DNA from: Geoalkalibacter halelectricus
Lineage (GTDB): Bacteria > Desulfobacterota > Desulfuromonadia > Desulfuromonadales > Geoalkalibacteraceae
Reading direction: 5' to 3'
NCBI RefSeq assembly: GCF_025263685.1
Contig: NZ_CP092109.1
Span: forward strand, 3,101,001-3,165,000
Length of the DNA: 64,000 bases
Shown: positions 1-64,000 of the stretch, piece after piece
How the letters are laid out: every line of letters begins with the position of its first letter
How positions within the stretch are numbered: position 1 is the first letter of the stretch
Position numbers and translations under genes: made by a program
The notes under the pieces: model-generated
Seen by the model: the letters and a program-made list of their open reading frames with translations, nothing else
Database searches by the model: none
What the model was told of the DNA's origin: nothing

Positions 1-44
1 CCAACCGCAACCGCGATTTTTTCGAGCCGCTCAGAAACGGGTGA
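1..44 (+). CDS. 3' end of an unidentified gene (partial)
   Basis: One frame is open from the window edge to a TGA at 42-44 and gives the C-terminus NRNRDFFEPLRNG. A GC-rich inverted repeat (CCGCC...GGCGG, about 50-73) follows, as expected after a gene end. Only 13 residues are visible, so the product cannot be named and the open frame could be chance. Confidence 0.3.
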   Translation, partial: NRNRDFFEPLRNG

Positions 45-243
45 GCCGCCCGCGGCGTCGGATGCGCGGCGGTTTGAAAAAAGTGACAAATGAGGTAATA
101 TATTCATAAGCGAGATACGCGCTTACTCACGACTCGCTCTTTCGCGCGTCGGATATCCCTCCTGGCCGGCGCGCATTTTTTTGCCGTAAATCCCCCCACT
201 CGAAACACAGCCGACAATCAAGCCGCAATAGCGGCGCGGGCGC

Positions 244-1731
244 TCAGAGGCCGTTTTGCTGCTGAGGGCTGATGATCACGTCGATGCGTCGGTTGGTGGC
301 GCGCCCCTCGGCGGTGGTGTTGAGGGCCAGGGGGCGCCGCGATCCGTAGCCGACCGCCAGGACGCGCTCGGGGGCGAGGGCGTCGTTGGCCACGAAAAAC
401 TGACGCACCGCCTCGGCGCGTTCCTGGGACAAGCGCGCGTTGATTTCGTCCGAACCGGTGCTGTCGGTGTGCCCCTCGATGGTCACGGCTGGTTCGCCGA
501 AGCGCTGTATGGCGCGGCGCACCTTGCCGAGCAGGGGATAATTGGCCGGCTCGATGATCGCCTGGCCGACGGGGAAGTGGATGCTGCGCAGGCGCAGCAC
601 GATATGGTTGCCCTGCTTGTAGACCTCGGCTTCATCGCTGGTGAAGGAAGCCTGCACCTCCTGAAAAAGCTGCTGCAGGCGCCGTTCCTGTTCGAGCTTT
701 TCCTTCGCCGCGCGCTGCTCCCAGATATAGAGTTCCTTGGCGGCTTGCTCCTCGCGGGTGCGATCTTCCAGGCTCACGATCTGGCGGCGCGCCGCCTCGA
801 TCTGAAAGCGCTGGGCTTCCTGGCCTTTCTGTAGGCTCTCGATGCCGGCGACCAGGGCCTTGGCCTGATCGGGGAAGGACAGGTCGCGCCAGTCCTGGTC
901 GCTGAGCTGACGCGCGGGCAGCCTTAGCAGCGCCTCGATCCACAGAGCGATTTGCTCGGAGTGCATGTCCCGGATGCTGCGGCTGGCGTAGGTGAGGTGC
1001 AACAAGCGGCGGCTTTCAAAATCCGCCCGTGCGGCCTTTTTCGCGATGGTTTCCCTGTCGTAGCGGTCGATGCTGATGGTGGTTTCGGCGTCGTCGAGGG
1101 CCTGCTCGGCGCGCGCCAGGCTCTCCGGCGCAAAGCTCGCCGCGCGTAGATCCCGCGCTTCCTTGAGCATCTCGCGCGCTTCGCTCAAGGCATTGTGCTT
1201 GATGGCGCGTAATTCCAGGGCGAGGAATTCCTCGGTCACCGCTGTGCTGCGGCGTAGCGCCCAGTCGATGCGCTCGTTTTCGACGGCGCGGGTGAGTTGC
1301 AGCAGGCGCGTTTCCACGGCCAGGTAATCTTCGCCGAAATTCACCGCATTGACCTTGCGCGCCAGCGTCCGGGCTTCCAGGGGCGCGGCCAGGATGGATC
1401 GGACCACCTTGGCGCGTTCGCTTCCGGTCTCAAGGTGCGCGCGACCGATGGCCACCCGGTTCAGGATCTCCGCCACCCCGGCGCCCCGGTCCAGGCCCTG
1501 ACGGGCGTTGTTCAGGGCCGTCGAGGCGGCGGCGAAGTTGTCGGGCGCCAGAATATGGAGTTCATTGAGGCGTGCGTTGACCAGATCGGCATCGAGCAGC
1601 TCGATCTGTTCGCTCGGGTTTTTGGTCAGGGCGAGGGGTTCGATGCGCGGCGGAGCCTTGCCGCAACCCGCCACCAGCAGCAGGCAAAGAAGAAGGCTCG
1701 TCGACAACCAACCCGATCGTGTAGGGCGCAT
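244..1731 (-). CDS. OmpA-family outer-membrane lipoprotein
   Basis: The 495-residue protein starts with a lipoprotein signal peptide; the lipobox LVAGC puts the lipidated Cys at residue 23. The middle is helical, and residues about 300-360 are rich in charged, coiled-coil-like sequence. The last 100 residues form an OmpA/Pal/MotB peptidoglycan-binding domain, with GHTDSTG and a NRRID-type ending. A GGGAG ribosome site lies 9 bases before the ATG. Established for the family: the C-terminal domain binds diaminopimelate in peptidoglycan while the lipid sits in the outer membrane. Inferred: it tethers envelope layers. It is divergent from clpS, so nothing in the context narrows the role. Confidence 0.85.
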   Translation of the reverse strand: MRPTRSGWLSTSLLLCLLLVAGCGKAPPRIEPLALTKNPSEQIELLDADLVNARLNELHILAPDNFAAASTALNNARQGLDRGAGVAEILNRVAIGRAHLETGSERAKVVRSILAAPLEARTLARKVNAVNFGEDYLAVETRLLQLTRAVENERIDWALRRSTAVTEEFLALELRAIKHNALSEAREMLKEARDLRAASFAPESLARAEQALDDAETTISIDRYDRETIAKKAARADFESRRLLHLTYASRSIRDMHSEQIALWIEALLRLPARQLSDQDWRDLSFPDQAKALVAGIESLQKGQEAQRFQIEAARRQIVSLEDRTREEQAAKELYIWEQRAAKEKLEQERRLQQLFQEVQASFTSDEAEVYKQGNHIVLRLRSIHFPVGQAIIEPANYPLLGKVRRAIQRFGEPAVTIEGHTDSTGSDEINARLSQERAEAVRQFFVANDALAPERVLAVGYGSRRPLALNTTAEGRATNRRIDVIISPQQQNGL

Positions 1732-1971
1732 GTATGGAATCTCCCGATTGAATCAATTGATGGGGGCGTTGCAAGTGCCCGCAGAATGGACCATACTTTA
1801 TTCCAGGGGACAAAAGCCTGTCAATTGTCGTCGCGGCCTTCGCATACCGGCAAGAGCCTTGGCGACGAAGAACAAACTATGCTAGATTTGTAGCCGTGCG
1901 CGGCTGGCCCAGGTTAATATTGCGCATATAAGAGTACGATAGAATTCGATAGTTTCGCAGGAGAAGCAACC

Positions 1972-2286
1972 GTGACCAGAAAGTCGACAGGGGGGCAGAC
2001 CGGAGTCGCCTCGCAGGTTCGCGCCAAGACGGCGCAACCGCCTCTGTTCAAGGTTTTAATGCACAACGACGACTATACCACCATGGAGTTTGTGGTGACG
2101 ATGCTGGAGACGGTCTTTCACAAATCTCCCGCGGAAGCCAATCGCATCATGCTCAACATTCATTATCGCGGTATCGGCGTGTGCGGCTACTATCCCTACG
2201 ACATCGCCGAAACCAAGGTGAGCAAGGTGCATGAACGCGCCCGGGAAGCAGGGCATCCGCTCAGATGCAGCATGGAAGAGAGCTGA
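1972..2286 (+). CDS. clpS: ATP-dependent Clp protease adaptor ClpS
   Basis: This 104-residue protein has the ClpS core: HNDDYTTMEFV near residues 27-37 and the helical stretch that docks on the ClpA N-domain. Family knowledge: ClpS binds destabilising N-terminal residues (Leu, Phe, Tyr, Trp) and hands such proteins to ClpAP. The GTG start is preceded by AGGAGA at 1959-1964. clpA begins 30 bases downstream and aat follows, so adaptor, unfoldase and the enzyme that makes the degrons are probably co-expressed. Confidence 0.96.
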   Translation: MTRKSTGGQTGVASQVRAKTAQPPLFKVLMHNDDYTTMEFVVTMLETVFHKSPAEANRIMLNIHYRGIGVCGYYPYDIAETKVSKVHERAREAGHPLRCSMEES

Positions 2287-2316
2287 GCGTCAACGCAGCA
2301 AATTATAGGTGCAGGC

Positions 2317-4545
<2,229 letters not shown>

Positions 4546-4556
4546 GAGCATTCGTT

Positions 4557-4597
4557 CACCCGGTGTGGGGATGCTCTCCCCATGCTGAACATACACC
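4557..4597 (-). repeat. GTTCAGC-type dispersed hairpin repeat, copy 1
   Basis: Read on the minus strand, the segment contains TGTTCAGCATGGGG, a short loop, then CCCCACACCGGGTGAA. The same beginning and end occur around the hairpin at 20173-20220, and looser relatives lie at 27125-27193 and 31769-31915. The inverted GGGG/CCCC arms would form a small hairpin. It lies in the clpA-aat gap. Confidence 0.55.
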
Positions 4598-4621
4598 CTT
4601 TTTTTTCGCCACAAAAAACCA

Positions 4622-4649
4622 AGGGGCCGGCTTTGCCCGGCCCCTGTTT
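4622..4649 (+). terminator. Terminator-like hairpin between clpA and aat
   Basis: AGGGGCCGG and CCGGCCCCT are perfectly paired around a six-base loop and are followed by GTTTC. The T-tract is weak and aat starts 20 bases later. I infer an attenuating terminator or an mRNA-stabilising 3' hairpin rather than a full stop. Confidence 0.5.
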
Positions 4650-4669
4650 CGTTCCCGCGGTCGTCCAAC

Positions 4670-5353
4670 GTGCCAGTCTATCAGCTCATTGCCGATCCCC
4701 TCTTTCCCCCCGTCGAGCTTGCCGAGGACGGTGGCCTGTTGGCCGTCGGCGGCGATCTGAGCCCGCGGCGCCTGCTGCTGGCCTATTCCATGGGGATTTT
4801 CCCCTGGTTCAACGCCGAAGATCCGATCCTGTGGTGGTCCCCCGATCCGCGCTTCATTCTGGAGCTTGATGATCTGCATGTCTCGCGCAGTTTGGCCAAG
4901 GTGTTGCGCCGCGGGTTGTTCAGCGTCACCTTCGACCAGGCCTTTGGTCAGGTCATCAGGGCCTGCGCCCAGGTGCGCGCCGCGACCGAGGGCACCTGGA
5001 TCACCCCCGCGATGCTGGCGAGCTATGAGCGCCTGCATGAAATGGGCTATGCCCATTCCGTCGAGGTCTGGCGTGATGGCGAACTTGTCGGTGGGCTCTA
5101 TGGCGTCTGCCTGGGCCGTTGTTTCTTCGGCGAATCCATGTTTCATCGCGCCGCCGATGCCTCCAAGGTCGCTCTGGTAGCTCTGGTCGAGCGGCTCAAG
5201 GCCCGCGATTTCGAATTGCTCGACTGTCAAATGCCCAGCGACCACCTGACCTCCCTCGGGGCACGCTCCATTCCCCGCGCGGAGTTCCTCAAACGCCTGC
5301 GGCGCGGCGGCGTCATGCCCTCGGTGCAGCCCCAGGCGGGGGATTTTCCCTGA
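4670..5353 (+). CDS. aat: Leucyl/phenylalanyl-tRNA-protein transferase
   Basis: This 227-residue protein has the Aat family layout: [21 protein letters not shown] at the start, GIFPWFN, and a C-terminal acetyltransferase-like (GNAT-fold) domain with GGLYGVCLG. The family moves Leu or Phe from tRNA to proteins with N-terminal Arg or Lys, creating the degron that ClpS reads. It has a GTG start. Its position after clpS-clpA completes the N-end-rule branch in one transcriptional unit. Confidence 0.96.
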
Positions 5354-5375
5354 TCCTGCCTCTGCGCTCGCGCGG

Positions 5376-6539
5376 CTACTGCTTCTCTTCCAAATCCAGC
5401 ATCTCTTGCAACTCCTGCGCGCGGCGCGGCCAATCCGCGGCCAGCCGCTCGCCGAGAAATTCCGCCAGCAGGCTGTCAAAGAGCTGCAGGCCGGCGGCGA
5501 GCACCTGCATGCGCTCGTAGAAGACGGCCTCAAGTTCACTCTTCTCGTCGGTGATGGCGTCTTTTTCCGGTTTGACGCCGGGTGCCTTGAAGGAGCGAAA
5601 CACGAACTGCTCGGCCTTGAGAGTGGTTTTCCAGGCGTCTTCGCCCTTTTCCAGGAAAATCGTGGCTTCGGCGATCTCCTTGCCGGATTCCACCGCCAGG
5701 CGCGCTTCGGCATAGTGATCCTGAGGGCCGGCGACGGTGATGCGCTGGGGACCGGCGGCCAGTTGCAGGCGCTGATCGAGGAAGGCGATGAAGGTTTCGC
5801 CCGCGACCGCCGGACCTTCGCGGCGCACCCGAAAGGTGCTGCGGCCGCTGACGGTGAGGGCCAGCAGCCAGCGCAGGAAATCGGCGCCCAGCCAGGTGTT
5901 TTCCTGGATCTGCTCGAGCACCGCGTCGGTGCCGGCCTTGTTCTCCCGGCTCAGGGCGTCGCGCAGCTCATCGGGAACCACCGCCTGGGCGCGGGCGAAG
6001 GGATGCAGGGCCACCAGGCGCAGGCCGTCGAAAGTTTGGCGGAACTGTGCTTCGAAAATCTCGGCAATTCTGCTGTTGGTGCCGGTAAAGGTCAGCAGGC
6101 CGCGCTCCAGATCCCAGACCGCATCGTAGAGGCTCGGAACCGGCAGCGCGCGGGCCAGCAGCATGCCCTTGACGCTCTCGCGCAGCTCCTCGCGCTTGTC
6201 CTTGGGCACCCGCTGCAAGCCGGGGTGAGCGGCGAGAAATTCCTCCTCGGCCCGCTCCAGGTGGCGGCGCAGCAAGGCGGCGGGCACGCGGCGCTGGTCA
6301 CGGCGCAAGGCGAAGGTCAGAAACGGCGGCCGGAAGAAATCGCGCCGATCGGCAAAGGTTGCGTCCTGGGCGTCATCAAGTCCGACCCAGCCCGTGGAGA
6401 CCTCCTCGTTGCTGTTGTCGATGGGAACAAAGGCGTTTTTGGCCAGCAGGGGGGCGGCCCATTCGCCGGGGTCGCCAGAGGGCAGCTCGCCGACGACCTG
6501 GTAGTGAAGAAAGCTGACGGTATTGGAAAGAATACCCAT
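5376..6539 (-). CDS. rdgC: RdgC-like recombination-associated protein
   Basis: Translation from ATG 6539 (MGILSN...) is supported by GGAGG seven bases upstream. A longer open frame to 6992 has no such site and overlaps the neighbouring gene. The 387-residue product shares the RdgC pattern: a WVGLDD-type N-terminal segment, a KDKREELRESVKGMLLARALP helix, a WDLERGLLTFTG strand and an N-acetyl-like C-terminal helical end. E. coli RdgC is about 300 residues, so this is a long form. RdgC rings bind duplex DNA and limit RecA loading. The call rests on pattern similarity, not on an alignment. Confidence 0.75.
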   Translation of the reverse strand: MGILSNTVSFLHYQVVGELPSGDPGEWAAPLLAKNAFVPIDNSNEEVSTGWVGLDDAQDATFADRRDFFRPPFLTFALRRDQRRVPAALLRRHLERAEEEFLAAHPGLQRVPKDKREELRESVKGMLLARALPVPSLYDAVWDLERGLLTFTGTNSRIAEIFEAQFRQTFDGLRLVALHPFARAQAVVPDELRDALSRENKAGTDAVLEQIQENTWLGADFLRWLLALTVSGRSTFRVRREGPAVAGETFIAFLDQRLQLAAGPQRITVAGPQDHYAEARLAVESGKEIAEATIFLEKGEDAWKTTLKAEQFVFRSFKAPGVKPEKDAITDEKSELEAVFYERMQVLAAGLQLFDSLLAEFLGERLAADWPRRAQELQEMLDLEEKQ

Positions 6540-6622
6540 GAAAAAACCTCCGCAGTGTTTGAATTGGGGGATAGGGAATACCGCGTTGGGGCGATAAAGG
6601 CAAGTTCCGTTGGACGGGCCGG

Positions 6623-7090
6623 CTAAGCCAGGCCCATCGCCTGCTGGGTCGCCCAGGCCAGAAAGACGTAGCGGCCGAACTTGCCCACCGCGACCAGCAC
6701 GAAGAAGGCCACCAGGGGATAGCGCAACACGCCGGCTACCACGCACAGGGGGTCGCCGATCACCGGCAGCCAGGAAAACAACAGCGCCGCGCCGCCATAG
6801 CGTTTCATCAGGGCCTGGGCCTGGTCGAGACGCGCCTTCTGGCGGGGCGGGTGAGGTCGGTTGCGCCACCAGCGCTGTCCGGCCCAGCCGATCAGATAAT
6901 TGGTGGCGCCGCCCAGGGTGTTGCCCAGGGTTGCGACCCAGACCACCGTGACGAGGGGATGGTGTTGCGTGATCAGCAGCACCACCAGCCACTCCGAGCC
7001 CAGGGGCAGCAGGGTGGCGGCCAGGAAAGCGGTCAGAAACAAGGCGATGAGCGCGTGCTCGGAAGCCGGCGCGGCGAGCAGGGTTTCCAT
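6623..7090 (-). CDS. YqaA/DedA-family (SNARE-associated) membrane protein
   Basis: The 155-residue protein is largely hydrophobic, with about four membrane segments. It carries the YqaA pattern: LLPLGSEWLVV near residue 30, GNTLGGATNYLIGW near residue 60, and a mid-protein amphipathic stretch with RYGG and SWLPVIGDPLCV. DedA relatives are thought to be membrane transporters or lipid scramblases; the substrate cannot be read here. It is on the same strand as rdgC, 83 bases upstream of it. Confidence 0.8.
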   Translation of the reverse strand: METLLAAPASEHALIALFLTAFLAATLLPLGSEWLVVLLITQHHPLVTVVWVATLGNTLGGATNYLIGWAGQRWWRNRPHPPRQKARLDQAQALMKRYGGAALLFSWLPVIGDPLCVVAGVLRYPLVAFFVLVAVGKFGRYVFLAWATQQAMGLA

Positions 7091-7118
7091 GCAGGAAGAT
7101 TCCGGACCTAAGGAGGAT

Positions 7119-7877
7119 TCAGAAGGGACGGCCGGAGGCCCAGCGTTGGTCGCGCACCCGGGCGTTGTGGGCCTTAAGCTCTTGGACCAGTTGATCGAGT
7201 TCGTTTTCCGAGATCAGGCCTTTTTCCACGAAATACCGGCCCAGGCGCTGGTGCCTGCTGCGTTGATAAAAGAGCAGAGTGCGAACCTGAAAGGGCGTCA
7301 GCAGCCCCAGTTCCACCGCCTTTTCACCAAAGAGCCGGGCGCCTGAATGGTGGTTGAGGATGCCGCGAACGGCCGCTTCGCTCAACCAGCCCCAGCGCTG
7401 CGCGGTTTCACCCAGGGCGGGACGCTGGCGCCGTTGCCAGACCAGGGCCTCGATGAGGGTGCGATAGGGGATGAGACCGCGGGCGTAGAGGAACAGGCCA
7501 ATCTGGTAGGGCCGTGAGAGCAGGGGCGCGGCGCCCTCCGCGGGTGGTCGGCGCGGCCCACGGGAAGGGTCTGGGGGGGGACGTTTGCTGCCTGCCGCCG
7601 AGCGCTGCGGCCAGTGACCGCGATCGCGGGTGCTGAGAAAGCCGCTGACCAGATCGTAGGCGCGCGCCACCGCCTGGAATTGCTCGGACTGGCGCTGCTG
7701 AATCTGGGGTTCGCCGGGAAAGCGGTCCGGGTGGGTTTCCTTGGCGCGCTTGCGAAATGCGGCCTTGGCCCCATCAGGCTGCAGGTAGAGCAGGAACCGC
7801 CGGTCCAGCCACACCTCGGCACCGAACAGAGTGCGGCAGGCCTTGAGAACCTCGGTTTCCTGAAAAAACGTGCTCAA
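7119..7877 (-). CDS. J-domain protein with C-terminal GspE-N-like repeats
   Basis: I chose the TTG at 7877 because GGGAG lies seven bases upstream; the frame remains open to 7961 without a ribosome site. The 252-residue product has a J domain at residues about 25-90 with the HPD signature (THPDRF) that stimulates DnaK ATPase. A low-complexity basic linker follows, then three or four repeats of about 40 residues (RLGRYFVEKGLIS, LFGEKAVELGLLT). These resemble the N-terminal repeats of type II secretion/pilus ATPases and recur in the CheX protein at 57375. The partner is unknown. Confidence 0.75.
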   Translation of the reverse strand: MSTFFQETEVLKACRTLFGAEVWLDRRFLLYLQPDGAKAAFRKRAKETHPDRFPGEPQIQQRQSEQFQAVARAYDLVSGFLSTRDRGHWPQRSAAGSKRPPPDPSRGPRRPPAEGAAPLLSRPYQIGLFLYARGLIPYRTLIEALVWQRRQRPALGETAQRWGWLSEAAVRGILNHHSGARLFGEKAVELGLLTPFQVRTLLFYQRSRHQRLGRYFVEKGLISENELDQLVQELKAHNARVRDQRWASGRPF

Positions 7878-7989
7878 ACGGATGCTCCCAGGGATGAATC
7901 GCCAGCGGGAATCGAGGTCCCGAGGCTCATCCCTTATACACCAAGGGCGCCGAAAGAACAAGGACCGGGCGGCTGTTCCGCGGGGCCGG

Positions 7990-8066
7990 CCCGGTCAAAG
8001 GATGCTGAGATGTTTTTGGTGCCGACAAGTCGTCGCCAAGGCGGGTCCGGTCGCAGCGGCCTAGCT
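7990..8066 (+). repeat. Decayed copy of the long-hairpin element at 36.1 kb
   Basis: GGTCAAAGGATGCTGAGAT, TTTTTGGTG and CGTCGCCAAGGCGGG line up with the left half of the element at 36107-36267 (GTCAAATAATTTTGAGAT, TTTTTGGTG, CGTCGCCAACGCAGG). Both contain GGCCTAGC. The outer inverted arms are largely lost here. Like the full copy, it abuts the stop codon of a PilZ gene. Confidence 0.55.
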
Positions 8067-8795
8067 CGCGGCGGCCTGCTGGGCGGCGCGTTCCTGCTCT
8101 TTGAGCACCTCGTCGACAAAGCGGATGATGCGTTCCTGGTCGGCCTTGCTGATGTGGGTAAATTGCATGCCCAGAGTGTTCCAGCCGGGTTTTTCGGCGG
8201 GCCGCACCCACACGACCTCCGCCAGGGCGCACACCGGGTGCGTCTCGGCGCTCAGCTCCAGAAGCAGCATGCAGAGCTCGGCGATCTCCGGAGTTTCGGG
8301 GCAGTCGAAGCGAATGCCGCCCCCGCTCAGATTGGCCGGGCGGTAGGCGAAGTTAGGGCGGCGTTCGCTATTTTCGGGCTGTTGCAGCACGGCGAGGTTC
8401 TTACGCCACTTGGCTTGCAGGGAGCGCAGATTGCCGCGCCCACGGGCATAGCGCAGTCCGATGGAGACCTCGATGCGTGGCAGGATGCGCCGCTGAAAGG
8501 CCTGCAAGGGGCTCGGGCAATGGACCTGGATGAGGCCCTTGGCGCCCAGCCGGGTGACCTCGCCGCGGGCGCGCACTCCCAGACCGAAGGACTGGGAGAC
8601 AAGTTCCAGGGGCATCCGCGGTTGGAAGGGAAATTCCTCGCCGGCCTGGGTCTGGTAGGGCAGGGACAATTCCAGTTGCTGATTGCCGCAGTTGACGACC
8701 TGGGCGGTCAGCGATTCGAGCCGGCTGTCCGGCGTCGGGGAATTCTGGGGATGGATCTGCACTTTCTGGCCGGGCTTGAAATACTTGTTGAGCAA
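8061..8795 (-). CDS. PilZ-domain protein (YcgR-like)
   Basis: A TTG start at 8795 is preceded by AGGAGG at a seven-base spacing. Upstream in-frame codons to 8921 are compositionally odd and lack a site. The 244-residue protein has an N-terminal YcgR-like beta domain (residues 1-110) and a C-terminal PilZ domain with an NLSGGGIRF strand near residue 165. PilZ domains bind c-di-GMP through an upstream RxxxR; the RRPNFAYRP segment occupies that position. It is probably a c-di-GMP effector for motility or surface behaviour, but the target is unknown. Confidence 0.8.
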   Translation of the reverse strand: MLNKYFKPGQKVQIHPQNSPTPDSRLESLTAQVVNCGNQQLELSLPYQTQAGEEFPFQPRMPLELVSQSFGLGVRARGEVTRLGAKGLIQVHCPSPLQAFQRRILPRIEVSIGLRYARGRGNLRSLQAKWRKNLAVLQQPENSERRPNFAYRPANLSGGGIRFDCPETPEIAELCMLLLELSAETHPVCALAEVVWVRPAEKPGWNTLGMQFTHISKADQERIIRFVDEVLKEQERAAQQAAAS

Positions 8796-9006
8796 CGCTG
8801 GTCCTCCTTGCCCTAGTTTTCGGTGCTGGGCGCTTGCATGCTGTCGCAAATTGTGTTCCAGCGCTGCGCCGCCACCGACGGAGGTGGCGCCGGCGCCACG
8901 CTGACGGGCGTGGAGCGCCATGCGCCGGGGCAGTTTCCGTCAGGGGGCGGCGAACATCCGTCAGGTGGCGGGGGCTGTGCCGTGAATTGTCAGGATTGAG
9001 CCTGGA

Positions 9007-9555
9007 TTACATGGCGTGGCAGGCCGCGCAGTCACCGGCGACGCCGAAGGCCGCGGCGCCGTCATGGCAGGCCCCGCAGGACAACCCTTGCTCCATTTGC
9101 TCCATGCTGACGCGCGGGTTGTCGCCGCCGGCACGATACAGGCCGGGATGGCAATCGCCGCAGCCGAACATCGACAGGTGGACCTGGTGGCTGAAAACCA
9201 CATCCCCGATATCGGGCACCGCGAATGCGACCTCGCGGGTCGGGTGGCAGCGGTAACAGTTGCTGGTGACGGTGAAGGCGCGGCGGCTGTTGTGACAGGC
9301 CCCGCAGCTTTGGCCCGCGGCCATCTCCTTCATGGTGACGCGGGGGTTTTCGGCGCTGCGAATGTTATAGAGCTGGTTGTGGCACTGCTTGCAGTTGTTG
9401 CCGAGTTTTTCCAGGTGGCGGTAATGGCTGAAGTGGACCGGCCCGGTGGCGTCCACCTCGATGGTGGCGATATCGGGAATCCGCCCGGCCTCGGGCGGAA
9501 CGGGAAACGCCGGCAGCAGCAACAGCAGTGGCAGGATAAGGCGGCTTGGGCGCAT
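9007..9555 (-). CDS. Periplasmic hexaheme c-type cytochrome (duplicated triheme module)
   Basis: This 182-residue secreted protein has a hydrophobic signal peptide ending near residue 23. Six CXXCH heme sites are visible: CKQCH, CGACH, CYRCH, CGDCH, CGACH and CAACH. Two halves repeat the same plan: FSHxxHL, CxxCH, LY, NPRVxMxxM, SCGACH, AF.V and CxxCH. The FSHxxHL histidines are candidate axial ligands. I infer fusion of two c7-like triheme units. Its likely role is periplasmic electron transfer, as for PpcA-type cytochromes of metal reducers; the redox partner is not identifiable. Confidence 0.9.
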   Translation of the reverse strand: MRPSRLILPLLLLLPAFPVPPEAGRIPDIATIEVDATGPVHFSHYRHLEKLGNNCKQCHNQLYNIRSAENPRVTMKEMAAGQSCGACHNSRRAFTVTSNCYRCHPTREVAFAVPDIGDVVFSHQVHLSMFGCGDCHPGLYRAGGDNPRVSMEQMEQGLSCGACHDGAAAFGVAGDCAACHAM

Positions 9556-9588
9556 GAGAACTCCGGAGGTAAGATGGTGCTAATCTTA

Positions 9589-10512
9589 TCAGGGATGCCC
9601 TGTGTTTGCCAAGGGGGTGTCGCGATCCAGGGAGTTCATGGCCAGCCGGCCGCTGAGATCGTCGATGAACTGACGGGCCACGCGGCCCGAGCGGGCGCCA
9701 CGCAGCAGGGCCCACTGCAAGGCTTCGCGCTCGAGGTCGTGCTGGTCCAGTTCGAGTTGCCGACGCGCGGCCAGATGGCGCACGATGGCAAGGTAGAGAT
9801 CCTGGTTGACCGGATAAAAGCCCAGGGTGATGCCGAAGCGGTCCGAGAGGGAGAGCTTCTCCGAAATCGCTTCCTCGGGGTGGATTTCCGCCTGCTCACC
9901 GCGCTCGGCAAATCGCTCGGGCATCAGGTGGCGGCGGTTGGCGGTGGCGTAAATGAGCACATTGGGCGGCGGAGCTTCAATGCCGCCCTGCAGCAGCGTC
10001 TTGAGCTCCCGGTGGCCGCTTTCGGCTTCGTCGAAGGAGAGATCGTCACAGAACAGAATGAAGCGAAAGGGCTGCGCGCGCAGGGCGCGGGTGATGACCG
10101 GCAGGTGGAACAGATCATCCCTGTGCAGTTCGACCAGGCGCAATCCCAGGGGGGCGAACTCGCGCAGCAGGCATTTGACCGCCGAGGATTTTCCCGTGCC
10201 GCGTTCGCCCCACAACAGCACGTTGTTGGCGGGGAAGCCGGCGACGAACTGCCGGGTGTTCTGGTGAAGGCGCGCGAGAATCTCATCGATACCGAGCAGT
10301 TCGTCGCGCTCGGGCAGATCCGGATAGCTCACGGCCTCCAGCAATCCCTCGTGACTCCAGCGAAAAGCGATGTGGTCACGAAAAAGCAGGGGATCGACAT
10401 CGACTTCGTCGGCCAGCTTGCGGCTGAGGAACTCGTCGGAAAGATCGAGCAGACGCTCGATTTTTTCCACCAGGTAGGCCCAATCGATATTGACGGGCGG
10501 ATAGTTCATCAT
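9589..10512 (-). CDS. DUF815-family ATP-binding protein
   Basis: The 307-residue protein has a Walker A GERGTGKS near residue 115, a Walker B-like FILFCDDLSF near 165 and an ATANRRHL sensor segment near 205. This is the arrangement of DUF815 P-loop ATPases, a AAA-related family of unknown role. AAGGAG lies upstream of tandem ATG codons. It is the first gene of a minus-strand pair with the cytochrome gene 33 bases on, probably without functional linkage. Confidence 0.85.
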   Translation of the reverse strand: MMNYPPVNIDWAYLVEKIERLLDLSDEFLSRKLADEVDVDPLLFRDHIAFRWSHEGLLEAVSYPDLPERDELLGIDEILARLHQNTRQFVAGFPANNVLLWGERGTGKSSAVKCLLREFAPLGLRLVELHRDDLFHLPVITRALRAQPFRFILFCDDLSFDEAESGHRELKTLLQGGIEAPPPNVLIYATANRRHLMPERFAERGEQAEIHPEEAISEKLSLSDRFGITLGFYPVNQDLYLAIVRHLAARRQLELDQHDLEREALQWALLRGARSGRVARQFIDDLSGRLAMNSLDRDTPLANTGHP

Positions 10513-10620
10513 GGATAAAAAGCTCCTTGCGGTAAGAGTGTCTGCAATTTACAGCATAGTTGTGCCTGTGGTAAAGTCCGCGTCTTCGATCCGGCGCCGC
10601 TGCCGGACGGGCCGACCGAG

Positions 10621-11751
10621 GTGAGTGTGAGCCAATCCCTGTATGATCTGTTTGCGGTCACGGCGCCCGGCTGCGAGGCCGCGTGCCTGGCCGAGTTGAA
10701 TGCCCTGGGCCTGCCGGGGTTGGCGCAGCCCGGTGGCGTGGCCTTTCGCGGTGAGCTGGCCGATATTTATCGGGCCAACCTCTGGCTGCGCACGGCCGCG
10801 CGGGTGTTGGTGCGCTTTGCCGAGCTTCGCGCCACCAGCTTTCCCGAACTCTATCAAAAGTGCGTGCGTCTGCCCTGGGGGCGTTTCGTGCGCCCGCGGA
10901 CCGCGGTGGCGGTGCGGGTGAGCTGCCGGCGGTCGCGGCTGATGCACACCGGACGCATTACCCAAACCCTGGGTGCCGCGGTCGATCGGGCCCTGGGGCG
11001 CGAGAAGCCGCCCGCCGAGCCCCAACCCCAAGCTGTGCAGTTGGTGCTGGTGCGGTTTGAGGAAGACCGCGCCCTTATTTCCCTGGACAGCTCGGGCGAA
11101 TTGTTGCATCGGCGCGGTTATCGACAGGAGCAGGGGGCGGCGCCCCTGCGCGAAACCCTGGCCGCCGCGCTGCTGCATGAGGTCGGGTGGCAGCCGCATC
11201 TGCCGCTCTGGGATCCCATGTGCGGCTCAGGAACCCTGCTCATCGAAGCGGCGCTGGTGGCGTGCCGCGGGGCGCCGGGGCTGCAGCGCGGCTTTGCCTT
11301 CGAGAATTGGCCGCGCTTTCGCGCCGGCCGCTGGCAGGTTCTGCTCGGGCAGGCGCAAGCCGCCGCGATGCCGAGCCCGTCCCCGACCCTGTACGGCAGC
11401 GAACGCGACGCCGCGCTGCTCGCCGCTGCCCGGCGCAACGCCGAGCGCGCCGGCGTGGCTGATGTCCTGGCCCTGCACGCCGGGGATTTTCGCGATCTGC
11501 CCGTGCCCCCCGGCCCGGGAGTGGTGCTGTGCAATCCTCCCTATGGCTTGCGCATCGGCGAGAGCCGCGCATTGCGTGCCCTGTTCGCCGATTTCGGTGA
11601 TTTTCTCCGCACACGCGCGCCGGGGTGGCGCGGCGGTTTTTTGCTGCCCGATTCCGATCTGGCGCGCGCCAGCGGCTTGGCGCTGCGCCCCGGAGCGGTT
11701 TTTGCTCACGGTGGGCTCGCCGCCCGTCTCCATCTTTTTTCCCTGTCCTGA
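10621..11751 (+). CDS. THUMP-domain class I SAM-dependent rRNA methyltransferase (RlmL/RlmK N-half type)
   Basis: The 376-residue protein begins with a THUMP RNA-binding region (residues about 5-160; LFAVTAPGCEAA, GVAFRGE). It continues into a Rossmann methyltransferase with motif I-like DPMCGSGTLLIEAAL near residue 200 and the catalytic CNPPYG near 303. That NPPY motif marks N-methylation, and related enzymes make m2G2445 in 23S rRNA. The GTG start at 10621 is the longest frame; GTG 10627 is an alternative. Confidence 0.88.
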   Translation: MSVSQSLYDLFAVTAPGCEAACLAELNALGLPGLAQPGGVAFRGELADIYRANLWLRTAARVLVRFAELRATSFPELYQKCVRLPWGRFVRPRTAVAVRVSCRRSRLMHTGRITQTLGAAVDRALGREKPPAEPQPQAVQLVLVRFEEDRALISLDSSGELLHRRGYRQEQGAAPLRETLAAALLHEVGWQPHLPLWDPMCGSGTLLIEAALVACRGAPGLQRGFAFENWPRFRAGRWQVLLGQAQAAAMPSPSPTLYGSERDAALLAAARRNAERAGVADVLALHAGDFRDLPVPPGPGVVLCNPPYGLRIGESRALRALFADFGDFLRTRAPGWRGGFLLPDSDLARASGLALRPGAVFAHGGLAARLHLFSLS

Positions 11752-11772
11752 GGATTGAACGGGAATTTTCCA

Positions 11773-11801
11773 TTGCATTACGTGGGTGACCTCGTTATAC
11801 T
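11773..11801 (+). promoter_or_regulatory. Sigma-70 promoter of rpsU
   Basis: TTGCAT at 11773-11778 and TATACT at 11796-11801 are separated by 17 bases. Transcription would begin near 11808, just before the palindrome in the rpsU leader. Confidence 0.75.
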
Positions 11802-11810
11802 GTCGCCCTA

Positions 11811-11835
11811 TTTCTGCCGAAAATATCGGCAGAAA
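11811..11835 (+). promoter_or_regulatory. Perfect 10-bp palindrome in the rpsU 5' leader
   Basis: TTTCTGCCGA and TCGGCAGAAA flank a five-base AAATA centre with no mismatch. It begins about ten bases after the -10 box and ends 31 bases before the start codon. It could be a repressor operator or an RNA hairpin at the mRNA 5' end. Confidence 0.65.
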
Positions 11836-11866
11836 CTGAAAAACGCAGGGAAAGCGAGGTGATTTG

Positions 11867-12064
11867 GTGGAAATCACGGTTATCGACAACAACGTCGATA
11901 AGGCGATCAAAGTGCTCAAGCGCAAGTTGCAGCAAGAGGGCCTGTTTCGGGAAATGAAGCAGCGCAAGTTCTACGAGAAGCCCAGTGTCAAGCGCAAGCG
12001 CAAGGAAAAGGAAGCACAGCGCCGCCTGCGCAAGAAACTGCGCATGGTCAAACGCGCCGACTGA
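11867..12064 (+). CDS. rpsU: 30S ribosomal protein S21
   Basis: The 65-residue basic protein has the S21 pattern: NNVDKAIKVLKRKLQQEGLF, then YEKPSVKRKRKEKEA and an Arg/Lys-rich tail. I chose GTG 11867 rather than the in-frame TTG one codon earlier because GAGG at 11856-11859 is then seven bases away and the protein starts ME, as in relatives. It binds the 30S platform and assists initiation. It is monocistronic, with its own promoter and terminator. Confidence 0.96.
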   Translation: MEITVIDNNVDKAIKVLKRKLQQEGLFREMKQRKFYEKPSVKRKRKEKEAQRRLRKKLRMVKRAD

Positions 12065-12089
12065 TCTCGCTTTTTATCGGACCTTAACA

Positions 12090-12126
12090 AAAAAAAGGCT
12101 GCCCCTTTCCGGGACAGCCTTTTTTC
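12090..12126. terminator. Bidirectional intrinsic terminator between rpsU and gap
   Basis: AGGCTGCCCC and CGGGACAGCCT pair around TTTC with one mismatch. A-runs lie on the left and T-runs on the right, so it can end rpsU on the plus strand and gap on the minus strand. Confidence 0.85.
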
Positions 12127-12143
12127 GTTGATGGTGCGGTTGC

Positions 12144-13589
12144 TTACATCGGATAGGTGGGGAATTCTAACCCGGCGAGCCTCTCGATCATGCGTACGAC
12201 CTGACAGCTGTAGCCATATTCGTTGTCGTACCAGACGTAGAGCACGCAGCGCTTTCCGTTGACGATGGTGGCCAGGGAGTCGACCACGCCGGCGAAAGGT
12301 GAGCCGACGAAATCGCTGGAAACCACTTCCGGCGAGTTGGTGTAGTCGATCTGGTTCTGCAGGGGTGAATCCAGGGAAGCGTCGCGCAGGTAGCGGTTGA
12401 GTTCGGCGACGCTGGTTTCCTGACCGAGTTCGAGGTTGAGGATGGCCAGGGAGACATTGGGCGTCGGCACGCGGATGGCGTTGCCGGTGAGCTTGCCGGC
12501 GAGTTCCGGCACGGCCTTGGCCACCGCCTTGGCGGCGCCGGTTTCGGTGATGACCATGTTGAGAGGCGCGCTGCGGCCGCGGCGGTTGCCCTTGTGGTAA
12601 TTGTCGATGAGGTTCTGGTCGTTGGTGTAGCTGTGGCAGGTTTCCACATGCCCATGCACGATGCCGAAGTGGTCGTTGACCGCTTTGAGTACCGGCACGA
12701 TGGCGTTGGTGGTGCAACTGGCGGCGGAGAAGATGTTTTCGTCGGCGGTGATGAGTTCATTGTTGACGCCGAACACCACATTGGGCACATCGCCCTTGCC
12801 CGGCGCGGTGAGGATCACCTTGGAGACGCCCTTACTCTTGAGATGGCGGGCGAGCCCTTCGCGGTCGCGCCACTTGCCGGTGTTGTCGATGAGCAGCGCA
12901 TTCTTGATGCCGTACTCGGTGTAATCGACGTTCTCGGGGCTGTCGGCGTAGATCAGGCGGATCAGGTTGCCGTTGGCGATGATGGCGTTTTCTTCCTCGT
13001 CCACCGTGATGGTGCCGTGGAAATGGCCGTGCACCGAGTCGCGCCGCAGCAGGCTGGCGCGCTTGATCAGATCGTCGGGGCCGCCCTTGCGCACCACCGC
13101 CGCGCGCAGGCGCAGCTTGTCGCCGCCGCCGGTTTTTTCGATGAGAATGCGGGCCAGCAGCCGGCCGATGCGGCCGAAGCCGTAGAGCACCACGTCGCGC
13201 GGTTCGCTCAGCACCGAAGCCTTGCCGGTGTTGATGGGTCCAAGTTCCTGGCGCACGAACTGCTCCACGGATACGCCCATGCCCTGGGAAAGATAGCGCA
13301 CGGTGAGCTTGCCCAGATCGACGCGCGAGGAGGCCAGGTCAAGCTTGCTCATGGCTTCAAGCACGGGGAAGGTCTCGCGCACCGAGAGCTCGTTTTCAAG
13401 AATCTGGCGGGCGAAGCGGTGCGCCTTGAGAATGTCGATGGATGTGCCGCGCGTGATGGAGCGCCCGTAGACACTGATCACCACCCCATGATCGCGGTAG
13501 AGTTCACCGATCAGCGGCAGCATGCGCTCAGCCAGCGCTTCGCGTTCCTTGAAGTCCTTGAAGTAGGCATCCTGTTTGGCGATTGTCAT
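12144..13589 (-). CDS. gap: Long-form glyceraldehyde-3-phosphate dehydrogenase
   Basis: At 481 residues this is about 140 longer than classical GAPDH. The extra part is a helical N-terminal extension (1-130). The Rossmann motif GFGRIGR is at 137-143, the catalytic Cys292 sits in SCTTNA, and the HSYTNDQNLID segment follows. Long GAPDH-like proteins of this architecture are known in proteobacteria beside classical enzymes. The reaction is oxidation of glyceraldehyde-3-phosphate to 1,3-bisphosphoglycerate or the reverse; direction and cofactor preference are not evident. Confidence 0.93.
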   Translation of the reverse strand: MTIAKQDAYFKDFKEREALAERMLPLIGELYRDHGVVISVYGRSITRGTSIDILKAHRFARQILENELSVRETFPVLEAMSKLDLASSRVDLGKLTVRYLSQGMGVSVEQFVRQELGPINTGKASVLSEPRDVVLYGFGRIGRLLARILIEKTGGGDKLRLRAAVVRKGGPDDLIKRASLLRRDSVHGHFHGTITVDEEENAIIANGNLIRLIYADSPENVDYTEYGIKNALLIDNTGKWRDREGLARHLKSKGVSKVILTAPGKGDVPNVVFGVNNELITADENIFSAASCTTNAIVPVLKAVNDHFGIVHGHVETCHSYTNDQNLIDNYHKGNRRGRSAPLNMVITETGAAKAVAKAVPELAGKLTGNAIRVPTPNVSLAILNLELGQETSVAELNRYLRDASLDSPLQNQIDYTNSPEVVSSDFVGSPFAGVVDSLATIVNGKRCVLYVWYDNEYGYSCQVVRMIERLAGLEFPTYPM

Positions 13590-13664
13590 AATCCTGAGGG
13601 TTCTCCTTCACACGTAAGTTCGCCTGTGGGCGACGGAACATCCTAAACGATGGGCGCCGATTTT

Positions 13665-14141
13665 TCAACCTTGCGCGGCCTGGCGCAGAAAATCGAGTAC
13701 CTGCTCGGGATGCGTTTCCGCCTTGGCGACCTTGGGCCAGTGCTTGAGTACCCGGCCATCTGGGCCGATGACCACCGTGGAGCGGATGACGCCCGTGACT
13801 TTTTTGCCGTACATGGTTTTCTCGCCAAAGGCGCCATAGGCCTGCATCATTTCGGCGTCGGGATCGGAGAGCAGGACGAAGGGCAGGCCGAATTTGCCGA
13901 TGAATTTATCGTGGGAAGCGAGGCTGTCACGGCTGACGCCGAGCACCTGGGCATCGAGATCCCGCACCTGCGCGTGCAGGTCGCGAAAGGCGCAGGCCTC
14001 CTTGGTGCAGCCCGGGGTGTTGTCGCGCGGGTAGAAATAGACGACTAGGGTGCGTCCCTGGTAATCAGTCAAAGAGTGGGTTTTTCCGTCGCTGCCGGCC
14101 AATGAAAAGGGCGGCGCGGGTTTTCCTTCAAGAGTCGCCAT
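13665..14141 (-). CDS. bcp: Thioredoxin-dependent peroxiredoxin (Bcp/PrxQ)
   Basis: Translation starts at ATG 14141 after GAGGAAACAGCC; the longer frame lacks support. The 158-residue protein has the PrxQ motif TPGCTKEACAF, where the first Cys is peroxidatic and the second, five residues on, is resolving. The YPRDNTPGC context and a C-terminal beta-strand region fit Bcp. It reduces hydrogen peroxide and organic peroxides with thioredoxin. It lies 24 bases downstream of the permease on the same strand. Confidence 0.95.
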   Translation of the reverse strand: MATLEGKPAPPFSLAGSDGKTHSLTDYQGRTLVVYFYPRDNTPGCTKEACAFRDLHAQVRDLDAQVLGVSRDSLASHDKFIGKFGLPFVLLSDPDAEMMQAYGAFGEKTMYGKKVTGVIRSTVVIGPDGRVLKHWPKVAKAETHPEQVLDFLRQAAQG

Positions 14142-14164
14142 GGCTGTTTCCTCGTTGGCTGGGG

Positions 14165-15931
14165 TTAAAAGGGCCAGAAAATCGGAATGAAAATCACCGC
14201 CAGAACCCAGAAGATCAGGTTCAGGGGGGCGCCGACCTTGACGTAGTCGGTGTATTTGTAGCCGCCGAGGCCGTAGACCATGGCGTTGGTCTGATAGCCC
14301 ACCGGCGTAATGAAACTGGTCGACGCGGCAAAGGTGACCGCCATGAGCAGCGGCTTGGCGTCGATGCCCAGGCTTATCGCCGTGGCGATGGCGATGGGCG
14401 CCATCAGGACCGCCGAGGCATTGTTGCTCATGGATTCGGTCAACAGGGCGGTGAGCAGGTAGAAGATGGCCAAGGCCCCGATCGGTCCCAGCCCGCCCAC
14501 CAGGCCCAGGGCGTTTTCGGCCAGCCATTGGGCGGTGCCGGTTTTCTCCATGGCGATGCCCAGGGGCAGGATGCCGCCAAGGAGAAAGATGACGGTCCAA
14601 TCGACGGATTGTTGCGCCTCCTCCAAGGTCAGGCAGCGGGTCAGAACCATGGCGATGCAGCCGAGAATGGCGCTGACCAGAATCGGCATGACATTAAAGG
14701 CCGCCAGGCCCACCACCAGGGCGACGATGCCGATGGCGAAGGGAACGCGGTGGCTGCGCAGGGAAGGCTCGGGGACTTCGGCAAACACGATGAAATCGTC
14801 GTCAGCGCGCAACTGATCGATGTCTTTCTGCGCCGCCATGATCAGCAGCGCGTCGCCGACTTGCAGGCGCACGCTGTTGAGCTTTTCGCGCAGGGGCGCG
14901 CCGCGTCTTTGGATGGCCAGCACCAGGGCGTTGTAGCGATGGCGAAAGTAGGTGTCCTTGAGGGTGCGTCCGATCAGGCGCGAATGGGGGGGCACCAGGA
15001 CCTGCACCAGCTTCATTTCCTCATCCTGCAGGGCCTTGTCGGCCAACTCGAATTCGGCGTTGAGTTCCAGATGTGCACTTTTTTTCAGCTCCATCAGTTC
15101 CTGCAATTTGCCGCGCACCAGCAAGACGCTACCCTCGCGCATGCGTTGGCGGTAAGGCGCCCAGACGCGCCGGTCCTCGTCGAGCAGGCGCAGGATGGTC
15201 ACGTCGTGCTCGGTGCCCAGATTGCTTTCCATGGCCGTTTTGCCGATGAGCGAGGAGCCCTCCATCACGCGCATCTCGGCGATGTATTCACCCAATTCAT
15301 AGGCTGCCGTGAGTTCCTGGGATTGGCGCTCGGGCAGCAGCCAGCGCCCGACCAGGAGAAAATAGGCGAAACCCGTGGCGAACATGATCAGGCCCAGCCG
15401 GCTGAATTCGAACATGGAGAAGGCGCCGAAGCCGGCCTGTTCCGAAATCGCTGAAACCAGGAGGTTGGTGGAGGTGCCGATGAGGGTGCAAACCCCGCCG
15501 AACTGCGAGGCGTAGGAGAGCGGGATGAGAAATTTCGACGCAGCGATCTTGCGCTTGGCCGCCAGGGCCATGACGATGGGCAAAAATACCGCCACCGCCG
15601 CGGTGTTGTTGATGAAGGCCGACATGATGCCGACGCCGGTCATGATGACGATCAGGGCGGTGAAGTGGTTTTTCCCGAAACGGGTCAGAAGAAAGCCGAT
15701 GGTACCGACTGCCCCGGTTTTTTGCAGGCCGGCGCTGAGGATGAACATGGCGGCCACGGTCACCGTGGCGGGATTGCTGAAGCCGGAAATGCCCTCTTCC
15801 GGCGTGATCAGGCCCAGGGCCAGCAGGGTGCCGAGAACCATGAAGGCAACCAGGTCGACCGGAAATTTTTCGCTGACGAAGAGGGCGACGGCGCCCACCA
15901 GAACCGTGAGCACCAAGACAATTTCAAGCAT
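14165..15931 (-). CDS. SLC13/DASS-family anion permease with two TrkA-C domains
   Basis: The 588-residue membrane protein has SLC13-type halves: N-terminal segments with INNTAAVAVFLPIV near residue 110, and C-terminal segments with SMSNNASAVLMAPIA near 515 and STSFITPVGYQTNAMVYG. Between them, residues about 210-380 hold two RCK_C/TrkA-C regulatory domains. The family moves dicarboxylates, sulfate or related anions with Na+; the substrate is not readable from sequence alone. Confidence 0.88.
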   Translation of the reverse strand: MLEIVLVLTVLVGAVALFVSEKFPVDLVAFMVLGTLLALGLITPEEGISGFSNPATVTVAAMFILSAGLQKTGAVGTIGFLLTRFGKNHFTALIVIMTGVGIMSAFINNTAAVAVFLPIVMALAAKRKIAASKFLIPLSYASQFGGVCTLIGTSTNLLVSAISEQAGFGAFSMFEFSRLGLIMFATGFAYFLLVGRWLLPERQSQELTAAYELGEYIAEMRVMEGSSLIGKTAMESNLGTEHDVTILRLLDEDRRVWAPYRQRMREGSVLLVRGKLQELMELKKSAHLELNAEFELADKALQDEEMKLVQVLVPPHSRLIGRTLKDTYFRHRYNALVLAIQRRGAPLREKLNSVRLQVGDALLIMAAQKDIDQLRADDDFIVFAEVPEPSLRSHRVPFAIGIVALVVGLAAFNVMPILVSAILGCIAMVLTRCLTLEEAQQSVDWTVIFLLGGILPLGIAMEKTGTAQWLAENALGLVGGLGPIGALAIFYLLTALLTESMSNNASAVLMAPIAIATAISLGIDAKPLLMAVTFAASTSFITPVGYQTNAMVYGLGGYKYTDYVKVGAPLNLIFWVLAVIFIPIFWPF

Positions 15932-15990
15932 GCTGTTGCCTCGCGGAGGGTGGAGTGGGTGAGCCTGAAAAAAGTGTAACGAGTTTGGTC

Positions 15991-16032
15991 AGAAAAAAAA
16001 GGACTCGGCAATGCGGCCGAGTCCTTTTTTTT
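15991..16032 (-). terminator. Intrinsic terminator after the unassigned gene at 16040
   Basis: GGACTCGGC and GGCCGAGTCC form a stem at 16001-16024, flanked by A8 on the left and T8 on the right. It can act on either strand; its position fits the end of the minus-strand gene at 16040. Confidence 0.85.
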
Positions 16033-16039
16033 CTGGCAA

Positions 16040-16615
16040 TCAGGTGGCGGGTGGGGCGGTTTTGCGCCCCGCGGCGGGTTTTTTCGTGGGCGCGCTCTTG
16101 CCCAGAGCGACCTTCACCGGAACGAAACGGCGCAGGTAGTGCTTGTCGATGGGGTAGATTTTGGCGGCGTCTTGGCGCAGTTCGCCGGGATCGAGATCTT
16201 CAAGGCTCAGGGCGCCGGAGGTCAGTTCGACGATGCAGGGGCGAATCTTGGGGGCGCCGGTCTGGGGCTTGTTCTTGCGCTCCTTGCCGGCGGGTACCCA
16301 GGTTAGTTCCTGCACGTAGTAGGAGCTGACTTCGAAGGCTTCCTCGATCTCGGCGGCCTGGTCCGGAGCGAGGTCGGCGAGTTTTCCCTCGAACGGGCTC
16401 AGCCCCCCCTGGCGGTCCTTGAGAAAGTACATGGTCTTGATCCTCCTTTTGGACAATCCCCGCAACGCCCGCTGCAGGTCAACGGATTGGTTCAGCGTCT
16501 CCAAGAGCCGGGGCGAGATGGCCGCGCAGGGGAAATGGTCGCAGCGCGGGCATCCGCCCAGGGGTTTTTTTTGTTGGTGGAATGGGCACCAGACGAATTT
16601 GGGGTCTCGGGCCAT
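16040..16615 (-). CDS. Unassigned protein with a Cys-rich N-terminus
   Basis: I do not recognise this 191-residue protein. Its first 30 residues hold CPFH, CPRC and HFPC, which could be a zinc-binding knuckle. The middle is acidic (SPFEGKLADLAPDQAAEIEEAF) and the C-terminus basic and Ala/Pro-rich (KKPAAGRKTAPP), the latter a possible nucleic-acid-binding tail. The start is five bases after the stop of the preceding minus-strand gene, so the two are translationally coupled. Confidence 0.75.
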   Translation of the reverse strand: MARDPKFVWCPFHQQKKPLGGCPRCDHFPCAAISPRLLETLNQSVDLQRALRGLSKRRIKTMYFLKDRQGGLSPFEGKLADLAPDQAAEIEEAFEVSSYYVQELTWVPAGKERKNKPQTGAPKIRPCIVELTSGALSLEDLDPGELRQDAAKIYPIDKHYLRRFVPVKVALGKSAPTKKPAAGRKTAPPAT

Positions 16616-16620
16616 GATGC

Positions 16621-17172
16621 CTAGTTGATGGCGATGGAGACAAAACCTCGCTGTCCATAACCCATGGCGGACAAAAAGGTGTTGCCGACGCTGTGGATGC
16701 CGCTCAGGAGCTGTTGCGGCTCCAGGGGTACCCGGCGCATGGCGATGTAGCAGGATTCCATGCGCACCCCGGGAAGCTCCAGCAGTGCGCTCAGGCGCTT
16801 CTGCACCACGGCGGCCTCCTCGCGCTGCTCGACTCCGGCGGCGGCGAGGTCGGTCGCGAGCAGTCGCACGGCCCCGCCGCGAAAGGCGAAAATCATTTCC
16901 GGCTTGACGTTCTGGCGAACCATATCCTCATAAGTCTGGCGGATCACGCCGAGCCGCCCCGCCAGGGCGACGGGATCGGCCAAGGTGACGTCCCAGAAGA
17001 TGCGCCCGACCTCGACGTCGCGCAGGGCTTCGCGATCATCGGGAGTTGCGGCGGCGGCCGGTGTCAGGTCGAAAACCGCATCCAAGGGTTCTTCGCAGAG
17101 TTGCGCGCCGAGAACGAAGGCGGGGAGCAGCAGGATGAAGCAGGCCAGGGGGATGAGAAGCTTGAACCGCAT
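16621..17172 (-). CDS. Secreted DsrE-like protein
   Basis: The 183-residue protein starts with a Sec signal peptide (cleavage near residue 22, VLGAQ). The rest resembles periplasmic DsrE/DsrF-fold proteins: FRGGAVRLLATD, a helix, LLELPGVRMESCYIAMRR with one Cys at a position often used in that fold, and GIHSVGNTF. The fold assignment is inferred from pattern. It lies 112 bases downstream of thiE and is coupled to the Cys-rich protein. Confidence 0.6.
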   Translation of the reverse strand: MRFKLLIPLACFILLLPAFVLGAQLCEEPLDAVFDLTPAAAATPDDREALRDVEVGRIFWDVTLADPVALAGRLGVIRQTYEDMVRQNVKPEMIFAFRGGAVRLLATDLAAAGVEQREEAAVVQKRLSALLELPGVRMESCYIAMRRVPLEPQQLLSGIHSVGNTFLSAMGYGQRGFVSIAIN

Positions 17173-17284
17173 GCGAAGACCTCCTCTGGTCTTTTGGCTC
17201 CGCTATTTGTTGCCGGTAAAAAAGGCCGCCCGCGGAATCTCACGCAGGCGATGAAGCGAGCGGTGCCGGGATTAAAAAATCTCT

Positions 17285-17911
17285 TTATTGTCGCGCAAAA
17301 CGCCGCGCGGCGCAAGTCGGGTCCGCAGCGGCGAGAACGGCTCGAATCAGGGCGACGCCCTGGGCGCCCGAGGCCAGAACCTGGGGGGTTGTCGCGGCGG
17401 TGATGCCGCCGAGGGCGAAAACAGGCAGGGGCGCGTCGCGGCAGGCGTCGCGCAAGGCGTCGAGACCCTGCGGGGGGCCAAAAACGGCTTTGGATGGAGT
17501 GGGAAACACCGGGCCGAAGGTGACGAAGTCGGCCCCGGCCTGGGCGGCGGCCGCGATTTCATCGCGATGGTGGGTAGAGACGCCGATGAGCCGCTCGGGA
17601 CCGAGCAACTGTCGCGCCACGGCAATCGGCAGGGAGTGACCGCCGAGATGCACTCCGTCGGCTTCCACCGCCAGGGCCAGGTCGATGCGGTCGTTGACGA
17701 ACAGGCGCGCGCCCCAGTGCGCGGTCAACTCGCGCAGGCGGCAGGCCAGGGGATAGAGGGCACGGGCCGAAAGATCCTTTTCGCGCAGTTGCACGGCATT
17801 CACCCCGCCCTGGCAGGCGGCGCGCACCGCATCTTCGAGGCTGCGCCCGGGCGGCAGGGCGTGGCGATCGGTGATCAGATAAAGAGAAAAATCCAGGGCA
17901 CGGCCGGACAT
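17285..17911 (-). CDS. thiE: Thiamine-phosphate synthase
   Basis: This 208-residue TIM-barrel protein has VQLREKDLSARALY near residue 39, FVNDRIDLALAVEADGVHLG near 80 and FGPVFPTPSK near 145, the ThiE substrate and pyrophosphate sites. It joins HMP-pyrophosphate with thiazole phosphate to give thiamine phosphate. It is the last gene of the thi operon and begins four bases after the thiH stop codon. Confidence 0.95.
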   Translation of the reverse strand: MSGRALDFSLYLITDRHALPPGRSLEDAVRAACQGGVNAVQLREKDLSARALYPLACRLRELTAHWGARLFVNDRIDLALAVEADGVHLGGHSLPIAVARQLLGPERLIGVSTHHRDEIAAAAQAGADFVTFGPVFPTPSKAVFGPPQGLDALRDACRDAPLPVFALGGITAATTPQVLASGAQGVALIRAVLAAADPTCAARRFARQ

Positions 17912-17915
17912 GGGC

Positions 17916-19043
17916 TTACTGACCCGCGGCCCGCTCCAGAAAGGCCGCGTCCCAGTCCTTCCACACCGCCTCGTATCCGCGCGCGCGAATCAGGCGGCAG
18001 ACTTCAGCGGGGCTGCGATCGTCATCGATCGCGAACTGACGGGTGCTGTGATCCTTGTCGGCATAGCCGCCGGGGGCGGTGCATGAGCCCGCGCTCATCT
18101 GCGTGATGCCGAGCGGCAAAAGGTTGTCGCGCAACTGCGCGCTCTCCCGGGTCGAGAGGACCAGCCCCACGTCGGGCAGCAGCAGGCGCAGGGCGCAGAT
18201 CAGCTGCACGAAATGACGGTCGGAGACCGGGTGCAGGGGCTGAAAGCCGCCGTCGGCGGGACGGATGCGGGGAAAGGAGACGGTCAGTTGAGTGCGCCAG
18301 AAGTGGCGGCTCAAATACAGGGCGTGCAGGCCGGTGCAGAAGCCCTCGAAGCGAAAATCTCCCAGCCCCAGCAGCGAGCCGATCCCGATGCGTCGCAGTC
18401 CGGCGGCACCGCCGCGCTCGGGGGTGGCGAGGCGAAAGGCGAAGTCGCGCTTCTTGCCGAAGGTGTGCATGCGCTGGTAGAGCTCGGGATCGTAGGTTTC
18501 CTGGTAGATGGTCAACCCGTCGATGCCGGCGGCGACCATCTCCTGGTAGCCCGCGGTCTCCATGGGATAGACCTCGATGGCGATGGAGCTGAACAGATGG
18601 CGGATGCGGCGCGCGGCGGCGGCGAGAAAATCGTTGCCCAGGGTTTTGGGCGACTCGCCGGTGACCAGCAGGATGTGGCGAAAGCCCTGGTCGTGGAGCA
18701 CCCGCGCCTCGGTTTCGATCTCATCGAGGCTCAGGGTGCGGCGCGGCACCTGATTGTTGGCGCTAAAGCCGCAGTACAGGCAGCCGTTGACGCATTCGTT
18801 GGAAAGGTAGAGCGGCGCATAGAGCAGGATGTTGCGGCCGAAACGCTGCACGGTGAGGCGATGAGCCTTTTGCGCCATGGCTTCGAGAAAGGGCTCGGCG
18901 GCCGGTGAGAGCAGGGCCGGCAGATCTTCCGCGTGCAGGCGTTCGCCGGCCAGGGCGCGCTCCACATCGGCGGCGGTTTTGGCGTTGATCTGCGCCTCGA
19001 CGCGTGGGCGCTCATAGTGCTGGAGAAGGTCAAAAAAACTCAT
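17916..19043 (-). CDS. thiH: 2-iminoacetate synthase (tyrosine lyase)
   Basis: The ATG at 19043 (MSFFDLLQHY) gives a 375-residue radical-SAM enzyme, the normal ThiH length. The CVNGCLYCGFS cluster motif lies near residue 85. The C-terminal half carries the BATS-type region with SAGSCTAPGGY. It cleaves tyrosine to dehydroglycine for the thiazole ring. Use of ThiH rather than oxygen-dependent ThiO fits an anaerobic lifestyle. Confidence 0.95.
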   Translation of the reverse strand: MSFFDLLQHYERPRVEAQINAKTAADVERALAGERLHAEDLPALLSPAAEPFLEAMAQKAHRLTVQRFGRNILLYAPLYLSNECVNGCLYCGFSANNQVPRRTLSLDEIETEARVLHDQGFRHILLVTGESPKTLGNDFLAAAARRIRHLFSSIAIEVYPMETAGYQEMVAAGIDGLTIYQETYDPELYQRMHTFGKKRDFAFRLATPERGGAAGLRRIGIGSLLGLGDFRFEGFCTGLHALYLSRHFWRTQLTVSFPRIRPADGGFQPLHPVSDRHFVQLICALRLLLPDVGLVLSTRESAQLRDNLLPLGITQMSAGSCTAPGGYADKDHSTRQFAIDDDRSPAEVCRLIRARGYEAVWKDWDAAFLERAAGQ

Positions 19044-19154
19044 GGAGGATTCGCCTTGAAAACGACAGAAACGGTGGCATGAACGAGACGCTTTTGCATT
19101 GGGGTGTCGTCTTGAGCATCCTGTTGATCCTGTCAAATTGGGTTGTGACCGCGC

Positions 19155-19928
19155 TTATGCGTCCCGCAAAAATCCCGTCAAAGGACTGGAAGCCTCGGCT
19201 TTTTCGCGCTGCTCGCCAAGTCCGGCGAGGAAGGCTTCGCGGCCGGCTTCCACGCCTTTTTTAAAGGCCCTGCCCATGGCGCCGGGGTCGCGGGCCACGG
19301 CCAGGGCGGTATTGACCAGCACCGCGTCGGCGCCCAGTTCCATGGCCTCGGCCGCGTGGGACGGGGCGCCGAGACCGGCATCGACCACCACCGGCACCAC
19401 CGCCTGCTCGATGATGATGGCGATCTGGTCGCGGGTGCGCAGGCCGCGGTTGGTGCCGATGGGCGCGCCCAGGGGCATGACCGTGGCGGTGCCGGCTTCC
19501 TGAAGGTGCTTGGCCAGCACCGGATCGGCGTTGATGTAGGGCAGCACGACAAAGCCCTCCTTGACCAGGATCTGGGCGGCCTTGAGGGTTTCGACGGGGT
19601 CCGGAAGCAGATAGTAGGGGTCGGGGGTCACCTCGAGCTTCACCCAGGGCTCGCAACCCGCCGCTCGGGCCAGGCGTGCCAGGCGCACGGCTTCCTCGGC
19701 GTCCCGGGCCCCGCTGGTGTTGGGCAGCAGCAGGTATTTGTCGCGGTCGATATGGGCGAGCATGCTGTCGCCGGGGTTGTCGATGTCGACGCGGCGCAGG
19801 GCCACGGTCACCACTTCGCAACCCGAGCCTTCCATGGCCTCGACCATGGCTGCGTTGGAGGAGAACTTGCCGGTGCCGACCAGCAGGCGCGAATGAAAGC
19901 GTCGTCCGGCAATGATCAGATCGTCCAT
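19155..19928 (-). CDS. thiG: Thiazole synthase
   Basis: The 257-residue TIM-barrel protein has VGTGKFSS near residue 17, [12 protein letters not shown] near 41 and the [27 protein letters not shown] phosphate-binding region. It condenses deoxyxylulose phosphate, dehydroglycine and ThiS thiocarboxylate into the thiazole. It lies 111 bases upstream of thiH and 32 bases downstream of thiS. Confidence 0.96.
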
Positions 19929-19960
19929 GGGTCTTGTCGTCCTTTGCGATTGGTTTAAAG

Positions 19961-20161
19961 TTAGCCGCCACCGACGAAGCGGATGATCTCCAGGTGGTCG
20001 CCCTCGGCGATCCGCACCGCGGTGAAATCGGCGCGCGGCACAATCGCGCGGTTGTGCTCGACGGCAACATGCTCGATGTCGAGCCCGAGGCTGTTCAGGT
20101 AATCCGCGACGCTCATGGGGCCTGGCAGGTCGCGTGATTCACCGTTGATCGTTACGTTCAT
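19961..20161 (-). CDS. thiS: Sulfur carrier protein ThiS
   Basis: This 66-residue ubiquitin-fold protein ends in VGGG. The terminal Gly-Gly is adenylated by ThiF and becomes the thiocarboxylate sulfur donor. The MNVTINGE start and [14 protein letters not shown] end are typical. Confidence 0.95.
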
Positions 20162-20172
20162 GGAATTCCTCT

Positions 20173-20220
20173 GTTAACTGTTCAGCGTGGGATTCGCGAC
20201 CCCGCACCGGGTGAATCAAG
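20173..20220 (+). repeat. GTTCAGC-type dispersed hairpin repeat, copy 2
   Basis: TAACTGTTCAGCGTGGGA, a loop, then GACCCCGCACCGGGTGAA. It lies in the thiF-thiS gap and shares both ends with the minus-strand copy at 4557-4597. Confidence 0.55.
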
Positions 20221-20248
20221 ATGCTTGCTCCGACAAAATCCTGAGGGC

Positions 20249-21055
20249 TTATTCGGGCGTTTCTCCCAGGATCAGGCGCAATACCGCGTTGGCCTGGTGG
20301 TGGGCGGCGATACCGACACGCGGCGCCATCAGTCCCTCGCCGGGGCGCGCGGCGCTGCGGCCGTCACCGACCAGAACCAACTGCGGACTGATCCAGCGGG
20401 TCATGATGGTGTTGGACGGTTGATAACCCGCCAGCCCCGAAGCGGCCACCAGGGGGCGGTCGGGAAAGTGGCGGCGAAAGGTCTCCACCAGCATGGCTTT
20501 CTGCGCCGCGGCGTCGAAGGCCTCGACCAGAATCTGCGCGTCGGTGAAAACCGCGGCGAGGTTGTCCGGCGTCAGGCGTCCGTCGAAGACATCGACACTC
20601 ACATAGGGATTGATGCGCGCCAGATTATCGCGCAGGGCCTCGACCTTGGGCTGGCCGATCTGGTCGACGAAAAATTGCTGACGGTTGAGATTGGAGGGCT
20701 CGACCACATCGAAATCGGCCAGAATCAGACGCCCGATGCCGATGCGCGCCAGGGCCACCGCCACCGCCGAGCCAAGCCCTCCGGCCCCGGCGATGCCGAC
20801 GCACGCCTGCTTGACGCGCTCATGCACGCCCGGGGTGTGGCGCGCGGCCATCAGGGTTTCGAGTTCCGCGGCCGAGGGCCGCTCGCCGCGCCGAATCAGT
20901 ACCACACGGTCGCCGTCTTGCAGCGGTTGGTCGTCGCCGGCGGGAAAGCCGTTGACGATTAGAACATCGGCGTCTGGCTTGTAGCGTTCGCGGACCGCGA
21001 ACAAGGTGGTTGCGGCGGGCAGCTCGGTGAGATTTTCATTGATGCGGATGTTCAT
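20249..21055 (-). CDS. thiF: ThiF-type adenylyltransferase with an N-terminal ThiS-like domain
   Basis: From ATG 21055 the 268-residue product has a ubiquitin-fold-like region (1-70; MNIRINENLTEL, GDRVVLIRRGERP) followed by an E1-like Rossmann domain with GIAGAGGLGS near residue 85 and DFDVVEPSNLNRQ near 117. It activates ThiS. Unlike E. coli ThiF it has only one Cys, so the zinc-binding Cys pairs and the persulfide Cys are missing. The first gene after the riboswitch. Confidence 0.9.
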   Translation of the reverse strand: MNIRINENLTELPAATTLFAVRERYKPDADVLIVNGFPAGDDQPLQDGDRVVLIRRGERPSAAELETLMAARHTPGVHERVKQACVGIAGAGGLGSAVAVALARIGIGRLILADFDVVEPSNLNRQQFFVDQIGQPKVEALRDNLARINPYVSVDVFDGRLTPDNLAAVFTDAQILVEAFDAAAQKAMLVETFRRHFPDRPLVAASGLAGYQPSNTIMTRWISPQLVLVGDGRSAARPGEGLMAPRVGIAAHHQANAVLRLILGETPE

Positions 21056-21078
21056 CGAGAATCCTTGCCCCGGAACGC

Positions 21079-21103
21079 AAAAAGGCCGCAATATGCGGCC
21101 TCG
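21079..21103 (-). terminator. Terminator of the TPP riboswitch expression platform
   Basis: On the minus strand AGGCCGCA and TGCGGCCT pair around TAT and are followed by TTTTTG. It lies between the riboswitch and thiF, so TPP-bound RNA would terminate here. Confidence 0.85.
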
Positions 21104-21126
21104 GCAGACGGTGCGATCTGCTGTGA

Positions 21127-21222
21127 CGCCGCTTCCCTACGCCGGTGTGAGCCGGATCAGGTTCCAAGGGTCTTCCGACGGCCGTCCAGCCGGCGGAACT
21201 CTCAGTTTGCACTCCCCTAGGG
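21127..21222 (-). ncRNA. TPP riboswitch (THI element)
   Basis: On the minus strand the conserved pieces occur in order: GGGGAGTGC, CTGAGAG (complement of 21199-21205), GACCCTTGGAACCTGATC, CCGG...CCGG and GTAGGGAAGC. These are the pyrimidine- and diphosphate-sensing arms of the THI box. It controls thiFSGHE. Confidence 0.95.
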
Positions 21223-21246
21223 CGTTTGTTCAATTTCAGGCTGAAA

Positions 21247-21275
21247 AACCTATCACGGCAAGGGTTGTAAGTCAA
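21247..21275 (-). promoter_or_regulatory. Sigma-70 promoter of the thi operon
   Basis: On the minus strand TTGACT (21270-21275) and TAGGTT (21247-21252) are 17 bases apart. This puts the RNA start about 15-20 bases before the riboswitch. Confidence 0.7.
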
Positions 21276-21425
21276 TAGATTTTGCGGTGTTTTTTGGTTG
21301 TCAGGGGGAGTGGTTTTTCACTATGATTCAAGATTACGCCCATGGATTCGGCCGGGCTGCGGCGTGTGATGCCAAGGTTTCCGAGAAGCATCGGCCCAGG
21401 GGTACACCGAGGAGGTTTTTTTATC

Positions 21426-21749
21426 ATGATGAATGTTTCCGAGCGCTACCGCGAGTTGGTTGATGCGGTGACGAATTTTTCACGGTCCCTGCACGACGAA
21501 CCCGACAGCGAGCCGGCGCGAGCGGCGCGCCAGGTGCAGGCGGCGGCCGCGGCCCTGGGGGAGTATCGCGAACTGGTGGGGGAGATTCCCCGCATTCGCC
21601 TGGAGGCCAAGCTGACCCCGGTCCTGCTCAAGAGTCACGCTCAGCTCGACCGGGCGCGCCTGCTGCTCGAGGAAGAGGGGGCCGCCGATCTGGCCGCCGG
21701 GGTTTGGGACCTGGAGCAGAGGATCTATCGCCTGCTCAACGATCTCTAA
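21426..21749 (+). CDS. Small unassigned helical protein
   Basis: A GAGGAGG site precedes tandem ATG codons at 21426/21429; upstream codons are not needed. The 107-residue product is Ala/Leu/Glu-rich and probably all-helical (YRELVDAVTNFSRSLHDEP; LLEEEGAADLAAGVWDLEQRIY). No signal peptide, membrane segment or known motif was seen. It heads the plus-strand cluster, 77 bases before the AAA-like gene. Confidence 0.7.
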   Translation: MMNVSERYRELVDAVTNFSRSLHDEPDSEPARAARQVQAAAAALGEYRELVGEIPRIRLEAKLTPVLLKSHAQLDRARLLLEEEGAADLAAGVWDLEQRIYRLLNDL

Positions 21750-21826
21750 TTGTCCGGTGGGGCTGGCACGCAAGTTGCTGTCTTTGATCGGCTGTCGCCT
21801 CAAGGGAAAGGATAAGTGGACGCCTC

Positions 21827-22708
21827 ATGCATCGAAAATTGCGCAACATCTTCTACGAGGTACGTGACCCCGTGCTGGGCTGGGACGATATCGGCGGTTA
21901 CGCCGACGTCAAGGAAACCCTGCGCGAGATGGTGTGCCTGCCGCTCAAAAAGCCCGAACTGATTCGCCGGCATAATCTCGGCTTGCCCAGCGGGGTGATG
22001 CTCTGGGGACCCCTGGGCACCGGCATCACCATGCTCGCCGAGGCCTGCGCCAAGGATGCGGGCGTGTCCTTCGTCTATATCTCCGGGCAGGAAATGCTCG
22101 GCAAGGGCGAGGAGTTGGTGGAGGCCTTCGACTGCGCCATCCACGAGGCGCCCTGCGTGCTGTTCATCTCGGATTGCGAATGGCTGGCGCCGCGCGCCGG
22201 CTGCGATTACGAATGGGGGCCGGGGAATTTTCGCGCCATCCCGCCGACCTTCGCCGACAAGGAACTCACCCGGCTGTTCATCGAGCAGATCGATCGCATC
22301 AATGCCGTCGAGGGCGTGATGCTGCTGGGCTCCTGCTATCGCATCGATACCGTGGATCAGGCCGTCATCAAGGAGAAAAAACGCTTCAACCGCAAGGTCT
22401 TCGTGCACCCTCCCAACGCCCAGGATCGCCTCGGCATGCTCGAGATCTACCTCAGGGCCATGCCCAACCTGGCCGCCGATATCGATCCGCGTTCCCTCGC
22501 CGAAGCCGCGGAAGGCTATGTGGGGTGGGACATCGAAAGTCTGTGCAAGCGTGCCACGGTCAATGCCATCAAGGAGGACGCGACGACGGTGACGCGTGCT
22601 CATTTCGAGAAGGCCCTCAAGGAAATCCGCCAGTTCCTCACCCCCGACATGACGGCCAAGTACTTTCAGATCCGGGAAATGGACTGCCCGCACCATTACG
22701 AATTCTAG
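21827..22708 (+). CDS. AAA+ protein with degenerate ATPase motifs
   Basis: The 293-residue protein aligns with a CDC48/FtsH-type AAA module: WDDIGGYADVKETLREMV at residues 19-36, then the P-loop region. The P-loop reads GPLGTGIT (61-68), with Ile67 where the nucleotide-binding Lys should be. The Walker B region reads VLFISDCEW instead of VLFFDE. The sensor-1 region is GSCYRID, not GATNRPD, and the expected RPGR finger is replaced by KEKKRFN. The helical lid is retained (GYVGWDIESLCKRA). I infer a pseudo-ATPase scaffold or chaperone. It is followed 11 bases later by an FmdE-like gene. Confidence 0.8.
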   Translation: MHRKLRNIFYEVRDPVLGWDDIGGYADVKETLREMVCLPLKKPELIRRHNLGLPSGVMLWGPLGTGITMLAEACAKDAGVSFVYISGQEMLGKGEELVEAFDCAIHEAPCVLFISDCEWLAPRAGCDYEWGPGNFRAIPPTFADKELTRLFIEQIDRINAVEGVMLLGSCYRIDTVDQAVIKEKKRFNRKVFVHPPNAQDRLGMLEIYLRAMPNLAADIDPRSLAEAAEGYVGWDIESLCKRATVNAIKEDATTVTRAHFEKALKEIRQFLTPDMTAKYFQIREMDCPHHYEF

Positions 22709-22719
22709 GCTGGGTCCGC

Positions 22720-23223
22720 ATGTCGGTACTTGCACCCGCCCAACTCTTCGATGCCATTCGCCGGCAGCACGGCCATTACTGCCCCATGAGCACCCTGGGG
22801 GGACGCATGGGGTTTGCCGCGCGCCGGCATCTGGGCGCCGCACCCCTGCGCGCAATTTGTCTGGTGCGTAGTTGCGCCGTGGATGGAATTGCCGTGGCGA
22901 CCGGCTGCCGGGAGGGGGATGGCAGCCTCAGGGTCAGTGAGCAGGGCCGTCATGCACTGCTGGTCGGTCCCGTCACGGGCGGGCCGGCGCTGTGCGTGGC
23001 CCTGAGCGCGGCCGCCGTTGATCTGGCCTGGCAATACCGCCGCCTGGACGAAGCTCTTGAGCGCGAGCGGCCCCGCCTCGCCGCCCCGGAATTGGAGCAG
23101 CGACTGGCGCAAAAGGCGCGCTTTCTCGACGAACTGCTGGTGCGGCTGCGCACCCTGCCGGAGGCCGAACTGCTCGAAATATATCCCATCGACGACACCT
23201 GCCTGAGAGAGAGCCATGCCTGA
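22720..23223 (+). CDS. FmdE-like protein
   Basis: The 167-residue protein has the FmdE signature at its start (HGHYCPMSTLGGRMG, residues 15-29) and VDGIAVATGCREGDGSLRV near residue 55. These are Cys/His positions that bind metal in this family. FmdE was named from formylmethanofuran dehydrogenase operons, but most members occur elsewhere with unknown roles. The C-terminal zinc-ribbon of longer members is missing; the C-terminus is helical. It overlaps the permease gene by eight bases. Confidence 0.85.
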   Translation: MSVLAPAQLFDAIRRQHGHYCPMSTLGGRMGFAARRHLGAAPLRAICLVRSCAVDGIAVATGCREGDGSLRVSEQGRHALLVGPVTGGPALCVALSAAAVDLAWQYRRLDEALERERPRLAAPELEQRLAQKARFLDELLVRLRTLPEAELLEIYPIDDTCLRESHA

Positions 23224-24172
23224 GACGGTCCTGCAGCAGATGTGGCTGGTCATCTACGACGAAGTCACCCGCATGTGGTGGTTCTTCCTCCTGGCGTGCC
23301 TGCTGGTGGGAATCATCAAGGGCTACAAGCTCGATCTGCACATCCGCAACCTGGTCAATCGGGCCGGCGCCTGGGGCATTTTCCTCGCGGTGCTGGTCGG
23401 CATGGTCTCGCCCCTGTGCGCCTGCGGCATCTTGCCCATCGCCATTTCCCTGGCCATGATGGGCACGCCGTTGCCACCCCTGCTCGCGTTGCTTGCCACC
23501 TCGCCGACCATGGGCCCCGATGCCCTGCTGCTGACCTACCGTGGATTGGGGCCGGAATGGGCGGTGCTCAAAGTCGTCGGCTCGGGCTTTCTCGGCCTCG
23601 CCGCCGGGTTCGTCGCCCAGGCCCTGGTGCGCCAGGGCTATCTGGCCGGCGACCTGCTCAAGCTCAAACCCGTCTACCGCGAGGACGGCACCCTGGCCCC
23701 CGCGGCCGAAATCGGGCGCGCCCACGGCATCGCCGTCAAAAGCATGAGCATCACCCCGCGCCACAGCCGCTTGCGGTTCATCCTCGACCGCACCCTGGAT
23801 GCCGCCTTGTTTACCGGCAAATACCTGCTGCTGGCGATTCTACTCAAGGCGCTTATCGTGGCGCTGGTTCCCATCTCCTGGATTCTGGTGCTGGTCGGAC
23901 AGCCCAACTTTCTCTCCCTGATCAACGCCGCGCTCATCGGGCTGCCCCTGCCCACCAACCAGATTCCCATCATCCCCATCCTCGCCGGGCTGCTCGATCG
24001 CGGCATCGACCAGGGCGCCGCCCTGACCCTGTTCATGGCCGGACCGGTCACCAGCTTGCCCGCCCTGATCGCCCTCTGGGGCATGTTTCATGGGCGCGTC
24101 GTGGCGGTTTTCCTCGCCCTGGGCCTGGGCGGCTCGGTGTTTCTGGGGATGCTTTACCAGGTGTTTTTCTGA
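23216..24172 (+). CDS. ArsP/DUF318-like permease
   Basis: The 318-residue protein has about eight membrane segments in two halves separated by a soluble loop (residues about 150-190). The first half carries SPLCACGILPIAIS, equivalent to the Cys-containing signature of the ArsP/DUF318 permease family, and the second half GLPLPTNQIPIIPILAGLL. ArsP exports organoarsenicals, but many relatives are uncharacterised. The eight-base overlap with the FmdE gene suggests a common task, perhaps moving a thiol-reactive metal or small compound. Confidence 0.78.
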   Translation: MPETVLQQMWLVIYDEVTRMWWFFLLACLLVGIIKGYKLDLHIRNLVNRAGAWGIFLAVLVGMVSPLCACGILPIAISLAMMGTPLPPLLALLATSPTMGPDALLLTYRGLGPEWAVLKVVGSGFLGLAAGFVAQALVRQGYLAGDLLKLKPVYREDGTLAPAAEIGRAHGIAVKSMSITPRHSRLRFILDRTLDAALFTGKYLLLAILLKALIVALVPISWILVLVGQPNFLSLINAALIGLPLPTNQIPIIPILAGLLDRGIDQGAALTLFMAGPVTSLPALIALWGMFHGRVVAVFLALGLGGSVFLGMLYQVFF

Positions 24173-24236
24173 TGGAGTTTCGTCGCTTTATTCGGGGCGC
24201 GTGACGATTTTTTGCCTTTTGCGCGTGGAGATGTGC

Positions 24237-25277
24237 ATGCGAAACCCGATTTTCATTCTGTGCCTCACCTTGCTGCTCTGGTGCGGATCGTCCGCGGCGG
24301 CCGAGGTGCTGGTGTCCGGCAAGGTGGCCGGGCCGAGCCGTGAGGGCGAAGCCGGCATCCGGGTCGGCGCCTGGCCCGTCGACAGTCTGTCCCTGGAAGG
24401 AGAGCCGCCGCATCTCTCCGCGCCGACAGGCGTCGACGGCGAGTTTGAGCTGAGCTTGCCCGCGCCGGGAGATTATTTCCTGATCGCGCGCGGCGGCGGC
24501 TGGTTCTGTTTTTACGGACGCAACCCGGTGCGTGTGCCCCCGGAAGGTCTGCACGGCGTCAACCTGGGCCTGGTGCCCGAAACCACGGCGGCGTTCACGG
24601 CGCAGGTGGATCTGGACGAGGGCGTCATCGGGCAGGTGCTCGCCGACGGCACGCCCGTCGCCGATGCCCTGGTCTATGTCTACCTCGATCCCAACAGCCG
24701 CTTCAAAGGCATGGGCTACGCCATTCTCGGGCCCACGGACGCGGACGGGTTGTTCGCCATGGAACTGCCGCCCGGGCGCTATTACTTTCTGGTGCGCAAA
24801 CGCCGGCAGGCCGCGGCGGTCGGTCCCCTGCAGGCCGGCGACCATTTCGGCTACTGGCACGGCAATCCCCTCCAGATCCAGCCGGGCGAGGTCCAGCGCC
24901 TCGCCGTCTCCCTGCAGGAACTGCCGCAGCGCGTCGAGGATTTGCAGAGCAGCCTGTTCGGGCGCAACAGCATCGCCGGGCAGGTGCGCGACCGCGAGGG
25001 GCAGCCGGTGGCGGGCATGCGCGTGCTGCTCTACGACGATCCGCAGATGCTCAACCGTCCGCTGTTCGTCTCCCGGCCCACCGACGCCGAGGGCCGCTAC
25101 CAGCTATCCTTTCCCGACGAGGGGCGGTTTTACGTCGGCGCCCGCAGCACCCTGGGCGGGGCGCCCGAGCCGGACGAATTCATCGGCACCTACGCCGGCA
25201 GCGCAGACGGCAGCATCCGCGTCGAGGCCGGCGAGCAACTGCAGGACATCGACATCGTGGTGGGGGAAATGTGGTGA
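24237..25277 (+). CDS. Secreted protein with carboxypeptidase-regulatory-like repeats
   Basis: ATG 24237 is six bases after GGAG, giving a 346-residue protein with a signal peptide (LLLWCGSSAAAE). Three beta-sandwich repeats follow: VSGKVAGPSREGEAGIRVGAWPVD, IGQVLADGTPVADALVYVYLDP and IAGQVRDREGQPVAGMRVLLYDDP. Each ends in a G.Y/F..LP.PG.YYF element. Such repeats are structural or binding modules in periplasmic and surface proteins. Its stop codon overlaps the next gene. Confidence 0.75.
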   Translation: MRNPIFILCLTLLLWCGSSAAAEVLVSGKVAGPSREGEAGIRVGAWPVDSLSLEGEPPHLSAPTGVDGEFELSLPAPGDYFLIARGGGWFCFYGRNPVRVPPEGLHGVNLGLVPETTAAFTAQVDLDEGVIGQVLADGTPVADALVYVYLDPNSRFKGMGYAILGPTDADGLFAMELPPGRYYFLVRKRRQAAAVGPLQAGDHFGYWHGNPLQIQPGEVQRLAVSLQELPQRVEDLQSSLFGRNSIAGQVRDREGQPVAGMRVLLYDDPQMLNRPLFVSRPTDAEGRYQLSFPDEGRFYVGARSTLGGAPEPDEFIGTYAGSADGSIRVEAGEQLQDIDIVVGEMW

Positions 25278-27118
25278 GAGGCTGGTGGATTCTGATTCTG
25301 CTTGTGGGGCTGAGCGGCTGCGCCCTGCCGCGCGCGGGCGAAGCACCAGAGCCCGAACCCCTGGTTTTGGGCAACACCCTCATCGATGAGGATACCCTGT
25401 GGTCGGGACAGGTTCTCATCGACGGCTGGGTCAAGGTCGCGCGCGGCGTGACCCTGACCATCGCACCCGGCACCGAGGTCGCCTTCGTGCGCCGCGATCT
25501 GACCCTCGACGGGCTGGGCGATGCGACCATTGATGTCGATGGGCGACTCATCGCGCGCGGCACGCGCGCCGAGCCCATCGTGTTTCGCAGCGCCGAGGCA
25601 TCGCCCCAGGCCGGCGATTGGCTGGAGATTCAGAGCAACTTCTCGCCCGAGGTGCATCTGCAATACTGCGAGATCCGCGACTCGGCGCACGGCATCCACG
25701 CCCACTTCACCCGCGGCGTGATCGAGGATTGCATCATCCGCAACAACATCGACGGCACCCGGATCGGCAACAGCCGCTTCGTCATCCGCAACAACCTGGT
25801 CGAGCACAACATCAGCAAGGGCATCAATTTCCGTGATTCACGGATCGAGGTGACGCGCAACATCTTTCGCCACAACCCGGCCGGGATTTTTCTCTTCGAG
25901 TTGGACCGCGACTCGCCCATTCATCAAAACAACTTCTACGCCAACGAATATCATTTCCGCCTGGGCGATTTCTTCACCGGGGACGTTTATCCGCGCGACA
26001 ACTGGTGGGGGAGCGCCGACCCTGGCGTCATTGCCGCGCGCATCTACGACAGCCGCATCGATGATGAGGTCGGCACTGTAACGCCGGCCCCCGCGCCTAG
26101 CCGGCGTGCGGGGAGCGGGCCGCGCGACGCCCTGGACCTCGTACAGGTAGCTGGCTATTCCACCGCGGGTTTTGTCGACGCCCCGCCCCTGGTCGCGGGA
26201 GATCGACTGCTGGTGGCCTCCTGGGACGGCACCCTGAGTGCCTTGGATGCTCAGGGCCGCCCGGTTTGGCGGCGTCAACTGGGCGAGGTGCTCGACGCGC
26301 CCCTGGCCGTGGACGGCGAGCGGATTTACGGCCAAAGCTGGAAGCCCGAGGTGTTCGCCCTGCGGTTGCGCGACGGGCGGCCCCTGTGGCGTTTCGCTTA
26401 TGCGCCCTCGCCCGCCGACGACCACCGCCAGGGCGGGGTGGTGCTGCTGGATGATCTGGTGCTGGTGCCGGCCTGGAATGGCACGCTCCATGCTTTGGAT
26501 AAACTCACCGGCACGCCGCGCTGGTCCTTTGACAGCGGCGCGGCCTTGCGCGCCGCCCCGGCGCTGGATGAGGAGCGCATCTATCTCGCCGATACGGGAG
26601 GAAAGCTCAGCGCTCTCGACCTTCAAGGGCAGCTGCTCTGGCAATGGGCAGGCGACGAATCCCTACTTGCCGTGCCACAGCTGATCCCTCAAGGGGTGGT
26701 GGTGCTGGGGCGTGGTGGCACCCTGCGGGCCTTTTCGCGCGACGGAGAGATCCTCTGGCAGCAGGAGCTGAATGAAACCTGTTTCTACGCCGCGCCGGTG
26801 CCTGTGGACACAACCCTGGTGGTGGCGACCGCCGGGAGCGGACTGTGGCGCTTGTCCGCCGCCACCGGGGAGGTCATCTGGCGCGCGCAACTGAGCGGCC
26901 CCTCTTACGCGACGCCGTTGGTTCATCGGGGGCGGATTTTTGTCGGCGACAACGACGGAACCCTGGAAATCTTCGGTCTCGACAGCGGTGATTCCCTGGC
27001 GCAAACAGCAGTTTCGGGGGCTATCCAGGGCGCGCCCGCAATCTTTCAGGATCACCTGGTGTTCGGGGCCCGTGACGGCGCCCTGCACAGACTGCGGATC
27101 GAGGATCGTATGCCGTAA
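25271..27118 (+). CDS. Lipoprotein with a right-handed beta-helix and PQQ-like propeller
   Basis: The GTG start at 25271 overlaps the previous gene's stop. The 615-residue protein has lipobox LSGC (Cys17). Residues about 40-260 are a parallel beta-helix with short coils such as IEDCIIRNNIDGTRIG, FVIRNNLVEHN and NWWGSADPG, the NosD-like ending. Residues about 290-610 are about seven PQQ/BamB-type blades (LSALDAQGRPVWRRQLGE; LHALDKLTGTPRWSFDS). The combination of both folds in one lipoprotein is unusual. Role unknown; protein or metal binding at the envelope is inferred. Confidence 0.82.
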   Translation: MVRGWWILILLVGLSGCALPRAGEAPEPEPLVLGNTLIDEDTLWSGQVLIDGWVKVARGVTLTIAPGTEVAFVRRDLTLDGLGDATIDVDGRLIARGTRAEPIVFRSAEASPQAGDWLEIQSNFSPEVHLQYCEIRDSAHGIHAHFTRGVIEDCIIRNNIDGTRIGNSRFVIRNNLVEHNISKGINFRDSRIEVTRNIFRHNPAGIFLFELDRDSPIHQNNFYANEYHFRLGDFFTGDVYPRDNWWGSADPGVIAARIYDSRIDDEVGTVTPAPAPSRRAGSGPRDALDLVQVAGYSTAGFVDAPPLVAGDRLLVASWDGTLSALDAQGRPVWRRQLGEVLDAPLAVDGERIYGQSWKPEVFALRLRDGRPLWRFAYAPSPADDHRQGGVVLLDDLVLVPAWNGTLHALDKLTGTPRWSFDSGAALRAAPALDEERIYLADTGGKLSALDLQGQLLWQWAGDESLLAVPQLIPQGVVVLGRGGTLRAFSRDGEILWQQELNETCFYAAPVPVDTTLVVATAGSGLWRLSAATGEVIWRAQLSGPSYATPLVHRGRIFVGDNDGTLEIFGLDSGDSLAQTAVSGAIQGAPAIFQDHLVFGARDGALHRLRIEDRMP

Positions 27119-27124
27119 AGAAAA

Positions 27125-27193
27125 AACCCTTGTATCCATCCACCCAGGGGTGGGGTCGCAGCCCCGTGCTTGAACCCTGCTGAACAGTTACAC
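27125..27193 (-). repeat. GTTCAGC-type dispersed repeat, copy 3
   Basis: On the minus strand it starts GTAACTGTTCAGCAGGG, contains GGGGCTGCGACCCCA and ends GGATGGATACAAGGG. The same pieces in a different spacing occur at 31769-31915. It fills the gap between the two beta-helix genes. Confidence 0.55.
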
Positions 27194-27215
27194 AACCTTT
27201 AGGGTTGCCGTACAC

Positions 27216-28574
27216 ATGCATCGTCCTCAGTTTCACATCGCCCTGATTTGCTGCGCGTTGCTCTGGTCCCTGACGGCCCGACCGGCGTCGGCCATGGAGG
27301 TCGCGGGAGAGCTGTCCGGCCACACGCGCTGGTCCGGTGAGGTGTTGCTCACCCAGGAAGTGATGGTGCCCGCGGGCGCGCGTTTGGAGATCGCCCCGGG
27401 AACCCGGGTGCGTGCGGCGACGGCGGCAAGCGTTCTGCGGATCAACGGCGCTTTGGAGGTCGCCGGTCAAGCCGAGGCACCGGTTGAGTTTCTCACCCCG
27501 CACGGCTGGCAGGGCATTGTGTTCGAGCGCCCCGACCAGCCGGCGCGAATTCGTTATGCACGTTTTTCGGGCGCCGCCACGGCGCTGACCGCCTCAGGCG
27601 CCGAGGTGCAGCTCGAACAGGTGACCTTCAGGGAGTGCCGGACCGCGGTCAAGGGGTTGCGAGAAGCCCATCTGCGGGTGCGCGACAGCCGCTTTGAAAA
27701 CAACCAGATCGGCGTCGATGCGGAGCTCAAATCCCGCCTGACCTTGCAGGGCTGCCTCTTCGAGGGCCAGGCGCAGGCCGGCGCGCGGGTCGCCACCGGC
27801 AGTCATCTCAAGCTGTCCGACTGCCGCTTTGTGGGCAACGGCGCGGGCCTGGTTCTCCAGCAGAAGATCACCGGGGCGATCACCGCCAGCCGTTTTCTCG
27901 ACAACGACCGCGGCCTGGTCGGCACCCGCACCGGCGCCGGTCTTGAGGTCCGGGGCAATCTTTTCGAGAACAACCGCATCGCCTTGGAGAGCGAAACCTT
28001 CTCACAGTTCGCCCTGAGCGACAATCGCTTCGTGCGCAACCAAACGGCGGTGAAAAGCGACCAGTTCGCCACCGGAGAATTTCTGCACAACCTCTTCGAG
28101 GGCAACCGCATCGCCCTGAAGAACACCCGCCGCGCCGACCCGCGCGTGGCGCGCAATGTGTTTCACGGCAACGAGGTGGCGGTCTACTGCGATTTTTCCA
28201 GCTACCCGCGCCTGCACGACAACAACTTTGTGGAAAACCCCCTGGCGGTCAAGCTCGGACCCTTTCAAAGTGCCGCCGGGGCCCGCCTGCCGGGCGCCCA
28301 GCGCCAAGAGGGTATGATAGGGCCCGGCCCAGGAGCGGCGTTGGAGTTCCAGGCGGATTCGATCCAGGACTTCATTGATGCCTCGGCCAACTGGTGGGGG
28401 ATGGATACCCCGCAATTGGCCGCCGCGGGAGCCGAGGGCAATCCCTCGATCTTTTTTGACCGCAGGGATCAGGCTGAGGTAGAGTTGACGGACGGCGCCG
28501 GAGGCGGGCTTCTCGATCAGGTGCGCTTCAGCCCCTGGCTGAACGCCCCGGTGGCCGACGCCGGTCCGCGCTGA
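27216..28574 (+). CDS. Secreted right-handed beta-helix protein (NosD-like fold)
   Basis: The 452-residue protein has a signal peptide (cleavage near ASAME, residue 26) and then about 15 beta-helix coils with recurring N-N-I/F turns (RFENNQIGVD, NLFENNRIALES, NVFHGNEVAVY). It ends with an NWWGMD element like the preceding lipoprotein. NosD, the best-known bacterial member, helps copper-site assembly of N2O reductase, but no nosZ, nosF or nosY is nearby. It is probably a partner of the upstream beta-helix lipoprotein. Confidence 0.8.
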   Translation: MHRPQFHIALICCALLWSLTARPASAMEVAGELSGHTRWSGEVLLTQEVMVPAGARLEIAPGTRVRAATAASVLRINGALEVAGQAEAPVEFLTPHGWQGIVFERPDQPARIRYARFSGAATALTASGAEVQLEQVTFRECRTAVKGLREAHLRVRDSRFENNQIGVDAELKSRLTLQGCLFEGQAQAGARVATGSHLKLSDCRFVGNGAGLVLQQKITGAITASRFLDNDRGLVGTRTGAGLEVRGNLFENNRIALESETFSQFALSDNRFVRNQTAVKSDQFATGEFLHNLFEGNRIALKNTRRADPRVARNVFHGNEVAVYCDFSSYPRLHDNNFVENPLAVKLGPFQSAAGARLPGAQRQEGMIGPGPGAALEFQADSIQDFIDASANWWGMDTPQLAAAGAEGNPSIFFDRRDQAEVELTDGAGGGLLDQVRFSPWLNAPVADAGPR

Positions 28575-28661
28575 CCCGCAAATTGCCGGCAGTTTCTCGG
28601 CGCCGGCAGGGCGAGGGCAGGGCAAGAGGCAAGGATAACAACGTTTAAGGGAGTGGATGAG

Positions 28662-29267
28662 ATGAAAATCAAGACGGGACGCTTGCTGGTGGCGGCGGTA
28701 CTGGTTCTGCTGCTGGGCGGCTTGGCGGGCCAGGCCGCGGCCTGCGTGGGCAAAACCCTGACCCTGGGCACCACCGCCGATCCGCAGCAGACGCTGCTGG
28801 CCGAGATCGTCGCCTTGCTGATCAGCGAGCGCACCGGCACGGCGGTGAACATCGAGCAGTTCGACTCGGCGGCGGCGGTTCACGACGCGCAGCTGCGCGC
28901 CAACGTGGATATCGTCATCGGCTATACGGCCCTGGGGCACTTGGATATTTTGGGCGCCGAGCCCCTCAGTGACCCCCAGGATCTTTATCAGACCGTCAAG
29001 GCCCGCTTCAGCCAGGACATGAACCTGATCTGGCTTGAGCCCTTCGGGTTCGACCGCCAGGCACAAACCGCCGCCTTGGTCTCCGACCAGGCCGCACCCG
29101 TGGTGCGTCGCGACACCCTGCGCCGCTTTCCCGCCCTGGCACGTCTGATCGGGCGGCTTGGCGGCACCATCGACGAGGCCACCCTGGCCGCCTTGGAGGA
29201 GCAATCCCAAAGCCAACCCGCGCGCGATGTGGCGCGCGGCTTCTTGCGCGAAAACCGCTTGATCTGA
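28662..29267 (+). CDS. Orphan OpuAC-like substrate-binding protein
   Basis: ATG 28662 is eight bases after GGGAG; a GTG three codons earlier is an alternative. The 201-residue protein has a signal peptide ending ...QAAAC and resembles the glycine-betaine-type binding fold (TLTLGTT, ISERTGTAVNIEQF, VDIVIGYT, ending VARGFLRENRLI). At 201 residues it is shorter than normal OpuAC proteins, and no ABC permease or ATPase is near. It may sense or sequester a ligand for the adjacent redox proteins. Confidence 0.65.
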   Translation: MKIKTGRLLVAAVLVLLLGGLAGQAAACVGKTLTLGTTADPQQTLLAEIVALLISERTGTAVNIEQFDSAAAVHDAQLRANVDIVIGYTALGHLDILGAEPLSDPQDLYQTVKARFSQDMNLIWLEPFGFDRQAQTAALVSDQAAPVVRRDTLRRFPALARLIGRLGGTIDEATLAALEEQSQSQPARDVARGFLRENRLI

Positions 29268-29284
29268 TGCGAAGGGAGGCGGGC

Positions 29285-30208
29285 ATGGCCCAACTCGACC
29301 GACGCCGCTTCGTTCGCCAGAGCCTGCATGGGGCCCTGGCCGCCGCGACGTTGGGCACCTTGCCGGTTCTGGATCTTCTGGCCCTGCCGGCTCGTGCCGA
29401 GGACAGCCGCGTGACCCTGGCGCTGCGCGAGGGTCAGGACATCGAACGCCTGGTGGCCGACACCCTGGCAGCCCTGGGCGGAATGGAAAAATTCGTTGGC
29501 CGCGGTGAAACCGTAGTCGTCAAGCCCAACATCGGCTGGGACCGCTCTCCGGAAACGGCCGCCAACACCAATCCCCTGGTGGTGCGCGCGGTGGTCGAGC
29601 ATTGCCTGGAGGCCGGCGCGCGCAGCGTGCAGGTGTTTGACCGCAGCGCCAACGACGCGCGGCGCTGCTACGTGAACAGCGGCATCGAGGCGGCGGTCAA
29701 CGCCATCGGGTCCGACCGCGTGCGCGTCGAGCACATGGATCGCCGCGCCTACCGCGACATCGCCATCAAGAAGGGGGTGGAACTGACCAACTGGCCCTTC
29801 TACGTTCCCGCCCTGGAAGCTGATCGCTTCATCAACGTTCCCATCGCCAAGCACCATGGGCTCTCCACCGTCACCTTCGGCCTGAAGAACATCATGGGGG
29901 TGATCGGCGGCAACCGCGGGGTGCTGCATCGGCGCCTGTCCGAATCCCTTGCCGACATCAACACCGTGGTGCATTCGGATCTGACCCTCATCGACGCGGT
30001 GCGCATTCTGGTGGCCAACGGCCCTCAGGGCGGGCGCCTGGAGGATGTGCGGCGCACCGATACCCTCATCGCCTCGGCCGACATCGTCGCCGCCGACGCG
30101 GCGGCCTGCAGGCTCTTCGGCCATGCGCCCGAAGACATCGAAATGATCACTGAAGCCGCGCGTCGTGGTTTGGGCACCATGAATCCTGAAAGGATCGTGC
30201 GGGTTTGA
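29285..30208 (+). CDS. Tat-exported DUF362 protein
   Basis: I chose ATG 29285 because GGGAGG precedes it. The 307-residue protein begins DRRRFVRQSLHGAL, a twin-arginine signal, followed by a DUF362 domain (VVVKPNIGWDRSPETAANTNP near residue 75; FINVPIAKHHGLSTVTFGLKNIMG near 190). The family's function is not established; members often accompany Fe-S proteins. Tat export suggests a cofactor is inserted before transport. It overlaps the polyferredoxin gene by four bases. Confidence 0.85.
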   Translation: MAQLDRRRFVRQSLHGALAAATLGTLPVLDLLALPARAEDSRVTLALREGQDIERLVADTLAALGGMEKFVGRGETVVVKPNIGWDRSPETAANTNPLVVRAVVEHCLEAGARSVQVFDRSANDARRCYVNSGIEAAVNAIGSDRVRVEHMDRRAYRDIAIKKGVELTNWPFYVPALEADRFINVPIAKHHGLSTVTFGLKNIMGVIGGNRGVLHRRLSESLADINTVVHSDLTLIDAVRILVANGPQGGRLEDVRRTDTLIASADIVAADAAACRLFGHAPEDIEMITEAARRGLGTMNPERIVRV

Positions 30209-31743
30209 GGGTGAGTTTGAAGCATCTGCGCATCGCCGTCCAGCTCCTGTGTCTGGGCGGCTTTGTTTTGCTGTTTGTCCTGACCGAATATCGCGGCGAG
30301 GATCAACTCGCCTATCCCGTCAGCCTGCTGTTTCGCATCGACCCCCTGGCGGCCCTCGCCGCCGCACTGGCTCCCGGCGCTTTCGGCTGGAGTTTGCTGT
30401 GGCCGGCACTGGTGGTGGTGCTTCTGACTTTTATCTTGGGCCGGTTTTTCTGCGGCTGGGTCTGCCCCCTGGGAACCACCCTCGACGGCCTCGGCCGGGT
30501 GGTGGGGCGAGGGAACGGACCGGTGGCGACCGGGTGGCGCCGCAGCAAGTATTACCTGCTGATTCTGCTGACGGCCGCCGGAGTGTTTGGCTTACAGATC
30601 ATTGGCTTGTTCGATCCCCTCGCCATTTTCTTGCGCACCCTGACGCTGAGCCTCTATCCGGCCTGGAATCTGGTCGTCAACGGCATCTTCGAGCGGCTCT
30701 ACCACAATCCGGTGCCGGTGGTTTCGCCCCTGGCCGATCGGGTCTATCCCTTCTTCGATAAGTACCTGCTTTCCTTTCATCCCCCGACCTTCACCCTGGC
30801 GGTGTTCACCCTCCTGGTGTTTTTTGCCATCGTTGCCCTGGAGAAGATCGAACGCCGCTTCTGGTGCAAAAACCTCTGCCCCCTGGGTGCGTTGTTTGGA
30901 TTGTGCGCGCGTCATGCGTTGCTGCGCCGGGAACCCGCTGCGCCGTGCAGCGATTGCAGTGCCTGTCTGAACCATTGTCGCAGCGGCGCGGTGAGCGGTG
31001 CCGGACATCGCGCCGGTGAATGTCTGCTGTGCATGGACTGCGAGGGCTTCTGTCCCCAGGGGCGGGTGCGCTGGGCCTGGGGCGCGCCGCGGGCCGGGCA
31101 GGGCGTGGATCTCTCGCGGCGCGGCGTGATTACCGCCGCGGCCGCCGGCATGGTCCTGGCTCCGGTGGCCGGAGTGACCCCCGCTATGTGGCAACGCCAT
31201 TCCTTTCTGCTGCGTCCCCCCGGTTCGGTGGCCGAGGCCGAATTTCAGCGCCGCTGCATCCGCTGCGGGGAGTGCATGAAGGTGTGCATCGGCGGCGCCC
31301 TTCATCCCGCCTTGCTCGATGCCGGTCCCACGGGACTGTGGACGCCGGTTCTGGTGCCGCGCATCGGCTATTGCGAATACAACTGCACTCTGTGCGGCCA
31401 GGTTTGTCCCACCGGCGCCATTCGCCCTTTAAGTCTTGAAGAGAAGCATGAATTCGTCATCGGCATCGCCGTGTTCGACCAGAATCGCTGTATCCCCTTT
31501 GCGCGGGGCGAGGAATGCCTGGTCTGCGAGGAGCATTGCCCCACGCCCGAAAAGGCCATCGTCTTCGACGTGCGGCCGCTATTGGTGGGCGATGAGGAAC
31601 GGCTGGTCAAATTGCCGCGCGTGGTGCGCAATCGCTGCATCGGCTGCGGCATCTGCGAGACCCGCTGTCCCGTGGAGGGCATCAGTCCCATTCGCGTCAC
31701 CAACGAAGGCGAAAGCCGGCGTCCCTTTGATCCCTGGGCATAA
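30205..31743 (+). CDS. NapH-NapG-like fused membrane/periplasmic polyferredoxin
   Basis: In 512 residues, the N-terminal part has about five membrane segments with the NapH-type motifs FFCGWVCPLG (about 79-88) and WCKNLCPLG (about 217-225), then two clusters' worth of Cys (CSDCSACLNHC; CLLCMDCEGFC). At about 304 comes an internal twin-arginine stretch, SRRGVITAAAAG, followed by a NapG-like part with CIRCGECMKVC, CEYNCTLCGQVC, a CIPFARGEECLVCEEHC variant and CIGCGICETRC. NapH and NapG are normally separate and pass quinol electrons to periplasmic reductases. The TTG start overlaps DUF362. Confidence 0.85.
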   Translation: MRVSLKHLRIAVQLLCLGGFVLLFVLTEYRGEDQLAYPVSLLFRIDPLAALAAALAPGAFGWSLLWPALVVVLLTFILGRFFCGWVCPLGTTLDGLGRVVGRGNGPVATGWRRSKYYLLILLTAAGVFGLQIIGLFDPLAIFLRTLTLSLYPAWNLVVNGIFERLYHNPVPVVSPLADRVYPFFDKYLLSFHPPTFTLAVFTLLVFFAIVALEKIERRFWCKNLCPLGALFGLCARHALLRREPAAPCSDCSACLNHCRSGAVSGAGHRAGECLLCMDCEGFCPQGRVRWAWGAPRAGQGVDLSRRGVITAAAAGMVLAPVAGVTPAMWQRHSFLLRPPGSVAEAEFQRRCIRCGECMKVCIGGALHPALLDAGPTGLWTPVLVPRIGYCEYNCTLCGQVCPTGAIRPLSLEEKHEFVIGIAVFDQNRCIPFARGEECLVCEEHCPTPEKAIVFDVRPLLVGDEERLVKLPRVVRNRCIGCGICETRCPVEGISPIRVTNEGESRRPFDPWA

Positions 31744-31768
31744 ACCCGCCTTGTTTTCATTTCCCTCT

Positions 31769-31915
31769 GGTAACTGTTCGGCGTGGGGTCACAACCCCCA
31801 TGTCAAGGAACGCTTTTCGCCGTCCATGGCCGCTTGACTGGCGCCATCCCTGGCGCCAGACACCCTTGCCATGAGGGCTGCGACTCCATGCCGGATGAAT
31901 AGATACACCCCCTCT
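31769..31915 (+). repeat. GTTCAGC-type dispersed repeat, copy 4
   Basis: It begins TAACTGTTCGGCGTGGGGT and ends GGGCTGCGACTCC with GGATGAATAGATACACC, sharing both ends with the copy at 27125-27193. Between them lies TGGCGCCATCCCTGGCGCCA, a small inverted repeat. It occupies most of the gap after the polyferredoxin gene. Confidence 0.5.
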
Positions 31916-31984
31916 CTTGCATTTACGCCAAGTTGCGATAAGGTCGACACAGGTTTGTGAACCTTCTATCCGGGAGGCCGGGCC

Positions 31985-32143
31985 ATGGATCTGGTGCGGG
32001 TATTGATCGCGATTCTTCTGCCACCCCTTGGGGTCTTTCTCCAGGTGGGGATCGGCAAACACTTTTGGATCAATCTGCTTCTGACGCTGCTCGGCTATAT
32101 ACCCGGCCTGGTTCACGCCATATGGATCATCGCCAAGAAATGA
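31985..32143 (+). CDS. YqaE/Pmp3-family small membrane protein
   Basis: A 52-residue frame, MDLVRVLIAILLPPLGVFLQ and onward, shows the Pmp3 pattern: two hydrophobic helices, the PPLGVFL motif, a short loop with GKHFWINLLLTLLGYIPG and a terminal AKK. Yeast Pmp3 relatives affect membrane potential and salt tolerance; bacterial roles are unclear. CGGGAGG lies 9 bases before the ATG. It is 27 bases upstream of a helical stress-like protein. Confidence 0.85.
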   Translation: MDLVRVLIAILLPPLGVFLQVGIGKHFWINLLLTLLGYIPGLVHAIWIIAKK

Positions 32144-32170
32144 CAGACGTCTTTCATCAAGGAGGGCAGG

Positions 32171-32461
32171 ATGGACAAGGAAAAAAAGGAAGCCTATCGC
32201 AAAAAGATCGAAGCGCAGCTCGAGGAGTGGGACGCCCACATCGACGTGCTTAGGGCCCGCGCCAAAAAAGCCGGAGCCGATGCGCGCCTGCAGCTAGACA
32301 AGCAAATCGAGGATCTCAAGGCCCGGCGCGAGAATGTGCGGCACCGTTTGACGGAATTGCAGCAAGCCGGCGACGAAGCCTGGCACAAGGTGCGCGACGG
32401 TATCGATAAGGCCGGCGCCGAATTCAAGAGTGCCTGGGAGAAGATCAAGGAGCGGTTCTAG
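32171..32461 (+). CDS. Small coiled-coil protein
   Basis: The 96-residue highly charged protein has heptad-like sequence throughout (KKIEAQLEEWDAHIDVLRARAKK; LDKQIEDLKARRENVRHRLTEL) and an amphipathic C-terminus (FKSAWEKIKERF). AAGGAGGG precedes the ATG. Similar short proteins occur with stress-induced Pmp3 genes in Geobacter-like bacteria; the function is unknown. Coupled to the YqaE-like gene. Confidence 0.75.
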   Translation: MDKEKKEAYRKKIEAQLEEWDAHIDVLRARAKKAGADARLQLDKQIEDLKARRENVRHRLTELQQAGDEAWHKVRDGIDKAGAEFKSAWEKIKERF

Positions 32462-32500
32462 GGTTGTTTGCGTCCAAAGGCCGGGGCCGCAAGGAAAGGC

Positions 32501-33433
32501 TTAGAGGTCGTTCATGCTGCGGATGCAGTTGCGGCCCTCGTTTTTGGCTTTGTAGAGCGCATCGTCGGCCAGGCGGATCAGATCGTCCACCGAGTTGATG
32601 TTGGGATGAGGGGCGCAGGCCACCCCGAGGCTCACCGTCAACTTTTGCCCGGCCATGGGGCCGGAGAATTTCAGTTCCTGGGCCGCGGTGCGCAGGCGCT
32701 CGGCAACCTGCAGGGCGCGGTCGATCTCCGTTTCGGGCAGCACCAGGGCGAATTCCTCCCCGCCGTAGCGGGCGGCCAGATCGTATTCACGCAAGTGCCC
32801 GCGCAGCAGCGTGGCCATTTCCGCGAGAACCTCGTCGCCCACCTGGTGGCCGTAGGTGTCGTTGATCTTCTTGAAATAATCGATATCCACCATGACCAGG
32901 GCAAAGGGGGTGTGCGCGCGATCGCTGCGCTTGAACTCGCGGGCCAGGGTGTCCATCAGATGGCGGCGGTTGGACAGACGGGTCAGGGGATCGGTGTTGG
33001 ACAATTCAAGCAGCAACTGGTTGCTTTCCTTGAGGCTGTCCTGCAATGACTTGATCTTGAGCTGCACCTTGACCCGCGCCACCAGTTCGCCTGGATCAAA
33101 GGGCTTGGTCACGTAGTCGCTGGCGCCTAGCTCAAGGCCGCGGATTTTGTCCTCGCGATTCTCCTTGCCCGTGAGCATGATGACGGGGATGTCGCGCAAC
33201 TCCTCGCGGGTCTTGACCATGGCGAGAAATTTAAAGCCGTCGATACCAGGCATGTCCACATCGCACAGCACCACGTCCACCGGTTGGGCGAGGATTTTTT
33301 TGAACCCCTCCAAGCCGTCCGCCGCCTCATGATACTTCTTGAACAGGGCGGTCTTCTGCAGGGTTTCAAGAATGTGTTGGCGACCCACCTTGGAGTCGTC
33401 AATAACGAGAATGGCGCTGTCCATGCCCGGCAT
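32501..33433 (-). CDS. Response-regulator diguanylate cyclase (REC-GGDEF)
   Basis: The 310-residue protein has a receiver domain (1-125; LVIDDSK, phospho-acceptor Asp in VLCDVDMPG, VMLTGKE, VTKPF) and a GGDEF domain (about 145-305) with active-site YGGEEFALVLPE. This PleD/WspR-type enzyme makes c-di-GMP when phosphorylated. An RxxD inhibitory site upstream of GGEEF is not obvious. AAGGA lies six bases before the ATG. Its kinase is not adjacent. Confidence 0.93.
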   Translation of the reverse strand: MPGMDSAILVIDDSKVGRQHILETLQKTALFKKYHEAADGLEGFKKILAQPVDVVLCDVDMPGIDGFKFLAMVKTREELRDIPVIMLTGKENREDKIRGLELGASDYVTKPFDPGELVARVKVQLKIKSLQDSLKESNQLLLELSNTDPLTRLSNRRHLMDTLAREFKRSDRAHTPFALVMVDIDYFKKINDTYGHQVGDEVLAEMATLLRGHLREYDLAARYGGEEFALVLPETEIDRALQVAERLRTAAQELKFSGPMAGQKLTVSLGVACAPHPNINSVDDLIRLADDALYKAKNEGRNCIRSMNDL

Positions 33434-33614
33434 TTAGATCCTTAAAATTAATTTGTTTAAATTTTATGGAAGTTTCAGACTTTTGTAAAGAAAAAAAACC
33501 GGAGGCGGGGCTTTGTTCAATGCGAGGAATTTTAGCGTGGATAAAAATTGAAGGAAGGCAAGGCCGCTTTATGCCGATGGATTTAGTTGAGGTTAAATCC
33601 GGCCGACTCCAGCG

Positions 33615-34826
33615 ATGAAAAAACATGCTTTTGATTGTGCCGTAATTGGTGGCGGCATCATTGGGCTGGCCACCGCCTGGTGTCTGCTGCGCGAGGGGGT
33701 CGATTCCCTGGTGCTGGTGGAAAAAGAGCCCACCCTGGCCAGGCATCAGACCGGGCACAACAGCGGCGTGATTCACAGCGGCCTCTATTATCGTCCCGGC
33801 TCGCTCAAGGCGCGGAACTGCGTCCGGGGACGCGAGGCGCTCTATGCCTTTTGCGCGGAGCATGGGGTTGCTTTTGAGCGCTGCGGCAAACTGGTGGTGG
33901 CCAGCCGCGAGGAGGAGTTGCCGCGTCTGGATGCGCTGCGGCAGCGCGGCGTTGCCAACGGCCTGGACGGCATCCTGCACCTGGATGCGGCGGATCTGCG
34001 CACCTATGAGCCGCAGGTGCGGGGGTTGGCCGGCTTGTTCGTGCCCCAGACCGGCATCGTCGACTTCACCCAGGTGGCCGAGACCCTGGCCGGGCTGATT
34101 CGCCGCGCCGGCGGTGAGATCCGTACCCGCTGGGAAGTGAAACGGATCAGGACCCGCGGCGGGGAATTTGAACTTAGCGGTCCGGCGGGGCGGCTAAGTT
34201 GCAACCTGCTCATCAACTGCGCCGGGTTGTTCAGCGACCGCCTGGCCCGAAGTTGTGGGCTGGCACCCGATGTGGCGATCCTGCCCTTTCGCGGCGAGTA
34301 TTTTCGGTTGCGTGCCGAGGCGGCCGATCTGGTGCGCCATCTTATCTATCCGGTACCCGACCCCGCCCTGCCGTTTCTCGGCGTACACCTGACCCGGGGC
34401 ATCGACGGGCGCATCGAAGCCGGACCCAACGCCGTGCCGGCCTGGAAGCGCGAAGGCTATGCGCGTACCAGCTTCAACCTCAGGGATACTTGGGACATTC
34501 TCAGCTTCCCGGGCTTCTGGCGGCTGGTGCCGCGCTTCTGGCAGGTGGGCGCACGGGAATACCGCCGCTCCTTCAGTCGGCGCCTGTTTCTTGCTGACCT
34601 GCGGCGACTGGTGCCGGCCCTGGAGGCGCACCACCTGGGCGAACGCGGCGCGGGCGTCCGGGCCCAGGCGGTCACCGCAACGGGGGAACTTCTTGACGAT
34701 TTCCACATCCTCAACGCGCCGGGAATGGTGCACGTGCTCAATGCGCCCTCGCCCGCGGCCACCGCTTCTCTGGCCATCGGCGCGACCCTGGCCGAGCTGG
34801 CGAGGCAGCCGGGTTTTGGCGGATAA
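33615..34826 (+). CDS. lhgO: L-2-hydroxyglutarate oxidase
   Basis: The 403-residue flavoprotein begins AVIGGGIIGLATAW (FAD Rossmann motif) and continues VLVEKEPTLARHQTGHNSGVIHSGLYY, the LhgO signature. It oxidises L-2-hydroxyglutarate to 2-oxoglutarate with electrons passing to quinone in E. coli. It reads as a single gene, convergent with DAHP synthase; its stop overlaps that gene's terminator. Confidence 0.93.
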   Translation: MKKHAFDCAVIGGGIIGLATAWCLLREGVDSLVLVEKEPTLARHQTGHNSGVIHSGLYYRPGSLKARNCVRGREALYAFCAEHGVAFERCGKLVVASREEELPRLDALRQRGVANGLDGILHLDAADLRTYEPQVRGLAGLFVPQTGIVDFTQVAETLAGLIRRAGGEIRTRWEVKRIRTRGGEFELSGPAGRLSCNLLINCAGLFSDRLARSCGLAPDVAILPFRGEYFRLRAEAADLVRHLIYPVPDPALPFLGVHLTRGIDGRIEAGPNAVPAWKREGYARTSFNLRDTWDILSFPGFWRLVPRFWQVGAREYRRSFSRRLFLADLRRLVPALEAHHLGERGAGVRAQAVTATGELLDDFHILNAPGMVHVLNAPSPAATASLAIGATLAELARQPGFGG

Positions 34827-34851
34827 AAAAAGCCCGGCGAAGTGCCGGGCT
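34825..34851 (-). terminator. Intrinsic terminator of the DAHP synthase gene
   Basis: On the minus strand AGCCCGGC and GCCGGGCT pair around ACTTC and are followed by T7. The plus-strand side continues GGGGG, so it works only for the minus strand. Confidence 0.85.
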
Positions 34852-34882
34852 GGGGGACAGTTGCTGAAAAGGAATAGGGGGG

Positions 34883-35953
34883 TTAGTCCTGCAGGCGCCG
34901 TCCGCCGCATTTTTTCAGCTCGGCGGCGGCATGCCGAAGCATGCGCTCGGTGGTTTCCCAATCGACGCATTTGTCGGTGATGGACTGGCCGTATTTGAGT
35001 TCCGCCAGGCTCTTGGCGATGGGCTGATTGCCCGCGCACAGATTGCTTTCAATCATCAGGGCGCAGATGGTGCGGTTGCCCTGCGCCACCTGCGCGATCA
35101 CGTTGTTGAGCACCTCTTCCTGGCGCTCGTGGTTCTTGTAGCTGTTGGCATGGCTGCAATCGACCATGATCGCCTGCTCCAGGCCCGCCTTGGCCAGAAG
35201 CTGTTCGGTTCTGGCGATATCCTCGGGAAAGTAATTGGGTTTGTCATTGCCGCCGCGCAGCACGATGTGCACGTCCGGATTGCCGAGGGTCTGCACGATG
35301 GAGCTGCGCCCTTCGTTGTTGATGCCGAGAAAGCTGTGCGGATGCAGCGCCGCGCCGATGGCGTCGATGGCGATTTGCAGGTTACCGTCGGTGCCGTTTT
35401 TGAATCCGACGGGAAAGGACAGGCCGCTGGCCATTTCGCGATGGGTCTGGGATTCAGTGGTGCGCGCGCCGATGGCACCCCAGCTCACCGAATCCGCGAG
35501 ATAGTGCGGGGTGATGGGGTCGAGCATTTCGCCGGCGATGGGCAGCCCCAGCTCGGTGATGGCGCACAGCAGTCCGCGCGCGACGCCCAGGCCCTTGGAG
35601 ATCTGATGGGTGCCGTTGAGATCGGGGTCGTTGATGAGGCCTTTCCAGCCGATGGTGGTGCGGGGTTTCTCAAAATAAACCCGCATGACCAGGAACAACT
35701 CGCCGGCAAGCTCGCGGTGCAGGCGCGCGAGGCGCTCGGCGTATTCCAGGGCCGCGCGCGGATCGTGGATGGAGCAGGGTCCGACCACCACCATGAGGCG
35801 CGGGTCGCGGTGCTTGAGAATGTCGACGATCTGCTTTCGGAACTGAGTGACCAACTCCGCGCCGCGATCCGTGAGGGGAAAGACCTGCTTGAGGTCGGAG
35901 GGGGAAACGATGGGGGTGAGCGCTTTAACCTTGAGATTGTTCGTGCGGTACAT
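34883..35953 (-). CDS. DAHP synthase, class I (AroF/AroG/AroH type)
   Basis: ATG 35953 (MYRTNNLKV) has GGGAG nine bases upstream. The 356-residue enzyme matches the E. coli trio in length and motifs: VVGPCSIHDP near residue 66, the metal-site IMVDCSHANS near 260, and IESNLCAGNQ near 300. It joins phosphoenolpyruvate and erythrose-4-phosphate at the entry of the shikimate pathway. The feedback amino acid cannot be told from sequence by eye, so no paralogue symbol is given. Confidence 0.95.
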   Translation of the reverse strand: MYRTNNLKVKALTPIVSPSDLKQVFPLTDRGAELVTQFRKQIVDILKHRDPRLMVVVGPCSIHDPRAALEYAERLARLHRELAGELFLVMRVYFEKPRTTIGWKGLINDPDLNGTHQISKGLGVARGLLCAITELGLPIAGEMLDPITPHYLADSVSWGAIGARTTESQTHREMASGLSFPVGFKNGTDGNLQIAIDAIGAALHPHSFLGINNEGRSSIVQTLGNPDVHIVLRGGNDKPNYFPEDIARTEQLLAKAGLEQAIMVDCSHANSYKNHERQEEVLNNVIAQVAQGNRTICALMIESNLCAGNQPIAKSLAELKYGQSITDKCVDWETTERMLRHAAAELKKCGGRRLQD

Positions 35954-36106
35954 GACGAGCGGCTCCCTGTTTGGCATCGGCGTGCAGCCTGTTGACCGCC
36001 GCCGGCACAGACCCGCGGCGCGCTGAATAGGGCACTTTACGCGACAAAACGCGCCTTTGTCAAACCTGGATTTGCCCGGGGAGGTTCAGGGTCGAGCCGC
36101 CTGCTA

Positions 36107-36267
36107 GTGTCCCGTGCGGTTAGTCCTGTCAAATAATTTTGAGATATTTTTGGTGTTGCCAAGGCGTCGCCAACGCAGGCCTAGCCGTGCACTAAGTCAA
36201 GTTGGCGCAACGCAGGCAGCGACAAAAATAGCCGGAATTAGAAGACAGGGCTAACCGCACGGGGCAC
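36107..36267 (+). repeat. Long-hairpin MITE-like element
   Basis: The 24-base ends (36107-36130 and 36244-36267) are inverted repeats matching at 22 positions; both differences would be G-U pairs in plus-strand RNA. Inside, TATTTTTG...TGCC at 36145-36160 pairs with 36215-36230, and CGCCAAC at 36168-36174 with GTTGGCG at 36201-36207. No ORF is present. It fills the gap between DAHP synthase and PilZ, its right end overlapping the PilZ stop codon. Confidence 0.75.
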
Positions 36268-36617
36268 TAACCGCCCAGGTGCTGCATCTCTCTCTCGATC
36301 TGATCGCCGTCGCCGCTGTTGAGTTCCATGAGGCGCAGCAGGTGGGAAAAACTTTCCGGATCGGATTCGATGAACTTCAGGCCGATATGGCCATTTTCCT
36401 TGTGCACGATGCGGGCGCGAAAGTTGAGGCTGAGGTCCGCGGTCAAGGTCAGGCACAGGCGGCACAGGGTGCTCAACTCCGGATCCTGGCCGGCGAGGCT
36501 GACCTTGGCGCCCTTAAGGGAGAGATCGAGCAGTTTCGCTTCCTGAATTTGCCCCGCAATTTCCAGAGTCACGGAGGCGCCGAAGGGGATACGGCCAAAA
36601 CGCCTTTTTTCTTCCAT
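36267..36617 (-). CDS. Single-domain PilZ protein
   Basis: The 116-residue protein is one PilZ domain: RRFGRIPFGASVTLEI at the start holds the c-di-GMP-binding Arg residues, LLDLSLKGAKVSL follows, and GLKFIESD closes the barrel. It is 43 bases downstream of the hybrid kinase gene and may be its output partner. A repeat element touches its stop codon. Confidence 0.88.
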   Translation of the reverse strand: MEEKRRFGRIPFGASVTLEIAGQIQEAKLLDLSLKGAKVSLAGQDPELSTLCRLCLTLTADLSLNFRARIVHKENGHIGLKFIESDPESFSHLLRLMELNSGDGDQIEREMQHLGG

Positions 36618-36660
36618 GGGTATTCACTCCTCCTGCGGCGGTGCGCGCCGCCTGAAAGGT

Positions 36661-39474
<2,814 letters not shown>

Positions 39475-39651
39475 GATGACCACGACCTTTTTTCGGCGGA
39501 GCTGAAAAAGAAAAGAATGGAATAATTAACGAAATCTTATCTCTATTAAGCTTTCTGGTCAAGTCAAAACCAGGCAGGAAAAAATGCTGCGACAAACCCT
39601 TGCCAAGCCGGGGACGGGTGGTGGATAGTGGTGAATAAACGGAGGAATTCC

Positions 39652-40128
39652 ATGAACGCCTGCGACGCCCTGCTGCAGTTGTATGAAGCCCGGATCGGGC
39701 GCGAAATCGCCGTCGGCCCCTGGGTGCCCATCGACCAGGAGCGCATTGACCGCTTCGCCGAGATTACCGGCGATGTCCAGTGGATTCATGTCGACCCTGA
39801 GCGCGCCGGGCGTGAATCGCCCCTGGGCACGACCATTGCCCACGGCTTTCTGACCCTCTCCCTGTTGCCCTGGTTGACCGGCAGCAATCGCCCCGAATAT
39901 TTTGCCGAGCACTACCCCGGCATGAGTCGACGCCTCAATTATGGCCTGAATCGTGTGCGTTTTCCCGCTCCGGTCCCCGCCGGCGCCCGAATTCGCGCGC
40001 GAACGCGTGTCGAGCAGGTCCATGCCGTCGGCGCGGGCATCGAAATCGTCTATCTGTTCACCATCGAGGTCGAGGGGCAGGAAAAACCGGCCTGTCTTGC
40101 CGAGCAGATCTTTCGCCTCTACCCCTGA
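39652..40128 (+). CDS. MaoC-type dehydratase
   Basis: From ATG 39652 after GGAGGAATTCC the 158-residue protein is a single hot-dog fold. It has the hydratase-2 motif AEITGDVQWIHVDPERA, whose Asp and His act in catalysis, and TTIAHGFLTLSLLPWL. It likely hydrates enoyl-CoA or a related thioester; the substrate is unknown. It stands alone. Confidence 0.92.
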   Translation: MNACDALLQLYEARIGREIAVGPWVPIDQERIDRFAEITGDVQWIHVDPERAGRESPLGTTIAHGFLTLSLLPWLTGSNRPEYFAEHYPGMSRRLNYGLNRVRFPAPVPAGARIRARTRVEQVHAVGAGIEIVYLFTIEVEGQEKPACLAEQIFRLYP

Positions 40129-40162
40129 GGGGAGGCACAATTAGAGGATTTTATTAGTTTTG

Positions 40163-40191
40163 TTGACCTGTTTGCGGCAAAGCGGTAAGAA
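40163..40191 (+). promoter_or_regulatory. Probable sigma-70 promoter of the GGDEF/EAL operon
   Basis: TTGACC (40163-40168) and TAAGAA (40186-40191) are 17 bases apart, about 105 bases before the start codon. The -10 match is moderate. Confidence 0.45.
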
Positions 40192-40298
40192 TGAAATTTT
40201 CCGGTTGTCGGCGGCAAGCAATGGTTGGTGTGCCTCCCGGCCGCCTGGTCGTGCCCGTCCTTGAAGGAGGTCGGTTTTTCTGAACGAGACGTGCGTGC

Positions 40299-42797
40299 AT
40301 GAAGATCCGGATAATTCTGTCTCTATCCCTGCTTTTTGCCATCTACCTCTTCGGCATCTTTGTCTCCCTCGACAACGTCAGCCGCACCACCACCGGTCTG
40401 AACCACCTGCTCAACCTGCACAAGGTCGAGGAGCTGCGCAGTTCCCTGGTGCAGCGGGTGATGCGCGTCAACTTCGATCTCTACACCTACCACACGCCCT
40501 ACGCAGCGGGACTCGATCGCATCGTGGCCAATGTCGAGAGCCTCGATCATCTGGCGCGAACCTGCAACAGCTGTCACCATGCCCCCGAGACCGAGGCCGA
40601 CCTGGATCACATCGTTTTTCTGGTCGATGACTTCAAGCGCGCCCTGAGCTTCTACATCACCACCTCCGCGGATCAGGAGCGGGTCGAGCGGCTCAAGGCC
40701 GAGGCCTCGGAAATCGGAGAAATTCTGCTGCTGCAGGCCGAAGTCATGGCACAGGAGGCCTCGCGCGGCGTCGAGCGCATTTCCGCCGTGGCCTTCGCCG
40801 ATATCGAGAGATCCAAGAACCTTCTTTATTCCCTGGTTTTTTCCTCGGGCCTGTTCGGGCTTTTAATCGCGGTGCATCTGACGCGTTCCATCACCCGCCC
40901 CATCCGCGAATTGGTGACCGCCACTCGCCGCATTGCCGACGGCGACCTCGATTATCGCATGCAAGAGAACTTTCGCGAGGAATTCGGTGAACTGGCGCGG
41001 CGTTTCAATGCCATGAGCGCTTCGCTCAAGACCAGCTACACCAAACTCGAAGCCGAGATCGCCGAGCGCCGCCAGGCCGAACTGGCCTTGCGCGAGAGCG
41101 AGGAGCGTTATGTCCTGGCGGCGCGCGGCGCCAACGACGGGCTCTGGGATTGGGATCTGCACAACAATTCCATCTACCTCTCGCCCCGCTGGAAGGCCAT
41201 GCTCGGCTATCAGCCCGAGGAGATCGGCGAAGATCCCCAGGAGTGGTTTGACCTGGTGCATCCGGAGGATCGGCAGGGGCTGGAGGCCAAGATCGGCTTT
41301 CATCTCGAGAATATCCTGCCGCATATCGAAAACGAACAGCGCCTGCGCCATCGCGACGGCGGCTGGCGCTGGATGCTGACGCGCGGGGTGGCGGTGCGCG
41401 ATGAGCAGGGACGGCCCTATCGCCTGGCTGGATCGCAAACCGATATCACCGAACGCAAGCGGACCGAAGAGCAGTTGGTGCATGATGCCTTCCACGACGC
41501 CTTGACCGGCCTGCCCAACCGCGCCCTGTTCGCCAATCGGGTCGAGCATGCCATCCAGACGGCCCAGCGCCGCAAGGGCTTTTTGTTTGCCGTGCTGTTC
41601 CTGGATCTGGATCGTTTCAAGTTTATCAACGACAGCCTCGGTCACTTCATGGGTGATCAATTGCTGATCGCCGTCGGCAAGCGGCTGGGCGGCTACATCC
41701 GTCCCAGCGACACGGTGGCGCGCCTGGGCGGCGATGAATTTGCCGTGCTGCTCGAGGACATTCATGACGCGGATGAGGCGGTAGCGGTGGCGCGGCGCAT
41801 CCAGAAGGATCTGCCCGAGCCCATCGAGATCGGCGGGCACGAGGTGTTCACCAGTGCCAGCATCGGCATCGCCCTGAGCTCGCGCGGTTATACCCGGCCC
41901 GATCAGATGCTGCGCGACGCCGACCTGGCCATGTACCATGCCAAGGCACGCGGCAAGGCGCGCTTCGAGATTTTCGACGCCTCCATGCACGACCATACCC
42001 TTGAGCAACTGCAACTGGAAAACGATCTGCGGCGCGCGGTGGAGCGGCAGGAGTTTTGTCTCTTTTATCAGCCGGTCATCGATTTGGCCCGGGACCGCCT
42101 GGTGGGATTCGAGGCATTGATTCGTTGGGCGCACCCGACGCGGGGCCTGATTCTACCGGCACGCTTCATCCCCATGGCCGAGGATACCGCCTTGCTGCCC
42201 CCCATCGGGCGCTGGGTGCTGCGCGAAGCCTGTCGAAGTCTGGCGAAATGGCGCAAAATCAGCGCTCCAGGGTCGGCGCCGACGGTCAGCGTCAATCTGG
42301 CGAGTTGCGAGTTTACCCCCGGCCTGGTCGAATACATTCGCGAACTGCTGGCGGAATTTCAGCTGCCGGCCGCAGGGTTGCGCCTGGAAATCACCGAGCG
42401 CACCATCATGGGCAATCCCGAATCGGCCGCCGCGCTGCTCGATGAACTCAAAAGCCTCGGCCTCGGGCTGCAGATCGACGATTTTGGCACGGGCTATTCC
42501 TCCCTGGGCTATCTGCCGCAGTTTCCCATCGATACCCTCAAGATCGACCGCTCCTTCGTCGCGGGCATCGACGGCAACCGGGAAAATTACGAAATCGTGC
42601 GCACCATCATCGCCCTGGCAACCAACCTCAAAATGAGCGTGGTCGGCGAGGGTGTCGAAACCCAGGCCGAGTTGGACACCCTGCGCGAACTCGCGTGCGG
42701 CCAGGTGCAGGGCAATGTTTTTTATCCCCCACTGGAGGCCCAGGCGGCCGAGGCTTTGCTTTTCGAGCACCGCGACGCCCTGGCAAGGAGTTCATGA
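40299..42797 (+). CDS. HAMP-PAS-GGDEF-EAL protein with a periplasmic heme-c motif
   Basis: In 832 residues: membrane helix (4-24), periplasmic helical domain (25-185), second helix (about 186-205), HAMP, PAS (about 265-385; WDWDLHNNSIYLS), GGDEF (LGGDEFAVLLED) and EAL (FEALIRWAHP, then LQIDDFGTGYSS). The periplasmic domain holds C89-N-S-C92-H93, a CXXCH site for covalent heme. I infer a heme-based redox or gas sensor controlling c-di-GMP. Both catalytic motifs look intact. Its stop overlaps the next start. Confidence 0.92.
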   Translation: MKIRIILSLSLLFAIYLFGIFVSLDNVSRTTTGLNHLLNLHKVEELRSSLVQRVMRVNFDLYTYHTPYAAGLDRIVANVESLDHLARTCNSCHHAPETEADLDHIVFLVDDFKRALSFYITTSADQERVERLKAEASEIGEILLLQAEVMAQEASRGVERISAVAFADIERSKNLLYSLVFSSGLFGLLIAVHLTRSITRPIRELVTATRRIADGDLDYRMQENFREEFGELARRFNAMSASLKTSYTKLEAEIAERRQAELALRESEERYVLAARGANDGLWDWDLHNNSIYLSPRWKAMLGYQPEEIGEDPQEWFDLVHPEDRQGLEAKIGFHLENILPHIENEQRLRHRDGGWRWMLTRGVAVRDEQGRPYRLAGSQTDITERKRTEEQLVHDAFHDALTGLPNRALFANRVEHAIQTAQRRKGFLFAVLFLDLDRFKFINDSLGHFMGDQLLIAVGKRLGGYIRPSDTVARLGGDEFAVLLEDIHDADEAVAVARRIQKDLPEPIEIGGHEVFTSASIGIALSSRGYTRPDQMLRDADLAMYHAKARGKARFEIFDASMHDHTLEQLQLENDLRRAVERQEFCLFYQPVIDLARDRLVGFEALIRWAHPTRGLILPARFIPMAEDTALLPPIGRWVLREACRSLAKWRKISAPGSAPTVSVNLASCEFTPGLVEYIRELLAEFQLPAAGLRLEITERTIMGNPESAAALLDELKSLGLGLQIDDFGTGYSSLGYLPQFPIDTLKIDRSFVAGIDGNRENYEIVRTIIALATNLKMSVVGEGVETQAELDTLRELACGQVQGNVFYPPLEAQAAEALLFEHRDALARSS

Positions 42798-43699
42798 TGC
42801 GGTTATGGAGTATCAAACGCGTGCTTTTGGCTGCTCTGATGCTGGCGCTTGTGCAAAGCGCGGGGGCGGCAAAACCAGCCGCCGCCGAGACTTTGACCAT
42901 CGGGTTGATTCCGGAACTCAACGTCTTTAAGCAGATGGAGCGGTTTCGGCCCCTGGGGGCCTATCTGAGTCGCGAGACCGGCGTGGAGATCCGCTTCACC
43001 ATTCTCAGCCGCTACGGCAACCTGGTTGAATCCTTTCAGCGCGACGGCATGGACGGGGCGTTTTTCGGGTCCTTCACCGGCGCCCTGGCCATCGAGCAGT
43101 TGGGTGTGGTGCCCCTGGCGCGCCCGGTCAATCTCGACGGCGAATCGACCTATCATGGGGTGATTTACGCCCGCAAGGACAGCGGCATCCGTGATTTTGC
43201 GGACATGCGCGACAAGAAATTCGCCTTTGTCGAGAAGGCCACCACGGCCGGTTATGTCTATCCTCTGGCCTACCTGCGCGAGAACGGCGTCGAGTCTCTG
43301 GATAATCATTTCGCCGAATATTTTTTCGCCGGCAGCCACGATGCCACGATCTACGCGGTGCTTGACGGCAAGGCCGATTTGGGTGCGTCCAAGAATTCGG
43401 TGTTCGACTGGGTGCGCGCCGCCGATCCGCGCGTCGATGCCGAGATCGAGGTGCTGGCCCTGTCCGGCAACGTCCCCTCCAACGGTCTGTGCGTGCGTCC
43501 CGATCTTGACCCAGGGATCAGGGAGCGCCTTAAGCAGGTGCTGTTGCGCCTGCACGAATCGGCTGAAGGACGCAAGGTGCTGGAACGGTTCAACGCCCTG
43601 CGCTTCATTGAAACCTCTGTTGCCGACTATGCGCCTGTTTACGCCTGGGCCGAGCGGGCGGGGATCGACCTTAAGCACTACGACTACGAGAACCGCTGA
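42794..43699 (+). CDS. PhnD-like periplasmic substrate-binding protein
   Basis: The 301-residue protein has a signal peptide (ending about residue 30) and the PhnD/SsuA pattern: LTIGLIPELNVFKQMERFRPLGAYLS, DGAFFGSFTGALA, KKFAFVEKATTAGYVYPLAYL, and SGNVPSNGLCVRPDL. No ABC transporter genes follow. ATGA overlap with the GGDEF/EAL gene implies translational coupling, so I infer that it presents a ligand to that sensor instead of feeding a transporter. Confidence 0.88.
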   Translation: MMRLWSIKRVLLAALMLALVQSAGAAKPAAAETLTIGLIPELNVFKQMERFRPLGAYLSRETGVEIRFTILSRYGNLVESFQRDGMDGAFFGSFTGALAIEQLGVVPLARPVNLDGESTYHGVIYARKDSGIRDFADMRDKKFAFVEKATTAGYVYPLAYLRENGVESLDNHFAEYFFAGSHDATIYAVLDGKADLGASKNSVFDWVRAADPRVDAEIEVLALSGNVPSNGLCVRPDLDPGIRERLKQVLLRLHESAEGRKVLERFNALRFIETSVADYAPVYAWAERAGIDLKHYDYENR

Positions 43700-43846
43700 A
43701 TCCCGCCGCCCTGCCGGCCTCGACTCCGGCGGGAAGCTGCTTGTTCCCGCCGGACCTTTCTGCTAATCTGCTGACTCTTCGCCATTTGTTATGTGCCGAC
43801 CTGGGGCCTTGGTGGTCCGGGCCTGGTTTTCGCCCAGGGAGCGTTC

Positions 43847-46150
43847 TTGAACCCTTTCCGTTACCTGCATGCCTCCTCCGGCGCCGACGGGCGCAAGCTG
43901 GGGACCTTTCTCGGGGTCTTCACCCCCACCATCCTCACCATCCTCGGCGTGATCATGTACCTGCGCTTCGGCTGGGTGGTGGGCAACGTGGGGTTGGGCA
44001 AAACCCTGCTGATCGTTTTGCTGGCCAACGGCATTACCCTCATCACCGCCTTGTCCTTGTCGGCGGTGGCAACCAACACCCGCGTCGGGGTTGGCGGCGC
44101 CTATTACATCATCTCGCGCAGCCTGGGGCTGGAAATCGGCGCCGCCATCGGCTTGCCGCTGTTTCTCTGCCAGGTCGTTTCGGTCACCCTGTACTCCTAC
44201 GGTTTCGCGGAATCCCTGCGGATTCTCTGGCCCGGCATCCCCGTGCCCTTCGTGGCCTTTCTGGTGATTCTGGCGGTCGGCTGGCTGGCCTCGCGCGGGG
44301 TCGGATTCGCCCTCAGGGCCCAGTTGCCGGTCATGGCCCTGATCGCTCTGTCGTTGCTGGCCCTGATTTTGGGTGTGCTGTTCGGCACTGCGCCGGAGGC
44401 GCCGCCGGCGCCGCTCCAATCCGTGGCGGAAACGGTGGGTTTTTGGACGGTGTTCGCGGTATTCTTCCCGGCCGTCACCGGCATCATGGCGGGGTTGAGC
44501 CTGTCCGGGGACCTGCGTGACTCCAAGACGTCCATCCCCCTGGGCACCCTGGCGGCGGTTTGCACCGGGTTTGCCATCTACCTGCTGGTGCCGATCCTGC
44601 TCGCCGCGGGTGCCGACCCGGTCTCCCTGCGCGAGGATTCCCTGATCTGGACCAAGCTTGCCGTGCTGGGCCCCTGGCTGGTTCTGCCCGGCCTGTGGGG
44701 CGCCATTTTTTCCTCGGCGGTGGGCTCGGCGCTGGCCGGACCCCGCACTTTGCAGGCCCTGGCCATGGACCGCCTGGCTCCACGCTGGCTGGCTTCGAGC
44801 GATGAGCCGCGCGGAGCGCTGGCCTTGACCATCGGCATCGCCCTGACCGCGGTCTTGTTGGGGGATCTCAATACCGTCGCCCTGGTGGTGACGATGTTTT
44901 TCCTCACCGTGTACGGGACCATCAATCTGGTGGCGGCCCTGGAGGGGCTTTCCGGCAATCCCTCCTGGCGCCCGCGGGTGCGCATTCACTGGGGCGTGCC
45001 TCTCACCGGAGCGGTGGCCTGCTTTGCCGCCATGCTGCTGATCCATGCCACGGCCGGCATCATCGCCATCATCATCGAACTGGCCCTGTGGATCTTTCTC
45101 GCCCGGCGTGAACGCAAGGCGGACTGGGGTGATGTACGCCGCGATGTCTACGAGGCGCTGATTCGCTGGGCGCTGATCCGCCTCTCGCGGCGCCCCATGA
45201 CCGCGCGCAACTGGCGTCCCCACCTGCTGGTGTTTGTCGGGCGGGTGGAACGGCGCCTCGACCTGGTGCGCTTCGGCAACTGGTTCAGCGCCAACCGCGG
45301 GGTTTTGACGGTGTGCGAGCTGGTGCCGGGCGAATTGCTGGATATCGACTTCGAACCGCCGCGCCGCCAAAAAGAAATGGAAGCCGTCCTGCGCCGGGAG
45401 GGGCTGGTGGCCTTCGGTCAGGTGAGCGTGGTGGAGAGCGTGGAGCGGGGCATCCTGGCGGTGGCCCAGGCCAACGGCATCGCCGGCATCGAGAGCAACA
45501 CGGTGCTGCTCGGCTGGCCCGACGATCCCCAGCGTCTGGTCTATTTCCTGCGAGTGATCCGCAAGCTGCGACGCCTCAATCAGTCGTTCATTCTCGCCAA
45601 GCTCAAACCCCTGGCGCCGGGCCGCGAGGGGCGCCGGCGCACGGTGGATGTCTGGTGGGGCGGTCTGCAACAAAACGGCGATCTGATGCTGCTGCTGGCC
45701 TACCTGCTCACCCGCAATCCCGAGTGGCGCGGCGCGCGCATCCGCATTCTGAGTCTGGCTTCCAATCCCTTGGCCAAGGAACAGACCGAACGCATTCTGT
45801 GCCGTCTGATTCCTGAAATCCGCATCGAAGCCGACATCGATGTGAAGATCAAGGAGGAGGGCTATAGTGTCCATAAGGCGATTCATGCCGAGAGCGCCAA
45901 GGCCGATGTCGTTATTCTCGGGCTGGGCACTCCGGTCGCCGGCGACGAGGAGCGTCATGCCCAGCGCCTGCGGGAGCTGGCCGAAGGGTTGCCGACCTGC
46001 TTTTTCGTCAACAACGGCAGCCTCTTCATCGGCGAACTGGTCACCACCACCGAAGGAGTGGGAGCCGCCGGAGTGGCCGCCCCGGCGTCGCGAGGGCCGG
46101 GCTGGAGCGGCACCACGGGCGCGCACCCTAACGGGACCGCAGTCGATTGA
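43847..46150 (+). CDS. Bacterial cation-chloride-cotransporter (SLC12-like) homologue
   Basis: The TTG at 43847 has GGGAG at a proper distance; the earlier GTG 43793 has none. The 767-residue protein has about 12 membrane segments (15-430) starting LGTFLGVFTPTILTILGVIMYLR, a hallmark of the Na-K-Cl/K-Cl cotransporter branch of the APC superfamily, and SSAVGSALAGPRTLQALA in the usual second-half position. A 330-residue cytoplasmic C-terminal domain follows. Ion specificity is not clear. Confidence 0.85.
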   Translation: MNPFRYLHASSGADGRKLGTFLGVFTPTILTILGVIMYLRFGWVVGNVGLGKTLLIVLLANGITLITALSLSAVATNTRVGVGGAYYIISRSLGLEIGAAIGLPLFLCQVVSVTLYSYGFAESLRILWPGIPVPFVAFLVILAVGWLASRGVGFALRAQLPVMALIALSLLALILGVLFGTAPEAPPAPLQSVAETVGFWTVFAVFFPAVTGIMAGLSLSGDLRDSKTSIPLGTLAAVCTGFAIYLLVPILLAAGADPVSLREDSLIWTKLAVLGPWLVLPGLWGAIFSSAVGSALAGPRTLQALAMDRLAPRWLASSDEPRGALALTIGIALTAVLLGDLNTVALVVTMFFLTVYGTINLVAALEGLSGNPSWRPRVRIHWGVPLTGAVACFAAMLLIHATAGIIAIIIELALWIFLARRERKADWGDVRRDVYEALIRWALIRLSRRPMTARNWRPHLLVFVGRVERRLDLVRFGNWFSANRGVLTVCELVPGELLDIDFEPPRRQKEMEAVLRREGLVAFGQVSVVESVERGILAVAQANGIAGIESNTVLLGWPDDPQRLVYFLRVIRKLRRLNQSFILAKLKPLAPGREGRRRTVDVWWGGLQQNGDLMLLLAYLLTRNPEWRGARIRILSLASNPLAKEQTERILCRLIPEIRIEADIDVKIKEEGYSVHKAIHAESAKADVVILGLGTPVAGDEERHAQRLRELAEGLPTCFFVNNGSLFIGELVTTTEGVGAAGVAAPASRGPGWSGTTGAHPNGTAVD

Positions 46151-46210
46151 GGCCGCGCCGGACAATCGCCGACGCGGCTAAATCCCAACCAACTAGAGGA
46201 GGTTTTCATC

Positions 46211-46795
46211 ATGAACGAGGCAGTGGATAAATTCATCTTGAAGCGCGAGCAGGCCGTGTTGGTGGTGGTGGACGTGCAGGAGCGGCTGGTGCCGGTCATG
46301 GACCAAGATCAGTACGCCAAGGTCTTGCGGAACATCGACTTCGTGCTCAAGAGCGCGCGCCTGCTCGATCTGCCGGTGGTCGGCACCGAGCAGTATCCGC
46401 GCGGCATCGGCCACATGGTGCCGGAGCTGGCCGATGCCTGCCGCGACAAGGTGATCGAAAAACTCAGCTTCGGCTCCTGCGGCGAACCCGCATTCGTCGA
46501 TCATCTCAAGTCCCTGGGGCGCCGCCAGGTCATCGTCACGGGCATGGAGGCTCATGTGTGTGTTTACCAGACGGTGCTCGGGCTGCTGCGGGAAGGCTTT
46601 GACGTACATCTGCTGCGCGATGGAATCATCTCGCGCGGCGAGGTGGATTATCTCAACGCCCTGGAGCTGTCGCGCGCGGCCGGTGCGGTGGTCACCACCG
46701 CCGAGACGGCGGTGTTTCAGTTGGTCGGCGTGTCGAGCGATCCGCAATTCAAGGCCATCTCCGCCCTGGTCAAGGGGCGCACGGTGGAGAGGTAG
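46211..46795 (+). CDS. Isochorismatase-family hydrolase
   Basis: The 194-residue protein has the cysteine-hydrolase triad: Asp in VVDVQERL (near 22), Lys in VIEKLSFG (near 85) and Cys in TGMEAHVCVYQ (near 117). AGAGGAGG precedes the ATG. Family members cleave isochorismate, nicotinamide or related amides; this short form (like YcaC) is not assignable to a substrate. It ends six bases before ispG. Confidence 0.92.
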   Translation: MNEAVDKFILKREQAVLVVVDVQERLVPVMDQDQYAKVLRNIDFVLKSARLLDLPVVGTEQYPRGIGHMVPELADACRDKVIEKLSFGSCGEPAFVDHLKSLGRRQVIVTGMEAHVCVYQTVLGLLREGFDVHLLRDGIISRGEVDYLNALELSRAAGAVVTTAETAVFQLVGVSSDPQFKAISALVKGRTVER

Positions 46796-46801
46796 GCCTT
46801 T

Positions 46802-47902
46802 ATGGCGATGAACAGCGAGGCCGCGATGCCCAGGCGCCGTACCCGGCAGCTGCGGGTCGGGGCGGTGGCGGTGGGCGGCGATGCGCCGATTTCGGTGCAG
46901 TCCATGACCAATACCGATACCCGCGATGTTGCGGCAACCCTGGCGCAAATCAACGACCTGGCGGCCGCGGGTTGCGAAATCGTGCGTTGCGCGGTGCCCG
47001 ACGAGGCGGCCGCCCAGGCCTTGGCGGCGATTCGCGCGGGCAGCCCGCTGCCCCTCATCGCCGACATCCATTTCGATTATCGTTTGGCCTTGCACGCCCT
47101 GGCCGCCGGGGTCGACGGCCTGCGCCTCAACCCCGGCAACATCGGCGCGCGGTGGAAAGTCGAGGAGGTGGTGCGCGCCTGTAGCGAGCGGCAGGTGCCG
47201 ATTCGCATCGGCGTCAACGGTGGGTCATTGGAAAAGGAACTGCTGGAGCGCTACGGGCATCCCACCCCCGAAGCCATGGTGGAGAGCGCCCTGGGTCACA
47301 TCCGCGTGCTGGAGGATCTGGGCTTCGAGGCCATCAAGGTGAGCCTCAAGGCCTCGGACATCCGGCGCACCGTGGAAGCCTATCGCCTGCTGGCCCGCCA
47401 GGTTGACTATCCCCTGCACATCGGCATCACCGAGGCGGGTACCACCTGGAGCGGCACCATCAAGAGCGCCGTGGGCCTGGGCGTGCTGCTCTACGAGGGG
47501 ATCGGCGACACCCTGCGTGTCTCTCTCACCGGCGATCCGGTGGAGGAGGTGCGGGTCGGCTGGGAAATCCTCAAGAGCCTCGGGCTGCGCGAGCGCGGCC
47601 CGCTGTTCGTGAGCTGCCCCACCTGCGGGCGCTGCCAGGTCGACCTGATCGCCGTGGCCGAGGAGGTTGAGCGGCGCTTGCACGATCTGCCCCAGACCCT
47701 GACCGTCGCGGTGATGGGTTGCGTGGTCAACGGCCCCGGCGAGGCGCGCGAGGCCGATGTGGGTCTGGCCGGCGGCAAGGGCCAGGCGCTGTTGTTTCGC
47801 AAGGGCGAGATCGTGCGCAAGGTGGCGGAAAACGAGATGGTCGAGGCCCTCATCGCCGAAGTTCATGCTTTGGTTGAAGAAAAAGGCCGGCGGGATCTCT
47901 GA
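46802..47902 (+). CDS. ispG: (E)-4-hydroxy-3-methylbut-2-enyl-diphosphate synthase
   Basis: The 366-residue protein has a TIM-barrel part (VQSMTNTDTRDV, LRLNPGNIG, GVNGGSLEKELLERYG) and a C-terminal [4Fe-4S] part with CPTCGRC and GCVVNGPGEAREADVG. It makes HMBPP in the non-mevalonate isoprenoid pathway and takes electrons from flavodoxin or ferredoxin. Its 3' end contains a hairpin that may terminate the opposing ilvB transcript. Confidence 0.96.
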   Translation: MAMNSEAAMPRRRTRQLRVGAVAVGGDAPISVQSMTNTDTRDVAATLAQINDLAAAGCEIVRCAVPDEAAAQALAAIRAGSPLPLIADIHFDYRLALHALAAGVDGLRLNPGNIGARWKVEEVVRACSERQVPIRIGVNGGSLEKELLERYGHPTPEAMVESALGHIRVLEDLGFEAIKVSLKASDIRRTVEAYRLLARQVDYPLHIGITEAGTTWSGTIKSAVGLGVLLYEGIGDTLRVSLTGDPVEEVRVGWEILKSLGLRERGPLFVSCPTCGRCQVDLIAVAEEVERRLHDLPQTLTVAVMGCVVNGPGEAREADVGLAGGKGQALLFRKGEIVRKVAENEMVEALIAEVHALVEEKGRRDL

Positions 47903-47913
47903 TCCCCCCGGCC
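47880..47913 (-). terminator. Hairpin embedded in the end of ispG, probable minus-strand terminator
   Basis: GGCCGGCGGGATC and GATCCCCCCGGCC pair around TCT. On the minus strand the stem is followed by TTTTTCTT; on the plus strand only by TTAG. It would end ilvB transcripts inside ispG. Confidence 0.6.
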
Positions 47914-47945
47914 TTAGTGCTTGGGCATATGTCGCTGCCATCTTA

Positions 47946-48097
47946 ATTCACCGCAGAGATCGCAGAGGACGCGAAGATCTTTCCGAAAAAAGTCCTTTAT
48001 CCACTACCGGCAATTCTGCAGGGCGGCTGCCGCCTCCCTGCCGCCCTTTCTTGAAAAGGGTTCTCTCCGCGTACTCCGCGCCCTCTGCGGTGAGATG
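47946..48097. repeat. TCACCGCAGAG-ended inverted-repeat element
   Basis: TCACCGCAGAG at 47948-47958 faces CTCTGCGGTGA at 48083-48093. The left end also reads CGCAGAGGACGCG and the right CGCGTACTCCGCG. About 150 bases, no ORF. Such GCAGAG-type repeats are common between genes of deltaproteobacteria. Confidence 0.65.
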
Positions 48098-48104
48098 CTT
48101 TTTT

Positions 48105-49787
48105 CTATCCCTGCCACTCATCCGGATCAAACAGCGCTTCCACGGTCTTTTTGCCCGGCGGCACCATGGGGAAGCTGTAGCAGTCCGGATCGATGTCGAT
48201 GTCCACCACCACCGGTCCTTCGATCTCCATGGCCTTGTTGAGGGCGTGGACCAGTTCCTCCTTGCGCGTCACCTTGAGGGCCGCCACCTGAAAGCCGCGC
48301 GCCACCATGCAGAAATCCACATGGCCGCCGAGGTCCGTGGCGGAATAGCGTTTTTTCAGGAATACGCGCTGGAACTGGCGCACCATGCCGAGCTTGCCGT
48401 TGTTGAGGATGATCACCTTGACGGGGATGTTGTACTGAGAGCAGGTCGCCAGCTCCTGCACGTTCATCTGAAAGGCGCCGTCGCCGTTGATGGCAAAGAC
48501 CAGGCGTCCCGGATTGCCCACTGCCGCCCCCATGGCGGCTGGGAGGGCGTAGCCCATGGTGCCCAGGCCGCCGCTGGTGATGTAGTGGCGCGGTTCGTGG
48601 AACTGGAAGAAGTTTGCGGTCCACATCTGCGACAGGCCCACGTCGGAGGCCACCACCGGGGTGTCGCCGGCGACGGCGCGCAGCGCCTCCATGATTTCGT
48701 GGGGCATAAGCTGCTCGCTCTGGGGGCGGGGCAGGGGGGCTTCTTCCTTCCAGGCGCAGATCTGCTCCAGCCAGCCGCTGCGGTCCTTGGCCTCGACCAG
48801 TTCCAGGAGTTTTTCCATGGCCTCGCCGGCGTCGCCGACGATGGGCAGGTGTACCTGCACGGTCTTGCGGATGGTGGCCGGGTCGATGTCGATCTGGATG
48901 ATGCGCGCGTTGGGCGCAAAGCCGTCGATGCGGCCGGTGACGCGATCATCGAAGCGCGCGCCTATGGCGATCAAACAATCGCATTCATGCACCGCCTTGT
49001 TGGCGTACCAGGCGCCGTACATGCCGAGCATGCCCACCGACAGGGGCGAGGTGGCATCCATGACGCCCAGACCCATGAGGGTGTGGGTCACGGGTAGCTG
49101 CGCCTTGTCGGCCAGGGCGCGCAGCCGGCTCTGCGAGTTGGACAGCACGATGCCGCCGCCGGCATAGATCAGCGGACGCTTGGCCTTGTTGATGAGATCG
49201 GCGGCCGCCTTAAGCTGTTTAAGATTGAGAGTCGGCATCTCCTGGTAGCCGCGGCGGCTCACGCTTTCGGGGATTTCTCCCGCGCCGCGCGCGGCCAGAA
49301 CGTCGCTGGGCAGGTCGATGAGAACCGGGCCGGGACGCCGGGTGCGCGCCACGTAAAAAGCCTCGCGCACGATACGGGCCAGATCCTCGATGTCGGTGAC
49401 CACATAGTTGTGCTTGGTGATGGGGCGGGTGATGCCGGTCATGTCCGCTTCCTGAAAGGCGTCGTTGCCGATGTCGGCGGTGGTGACCTGGCAGGTGAGG
49501 GCCACCATGGGCACCGAATCCATGTAGGCGGTGGCGATGCCGGTCACCAGGTTGGTGGCGCCGGGGCCCGAGGTGGTCAGGCACACCCCGACCTTGCCGG
49601 TGGTGCGCGCGTAGCCGTCGGCGGCATGGGCCGCGCCCTGCTCGTGGCGCACCAGGATGTGACTGATGTCGGGATCATCCATCAGGGTGTCGTGCAGCAG
49701 CAGGGTGCGGGCGCCGGGGTAGCCGAAGATGACGTCCACCCCTTCTTTTTTCAGACATTCAACGAGAATCTGGGCTCCGTTTTTCAT
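48105..49787 (-). CDS. ilvB: Acetolactate synthase large subunit
   Basis: The 560-residue thiamine-diphosphate enzyme has the N domain with FGYPGART and the catalytic Glu in VRHEQGAAHAADG (near residue 50), a middle FAD-binding domain, and the C domain with INGDGAFQMNVQEL, the GDG...N ThDP site. It makes acetolactate or acetohydroxybutyrate for Val, Leu and Ile. A leader-peptide attenuator upstream confirms a biosynthetic role. No ilvN regulatory subunit follows, which is unusual. Confidence 0.96.
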   Translation of the reverse strand: MKNGAQILVECLKKEGVDVIFGYPGARTLLLHDTLMDDPDISHILVRHEQGAAHAADGYARTTGKVGVCLTTSGPGATNLVTGIATAYMDSVPMVALTCQVTTADIGNDAFQEADMTGITRPITKHNYVVTDIEDLARIVREAFYVARTRRPGPVLIDLPSDVLAARGAGEIPESVSRRGYQEMPTLNLKQLKAAADLINKAKRPLIYAGGGIVLSNSQSRLRALADKAQLPVTHTLMGLGVMDATSPLSVGMLGMYGAWYANKAVHECDCLIAIGARFDDRVTGRIDGFAPNARIIQIDIDPATIRKTVQVHLPIVGDAGEAMEKLLELVEAKDRSGWLEQICAWKEEAPLPRPQSEQLMPHEIMEALRAVAGDTPVVASDVGLSQMWTANFFQFHEPRHYITSGGLGTMGYALPAAMGAAVGNPGRLVFAINGDGAFQMNVQELATCSQYNIPVKVIILNNGKLGMVRQFQRVFLKKRYSATDLGGHVDFCMVARGFQVAALKVTRKEELVHALNKAMEIEGPVVVDIDIDPDCYSFPMVPPGKKTVEALFDPDEWQG

Positions 49788-49836
49788 GGGTCGTAAAATC
49801 CTCCGATTTGATCTTACGCAAATGCGTGAAACACTG

Positions 49837-49869
49837 AAGGCCGCGGGGAGCTTGTCCCGCGGCCTTTTT
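49837..49869 (+). terminator. Plus-facing hairpin with T-tract in the ilvB leader
   Basis: AAGGCCGCGGG and CCCGCGGCCTT pair around a short loop and are followed by TTT on the plus strand; on the minus strand no T-run follows. It lies between the attenuator and the ilvB start, so in the ilvB mRNA it would be a structured 5' leader. Its role is unclear. Confidence 0.5.
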
Positions 49870-49876
49870 AACTGGT

Positions 49877-49911
49877 AAAAAAAGGAGCGCGGGACTTAAA
49901 AAGCCCGCGCT
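49877..49911 (-). terminator. ilvB attenuator terminator
   Basis: On the minus strand AGCGCGGG and CCCGCGCT form a stem followed by CCTTTTTTT. It lies 42 bases after the leader-peptide stop. A competing upstream stem, GGTAGCGG (49970-49977) with CCGCTACC (49937-49944), overlaps the leader codons. Confidence 0.85.
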
Positions 49912-49953
49912 GCCTGGATGTCCTGAGCGGATTGACCGGGTAGCGGCGGGCCG

Positions 49954-50007
49954 TCAAACGACGACGGATACCGCTACCAGAAGCTGTTGTGGGATGGGTT
50001 GAAACAC
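49954..50007 (-). CDS. ilv leader peptide
   Basis: AAAAGGAG precedes a GTG-started 17-codon frame, MFQPIPQQLLVAVSVVV, on the minus strand. One Ile, two Leu and five Val codons are the three branched-chain products, clustered before a terminator. This matches ilv/leu attenuation: scarce charged tRNA stalls the ribosome and prevents termination. Confidence 0.88.
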   Translation of the reverse strand: MFQPIPQQLLVAVSVVV

Positions 50008-50031
50008 TGTTTTAGCTCCTTTTGAGCAGTG

Positions 50032-50061
50032 ACTATAGCCGAAGGGCAAAAGCGCTGTCAA
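50032..50061 (-). promoter_or_regulatory. Sigma-70 promoter of ilvB
   Basis: On the minus strand TTGACA (50056-50061) and TATAGT (50032-50037) are 18 bases apart. Transcription would start about 50025, just ahead of the leader peptide. Confidence 0.8.
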
Positions 50062-50138
50062 GGAGGGAATCGCCCCAAGCGGCGCGGGGTAGAGGTTGGT
50101 GTGCTATGCTTACCGACGGAAAAGGAAAGGAGACCCCC

Positions 50139-50651
50139 ATGCGTGTCGCCATTATTCTGGTTTTTCTCGCGGCGCTGAGCGGCTGCGTTCGTGTTCCTGC
50201 CGGGGTGTCGGTGGTCGATGGCTTCGAGTTAGAGCGCTATCTGGGTCGCTGGTATGAAATCGCGCGCCTCGATCATCCCTTCGAGCGCGGGTTGATTGCC
50301 GTCACCGCGGATTACAGCCTGGGCGAGGGCGGTGCCATCGAGGTGCTCAATCGCGGCTACGATCCGGCCAAGGAACGCTGGAAAGAGGCTCGGGGACGCG
50401 CCTATCCGGTCGGCGCTCCCGGCGAAGGGCGGCTCAAGGTCAGCTTCTTCGGTCCCTTTTACGGCGCCTACAACATCATCGCCCTGGATCATGCGGAATA
50501 CAGCTACGCCCTGGTGAGCGGGCCGAGCCGCAACTATTTGTGGATTCTTGCCCGTGAGCCGCGTATGGAGCCGGCTTTGCTGGCCGAACTCGTTGGCCAA
50601 GCCGACCGCCTTGGTTTTGTCGTCGACGAGCTGATTTTCGTGGAGCATTAG
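50139..50651 (+). CDS. Outer-membrane lipocalin (Blc type)
   Basis: ATG 50139 is seven bases after AAAGGAG; the longer frame upstream runs through the ilvB promoter and is not real. The 170-residue lipoprotein (lipobox LSGC) has lipocalin motifs: LERYLGRWYEIARLDHPFERG, SFFGPFYGAYNIIALD and SRNYLWILAREP. Blc binds fatty acids or lysophospholipids at the outer membrane. Confidence 0.93.
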   Translation: MRVAIILVFLAALSGCVRVPAGVSVVDGFELERYLGRWYEIARLDHPFERGLIAVTADYSLGEGGAIEVLNRGYDPAKERWKEARGRAYPVGAPGEGRLKVSFFGPFYGAYNIIALDHAEYSYALVSGPSRNYLWILAREPRMEPALLAELVGQADRLGFVVDELIFVEH

Positions 50652-50675
50652 CCGCAGAGGATTTCGCGACCGGCC

Positions 50676-52169
50676 TTAGTCCCGCTCTGGTGGCCCGCTG
50701 GCCGGTACGGCGCGCTTGAAGGCCCAGGCCTCGATTTTCTTGATCTGCTCGGCCATGGTCACCGACAGGGGCACGGTGCGGCTGATGGCCTCGGTGAGGT
50801 CGCGCTGGCTCAGGGGACGCTGCTGGGCCAGGGCCTCGAAGGAAGCGCTGACCACCGCCTGCTCGATTTCGGCGCCGGAGAAGCCCTTGCTCGAATGGGC
50901 GAGCATGCGACAGTCGAAAGCGCTCGGGTCGGTGTCGCGTTTGCTCAGGTGAATGCGAAAGATCTCCTCGCGCTCCTCCAGGCCCGGTAGGGCGACGTAG
51001 AAGATTTCGTCGAAGCGTCCCTTGCGCAGGATTTCGGCGGGCAGCATCTCGATGGCGTTGGCGGTGGCGGCGACAAAGACCGGATGCCGCTTCTCCTGCA
51101 TCCAGGTGAGAAAGTAGCCGAGCACCCGCGAGGAGGCGCCCCCTTCGGCCTTGAAGCCCTGGGTGCTGATGCCCGCCTCGATCTCGTCGATCCACAGCAC
51201 GCAGGGCGCCAGGGCTTCGGCGGTCTTGCAGGCGCGGCGCAGGCTGGTTTCCGGCGAGCCATAGGCCTGGGAGTAGACGGTGGCCATGTCGAGACGAATC
51301 AGGGGCAGCCGCCAGCGTGCGGCGATGGCCTTGACGAAGAGGCTCTTGCCGCAGCCGCTGATGCCCATCATCAGCACCCCCTTGGGTAGGTTGCGCCCAC
51401 TCTTGAGTCCCTCCAGGCCGTAGGCCTTCTCACGCTTTTCCATCCAGTTCTTGAGGGTGGCCATGCCGCCGACCTGTTCGGGGCGCACGTCGTTCTCGAC
51501 AAATTCCATGATGCCGCTTTTCTTCAGAATCTGCTTCTTGGCCTGATGCAGGGCCGCCACCACGCGCTGTACCTCGGTGCCGCGGGTGACCCGCGCCAGG
51601 CGCAGGGAGCGCTCCAGGTCGGCGAGATCAAGCCCCTGTGCGGCCAGGGTCAGGGCGGCCAGGGCCTGGTCGTCGCGCAGCAGTTGGGAGAGAAAGGGGT
51701 CCTTGTCGCGTTGCCCTTCGAGGTAGGCGAGAATCTCCTCGCGGTCGGGCAGGGCATGGTCGAGGATCAAAAAATGCTCGCGCAGGCTGTCGGGGATCTC
51801 GGGGCGCGGGCCGAGAAACACCAGGCTTTTTGCTTCCGGGCGGCGCAGGGCGGCGAAATCCTTGAGGGTGCGCTGCAGGTAGGGATTGTCGTTCCAGAAC
51901 CAATGCATGTCCTTGAACAGATAGATGCCGTGGCCCTCGCGCGCCACCGCCCAGCGCAGGGCGGTGAGGGGATCGCGGGTCTCGGGATGGCCGGCGAAGC
52001 CCTCGTTGCAGTCCCATTCCAGGGGCACCGGCATACCCTTGATGCCCTGCAGGGCGGCGCGCGTCACCAACGTCTCGGTGCGGCTTTCGTTGTCGGTGGT
52101 GATGAAGATCAGCGGCGTCTTGGCGGCGACGAGCTGGCAGAACAGGGCTAGGTTGAGATTTTCGTCCAT
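50676..52169 (-). CDS. Ycf46-like AAA+ ATPase
   Basis: ATG 52169 after GGGGAG gives 497 residues. The N-terminal half (1-230) is a P-loop-like fold without Walker A ([16 protein letters not shown]); the C-terminal AAA module has GISGCGKS near 275, [11 protein letters not shown] near 340, ATANAIEML sensor-1 and RKGRFDEIF fingers, so it is catalytically complete. Ycf46-like proteins of cyanobacteria affect CO2 uptake, but the general function is unknown. Confidence 0.85.
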
Positions 52170-52334
52170 GGCTGCTCCCCGAGGGTGGGTGGTCGACTGC
52201 CGAATATCATAAGCCCGGCGAGGCGCGGCCACAAGGATTTCAGCCCGCGCCAGGCCACGTGCGCCTTGCAATCGCCTGTCAAATAGGCTAGTTTCTCCTT
52301 CAATTTATTTTTCCAGAGTTCGCGAGGTGGGTGA

Positions 52335-54053
52335 ATGCGCTATACGGAATATTTGTTGCCGACCCTCAAGGAAACCCCGGCCGACGCCGAGGTGGTCAGC
52401 CACCGGCTGATGCTGCGCGCCGGCTTGATCCGCAAGGTCGCCGCCGGCATCTATAATTACCTGCCCCTGGGGCTGCGTTCCCTGCGCAAGGTCGAGCAGA
52501 TCGTGCGCGAGGAGATGAACCGCGCCGGCGCCCATGAACTGCTCATGCCCATGGTGGTGCCCGCCGAGCTCTGGCAGGAATCGGGGCGCTGGCAACAGTA
52601 CGGCCGCGAGCTGCTGCGCTTCAAGGACCGCAAGGAGGCCGATTTCTGCCTCGGACCCACCCACGAGGAGGTCATCACCGACATCGTGCGCCACGAGGTG
52701 CGCTCCTACCGTCAGCTGCCCCTCAATCTCTATCAAATCCAGACCAAGTTTCGCGACGAAATCCGCCCGCGTTTTGGATTGATGCGCGGGCGCGAATTCA
52801 TCATGAAGGACGCCTATTCCTTCGATCTCGACGATGCCGGGGCCGATGCGGCCTACGAGCGCATGTACCAGGCCTACCGGCGCATCTTCCAGCGCTGCGG
52901 GCTCAATTTCCGCGCCGTGGAGGCCGATACCGGCAACATCGGCGGCTCCAGCTCCCACGAATTCATGGTGCTGGCCGAGTCGGGCGAGGATGCCATCGTC
53001 TCCTGCGACAGCTGCGAGTACGCCGCCAACGTCGAGAAGGCCGAGCTGCGCGCGCCCGCCACTGATGAGCCGACACCGACCGAGGGATTGAAGAAGGTGC
53101 TGACCCCGGCGCGCAAGAGCGTCGAGGAGGTGGCCGCCTTTCTCAACACCAGCCCGCAAAAACTGGTCAAAACCCTCATCGTGCAGACCGACAAGGGCGA
53201 AACCCTCGCCGTGTTGCTGCGCGGCGACCGCGAGTTGAACGACATCAAGCTCTGTCGCCTGCTTGATTGCGCCTGGGTGGAGATGGCCGGTGAGGAGGTG
53301 GTGCTCAAGGCCACCGGCGCGCCGAGCGGCTTCGCCGGACCGGTGGGGCTCAAGCTGCGCATTCTCGCCGATCGCGAGGTCCAGGGCCTGGCCGATTTCA
53401 TCACCGGCGCCAACGAAAAGGATGCCCATTTTACCGGTGTCAACCTGGGTCGGGATTTCGCCGTCGAAGCCTTCGCCGATCTGCGCAAGGCCGTGGCCGG
53501 CGATGCCTGCCCGCGCTGCGAGGGCAGGCTCCAGATCTGGCGCGGCATCGAGGTCGGGCATGTGTTCAAGCTCGGCACCAAGTATTCCGAAGCCCTGAAC
53601 GCCGTGGTCCTCGACGATCAAGGCCGTGAGCGGGTGCTGGTCATGGGCTGCTACGGCATCGGCATCGGCCGCACCCTGGCCTCGGCCATCGAGCAGAACC
53701 ATGACGCCGACGGCATCATCTGGCCCCTGCCCATCGCCCCCTTCGAGGTGCTGGTGGTGATGCTCAACCCCAACGACGCCGAGGTCAAGGCCGCCGCCGA
53801 ACAGCTCTACGCCGAGCTGCTTGGCGAAGGTGTCGAGGTGCTGCTCGATGACCGCGACGAGCGCCCCGGTGCCAAGTTCAAGGATGCCGACCTGCTCGGC
53901 ATTCCCCTGCGGGTGACGGTGGGCGCGCGCGGTCTCAAGGACGGGCAGGTGGAACTCAAGGAACGGGCCGGCGGTGCCGTTGCGATGCCGGCGGTGGTGA
54001 AGGCGGCGGAGGACATCGCCGCGCGCGTGCGCAGCGCCCGCGTCCATGGCTGA
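52335..54053 (+). CDS. proS: Prolyl-tRNA synthetase, bacterial type with editing domain
   Basis: At 572 residues it matches E. coli ProS in length and layout. Class II motif 1 ([22 protein letters not shown]) is near residue 50, motif 2 ([17 protein letters not shown]) near 140, the inserted YbaK-like editing domain spans about 225-390, and motif 3 ([14 protein letters not shown]) is near 440. It charges tRNA-Pro and removes mischarged Ala. Confidence 0.97.
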
Positions 54054-54099
54054 GGACGATAACGACTCGTGAACCCCTTTTTGCCGACATCGATTCACC

Positions 54100-55326
54100 A
54101 TGCCCGCCGCAACGGTTGACCAACAGGGACGCCTCTATCTTCCCGCCCGCATCGCACGCCGCCTGGGCGGGCGCGGGCTGGAAATCGCGTCGGTCTCCGC
54201 CGGACATGTCTTCCTGACCGCCGAGGGGAGCGAGAATCCCACCCAGATGACCGGCGTGCTCGGTGACATTTCCGTGGTCGACCTGCTGTCTTTTTTCAAC
54301 ATGTTTCGCAAGACCGGCGTGTTGCGGTTCGATCTGCCCGGTGGGCGCAAGGATCTGTACCTGCAGGATGGCGAGATCATCGCCGCGCTGAGTTCCTTCC
54401 CGGCGGAGAGCCTCGGTGAAATTCTCTTCGGTCTGGGGCGCATCGAGCCCGAGGTGCTCGACCGCGTCGGGCGCCGCGCCGACAACCAGAATGTGCTGGT
54501 GAAATTTCTGCTGGAAAAAAACCTGGTGTCGGCCAGCGACATCTGGCAGGCGGTGCGCCATCAGGCCGAAACCATCGTTTATGATCTGCTCAGCTTTCAG
54601 GAGGGCAGTTTTTCCTTTCAGCGCAAAACCTTTGGTCAAAAGGATCCCTTCCAACTCTCCATGAGCACCCAGAACCTGCTCATGGAAGGACTGCGCCGTC
54701 TTGATGAGCGCCAACTCTTTACACGCCTGGTGCCGTCCCTGGAGGATTTCGCGCGGCCCTCGGGAAAGCGGACCGAGGATTTAAGCCACAGCGAGGGCCA
54801 AATGCTGGCGCATCTCCAAGGCGGGGATTTGCCCGTTCGTGAGCTGATCCGGCGCAGCGGATTCGGCGAGTTTGACGGCTTGCGGGTTCTCTACCATCTG
54901 GTCGAGCGCGGTCTGGTACTGATCGAGGGGGAAGCCCCGGGCGCCTCCCAGGGCGAGCTGGGGTTGATCCTGGATGCGTTCAATGACGGCCTGGGGCTTT
55001 TGTTTCGCCGCCTCAGCCCGTGCAAGAGCGACTTGCACCAGGAGGTTCAAGAACTGCTGCGCGAGCTGCCGCAGCCCTGTTCCTACATTCTGCGTGACGC
55101 CCGTCTGCGCGAGGACGGCACCCTCGACAGTCGGCGCATCCTGGCCAATCTGGCCGGGTTGGAGGAAGGCGACAAGATGCGGCTGCTCGCCGACGCCCTG
55201 GGCGAGCTGCTTTACATGGAGTGCCACATCGCGCGGCAGGTGCTCGCCAAGGAACAGGTCACCGAACTCATCGGCGCGGTGAAGGCGGCAACGGCGCGTG
55301 CCAAAGACATTCTCGGGAGGAATTGA
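54100..55326 (+). CDS. DUF4388 protein with AbrB-like N-terminus
   Basis: The 408-residue protein starts with a short beta region resembling an AbrB/SpoVT swapped-hairpin domain (DQQGRLYLPARIARRLG), then a DUF4388 domain (about 50-200; ISVVDLLSFFNMFRKTGVLRF, KDLYLQDGEIIAA), and a C-terminal winged-helix-like part. DUF4388 occurs in signalling proteins of delta-proteobacteria; the role is unknown. Its stop overlaps the pyrF start. Confidence 0.78.
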   Translation: MPAATVDQQGRLYLPARIARRLGGRGLEIASVSAGHVFLTAEGSENPTQMTGVLGDISVVDLLSFFNMFRKTGVLRFDLPGGRKDLYLQDGEIIAALSSFPAESLGEILFGLGRIEPEVLDRVGRRADNQNVLVKFLLEKNLVSASDIWQAVRHQAETIVYDLLSFQEGSFSFQRKTFGQKDPFQLSMSTQNLLMEGLRRLDERQLFTRLVPSLEDFARPSGKRTEDLSHSEGQMLAHLQGGDLPVRELIRRSGFGEFDGLRVLYHLVERGLVLIEGEAPGASQGELGLILDAFNDGLGLLFRRLSPCKSDLHQEVQELLRELPQPCSYILRDARLREDGTLDSRRILANLAGLEEGDKMRLLADALGELLYMECHIARQVLAKEQVTELIGAVKAATARAKDILGRN

Positions 55327-56060
55327 TGCTGGAAGAAGCCCGTAAAAAGCTGATTTTTGCCCTTGACGTGGACAGCCTGGAGGAGGCGCGCCGCTGGGTC
55401 GCGCTGCTGCACGCCAAGGTCGGCTTGTTCAAGGTCGGCAAGCAGCTCTTCACCCGCTGCGGACCCGAGGTGGTGCACATGATCCGCTCCGAGGGCGGCG
55501 AGGTGTTTTTGGACCTCAAATATCACGACATCCCCAATACCGTCGCCATGGCTTCGGTGGAAGCCCTACGCCTTGGCGTGCGGATGTGCAACGTGCACGC
55601 CCTGGGCGGCCGCGAGATGATGGCGGCCGCCGCGACCAAGGTTCGCGAGGAGGCTGCCGCCGCCGGTCTGCCGGTGCCGCTTTTGCTTGCCGTGACGATT
55701 CTGACCTCATCGACGGATGACACCTTGCGCGAAATCGGCATCGAGCGACCGGTGCGCGAAATGGTGCCGCACCTGGCGCGTCTGGCGCGCGATGCCGGCA
55801 TGGGCGGGGTGGTCGCCTCGCCCCAGGAAATTGCCCTGATCCGCGCGGCCTGTGGGGCGGATTTCGCCATCGTCACCCCCGGCGTGCGTCCTGCGGAAGC
55901 TTCCGTCGACGACCAGAAGCGCATCATGACTCCTGCGGCGGCCATCGCTGCCGGTGCCGATTATCTGGTTATCGGGCGTCCCATCGCGCGGGCTTCCGAC
56001 CCGGCTGCGGCAGCCGATGCCATCGTCGCCGAAATGGCCGCGGCTCTCGCCGCCGTTTAA
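55326..56060 (+). CDS. pyrF: Orotidine 5'-phosphate decarboxylase
   Basis: The 244-residue TIM-barrel protein has the catalytic DLKYHDIPNTV (Asp-Lys-Asp array) near residue 62 and the phosphate site VTPGVRP near 185. It makes UMP from OMP. GGGAGG precedes the ATG, which overlaps the upstream TGA; rlmB starts two bases after the pyrF stop. Confidence 0.97.
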   Translation: MLEEARKKLIFALDVDSLEEARRWVALLHAKVGLFKVGKQLFTRCGPEVVHMIRSEGGEVFLDLKYHDIPNTVAMASVEALRLGVRMCNVHALGGREMMAAAATKVREEAAAAGLPVPLLLAVTILTSSTDDTLREIGIERPVREMVPHLARLARDAGMGGVVASPQEIALIRAACGADFAIVTPGVRPAEASVDDQKRIMTPAAAIAAGADYLVIGRPIARASDPAAAADAIVAEMAAALAAV

Positions 56061-56062
56061 AC

Positions 56063-56803
56063 ATGTCCGAGTGGGTTTTCGGCATCAATCCGGTTGGTGA
56101 GGCCCTGTCCGGACGGCGGCGACGGCCCCTTGAGCTCGTTGCGGCGCGCGAGGGCAATGCGCGCTTGCAGGAGTTGGTTGCCGCCGCTGAGAAGGCCGGG
56201 GTTGCCGTGCGCCGCTGTTCGCGTGCCGAGCTGGACAGATTGGCGGGCGGAGTGCGCCACCAGGGAGTGGCTTTGCGCATTGAGCCCTTCGCCTATGTTG
56301 ATTTCACCGACCTGCTCGGCCTCTGCCAGGCCGATGTCCGGCCCGGCTTTATTCTTGCCCTCGACGGCATCACCGATCCCCACAACCTGGGTGCCCTGGT
56401 GCGTTCCGCCGCCGCCGCCGGCTGCCGGGGCGTGATCCTGCCCAAGGATAATTCCTGCCCCGTCACAACGGTGGTTGATCGCGCTGCCGCCGGTGCCCTC
56501 GAACACATCCCCCTGTGCCGGGTGGTCAACCTCGCGCGCAGCCTCGATGACCTCAAACAGGCGGGCTTCTGGGTCTATGGCCTCGCCGGTGAGGGCGACC
56601 AGGATCTGTTTGGTGCCGACCTCACCGGCCCCTTGGTGCTGGTGGCCGGCAGCGAGGGCAGCGGCTTGCGTCCCAACGTGCGGCGCCGATGCGATTTTTT
56701 ACTCTCCATCCCCATGAGTGGGGGAGTCGGCTCCCTCAACGTCTCCGTGGCCACCGGCATCGCGCTTTTCGAAGTGGTGCGGCAGCGCCGCCTTGGCGCC
56801 TGA
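56063..56803 (+). CDS. rlmB: TrmH-family 23S rRNA 2'-O-ribose methyltransferase
   Basis: The 246-residue SPOUT enzyme has the N-terminal substrate-binding domain (FGINPVGEAL) and knot motifs ALDGITDPHNLGALVRSAAAAG, VAGSEGSGL and SIPMSGGVGSLNVSVATGIALFE. RlmB methylates G2251. Coupled to pyrF. Confidence 0.94.
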   Translation: MSEWVFGINPVGEALSGRRRRPLELVAAREGNARLQELVAAAEKAGVAVRRCSRAELDRLAGGVRHQGVALRIEPFAYVDFTDLLGLCQADVRPGFILALDGITDPHNLGALVRSAAAAGCRGVILPKDNSCPVTTVVDRAAAGALEHIPLCRVVNLARSLDDLKQAGFWVYGLAGEGDQDLFGADLTGPLVLVAGSEGSGLRPNVRRRCDFLLSIPMSGGVGSLNVSVATGIALFEVVRQRRLGA

Positions 56804-56864
56804 ACCTCTCGGCTGCTCTCCCCCCCCCCCTTTGTGTGTCATTAAGAAGTTTTATGGAAATTGG

Positions 56865-56893
56865 TTGACAACTACGCCTCGCTGAGATATTAG
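56865..56893 (+). promoter_or_regulatory. Sigma-70 promoter of the CheY-CheX pair
   Basis: TTGACA (56865-56870) and TATTAG (56888-56893) are 17 bases apart, 65 bases before the CheY-like start codon. A run of 11 C at 56820-56830 lies just upstream. Confidence 0.7.
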
Positions 56894-56957
56894 TGATATG
56901 TAATTAGTGGTTCGCGCAATGTTTTCATGAGGCGATATTTCGACGAGGAGGCCCGCA

Positions 56958-57317
56958 ATGAAAAGAGTGCTGATTGTGGACGACAGCATTTCCGTCGCCC
57001 GGCAGCTTGAGAAAATCCTTACCGGCAGCGGCTTTTACGAGGTGGTGGGGCACGCCAAGAACGGGGCCGAGGCGCTCAAGATGTACCAGGTGCATCGGCC
57101 CGACCTGGTGTGCATGGATATGAATATGCCGGTTATGGACGGGCTGACCGCGCTGCGCAATCTGGTCGCCATGAACCGCGACGTCAAGGTGGTGATGGTG
57201 ACCTCCCTGGGCGGCGTTGGCGATAAGTTCACCGAGGCGCTGCGTCTTGGCGCGCGCAATGTCATCTCCAAGCCCTTTGAAGAGGATAACGTGTTGCGGA
57301 TTTTGGGCGAAGCCTAA
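56958..57317 (+). CDS. Single-domain response regulator (CheY-like)
   Basis: The 119-residue receiver has the acidic pair in LIVDDS, phospho-acceptor Asp in VCMDMNMPVMDG (near 54), Thr in VMVTSLG (near 82) and Lys in VISKPF (near 104). No output domain. It precedes a CheX-domain protein that may dephosphorylate it. Confidence 0.94.
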   Translation: MKRVLIVDDSISVARQLEKILTGSGFYEVVGHAKNGAEALKMYQVHRPDLVCMDMNMPVMDGLTALRNLVAMNRDVKVVMVTSLGGVGDKFTEALRLGARNVISKPFEEDNVLRILGEA

Positions 57318-57374
57318 GACGGATTCCCGCGGGTTTCGCAGGGATTTGGTGATATTTATTTCGAGGTGAACCTT

Positions 57375-58241
57375 ATGGCGGTGAAATTTTTTGGACAGTT
57401 TCTGGTGGAGCGCGGCGCGGTCGATCCGGAAAAACTCCTGGCGGCCATCGACTTGCAGGAACGCACCAACCTCAAATTCGGTGAAATGGCTCTTGCCATG
57501 GGCCTGATCAGCGCAGCCGATGTTGAGCGCGTCCATGACGCCCAGCGCGGCGAGGATTTGCGCTTTGGCGACATGGCGGTCAAACTGGGAATTCTCTCAA
57601 CCGAACAGATGCAGCAGGTTCTCACCCGGCAGAAAAACAATCATCTCTATATCGGCGAGGCGCTGGTCAAAATCGGCGCGCTTTCATCCGCGCGGGTCGA
57701 GGAGTTGCTTGAGGCTTTCAAGGCCGACCAGGCGCCCTACCTGGCTTCGCAAGTGGTGATCCCCGCGGGTGTGAGCAACCCGGCGATCTGGGAAATGACG
57801 GCGGATCTGACCTACAAGATGCTCACTCGGGTGGCCAATCTTTCCTTTCGTCCCGGCCCCTGCACCCTGACCCAGACCCTTGACGCCAAGCACCTGACCG
57901 CGGCCATGGATTTTTCCGGCAGCCTGCGGGGGCGCTACCTTTTGGCCGTCAGCGCCGGTGTGCAGCAGGCCATCGCCCGTGCCATCCTCAAGGAGTCGGA
58001 TGTGTCCGGTGAGCCCAAGGAGGTGCTCGACGATACCCTCATGGAGTTCATCAACATCGTGTGCGGTAATGTGGCCGCCAAGGCCGCCCAGTTAGGCCAT
58101 TCCCTCGACATCGACCCGCCGGTCATCCTTGCCGAGAATCAGCAGCAGGGTTCGGTCCCCGCGGAATTCACCGCGTTGAGCTTTCCTCTCTATTTTGCCG
58201 ACGGCGAAGAGGCCGAACTGTCCCTCTGGATCGCGAGTTAG
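57375..58241 (+). CDS. CheX-domain protein with N-terminal GspE-N-like repeats
   Basis: ATG 57375 follows GAGG. Of 288 residues, the first 115 are three repeats of about 40 residues (FGQFLVERGAVDPEKLLAA, FGEMALAMGLISAADVERV, FGDMAVKLGILSTEQMQQV, with IGEALVKIGALSSARVEELL closing). The rest is a CheX/CheC-type phosphatase domain (MTADLTYKMLTRVANL; EVLDDTLMEFINIVCGNVAAKAAQLG, whose E..N pair is the active-site pattern). I infer it dephosphorylates the CheY next door. Confidence 0.85.
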   Translation: MAVKFFGQFLVERGAVDPEKLLAAIDLQERTNLKFGEMALAMGLISAADVERVHDAQRGEDLRFGDMAVKLGILSTEQMQQVLTRQKNNHLYIGEALVKIGALSSARVEELLEAFKADQAPYLASQVVIPAGVSNPAIWEMTADLTYKMLTRVANLSFRPGPCTLTQTLDAKHLTAAMDFSGSLRGRYLLAVSAGVQQAIARAILKESDVSGEPKEVLDDTLMEFINIVCGNVAAKAAQLGHSLDIDPPVILAENQQQGSVPAEFTALSFPLYFADGEEAELSLWIAS

Positions 58242-58288
58242 CCAAACCGCTGCGTGCTACTTCCAACCTTAAAAAAACTCGAAGCGCT

Positions 58289-58317
58289 CAGCCCGCCCTT
58301 CCCGGCGGGCTTTTTTT
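58289..58317 (+). terminator. Intrinsic terminator after the CheX gene
   Basis: AGCCCGCC and GGCGGGCT pair around CTTCCC and are followed by T7. A group II intron end lies directly after it. Confidence 0.88.
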
Positions 58318-58319
58318 AT

Positions 58320-58430
58320 GTGCGCCCAGCATGGGCGCACTCTTGTGGGTGCAAGTCCCACCGTAAGTTGATCACGGCGAACGAAGTGAAGCGCAACTGC
58401 ACGAGGGCGACCGAGTGTGGGACATATATC
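58320..58430 (+). mobile_element. 5' end of a group IIC intron (truncated)
   Basis: GTGCGCCCAGCATGGGCGCA, then GGGTGCAAGTCCCACC, matches the 5' end of group IIC introns such as the Oceanobacillus one (GUGUGCCCGGCAUGGGUGCA ... GGGUGAGAGUCCC). It begins three bases after the terminator's T-run; class C introns insert behind terminators. The rest of domain I, the reverse transcriptase and domains V/VI are missing; sequence becomes low-complexity near 58430. Confidence 0.75.
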
Positions 58431-58602
58431 CTTTTACTTCTTTCCTCTCCTTTTCTCTTTGTGTTTTTTTTTGGTGGTGGTGGGGGGGTGGTGTGGTGGG
58501 GGGGGTGGGTGGTGGTTGCGGGGGGGGGGGGGGGGGGGGGGGGCCAACACCCCGCCCCCCCCGGGGCCCGGGGCGTGTTCGGCGGCCCTGCTCCCAGACG
58601 GG
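58431..58602. other. Low-complexity T/G/C tract, probable contig junction
   Basis: After the intron fragment the sequence turns into T-rich, then G/T-rich sequence, including an uninterrupted G-run of over 20 bases at about 58520-58542, then C-rich. No codon structure, no resemblance to flanking DNA. I see nothing biological in it; it looks like poor read ends joined at a repeat. Confidence 0.6.
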
Positions 58603-59391
58603 TCAGGGATTGGAAGGAGCGGAAGGAAGGCGAAAAGTCAGGGTCGAGGTGTAGGTCTGGTAGTCGCAAAACTCCGGCTGGGGATGGGGCTCCTGCATGG
58701 CCGCCTTGATCAGCCACAGGCCGGACGCGGACAGCGGGATGCGCGCCTGACCCTCGGCATCGGTTTCCAGGCTCAGGGCATATTCATCCGGGCCGGCATA
58801 GCCATCCCAAGTCGCGTCAAGAGATCCCTGAAAGGGCAAACCGCGGAACAGCACCCGCACGGGCAATTCCTCGCCGACGGCCAGGGACGCAGGATCGACC
58901 AGGGGCAGGATTTCCAAAGGCTGCCCCACTACCAGGGCCGGGTCGCCCTCCGCGCCGCCACGCGCGATCAGCGCCTTCATGGAATTGGCGGACTGCGAAC
59001 AACTCAACGCCTCGGGATAGTCGGCGCGCGAGCCACGTCGCCCGCCTTCGGCCGTCACCGAGTAATAACTCGGCACCTGGGTCAGCGCCAGGATGTAAAG
59101 GCCCGCGTCCGCCACAGATTCAAGGGCATGCACCTCGCCCGGCTGCAATTCCAGCGCGCGCCGCGTGCCATCGGGGGCCACCACCTGCGCCGAAGCGATG
59201 CGCTCGACGGCGAGGATGCCGTCGCGCGGGAAATCATGGCCCCAGCCGACTTCAAAACTCAGCGGCTCTTCCTCCAGCACGGTCAGCCAGGGATAGTGAG
59301 CCAGGGCCGGGGAGCAGACCAGACCTACCAGGAGCAGACTTGCGGTCAGGCATCTCAAGCTTTCACGCACACGCAGGCACATAAAAATCAT
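58603..59391 (-). CDS. Secreted DUF4198 protein
   Basis: The 262-residue protein has a signal peptide (cleavage SPALAHYP near residue 31) so that the mature N-terminus begins His-Tyr-Pro, as in DUF4198 proteins linked with nickel/cobalt uptake. Two beta-sandwich portions follow (PLSFEVGWGHDFP; VLFRGLPFQGSLDATWDG). It lies 18 bases after the TonB receptor gene and is co-transcribed. Its 3' end lies just past the suspect junction. Confidence 0.82.
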   Translation of the reverse strand: MIFMCLRVRESLRCLTASLLLVGLVCSPALAHYPWLTVLEEEPLSFEVGWGHDFPRDGILAVERIASAQVVAPDGTRRALELQPGEVHALESVADAGLYILALTQVPSYYSVTAEGGRRGSRADYPEALSCSQSANSMKALIARGGAEGDPALVVGQPLEILPLVDPASLAVGEELPVRVLFRGLPFQGSLDATWDGYAGPDEYALSLETDAEGQARIPLSASGLWLIKAAMQEPHPQPEFCDYQTYTSTLTFRLPSAPSNP

Positions 59392-59409
59392 CCTTTCCTC
59401 GCAAAGAAA

Positions 59410-61377
59410 TCAGAACCGCGCATTGAGGCCGGCAACCACGCTGCGTCCCTGCCGCCAGGCAAATTCCTTGTCACCCTTGTTGGACTCAAAAATGTTGCCG
59501 AAATCCAGGGAGGCGCTGACCTGTGGCCCCAACTCCCGCCACAGGCGCACATCGACGATCTGGTGCGACTCGACGCGCTGGGTGTTGGCCACGTTGCGAT
59601 ACTGGCGGCCGACGGCGAGCAGGGTCGCCTCGACGCCGGTCTGGCCGCTGGCGGTGACGTAGCCGGGGATCAGCGCCGCGGTGTAATCGGGCACATAGGG
59701 CAGATCGAGATCGGTGTCGCGGTTTTCCGCAGCTGTCCAGGCCGCGCTGCCACGCAGGGTGAAACCGCGCGGGCCACCCGCGCGAAACGCCAGTTCGGCA
59801 CCCTGGATGCGCGCTTTCTGCACGTTTTCGAAACTCTCGATGGGCAGATCGTTGAACTCCCGGCCCGTGTCGGTGCGCACCACCATGTTCTTCACGTCGG
59901 TGCGAAAAACACCCAGGCTGCCCCAGAGGTTTCCATCCCACCACAGCTGCTCGACGCTCAGGTTGGCGTTGATGGCGGTTTCAGGGTCCAGATTCGGATT
60001 GGACTCGACGTAATTGTCGCCGTGGCGATACAGCCCCTCGTAATAGAGTTGACGAATGGTGGGGGATTTAAAGGCGCGGCCCACGGAAGCGCGCCAGGTG
60101 GTGGCGGCGCCGGTGCGCAGGCTGGCAGAGAACTTGGGATTGATCTCGCTGCCGAAGCGTGAATGATCCTCGAAGCGCACCCCGGGCACCAGGATCAGGC
60201 GCTCATCGAGCAGCCAGATCTCGTCCTGCACGAAGAGGCTGTAGATATCGATATTTTCCTTGACGGGGACCTGGGCCTCCAGCTCACCGCCGCGATAGTT
60301 GTTGAATACGTAGTCGAGGCTCTGGCGCTGGGCCTCGGCGCCCACCGTGAGCCACTGCCGCTCGCCGAAATAGGTGTAGACGCTCTCGGCCTGATAGTAG
60401 CCGACGTCGCCGAAGCGAAAACCGTGCTGGAAGCCTTCGAATCCTTGCTCGAAATCCTGGTTGAAGCGGTATCCCGAGAGGGTCCAGGCGTGGCGGTCGT
60501 CCTTGTAATTGAGGGCGGCGGCGGCCCGGTAGTCATCGAGTTTGCGATCATAGCGCGCGTCCTGGCCGGGCACGGTATCGCGCCGCGACCAGGCCAGATC
60601 CCCGGCCAGATCCACCGACCAGGTATCCGTGAGCGCCGTATGCCACTTGGCCAGGACCGAATCGCGCAGGGTGGTTTGCGCGAGGCGGTCGCTGCCCTCG
60701 TCGGACTGATGGGCGAAGTGCAGCAGCAAGCCCGAGGCGTCGCCCACCGGCGTCCCCAGGTTGGCGTGCACCTGGGCGGTGCGGCGGATGGGATCCTGGG
60801 CCTTGACCCCGGCACGCGGCAGCACGCTGTAGAGGCCGTAGCTCACCCCGGCACTGGCGCTTGCCTCCTGGGGCACCCGCCGGGTGATGATGTTGATGAC
60901 CCCGGCCATGGCATCGGCGCCGTAGAGGGCGGAACTGGCCCCCTTGACCACCTCGATGCGCTCGATCATGCTCAGGGGAATCTGATTGAGACTGATACCG
61001 TAGTCGCCATGAGCGCCCAGGCCGCCATGAACGCGTCTGCCGTCGACGAGAATCAGACCGTAGCCCTCGTTGAGCTGCAGGCCGCGTACGGTCAGGCGCA
61101 GGTTGTCCGAGGCCAGGGTATCGTCAAGGTTGGTCGCGGAAACCCCCGGCAGGGTGCGCAGCAATTGGGGCAGGTTTTGCACCGGGGCGCGTTCGATTTC
61201 TTCGCGGGTGATGACCAGGGTTTCGACCGGGACATCGGCCAGGGCATGGGGGGAGCGGGTACCGGTGACCACAAGGTCTTGCAGGGCCACGGGGTTTTGC
61301 TGGGCGAGGGCGCCGGACGGCACCAGCAGCGTAGCGGCGACCAGGCCGACTAAAAAGCGAGGGGACGACCAATGCAT
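59410..61377 (-). CDS. TonB-dependent outer-membrane receptor
   Basis: ATG 61377 has GGAGG nine bases upstream. The 655-residue protein has a signal peptide, a TonB box-like LQDLVVTGTR, a plug domain (about 40-160; PQLLRTLPGVSATN, GYGLILVDGRRV, ASSALYGADAMAGVINIITRR) and a 22-strand-type barrel ending in GLNARF with terminal Phe. The neighbouring DUF4198 gene suggests a metal or metal chelate as ligand; sequence does not prove it. Confidence 0.92.
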   Translation of the reverse strand: MHWSSPRFLVGLVAATLLVPSGALAQQNPVALQDLVVTGTRSPHALADVPVETLVITREEIERAPVQNLPQLLRTLPGVSATNLDDTLASDNLRLTVRGLQLNEGYGLILVDGRRVHGGLGAHGDYGISLNQIPLSMIERIEVVKGASSALYGADAMAGVINIITRRVPQEASASAGVSYGLYSVLPRAGVKAQDPIRRTAQVHANLGTPVGDASGLLLHFAHQSDEGSDRLAQTTLRDSVLAKWHTALTDTWSVDLAGDLAWSRRDTVPGQDARYDRKLDDYRAAAALNYKDDRHAWTLSGYRFNQDFEQGFEGFQHGFRFGDVGYYQAESVYTYFGERQWLTVGAEAQRQSLDYVFNNYRGGELEAQVPVKENIDIYSLFVQDEIWLLDERLILVPGVRFEDHSRFGSEINPKFSASLRTGAATTWRASVGRAFKSPTIRQLYYEGLYRHGDNYVESNPNLDPETAINANLSVEQLWWDGNLWGSLGVFRTDVKNMVVRTDTGREFNDLPIESFENVQKARIQGAELAFRAGGPRGFTLRGSAAWTAAENRDTDLDLPYVPDYTAALIPGYVTASGQTGVEATLLAVGRQYRNVANTQRVESHQIVDVRLWRELGPQVSASLDFGNIFESNKGDKEFAWRQGRSVVAGLNARF

Positions 61378-61444
61378 GAAAACCTGCCTCCGTTGCTTGG
61401 TATAAAAGAAAGCATCCATGTAGCACGATCACAACTTCCGTGCC

Positions 61445-61473
61445 ACCATAGTCAAATCGGGCCCGCCGGTCAA
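61445..61473 (-). promoter_or_regulatory. Sigma-70 promoter of the TonB receptor operon
   Basis: On the minus strand TTGACC (61468-61473) and TATGGT (61445-61450) are 17 bases apart, about 70 bases before the start codon. No clear Fur or NikR operator was recognised. The rest of the divergent gap to 61639 shows only an isolated TATAAT at 61593-61598. Confidence 0.6.
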
Positions 61474-61639
61474 TGACTTTTTGCTACTTATAATTTTTTC
61501 GTGCCACAAAACAACCCTGAGTGGAAAAATCGTGTCGCGACTTTTTTTGCTCTGTACGCGGTTTTTTGCCCCACAATTCATAAGGAAGAGTTTATAATCA
61601 GCCCGTCCACGCACCCTTCCCCCAATGTTCGGAAACCGC

Positions 61640-64000
61640 ATGGTTCTTCTCAGCTTCATCCAGAACCTGGCCCTGCTCATCGCCTTGAGTGTCGTTCATC
61701 AGATCCTGGTGCGACGTTTGCCGCGTGATACCTACACCTTCCAGGCGCTCTCCGCGCTGCTGTTCGGCATGGTGGCGATTGTGGGCATGATGACCCCGGT
61801 GCAATTCGCTCCCGGGATCATCTTTGACGGCCGCTCCATCGTTCTGGCCGCCGCCGGCCTGTTCGGCGGTCCGCTGACGGCGGCCGGCGCGGCGGCCCTG
61901 ACGGCCGCCTATCGCTTGTGGCTGAGCGGCGCCGGAGCCTGGGTCGGGGTCGCCGTGAGCGCCCTGGCCGCCGGGGTGGGGGTGGGGTTTTTCTATCTGC
62001 GCCGCAGGCGTCCGCACCTCGGCGGGCTGATGTTTTTCTGGCTGTTGGGCCTGCTGGTCCACCTGGGCATGCTGCTGTTGCTCTTCACCCTGCCGGGCAT
62101 GAGCGCCGCTGAGGTTTTCGAACGCCTGGGCATGCCAGTGCTGATTCTTTATCCCATCGCCACCGCCCTGGTCTGCCAGATTTTCTTCAACCAGGAACGC
62201 CAAATGGCGACGGAAGCCGCCTTGCAGGAGAGCGAATCACGCTACCGCAGCCTGTTCGAGAACAACCACGCCGTCATGCTCGTCATCGACCCCCGGGACG
62301 GCGCCATCGTCGACGCCAACCCGGCGGCGGCCCGCTATTACGGCTGGTCCGTCGCCGAACTCAAATCTCTCAACATCAAGGACATCAACACCCTGAGCCC
62401 CGCCGAGGTCGAGGCGGAGATGACCCGCGCCCGGCAAGCACAGCGCAACCACTTTCATTTCTCCCACCGCCTGGCCGACGGCGGCATTCGCCCGGTGGAG
62501 GTGTTCAGCGGCCCCATCCAAATAAAGGGTCGCTCGCTGCTCTATTCCATCGTTCACGACATCACCGAGCGCCGCCGCGCCGAGGAACAACTACACGCCG
62601 CCAACGCCCAACTGGCCGAGGCCACCCAGCGCGCCCGGCAATTGGCCGCCGAGGCTGAATCCGCCAATCAGGCGAAAAGCGAATTTCTCGCCAACATGAG
62701 CCACGAAATCCGCACCCCCATGAACGGGGTGATCGGCATGACCCAACTACTGCTTGATTCTCCCCTCAACGAGGAGCAACGCGAATTCGCGCAGATCATT
62801 CACGGCAGCGCCGCATCCCTGTTGAGCCTGCTCAACGGCATCCTCGACTTCTCCAAAATCGAGGCCGGCAAGCTCGAACTCGAGAACGTCGAGGTGCGCC
62901 TGGAGGAGCTTCTCAAGGAAATCCGCGCCCTGGTGGGGGTGCGCGCCACGGCCAAGGGAGTTAAATTCACCTGCTCCCTCGACCCGCGCCTCCCCAAGTT
63001 GCTGCGCGGCGACCCGACCCGGCTGCGCCAGATCCTCATCAACCTTGCCGATAATGCCGTCAAGTTCACCGCCGAGGGCGAAATCGCCATCCATGCAACC
63101 CCAATGGACATGGTCCAGGATGAGGTTGTAGTCAAATTCAGCGTACGCGACACCGGCATCGGCATCGCCGCCGACGCCATGGAACGACTCTTTCAGAGCT
63201 TCAGCCAGGGCGACAGCTCCATCCCCCGCCGCTATGGCGGAAGCGGCCTGGGCCTGGCGATCTCAAGCCGACTGGCCCGCCTCATGGGCGGCGATATCGG
63301 CGTCCAGAGCAACCCCGGCCAGGGTGCGCTGTTCTGGTTCACCGCGCGCCTCGGTCGCGCGCAACCGGCTCAGGCGCCGCACCCGGATCGGGCACCAGCC
63401 GTCCGACCTGCCTCCATCGCGGCCGGGGGGCGCATCCTGCTGGCCGAGGACAACGCCATCAACCAGCGCTTCGCCGCCACGCTGCTGACCCGCATGGGCC
63501 TGGAGGTCGAGGCGGTGGACAATGGTTCAGTGGCGCTTGATGCCCTGGCTGCGCGGCCCTTCGATCTGGTTCTCATGGATGTGCAGATGCCCGGCATGGA
63601 CGGTCTGGAGGCGACTCGGCGGATCCGCGCCTCCTCCTCCCCGGTCGTAAATTCCCGCATTCCCATCATCGCCCTCACCGCCCATGCCCTGCCTGGCGAT
63701 CGCGAGCGCTGCCTGCAAGCAGGCATGAACGACTATCTGAGCAAGCCCCTGGATGGTGCGGAACTGCGCCTCGCCCTGGAGCGGTGGCTGCCCCAGACCC
63801 GGGCGGCGCTTACCCCTTCGGCCCCCGAGGAGCAGGTCGAGACCCCGCAACCTGGACCGGCCGAAACATCACCCGCCGGAATCTTCGACGCCAAGGAACT
63901 GGTCGAGCGCATGCTGGGAGACGCCGATCTCGCCGGCGCTTTGGTTGAGGTGTTTGTCGACGACTTTCCCAAGCAGATCGAACGGCTTGAATCCTATCTC
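61640..64000 (+). CDS. Membrane hybrid histidine kinase (5TM-PAS-HisKA-HATPase-REC-Hpt), 3' end beyond window
   Basis: The frame is open to the window end (787 codons). From ATG 61640 (ATG 61625 possible) there are about five to six membrane helices in a LytS/YehU 5TM-like domain (1-175), PAS (about 195-310), HisKA with [17 protein letters not shown] (near 355), HATPase with DTGIGI and [12 protein letters not shown] ([22 protein letters not shown]) and the start of an Hpt ([18 protein letters not shown]). Divergent from the TonB receptor. Confidence 0.9.

Follow-up and report, generated by a model that had tools for sequence, protein, structure and literature searches.

Around nitrous-oxide reductase, NosD is found together with NapGH or NosR proteins, and NapGH is the quinol dehydrogenase that works with periplasmic nitrate reductase. 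PFD, a NapH-NapG fusion from delta proteobacterium MLMS-1, is described in a paper whose accessible text addresses membrane insertion and names no physiological partner (PMC5449189). The accessible parts of the LarA literature report that residues K184, R75, and H200 of this racemase bind the nickel-pincer cofactor NPN (PMC7583248, PMC11770544), that LarA-like enzymes without one catalytic histidine exist (PMC12611868), and that LarA (PF09861) and DUF362 belong to the same Pfam clan, CL0471 (PMC11770544).

Here, we compare with these systems a ten-gene cluster of Geoalkalibacter halelectricus (NZ_CP092109.1; GCF_025263685.1), located on the plus strand at positions 21,426-31,743 of the 64,000-nt stretch of DNA that we analyzed (the window). 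As far as our literature searches show, the cluster is undescribed. We suggest, with a probability of about 0.42, that it encodes a quinol-linked periplasmic oxidoreductase, the DUF362 protein, together with its own accessory kit; we infer the cofactor, reaction, and substrate.

Layout and components of the cluster

A sequence-only reading of the window had proposed ten genes on the plus strand, and all ten open reading frames (ORFs) are found there:

21426..21749, plus: hel, a small helical protein sitting between the thi operon and AAA
21827..22708, plus: pseudo-AAA protein (P0002), a classical CDC48-like AAA domain (PF00004) with degenerate Walker motifs
22720..23223, plus: FmdE-family protein (P0003; PF02663) with HGHxC and C...C residues
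23216..24172, plus: ArsP_1 permease (P0004; PF03773) with an SPLCACG motif
24237..25277, plus: 3rep (P0005), a secreted CarboxypepD_reg/DUF4198 beta-sandwich repeat protein that recurs in the locus
25271..27118, plus: bhPQQ (P0006), a lipoprotein with an N-terminal beta-helix and a C-terminal BamB/PQQ-like (PQQ_2) propeller
27216..28574, plus: bh2 (P0007), a secreted NosD-like beta-helix protein
28662..29267 (alternative start 28653), plus: one-lobed OpuAC-type binding protein (P0008)
29285..30208 (ORF opens at 29267), plus: DUF362 protein (P0009; PF04015), Tat-type exported, with a twin-arginine leader
30205..31743 (TTG at 30205; alternative start 30211), plus: NapHG (P0010), a fused NapH-NapG polyferredoxin

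The three start/stop overlaps claimed by the same reading are present: the ArsP permease starts at 23216, before the FmdE stop at 23223; bhPQQ starts with GTG at 25271, before the 3rep stop at 25277; and NapHG starts with TTG at 30205, before the DUF362 stop at 30208. The OpuAC and DUF362 ORFs overlap, as do those of DUF362 and NapHG. Gaps of 64-97 bases number four (21749-21827, 24172-24237, 27118-27216, and 28574 to 28653 or 28662), so the proposed division into three sub-blocks does not hold. A DUF3467 gene precedes OpuAC in most relatives and is absent from the window.

Profile searches of the ten proteins (Pfam, NCBIfam) bore out the domain identities assigned earlier. For 3rep, beta-sandwich repeats were recovered as two CarboxypepD_reg stretches and one DUF4198 stretch, while the threefold repeat belongs to the earlier reading only. 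The pseudo-AAA protein has a Walker A motif in which isoleucine replaces lysine (GPLGTGIT), a Walker B motif that reads ISDC, a cysteine at the position read as sensor 1, and a C-terminal CPHHYEF. In an alignment of 57 distinct rows, the Walker A lysine is replaced by isoleucine in all 56 rows that cover the position, and Walker B is Asp-[CTIV], not Asp-Glu, in 57/57. An active AAA+ ATPase was rejected, with both the Walker A lysine and the Walker B Asp-Glu missing; judged by sequence, the protein is a member of a discrete family of predicted dead ATPases.

The FmdE protein scores 70.2 bits against PF02663 (cut-off 22.9), with 3d00 and 2glz as its nearest solved structures; it was not detected in G044, G015, and G019. 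The permease matches PF03773 (ArsP_1) with 132 bits, over the cut-off, a family it shares with SaoE and SO_0444; unlike them, it falls below both NCBIfam equivalog cut-offs (SaoE, 103.3 bits vs 325; SO_0444, 89.3 vs 300). A lipobox, LSGC, was read by eye in bhPQQ. The beta-helix protein bh2 matches PF05048 (NosD-like) with 58 bits, and against the NosD model TIGR04247 bh2 and bhPQQ reach 45.6 and 19.6 bits, both below the cut-off of 300.

The model of the OpuAC-type protein (pLDDT 88.3) finds a structure match with Z 27.2 and rmsd 1.4, in which 172 aligned residues are spread over residues 1-275 of the matched chain; by phmmer, its residues 27-168 align with 10-151, and 146-202 with 221-279, of related chains. 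Compared with the ProX, OpuAC, and EgtU binding proteins, one lobe superposes and P0008 is short by ~100 residues, equivalent to the second lobe. A two-lobed OpuAC protein closing on its ligand was rejected, as P0008 carries one lobe. No ABC transporter partner for it was recognised in the window cluster.

NapHG has five hydrophobic segments, the last of them preceded by an internal twin-arginine motif (SRRG), and 30 cysteines, with cysteine quartets. The NapH model matches its N-terminal half and the NapG model its C-terminal half, both under the NCBIfam equivalog cut-offs (NapH, 67.5 bits vs 234; NapG, 92.6 vs 269). NapHG is of the same kind as the PFD family, for which the accessible text describes four Sec segments and a fifth, Tat-dependent one after a twin-arginine motif; unlike PFD as studied there, NapHG is tied here to DUF362 and to the genes upstream of it (PMC5449189). 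The cluster resembles nap and nos clusters in its NapG/NapH domain arrangement, its NosD-like beta-helices, and its redox logic. It differs from them in that no NapA or NosZ domain occurs among the ten proteins, the NapG, NapH, and NosD cut-offs are missed, and the permease is of the ArsP type rather than an ABC transporter.

The DUF362 protein and its likeness to LarA

The sequence-only reading held that no reductase is encoded here. This is probably wrong, because DUF362 itself is the likely enzyme, given its LarA fold, its nickel-pincer-binding residues, and its near-constant NapHG partner; it is the best candidate for the enzyme of the cluster. P0009 matches PF04015 with 167 bits, and its AlphaFold model (pLDDT 91.5) matches the LarA N-domain with a best Z of 18.3 over 206 residues at rmsd 2.7 (VIA), the next other fold reaching Z 5.7. 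Among the 12 best VIA entries (Z 16.1-18.3, rmsd 2.7-3.4, 203-215 residues), 11 carry the name of a lactate/malate racemase or a LarA-like enzyme; the twelfth, 4nar, comes from T. maritima and has no name. As modelled, DUF362 has the LarA N-domain fold.

Three residues, H197, K207, and H221, are identical in 56/56 aligned DUF362 proteins and in all 109 distinct matches that cover the motif. They correspond to LarA H174, K184 (the lysine that tethers NPN), and H200 (a ligand of its nickel), an equivalence drawn via DUF362-ferredoxin proteins that the Lar_N model aligns. The spacing is H174-x9-K184-x15-H200 in LarA and H197-x9-K207-x13-H221 in DUF362; six DUF362-ferredoxin proteins from genomes of this order, with no visible leader, have exactly H-x9-K-x15-H and match Lar_N positions 143-196 (E 4e-5 to 1.3e-4). 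One LarA matches the DUF362 model (E 1.7e-4). Lar_N gave no match for P0009, which had only DUF362 matches at E up to 1, and hhalign of the DUF362 and LarA alignments returned a probability of 3.7% with the motif unaligned. R93 is also invariant in DUF362, at a distance to the following proline close to that of LarA R75, the arginine that binds the NPN phosphate, but the manual alignment needs an insertion of ~5 residues.

The full pair of LarA catalytic histidines, H108 and H174, was sought in DUF362, and only H174 has a counterpart (H197); the H108 position is Asp125 in 56/56 proteins by manual alignment. The LarA C-domain (PF21113), which carries K298, is missing from P0009. DUF362 shares the N-domain fold and the His/Lys/His residues with the LarA/DUF2088 NPN racemases (PF09861) and differs from these cytoplasmic enzymes in its Tat-type leader, the absent C-domain, the aspartate at the H108 position, and a quinol-type polyferredoxin partner. 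Its invariant residues are of enzyme type (K, N, R, D, and H), with no invariant cysteine.

DUF362 and NapHG are common to 62 genomes of the order, out of 65 and 64 respectively, and DUF362 lies immediately upstream of NapHG in 77/80 named loci. The pair also occurs in loci labelled Nitrospirae, Acidobacteria, and Latescibacterota. The window genome encodes LarC, a LarB-type AIRC protein, and an ordinary LarA. LarC is present in 62/64 NapHG genomes vs 48/72 others of the order, an association that is weak because LarC is common (110/136) and the window genome has its ordinary LarA.

Conservation, modularity, and alternative readings

We compared 136 genomes of the order and 395 across the phylum. 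Eight genes form the core order, AAA-FmdE-ArsP-3rep-bhPQQ-OpuAC-DUF362-NapHG, in which we call AAA to OpuAC module A and DUF362-NapHG module B. Locus comparison found this order conserved within the taxonomic order and beyond it, where the core order recurs in five loci. The AAA-FmdE-ArsP run occurs in 44/52 genomes with readable DNA after AAA, which excludes a chance grouping. AAA was found in 47/136 genomes of the order and 23/395 of the phylum, and AAA and OpuAC are both present in 45 of the 52 order genomes that hold either. NapHG accompanies AAA in 23/23 genomes of the phylum sample vs 170/395 overall, counted by NapHG alone and not pair by pair with DUF362 (Fisher p 1.5e-9, phylogeny-uncorrected), and a direct search found it in 17/17 AAA genomes outside the order. 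Conserved order and AAA-NapHG co-occurrence support the earlier claim of a coherent envelope redox cluster with a quinol-type NapHG.

Two genes stand apart. The bh2 gene is a variable component, missing in eight loci, among them the five that show the core order outside the taxonomic order. Although counted as a member by the sequence-only reading, hel is probably only a neighbor: it stays in the slot where module A is lacking (four loci), and locus searches outside the order detected none beside the cluster. As a counter-case, hel adjoins AAA with no thi operon in G044 (L114/L161).

The modules can occur apart. Within the order, 21/64 NapHG genomes lack module A and 9/52 module-A genomes lack NapHG, so the independence of sub-blocks that the earlier reading had named as evidence against itself is seen, though not in most module-A-bearing relatives. 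Since AAA is absent from 147/170 NapHG genomes of the phylum sample, module A is not needed for module B. Conversely, in eight module-A genomes of the order neither NapHG (threshold 1e-60) nor DUF362 (1e-30) is found, among them G079 (99% complete) and G124 (96%), and a relaxed search returned a single weak match (G095); module A therefore cannot serve only the DUF362 enzyme everywhere. At the same slot, two loci hold B alone (L132 and L125) and six hold A alone, and three genomes of the latter (G075, G123, and G082) encode NapHG elsewhere.

This modularity bears on two other readings. Modules A and B could be functionally unrelated operons that share one slot, adjacent through synteny or joint transfer, as their separate occurrence, the slots with either module alone, and a family with complete module A and NapHG on a different contig (f68) would suggest. 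We consider this quite unlikely: NapHG is present in every AAA genome of the phylum sample and in every one outside the order, the ORFs of OpuAC, DUF362, and NapHG overlap in the window, and DUF362 follows AAA within one locus in 9/17 genomes outside the order, in differing arrangements that include non-window ones (L231-L234). Rather unlikely, too, is the model of the sequence-only reading, in which all of the cluster serves to mature an envelope metalloenzyme encoded at another site and to supply it with electrons, comparable to NosD and NapGH/NosR around nitrous-oxide reductase; DUF362 would then be a cofactor carrier or chaperone rather than the enzyme. The NosD-like beta-helices, FmdE, and ArsP fit such a kit, as do the module-A genomes without DUF362-NapHG and the sulphur-related neighbors, namely a same-strand PALP (cysteine-synthase-like) gene after the cluster in 8/17 loci outside the order (by blastp; domain confirmed in L225) and, in L233, a Sulf_transp (YeeE/YedE) gene. 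Against it, the loci that we read show no recurring reductase next to the cluster, with a minority of their unnamed ORFs covered by the family scan; the invariant residues of DUF362 are those of an enzyme; most NapHG genomes lack AAA; and the NosD score is far from its cut-off.

Very improbable, in our view, is a role in handling organometals or soft metals (mercury, arsenic, and selenium) in hgcAB-bearing mercury methylators, in which the permease would export and FmdE and the binding proteins capture. The permease does score against SaoE and SO_0444, hgcA is present in 44/52 module-A genomes vs 19/84 others, and in many relatives hgcAB follows downstream after a few genes. However, both permease cut-offs are missed, eight module-A genomes have no hgcA at 1e-40, including G044 (99% complete), G091 (100%), and G125 (100%), and hgcAB occurs in the slot also without module A (L132) and, in the window genome, at another site (G000:C1:2457753). 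Shared ancestry can account for much of the hgcA association.

Proposed mechanism and meaning

In our preferred reading, a DUF362 oxidoreductase with its own kit, DUF362 would receive an NPN-type cofactor while still in the cytoplasm, fold, and then be exported by Tat. NapHG would carry electrons between quinol and DUF362, which would perform a hydride-type reaction on a substrate. Module A would provide maturation, transport, and scaffolding: the pseudo-AAA protein may be a non-hydrolysing cytoplasmic assembly chaperone and FmdE a cytoplasmic metal or sulphur protein, the ArsP permease may transport a small compound, either substrate or product, and bhPQQ (the lipoprotein), 3rep, and the half-OpuAC protein may form an envelope scaffold that recruits enzyme or substrate.

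More broadly, and tentatively, exported DUF362 proteins might be NPN oxidoreductases that NapH-NapG connects to the quinone pool, with one branch served by a dedicated kit based on a dead AAA+ protein. To our knowledge, the NPN cofactor has been described so far only for cytoplasmic racemases and epimerases; its respiratory use, if true, would join NPN chemistry to anaerobic respiration. As a chaperone for a cofactor or for assembly, a conserved dead AAA+ protein whose tail carries CPHH would be unusual. DUF362, a "domain of unknown function", is widespread, and if its invariant lysine and histidine hold a periplasmic nickel-pincer cofactor, a large unannotated family would become testable with existing larBCE tools.

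A modular cluster in a recurring slot

Translations and domain searches confirmed that the ten plus-strand genes of the sequence-only reading are real and encode proteins with the listed domains, and its observation of a coherent redox cluster stands. The window covers positions 3,101,001-3,165,000 of a 4.13 Mb single-contig genome, where the block is bordered by the following features:

One flank of the block, minus strand, thiamin (thi) operon with a TPP riboswitch
Window 21117-21228, minus strand, TPP riboswitch preceding the minus-strand thi operon
Other flank, past one small plus-strand gene, minus strand, response-regulator/GGDEF gene (domain judged by eye)

A promoter/terminator scan returned 3 promoter-like sites (shuffle mean 1.6) and 14 terminator-like sites (shuffle mean 10.6); on these counts operon boundaries cannot be drawn.

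We refer to the genes from AAA to OpuAC (AAA, FmdE, ArsP, the CarboxypepD_reg/DUF4198 protein 3rep, the beta-helix/propeller lipoprotein bhPQQ, and OpuAC) as module A, and to DUF362 with the fused NapH-NapG polyferredoxin (NapHG) as module B. Among the 136 genomes of the order, many of them incomplete, matches were counted with a single E-value cut-off per protein, ignoring phylogeny. AAA is present in 47 genomes (E <= 1e-85) and small OpuAC in 50 (1e-20), with 45 having both; the seven with either one alone are all incomplete, fragmented or contaminated assemblies. NapHG is present in 64 (E <= 1e-60) and DUF362 in 65 (1e-30), 62 of which are common to the NapHG set. Among named loci (the 80 best-matching of at least 549, some from the same assemblies as our genomes), DUF362 lies immediately 5' of NapHG in 77/80, and two of the other three are contig edges. 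The sub-blocks do occur apart, module B without module A in 21/64 genomes and module A without NapHG in 9/52, though not in most module-A genomes. With a relaxed search, the nine yielded a single weak match; in G023, also among the nine, DUF362 is present where a contig ends. The sequence-only reading was right about coherence but captured the modularity incompletely.

In up to 20 kb of DNA surrounding the matches, where genes were called with tblastn plus an in-house codon scorer that can overlook small ones, we found one recurring slot with the thi operon and hel (a small helical protein gene) on one side and the response regulator on the other. The slot holds both modules in a window-like arrangement (L111, L113, L114, L137, L140, and L144), module A alone (L181, L182, L184, L186, L187, and L195), or module B alone (L132: hel-DUF3467-DUF362-NapHG); in G075, G123, and G082, which have module A alone in the slot, module B is found elsewhere in the genome. 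A long form (L120, L126, L130, and L194) adds a spermidine-synthase-like membrane protein and further 3rep/beta-helix pairs, frequently together with FG-GAP. In G077 (L196), one of the seven genomes with only AAA or only OpuAC, the second beta-helix gene (bh2) directly follows hel on a single contig, which makes genuine loss of the front genes likely. The order AAA-FmdE-ArsP is kept in 44/52 genomes with readable DNA past AAA (36 from within the order and 16 from elsewhere, out of 64 AAA genomes, 47 in the order and 17 outside; of the 12 left out, 5 end at contig edges and the other 7 fall outside the DNA retrieved). The exceptions are G044, G015, and G019, where FmdE went undetected, and L219 and L231-L234. 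As hel persists in the slot without module A, we downgraded it as a core member; a counter-case is G044, whose locus (L114) is without FmdE and thi genes, and where hel adjoins AAA all the same. Separately, family f18 (L115, oriented 8291-15900, and L198) has a variant cluster with an ethylbenzene-dehydrogenase-type protein (EB_dh), a HEAT-repeat-like protein, and a membrane Fe-S protein ahead of DUF3467-OpuAC, with DUF362-NapHG following in L115.

Mercury/HgcA was tried as the function of the cluster and set aside as unlikely. The gene hgcA occurs in 63/136 genomes of the order, in 44/52 module-A genomes versus 19/84 others, and hgcAB lies a few genes 3' of the slot in many relatives. However, the association is broken in complete genomes, hgcAB is also in the slot without module A, and the window genome carries it elsewhere. 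The hgcAB copies noted in relatives and in the window genome are:

L139, 16739-18207, hgcAB
L140, 18202-19636, hgcAB
L132, oriented 17155-18606, hgcAB
L181, L182, L186, and L187, hgcAB
G000:C1:2457753 (L273), own hgcAB copy of the window genome

One in-frame TGA occurs in 10/63 hgcA matches; in L236 it falls within an N-terminal Cys-rich stretch. Haft and Gwadz 2023 is reportedly the source cited for HgcA as a CU selenoprotein. An HgcA selenoprotein with a CU motif is already listed in the available text of PMC13188914; the L236 position agrees with it, and we dropped HgcA selenocysteine as a new observation for this reason. A literature search on SaoE, SaoB, and SaoC returned mostly unrelated uses of these words.

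The cluster beyond the order

Of 395 genomes sampled across the phylum, 23 carry AAA and 170 carry NapHG. NapHG is present in every one of the 23, among them 17/17 outside the order by direct search. Five of the 17 outside loci (L218, L222, L226, L228, and L229) carry AAA-FmdE-ArsP-3rep-bhPQQ-OpuAC-DUF362-NapHG, the window's gene order minus bh2. Family f68 (L221, L224, L225, and L227) has a complete module A, with FG-GAP, and NapHG on a separate contig, and in f50 and f109 (L231-L234) AAA precedes OpuAC or immediately precedes DUF362. L231 and L233 also encode ResB-like proteins, and L233 a U32-family protein, a phosphonate-type binding protein, and a Sulf_transp protein. A PALP (cysteine-synthase-like) gene lies 3' of the cluster on the same strand in 8/17 outside loci (L218, L220, L221, L222, L225, L227, L228, and L229), independently of DUF362-NapHG presence. 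Multihaem proteins with 11-17 CxxCH motifs, three of the four on the opposite strand, lie 5' of the cluster in f45 and f108:

L228, 525-2033 and 5064-6566 (oriented), multihaem proteins
L222, 5029-6549, multihaem protein
L218, 5281-6792, multihaem protein

The shared order and the NapHG co-occurrence outside the order argue for an association wider than the inherited synteny of one order; block transfer may be the source of these outside occurrences. We regard the cluster as a conserved functional unit, with a probability of roughly 0.8.

A pseudo-AAA protein and a one-lobed OpuAC

Among 57 distinct AAA rows, the Walker A lysine is changed to isoleucine in 56/56 covering the site, Walker B ends in Asp-Cys/Thr/Ile/Val in 57/57 and in Asp-Glu in none, the putative sensor 1 residue (our own assignment) is cysteine in 57/57, and the C-terminus reads CPHHYxF in 54/54 covering it. 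Judging from the AAA family, a protein with these changes would not hydrolyse ATP. Identity to the window copy is at least 76% in the order and 55-71% outside, and in the phylum-sample search, run with a cut-off of 1e-50, no match was weaker than about 4e-107, a gap that indicates a discrete family. Literature searches on DUF3467 and on pseudo-AAA found nothing useful.

The OpuAC model (pLDDT 88.3) aligns with 162-177 residues of ProX/OpuBC/EgtU-type chains (Z 25-27); these chains are mostly 265-295 residues long, with some sensor fusions of about 500. Superposition shows half a binding protein with the internal lobe absent, so ordinary ligand clamping is unlikely on this model. The contribution of module A is one that we infer solely from domains and location.

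DUF362 as a candidate enzyme

That the cluster lacks any enzyme, as the sequence-only reading had it, is probably wrong: we lean slightly towards DUF362 as its catalytic subunit. The DUF362 model (pLDDT 91.5, pTM 0.88) gave 12 structural matches at Z 16.1-18.3, the next at 5.7, with high scores only for structures of the type of LarA (lactate racemase; Foldseek E 7e-7), and the match spans model residues 55-287, equivalent to the LarA N-domain. Comparing DUF362 and LarA directly by sequence profile was uninformative, and searching the PDB with the DUF362 profile (hmmsearch) brought up nothing but three GDP-L-fucose synthase chains (E 0.6), which we took as chance; DUF362-ferredoxin intermediates served as the bridge. 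In six such proteins from the order, chosen for an earlier Lar_N match, the Lar_N model covers the motif stretch in 6/6. The motif of one (L274), H-ELTGFGGAL-K-NLGMGCSSREGKLEQ-H, has spacing identical to L. plantarum LarA as read in the PDB alignment, and that of the exported DUF362, H-GLSTVTFGL-K-NIMGVIGGNRGVL-H, has a second gap two residues shorter than in LarA. This His-Lys-His is kept in 109/109 distinct aligned DUF362 sequences spanning the motif (shorter matches and identical copies dropped). According to the available text of PMC7583248 and PMC11770544, LarA H174 is catalytic, and K184 and H200, with R75, bind the nickel-pincer nucleotide (NPN); DUF362 and DUF2088 already share one Pfam clan (PMC11770544, same text).

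For the DUF362 alignment, the 80 named loci introduced above (the top 80 of 549 or more) gave 68 usable ORFs; reducing redundancy at 85% identity left 55, to which we added the window copy. The resulting 56 sequences represent several phyla, and the positions invariant among them include K86, N88, R93, D125, K195, H197, K207, N208, R217, H221, D230, D243, R246, and D277. No cysteine is invariant among them, so an Fe-S cluster within DUF362 itself is not indicated. The DUF362-ferredoxin proteins (L274-L279) have ferredoxin-type clusters, no visible leader, and the exact LarA His-x9-Lys-x15-His spacing; they are possibly an NPN plus Fe-S enzyme family. Open-licence PMC papers yielded neither a described function for DUF362 nor an NPN assignment.

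Tentatively, we predict an NPN-type cofactor for DUF362; for comparison, the adduct measured on LarAIp has a mass of 450.5 Da (PMC11851776). Tat exports folded proteins, and most E. coli Tat substrates bind redox cofactors (PMC3712460, available text), which fits an enzyme NPN-loaded in the cytoplasm. The window genome encodes LarC and a LarB-type AIRC-domain protein side by side, and also an ordinary LarA; NPN would be available, yet is explained without DUF362. Elsewhere (families f17 and f19, and G072), several genomes have LarC with no strong Lar_N match, which suggests NPN users besides LarA. NapHG of the cluster resembles a known dual Sec/Tat quinol-dehydrogenase-like polyferredoxin (PMC5449189, available text). 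On the simplest reading, the path would run from quinol through NapHG and DUF362 to a substrate, or in reverse.
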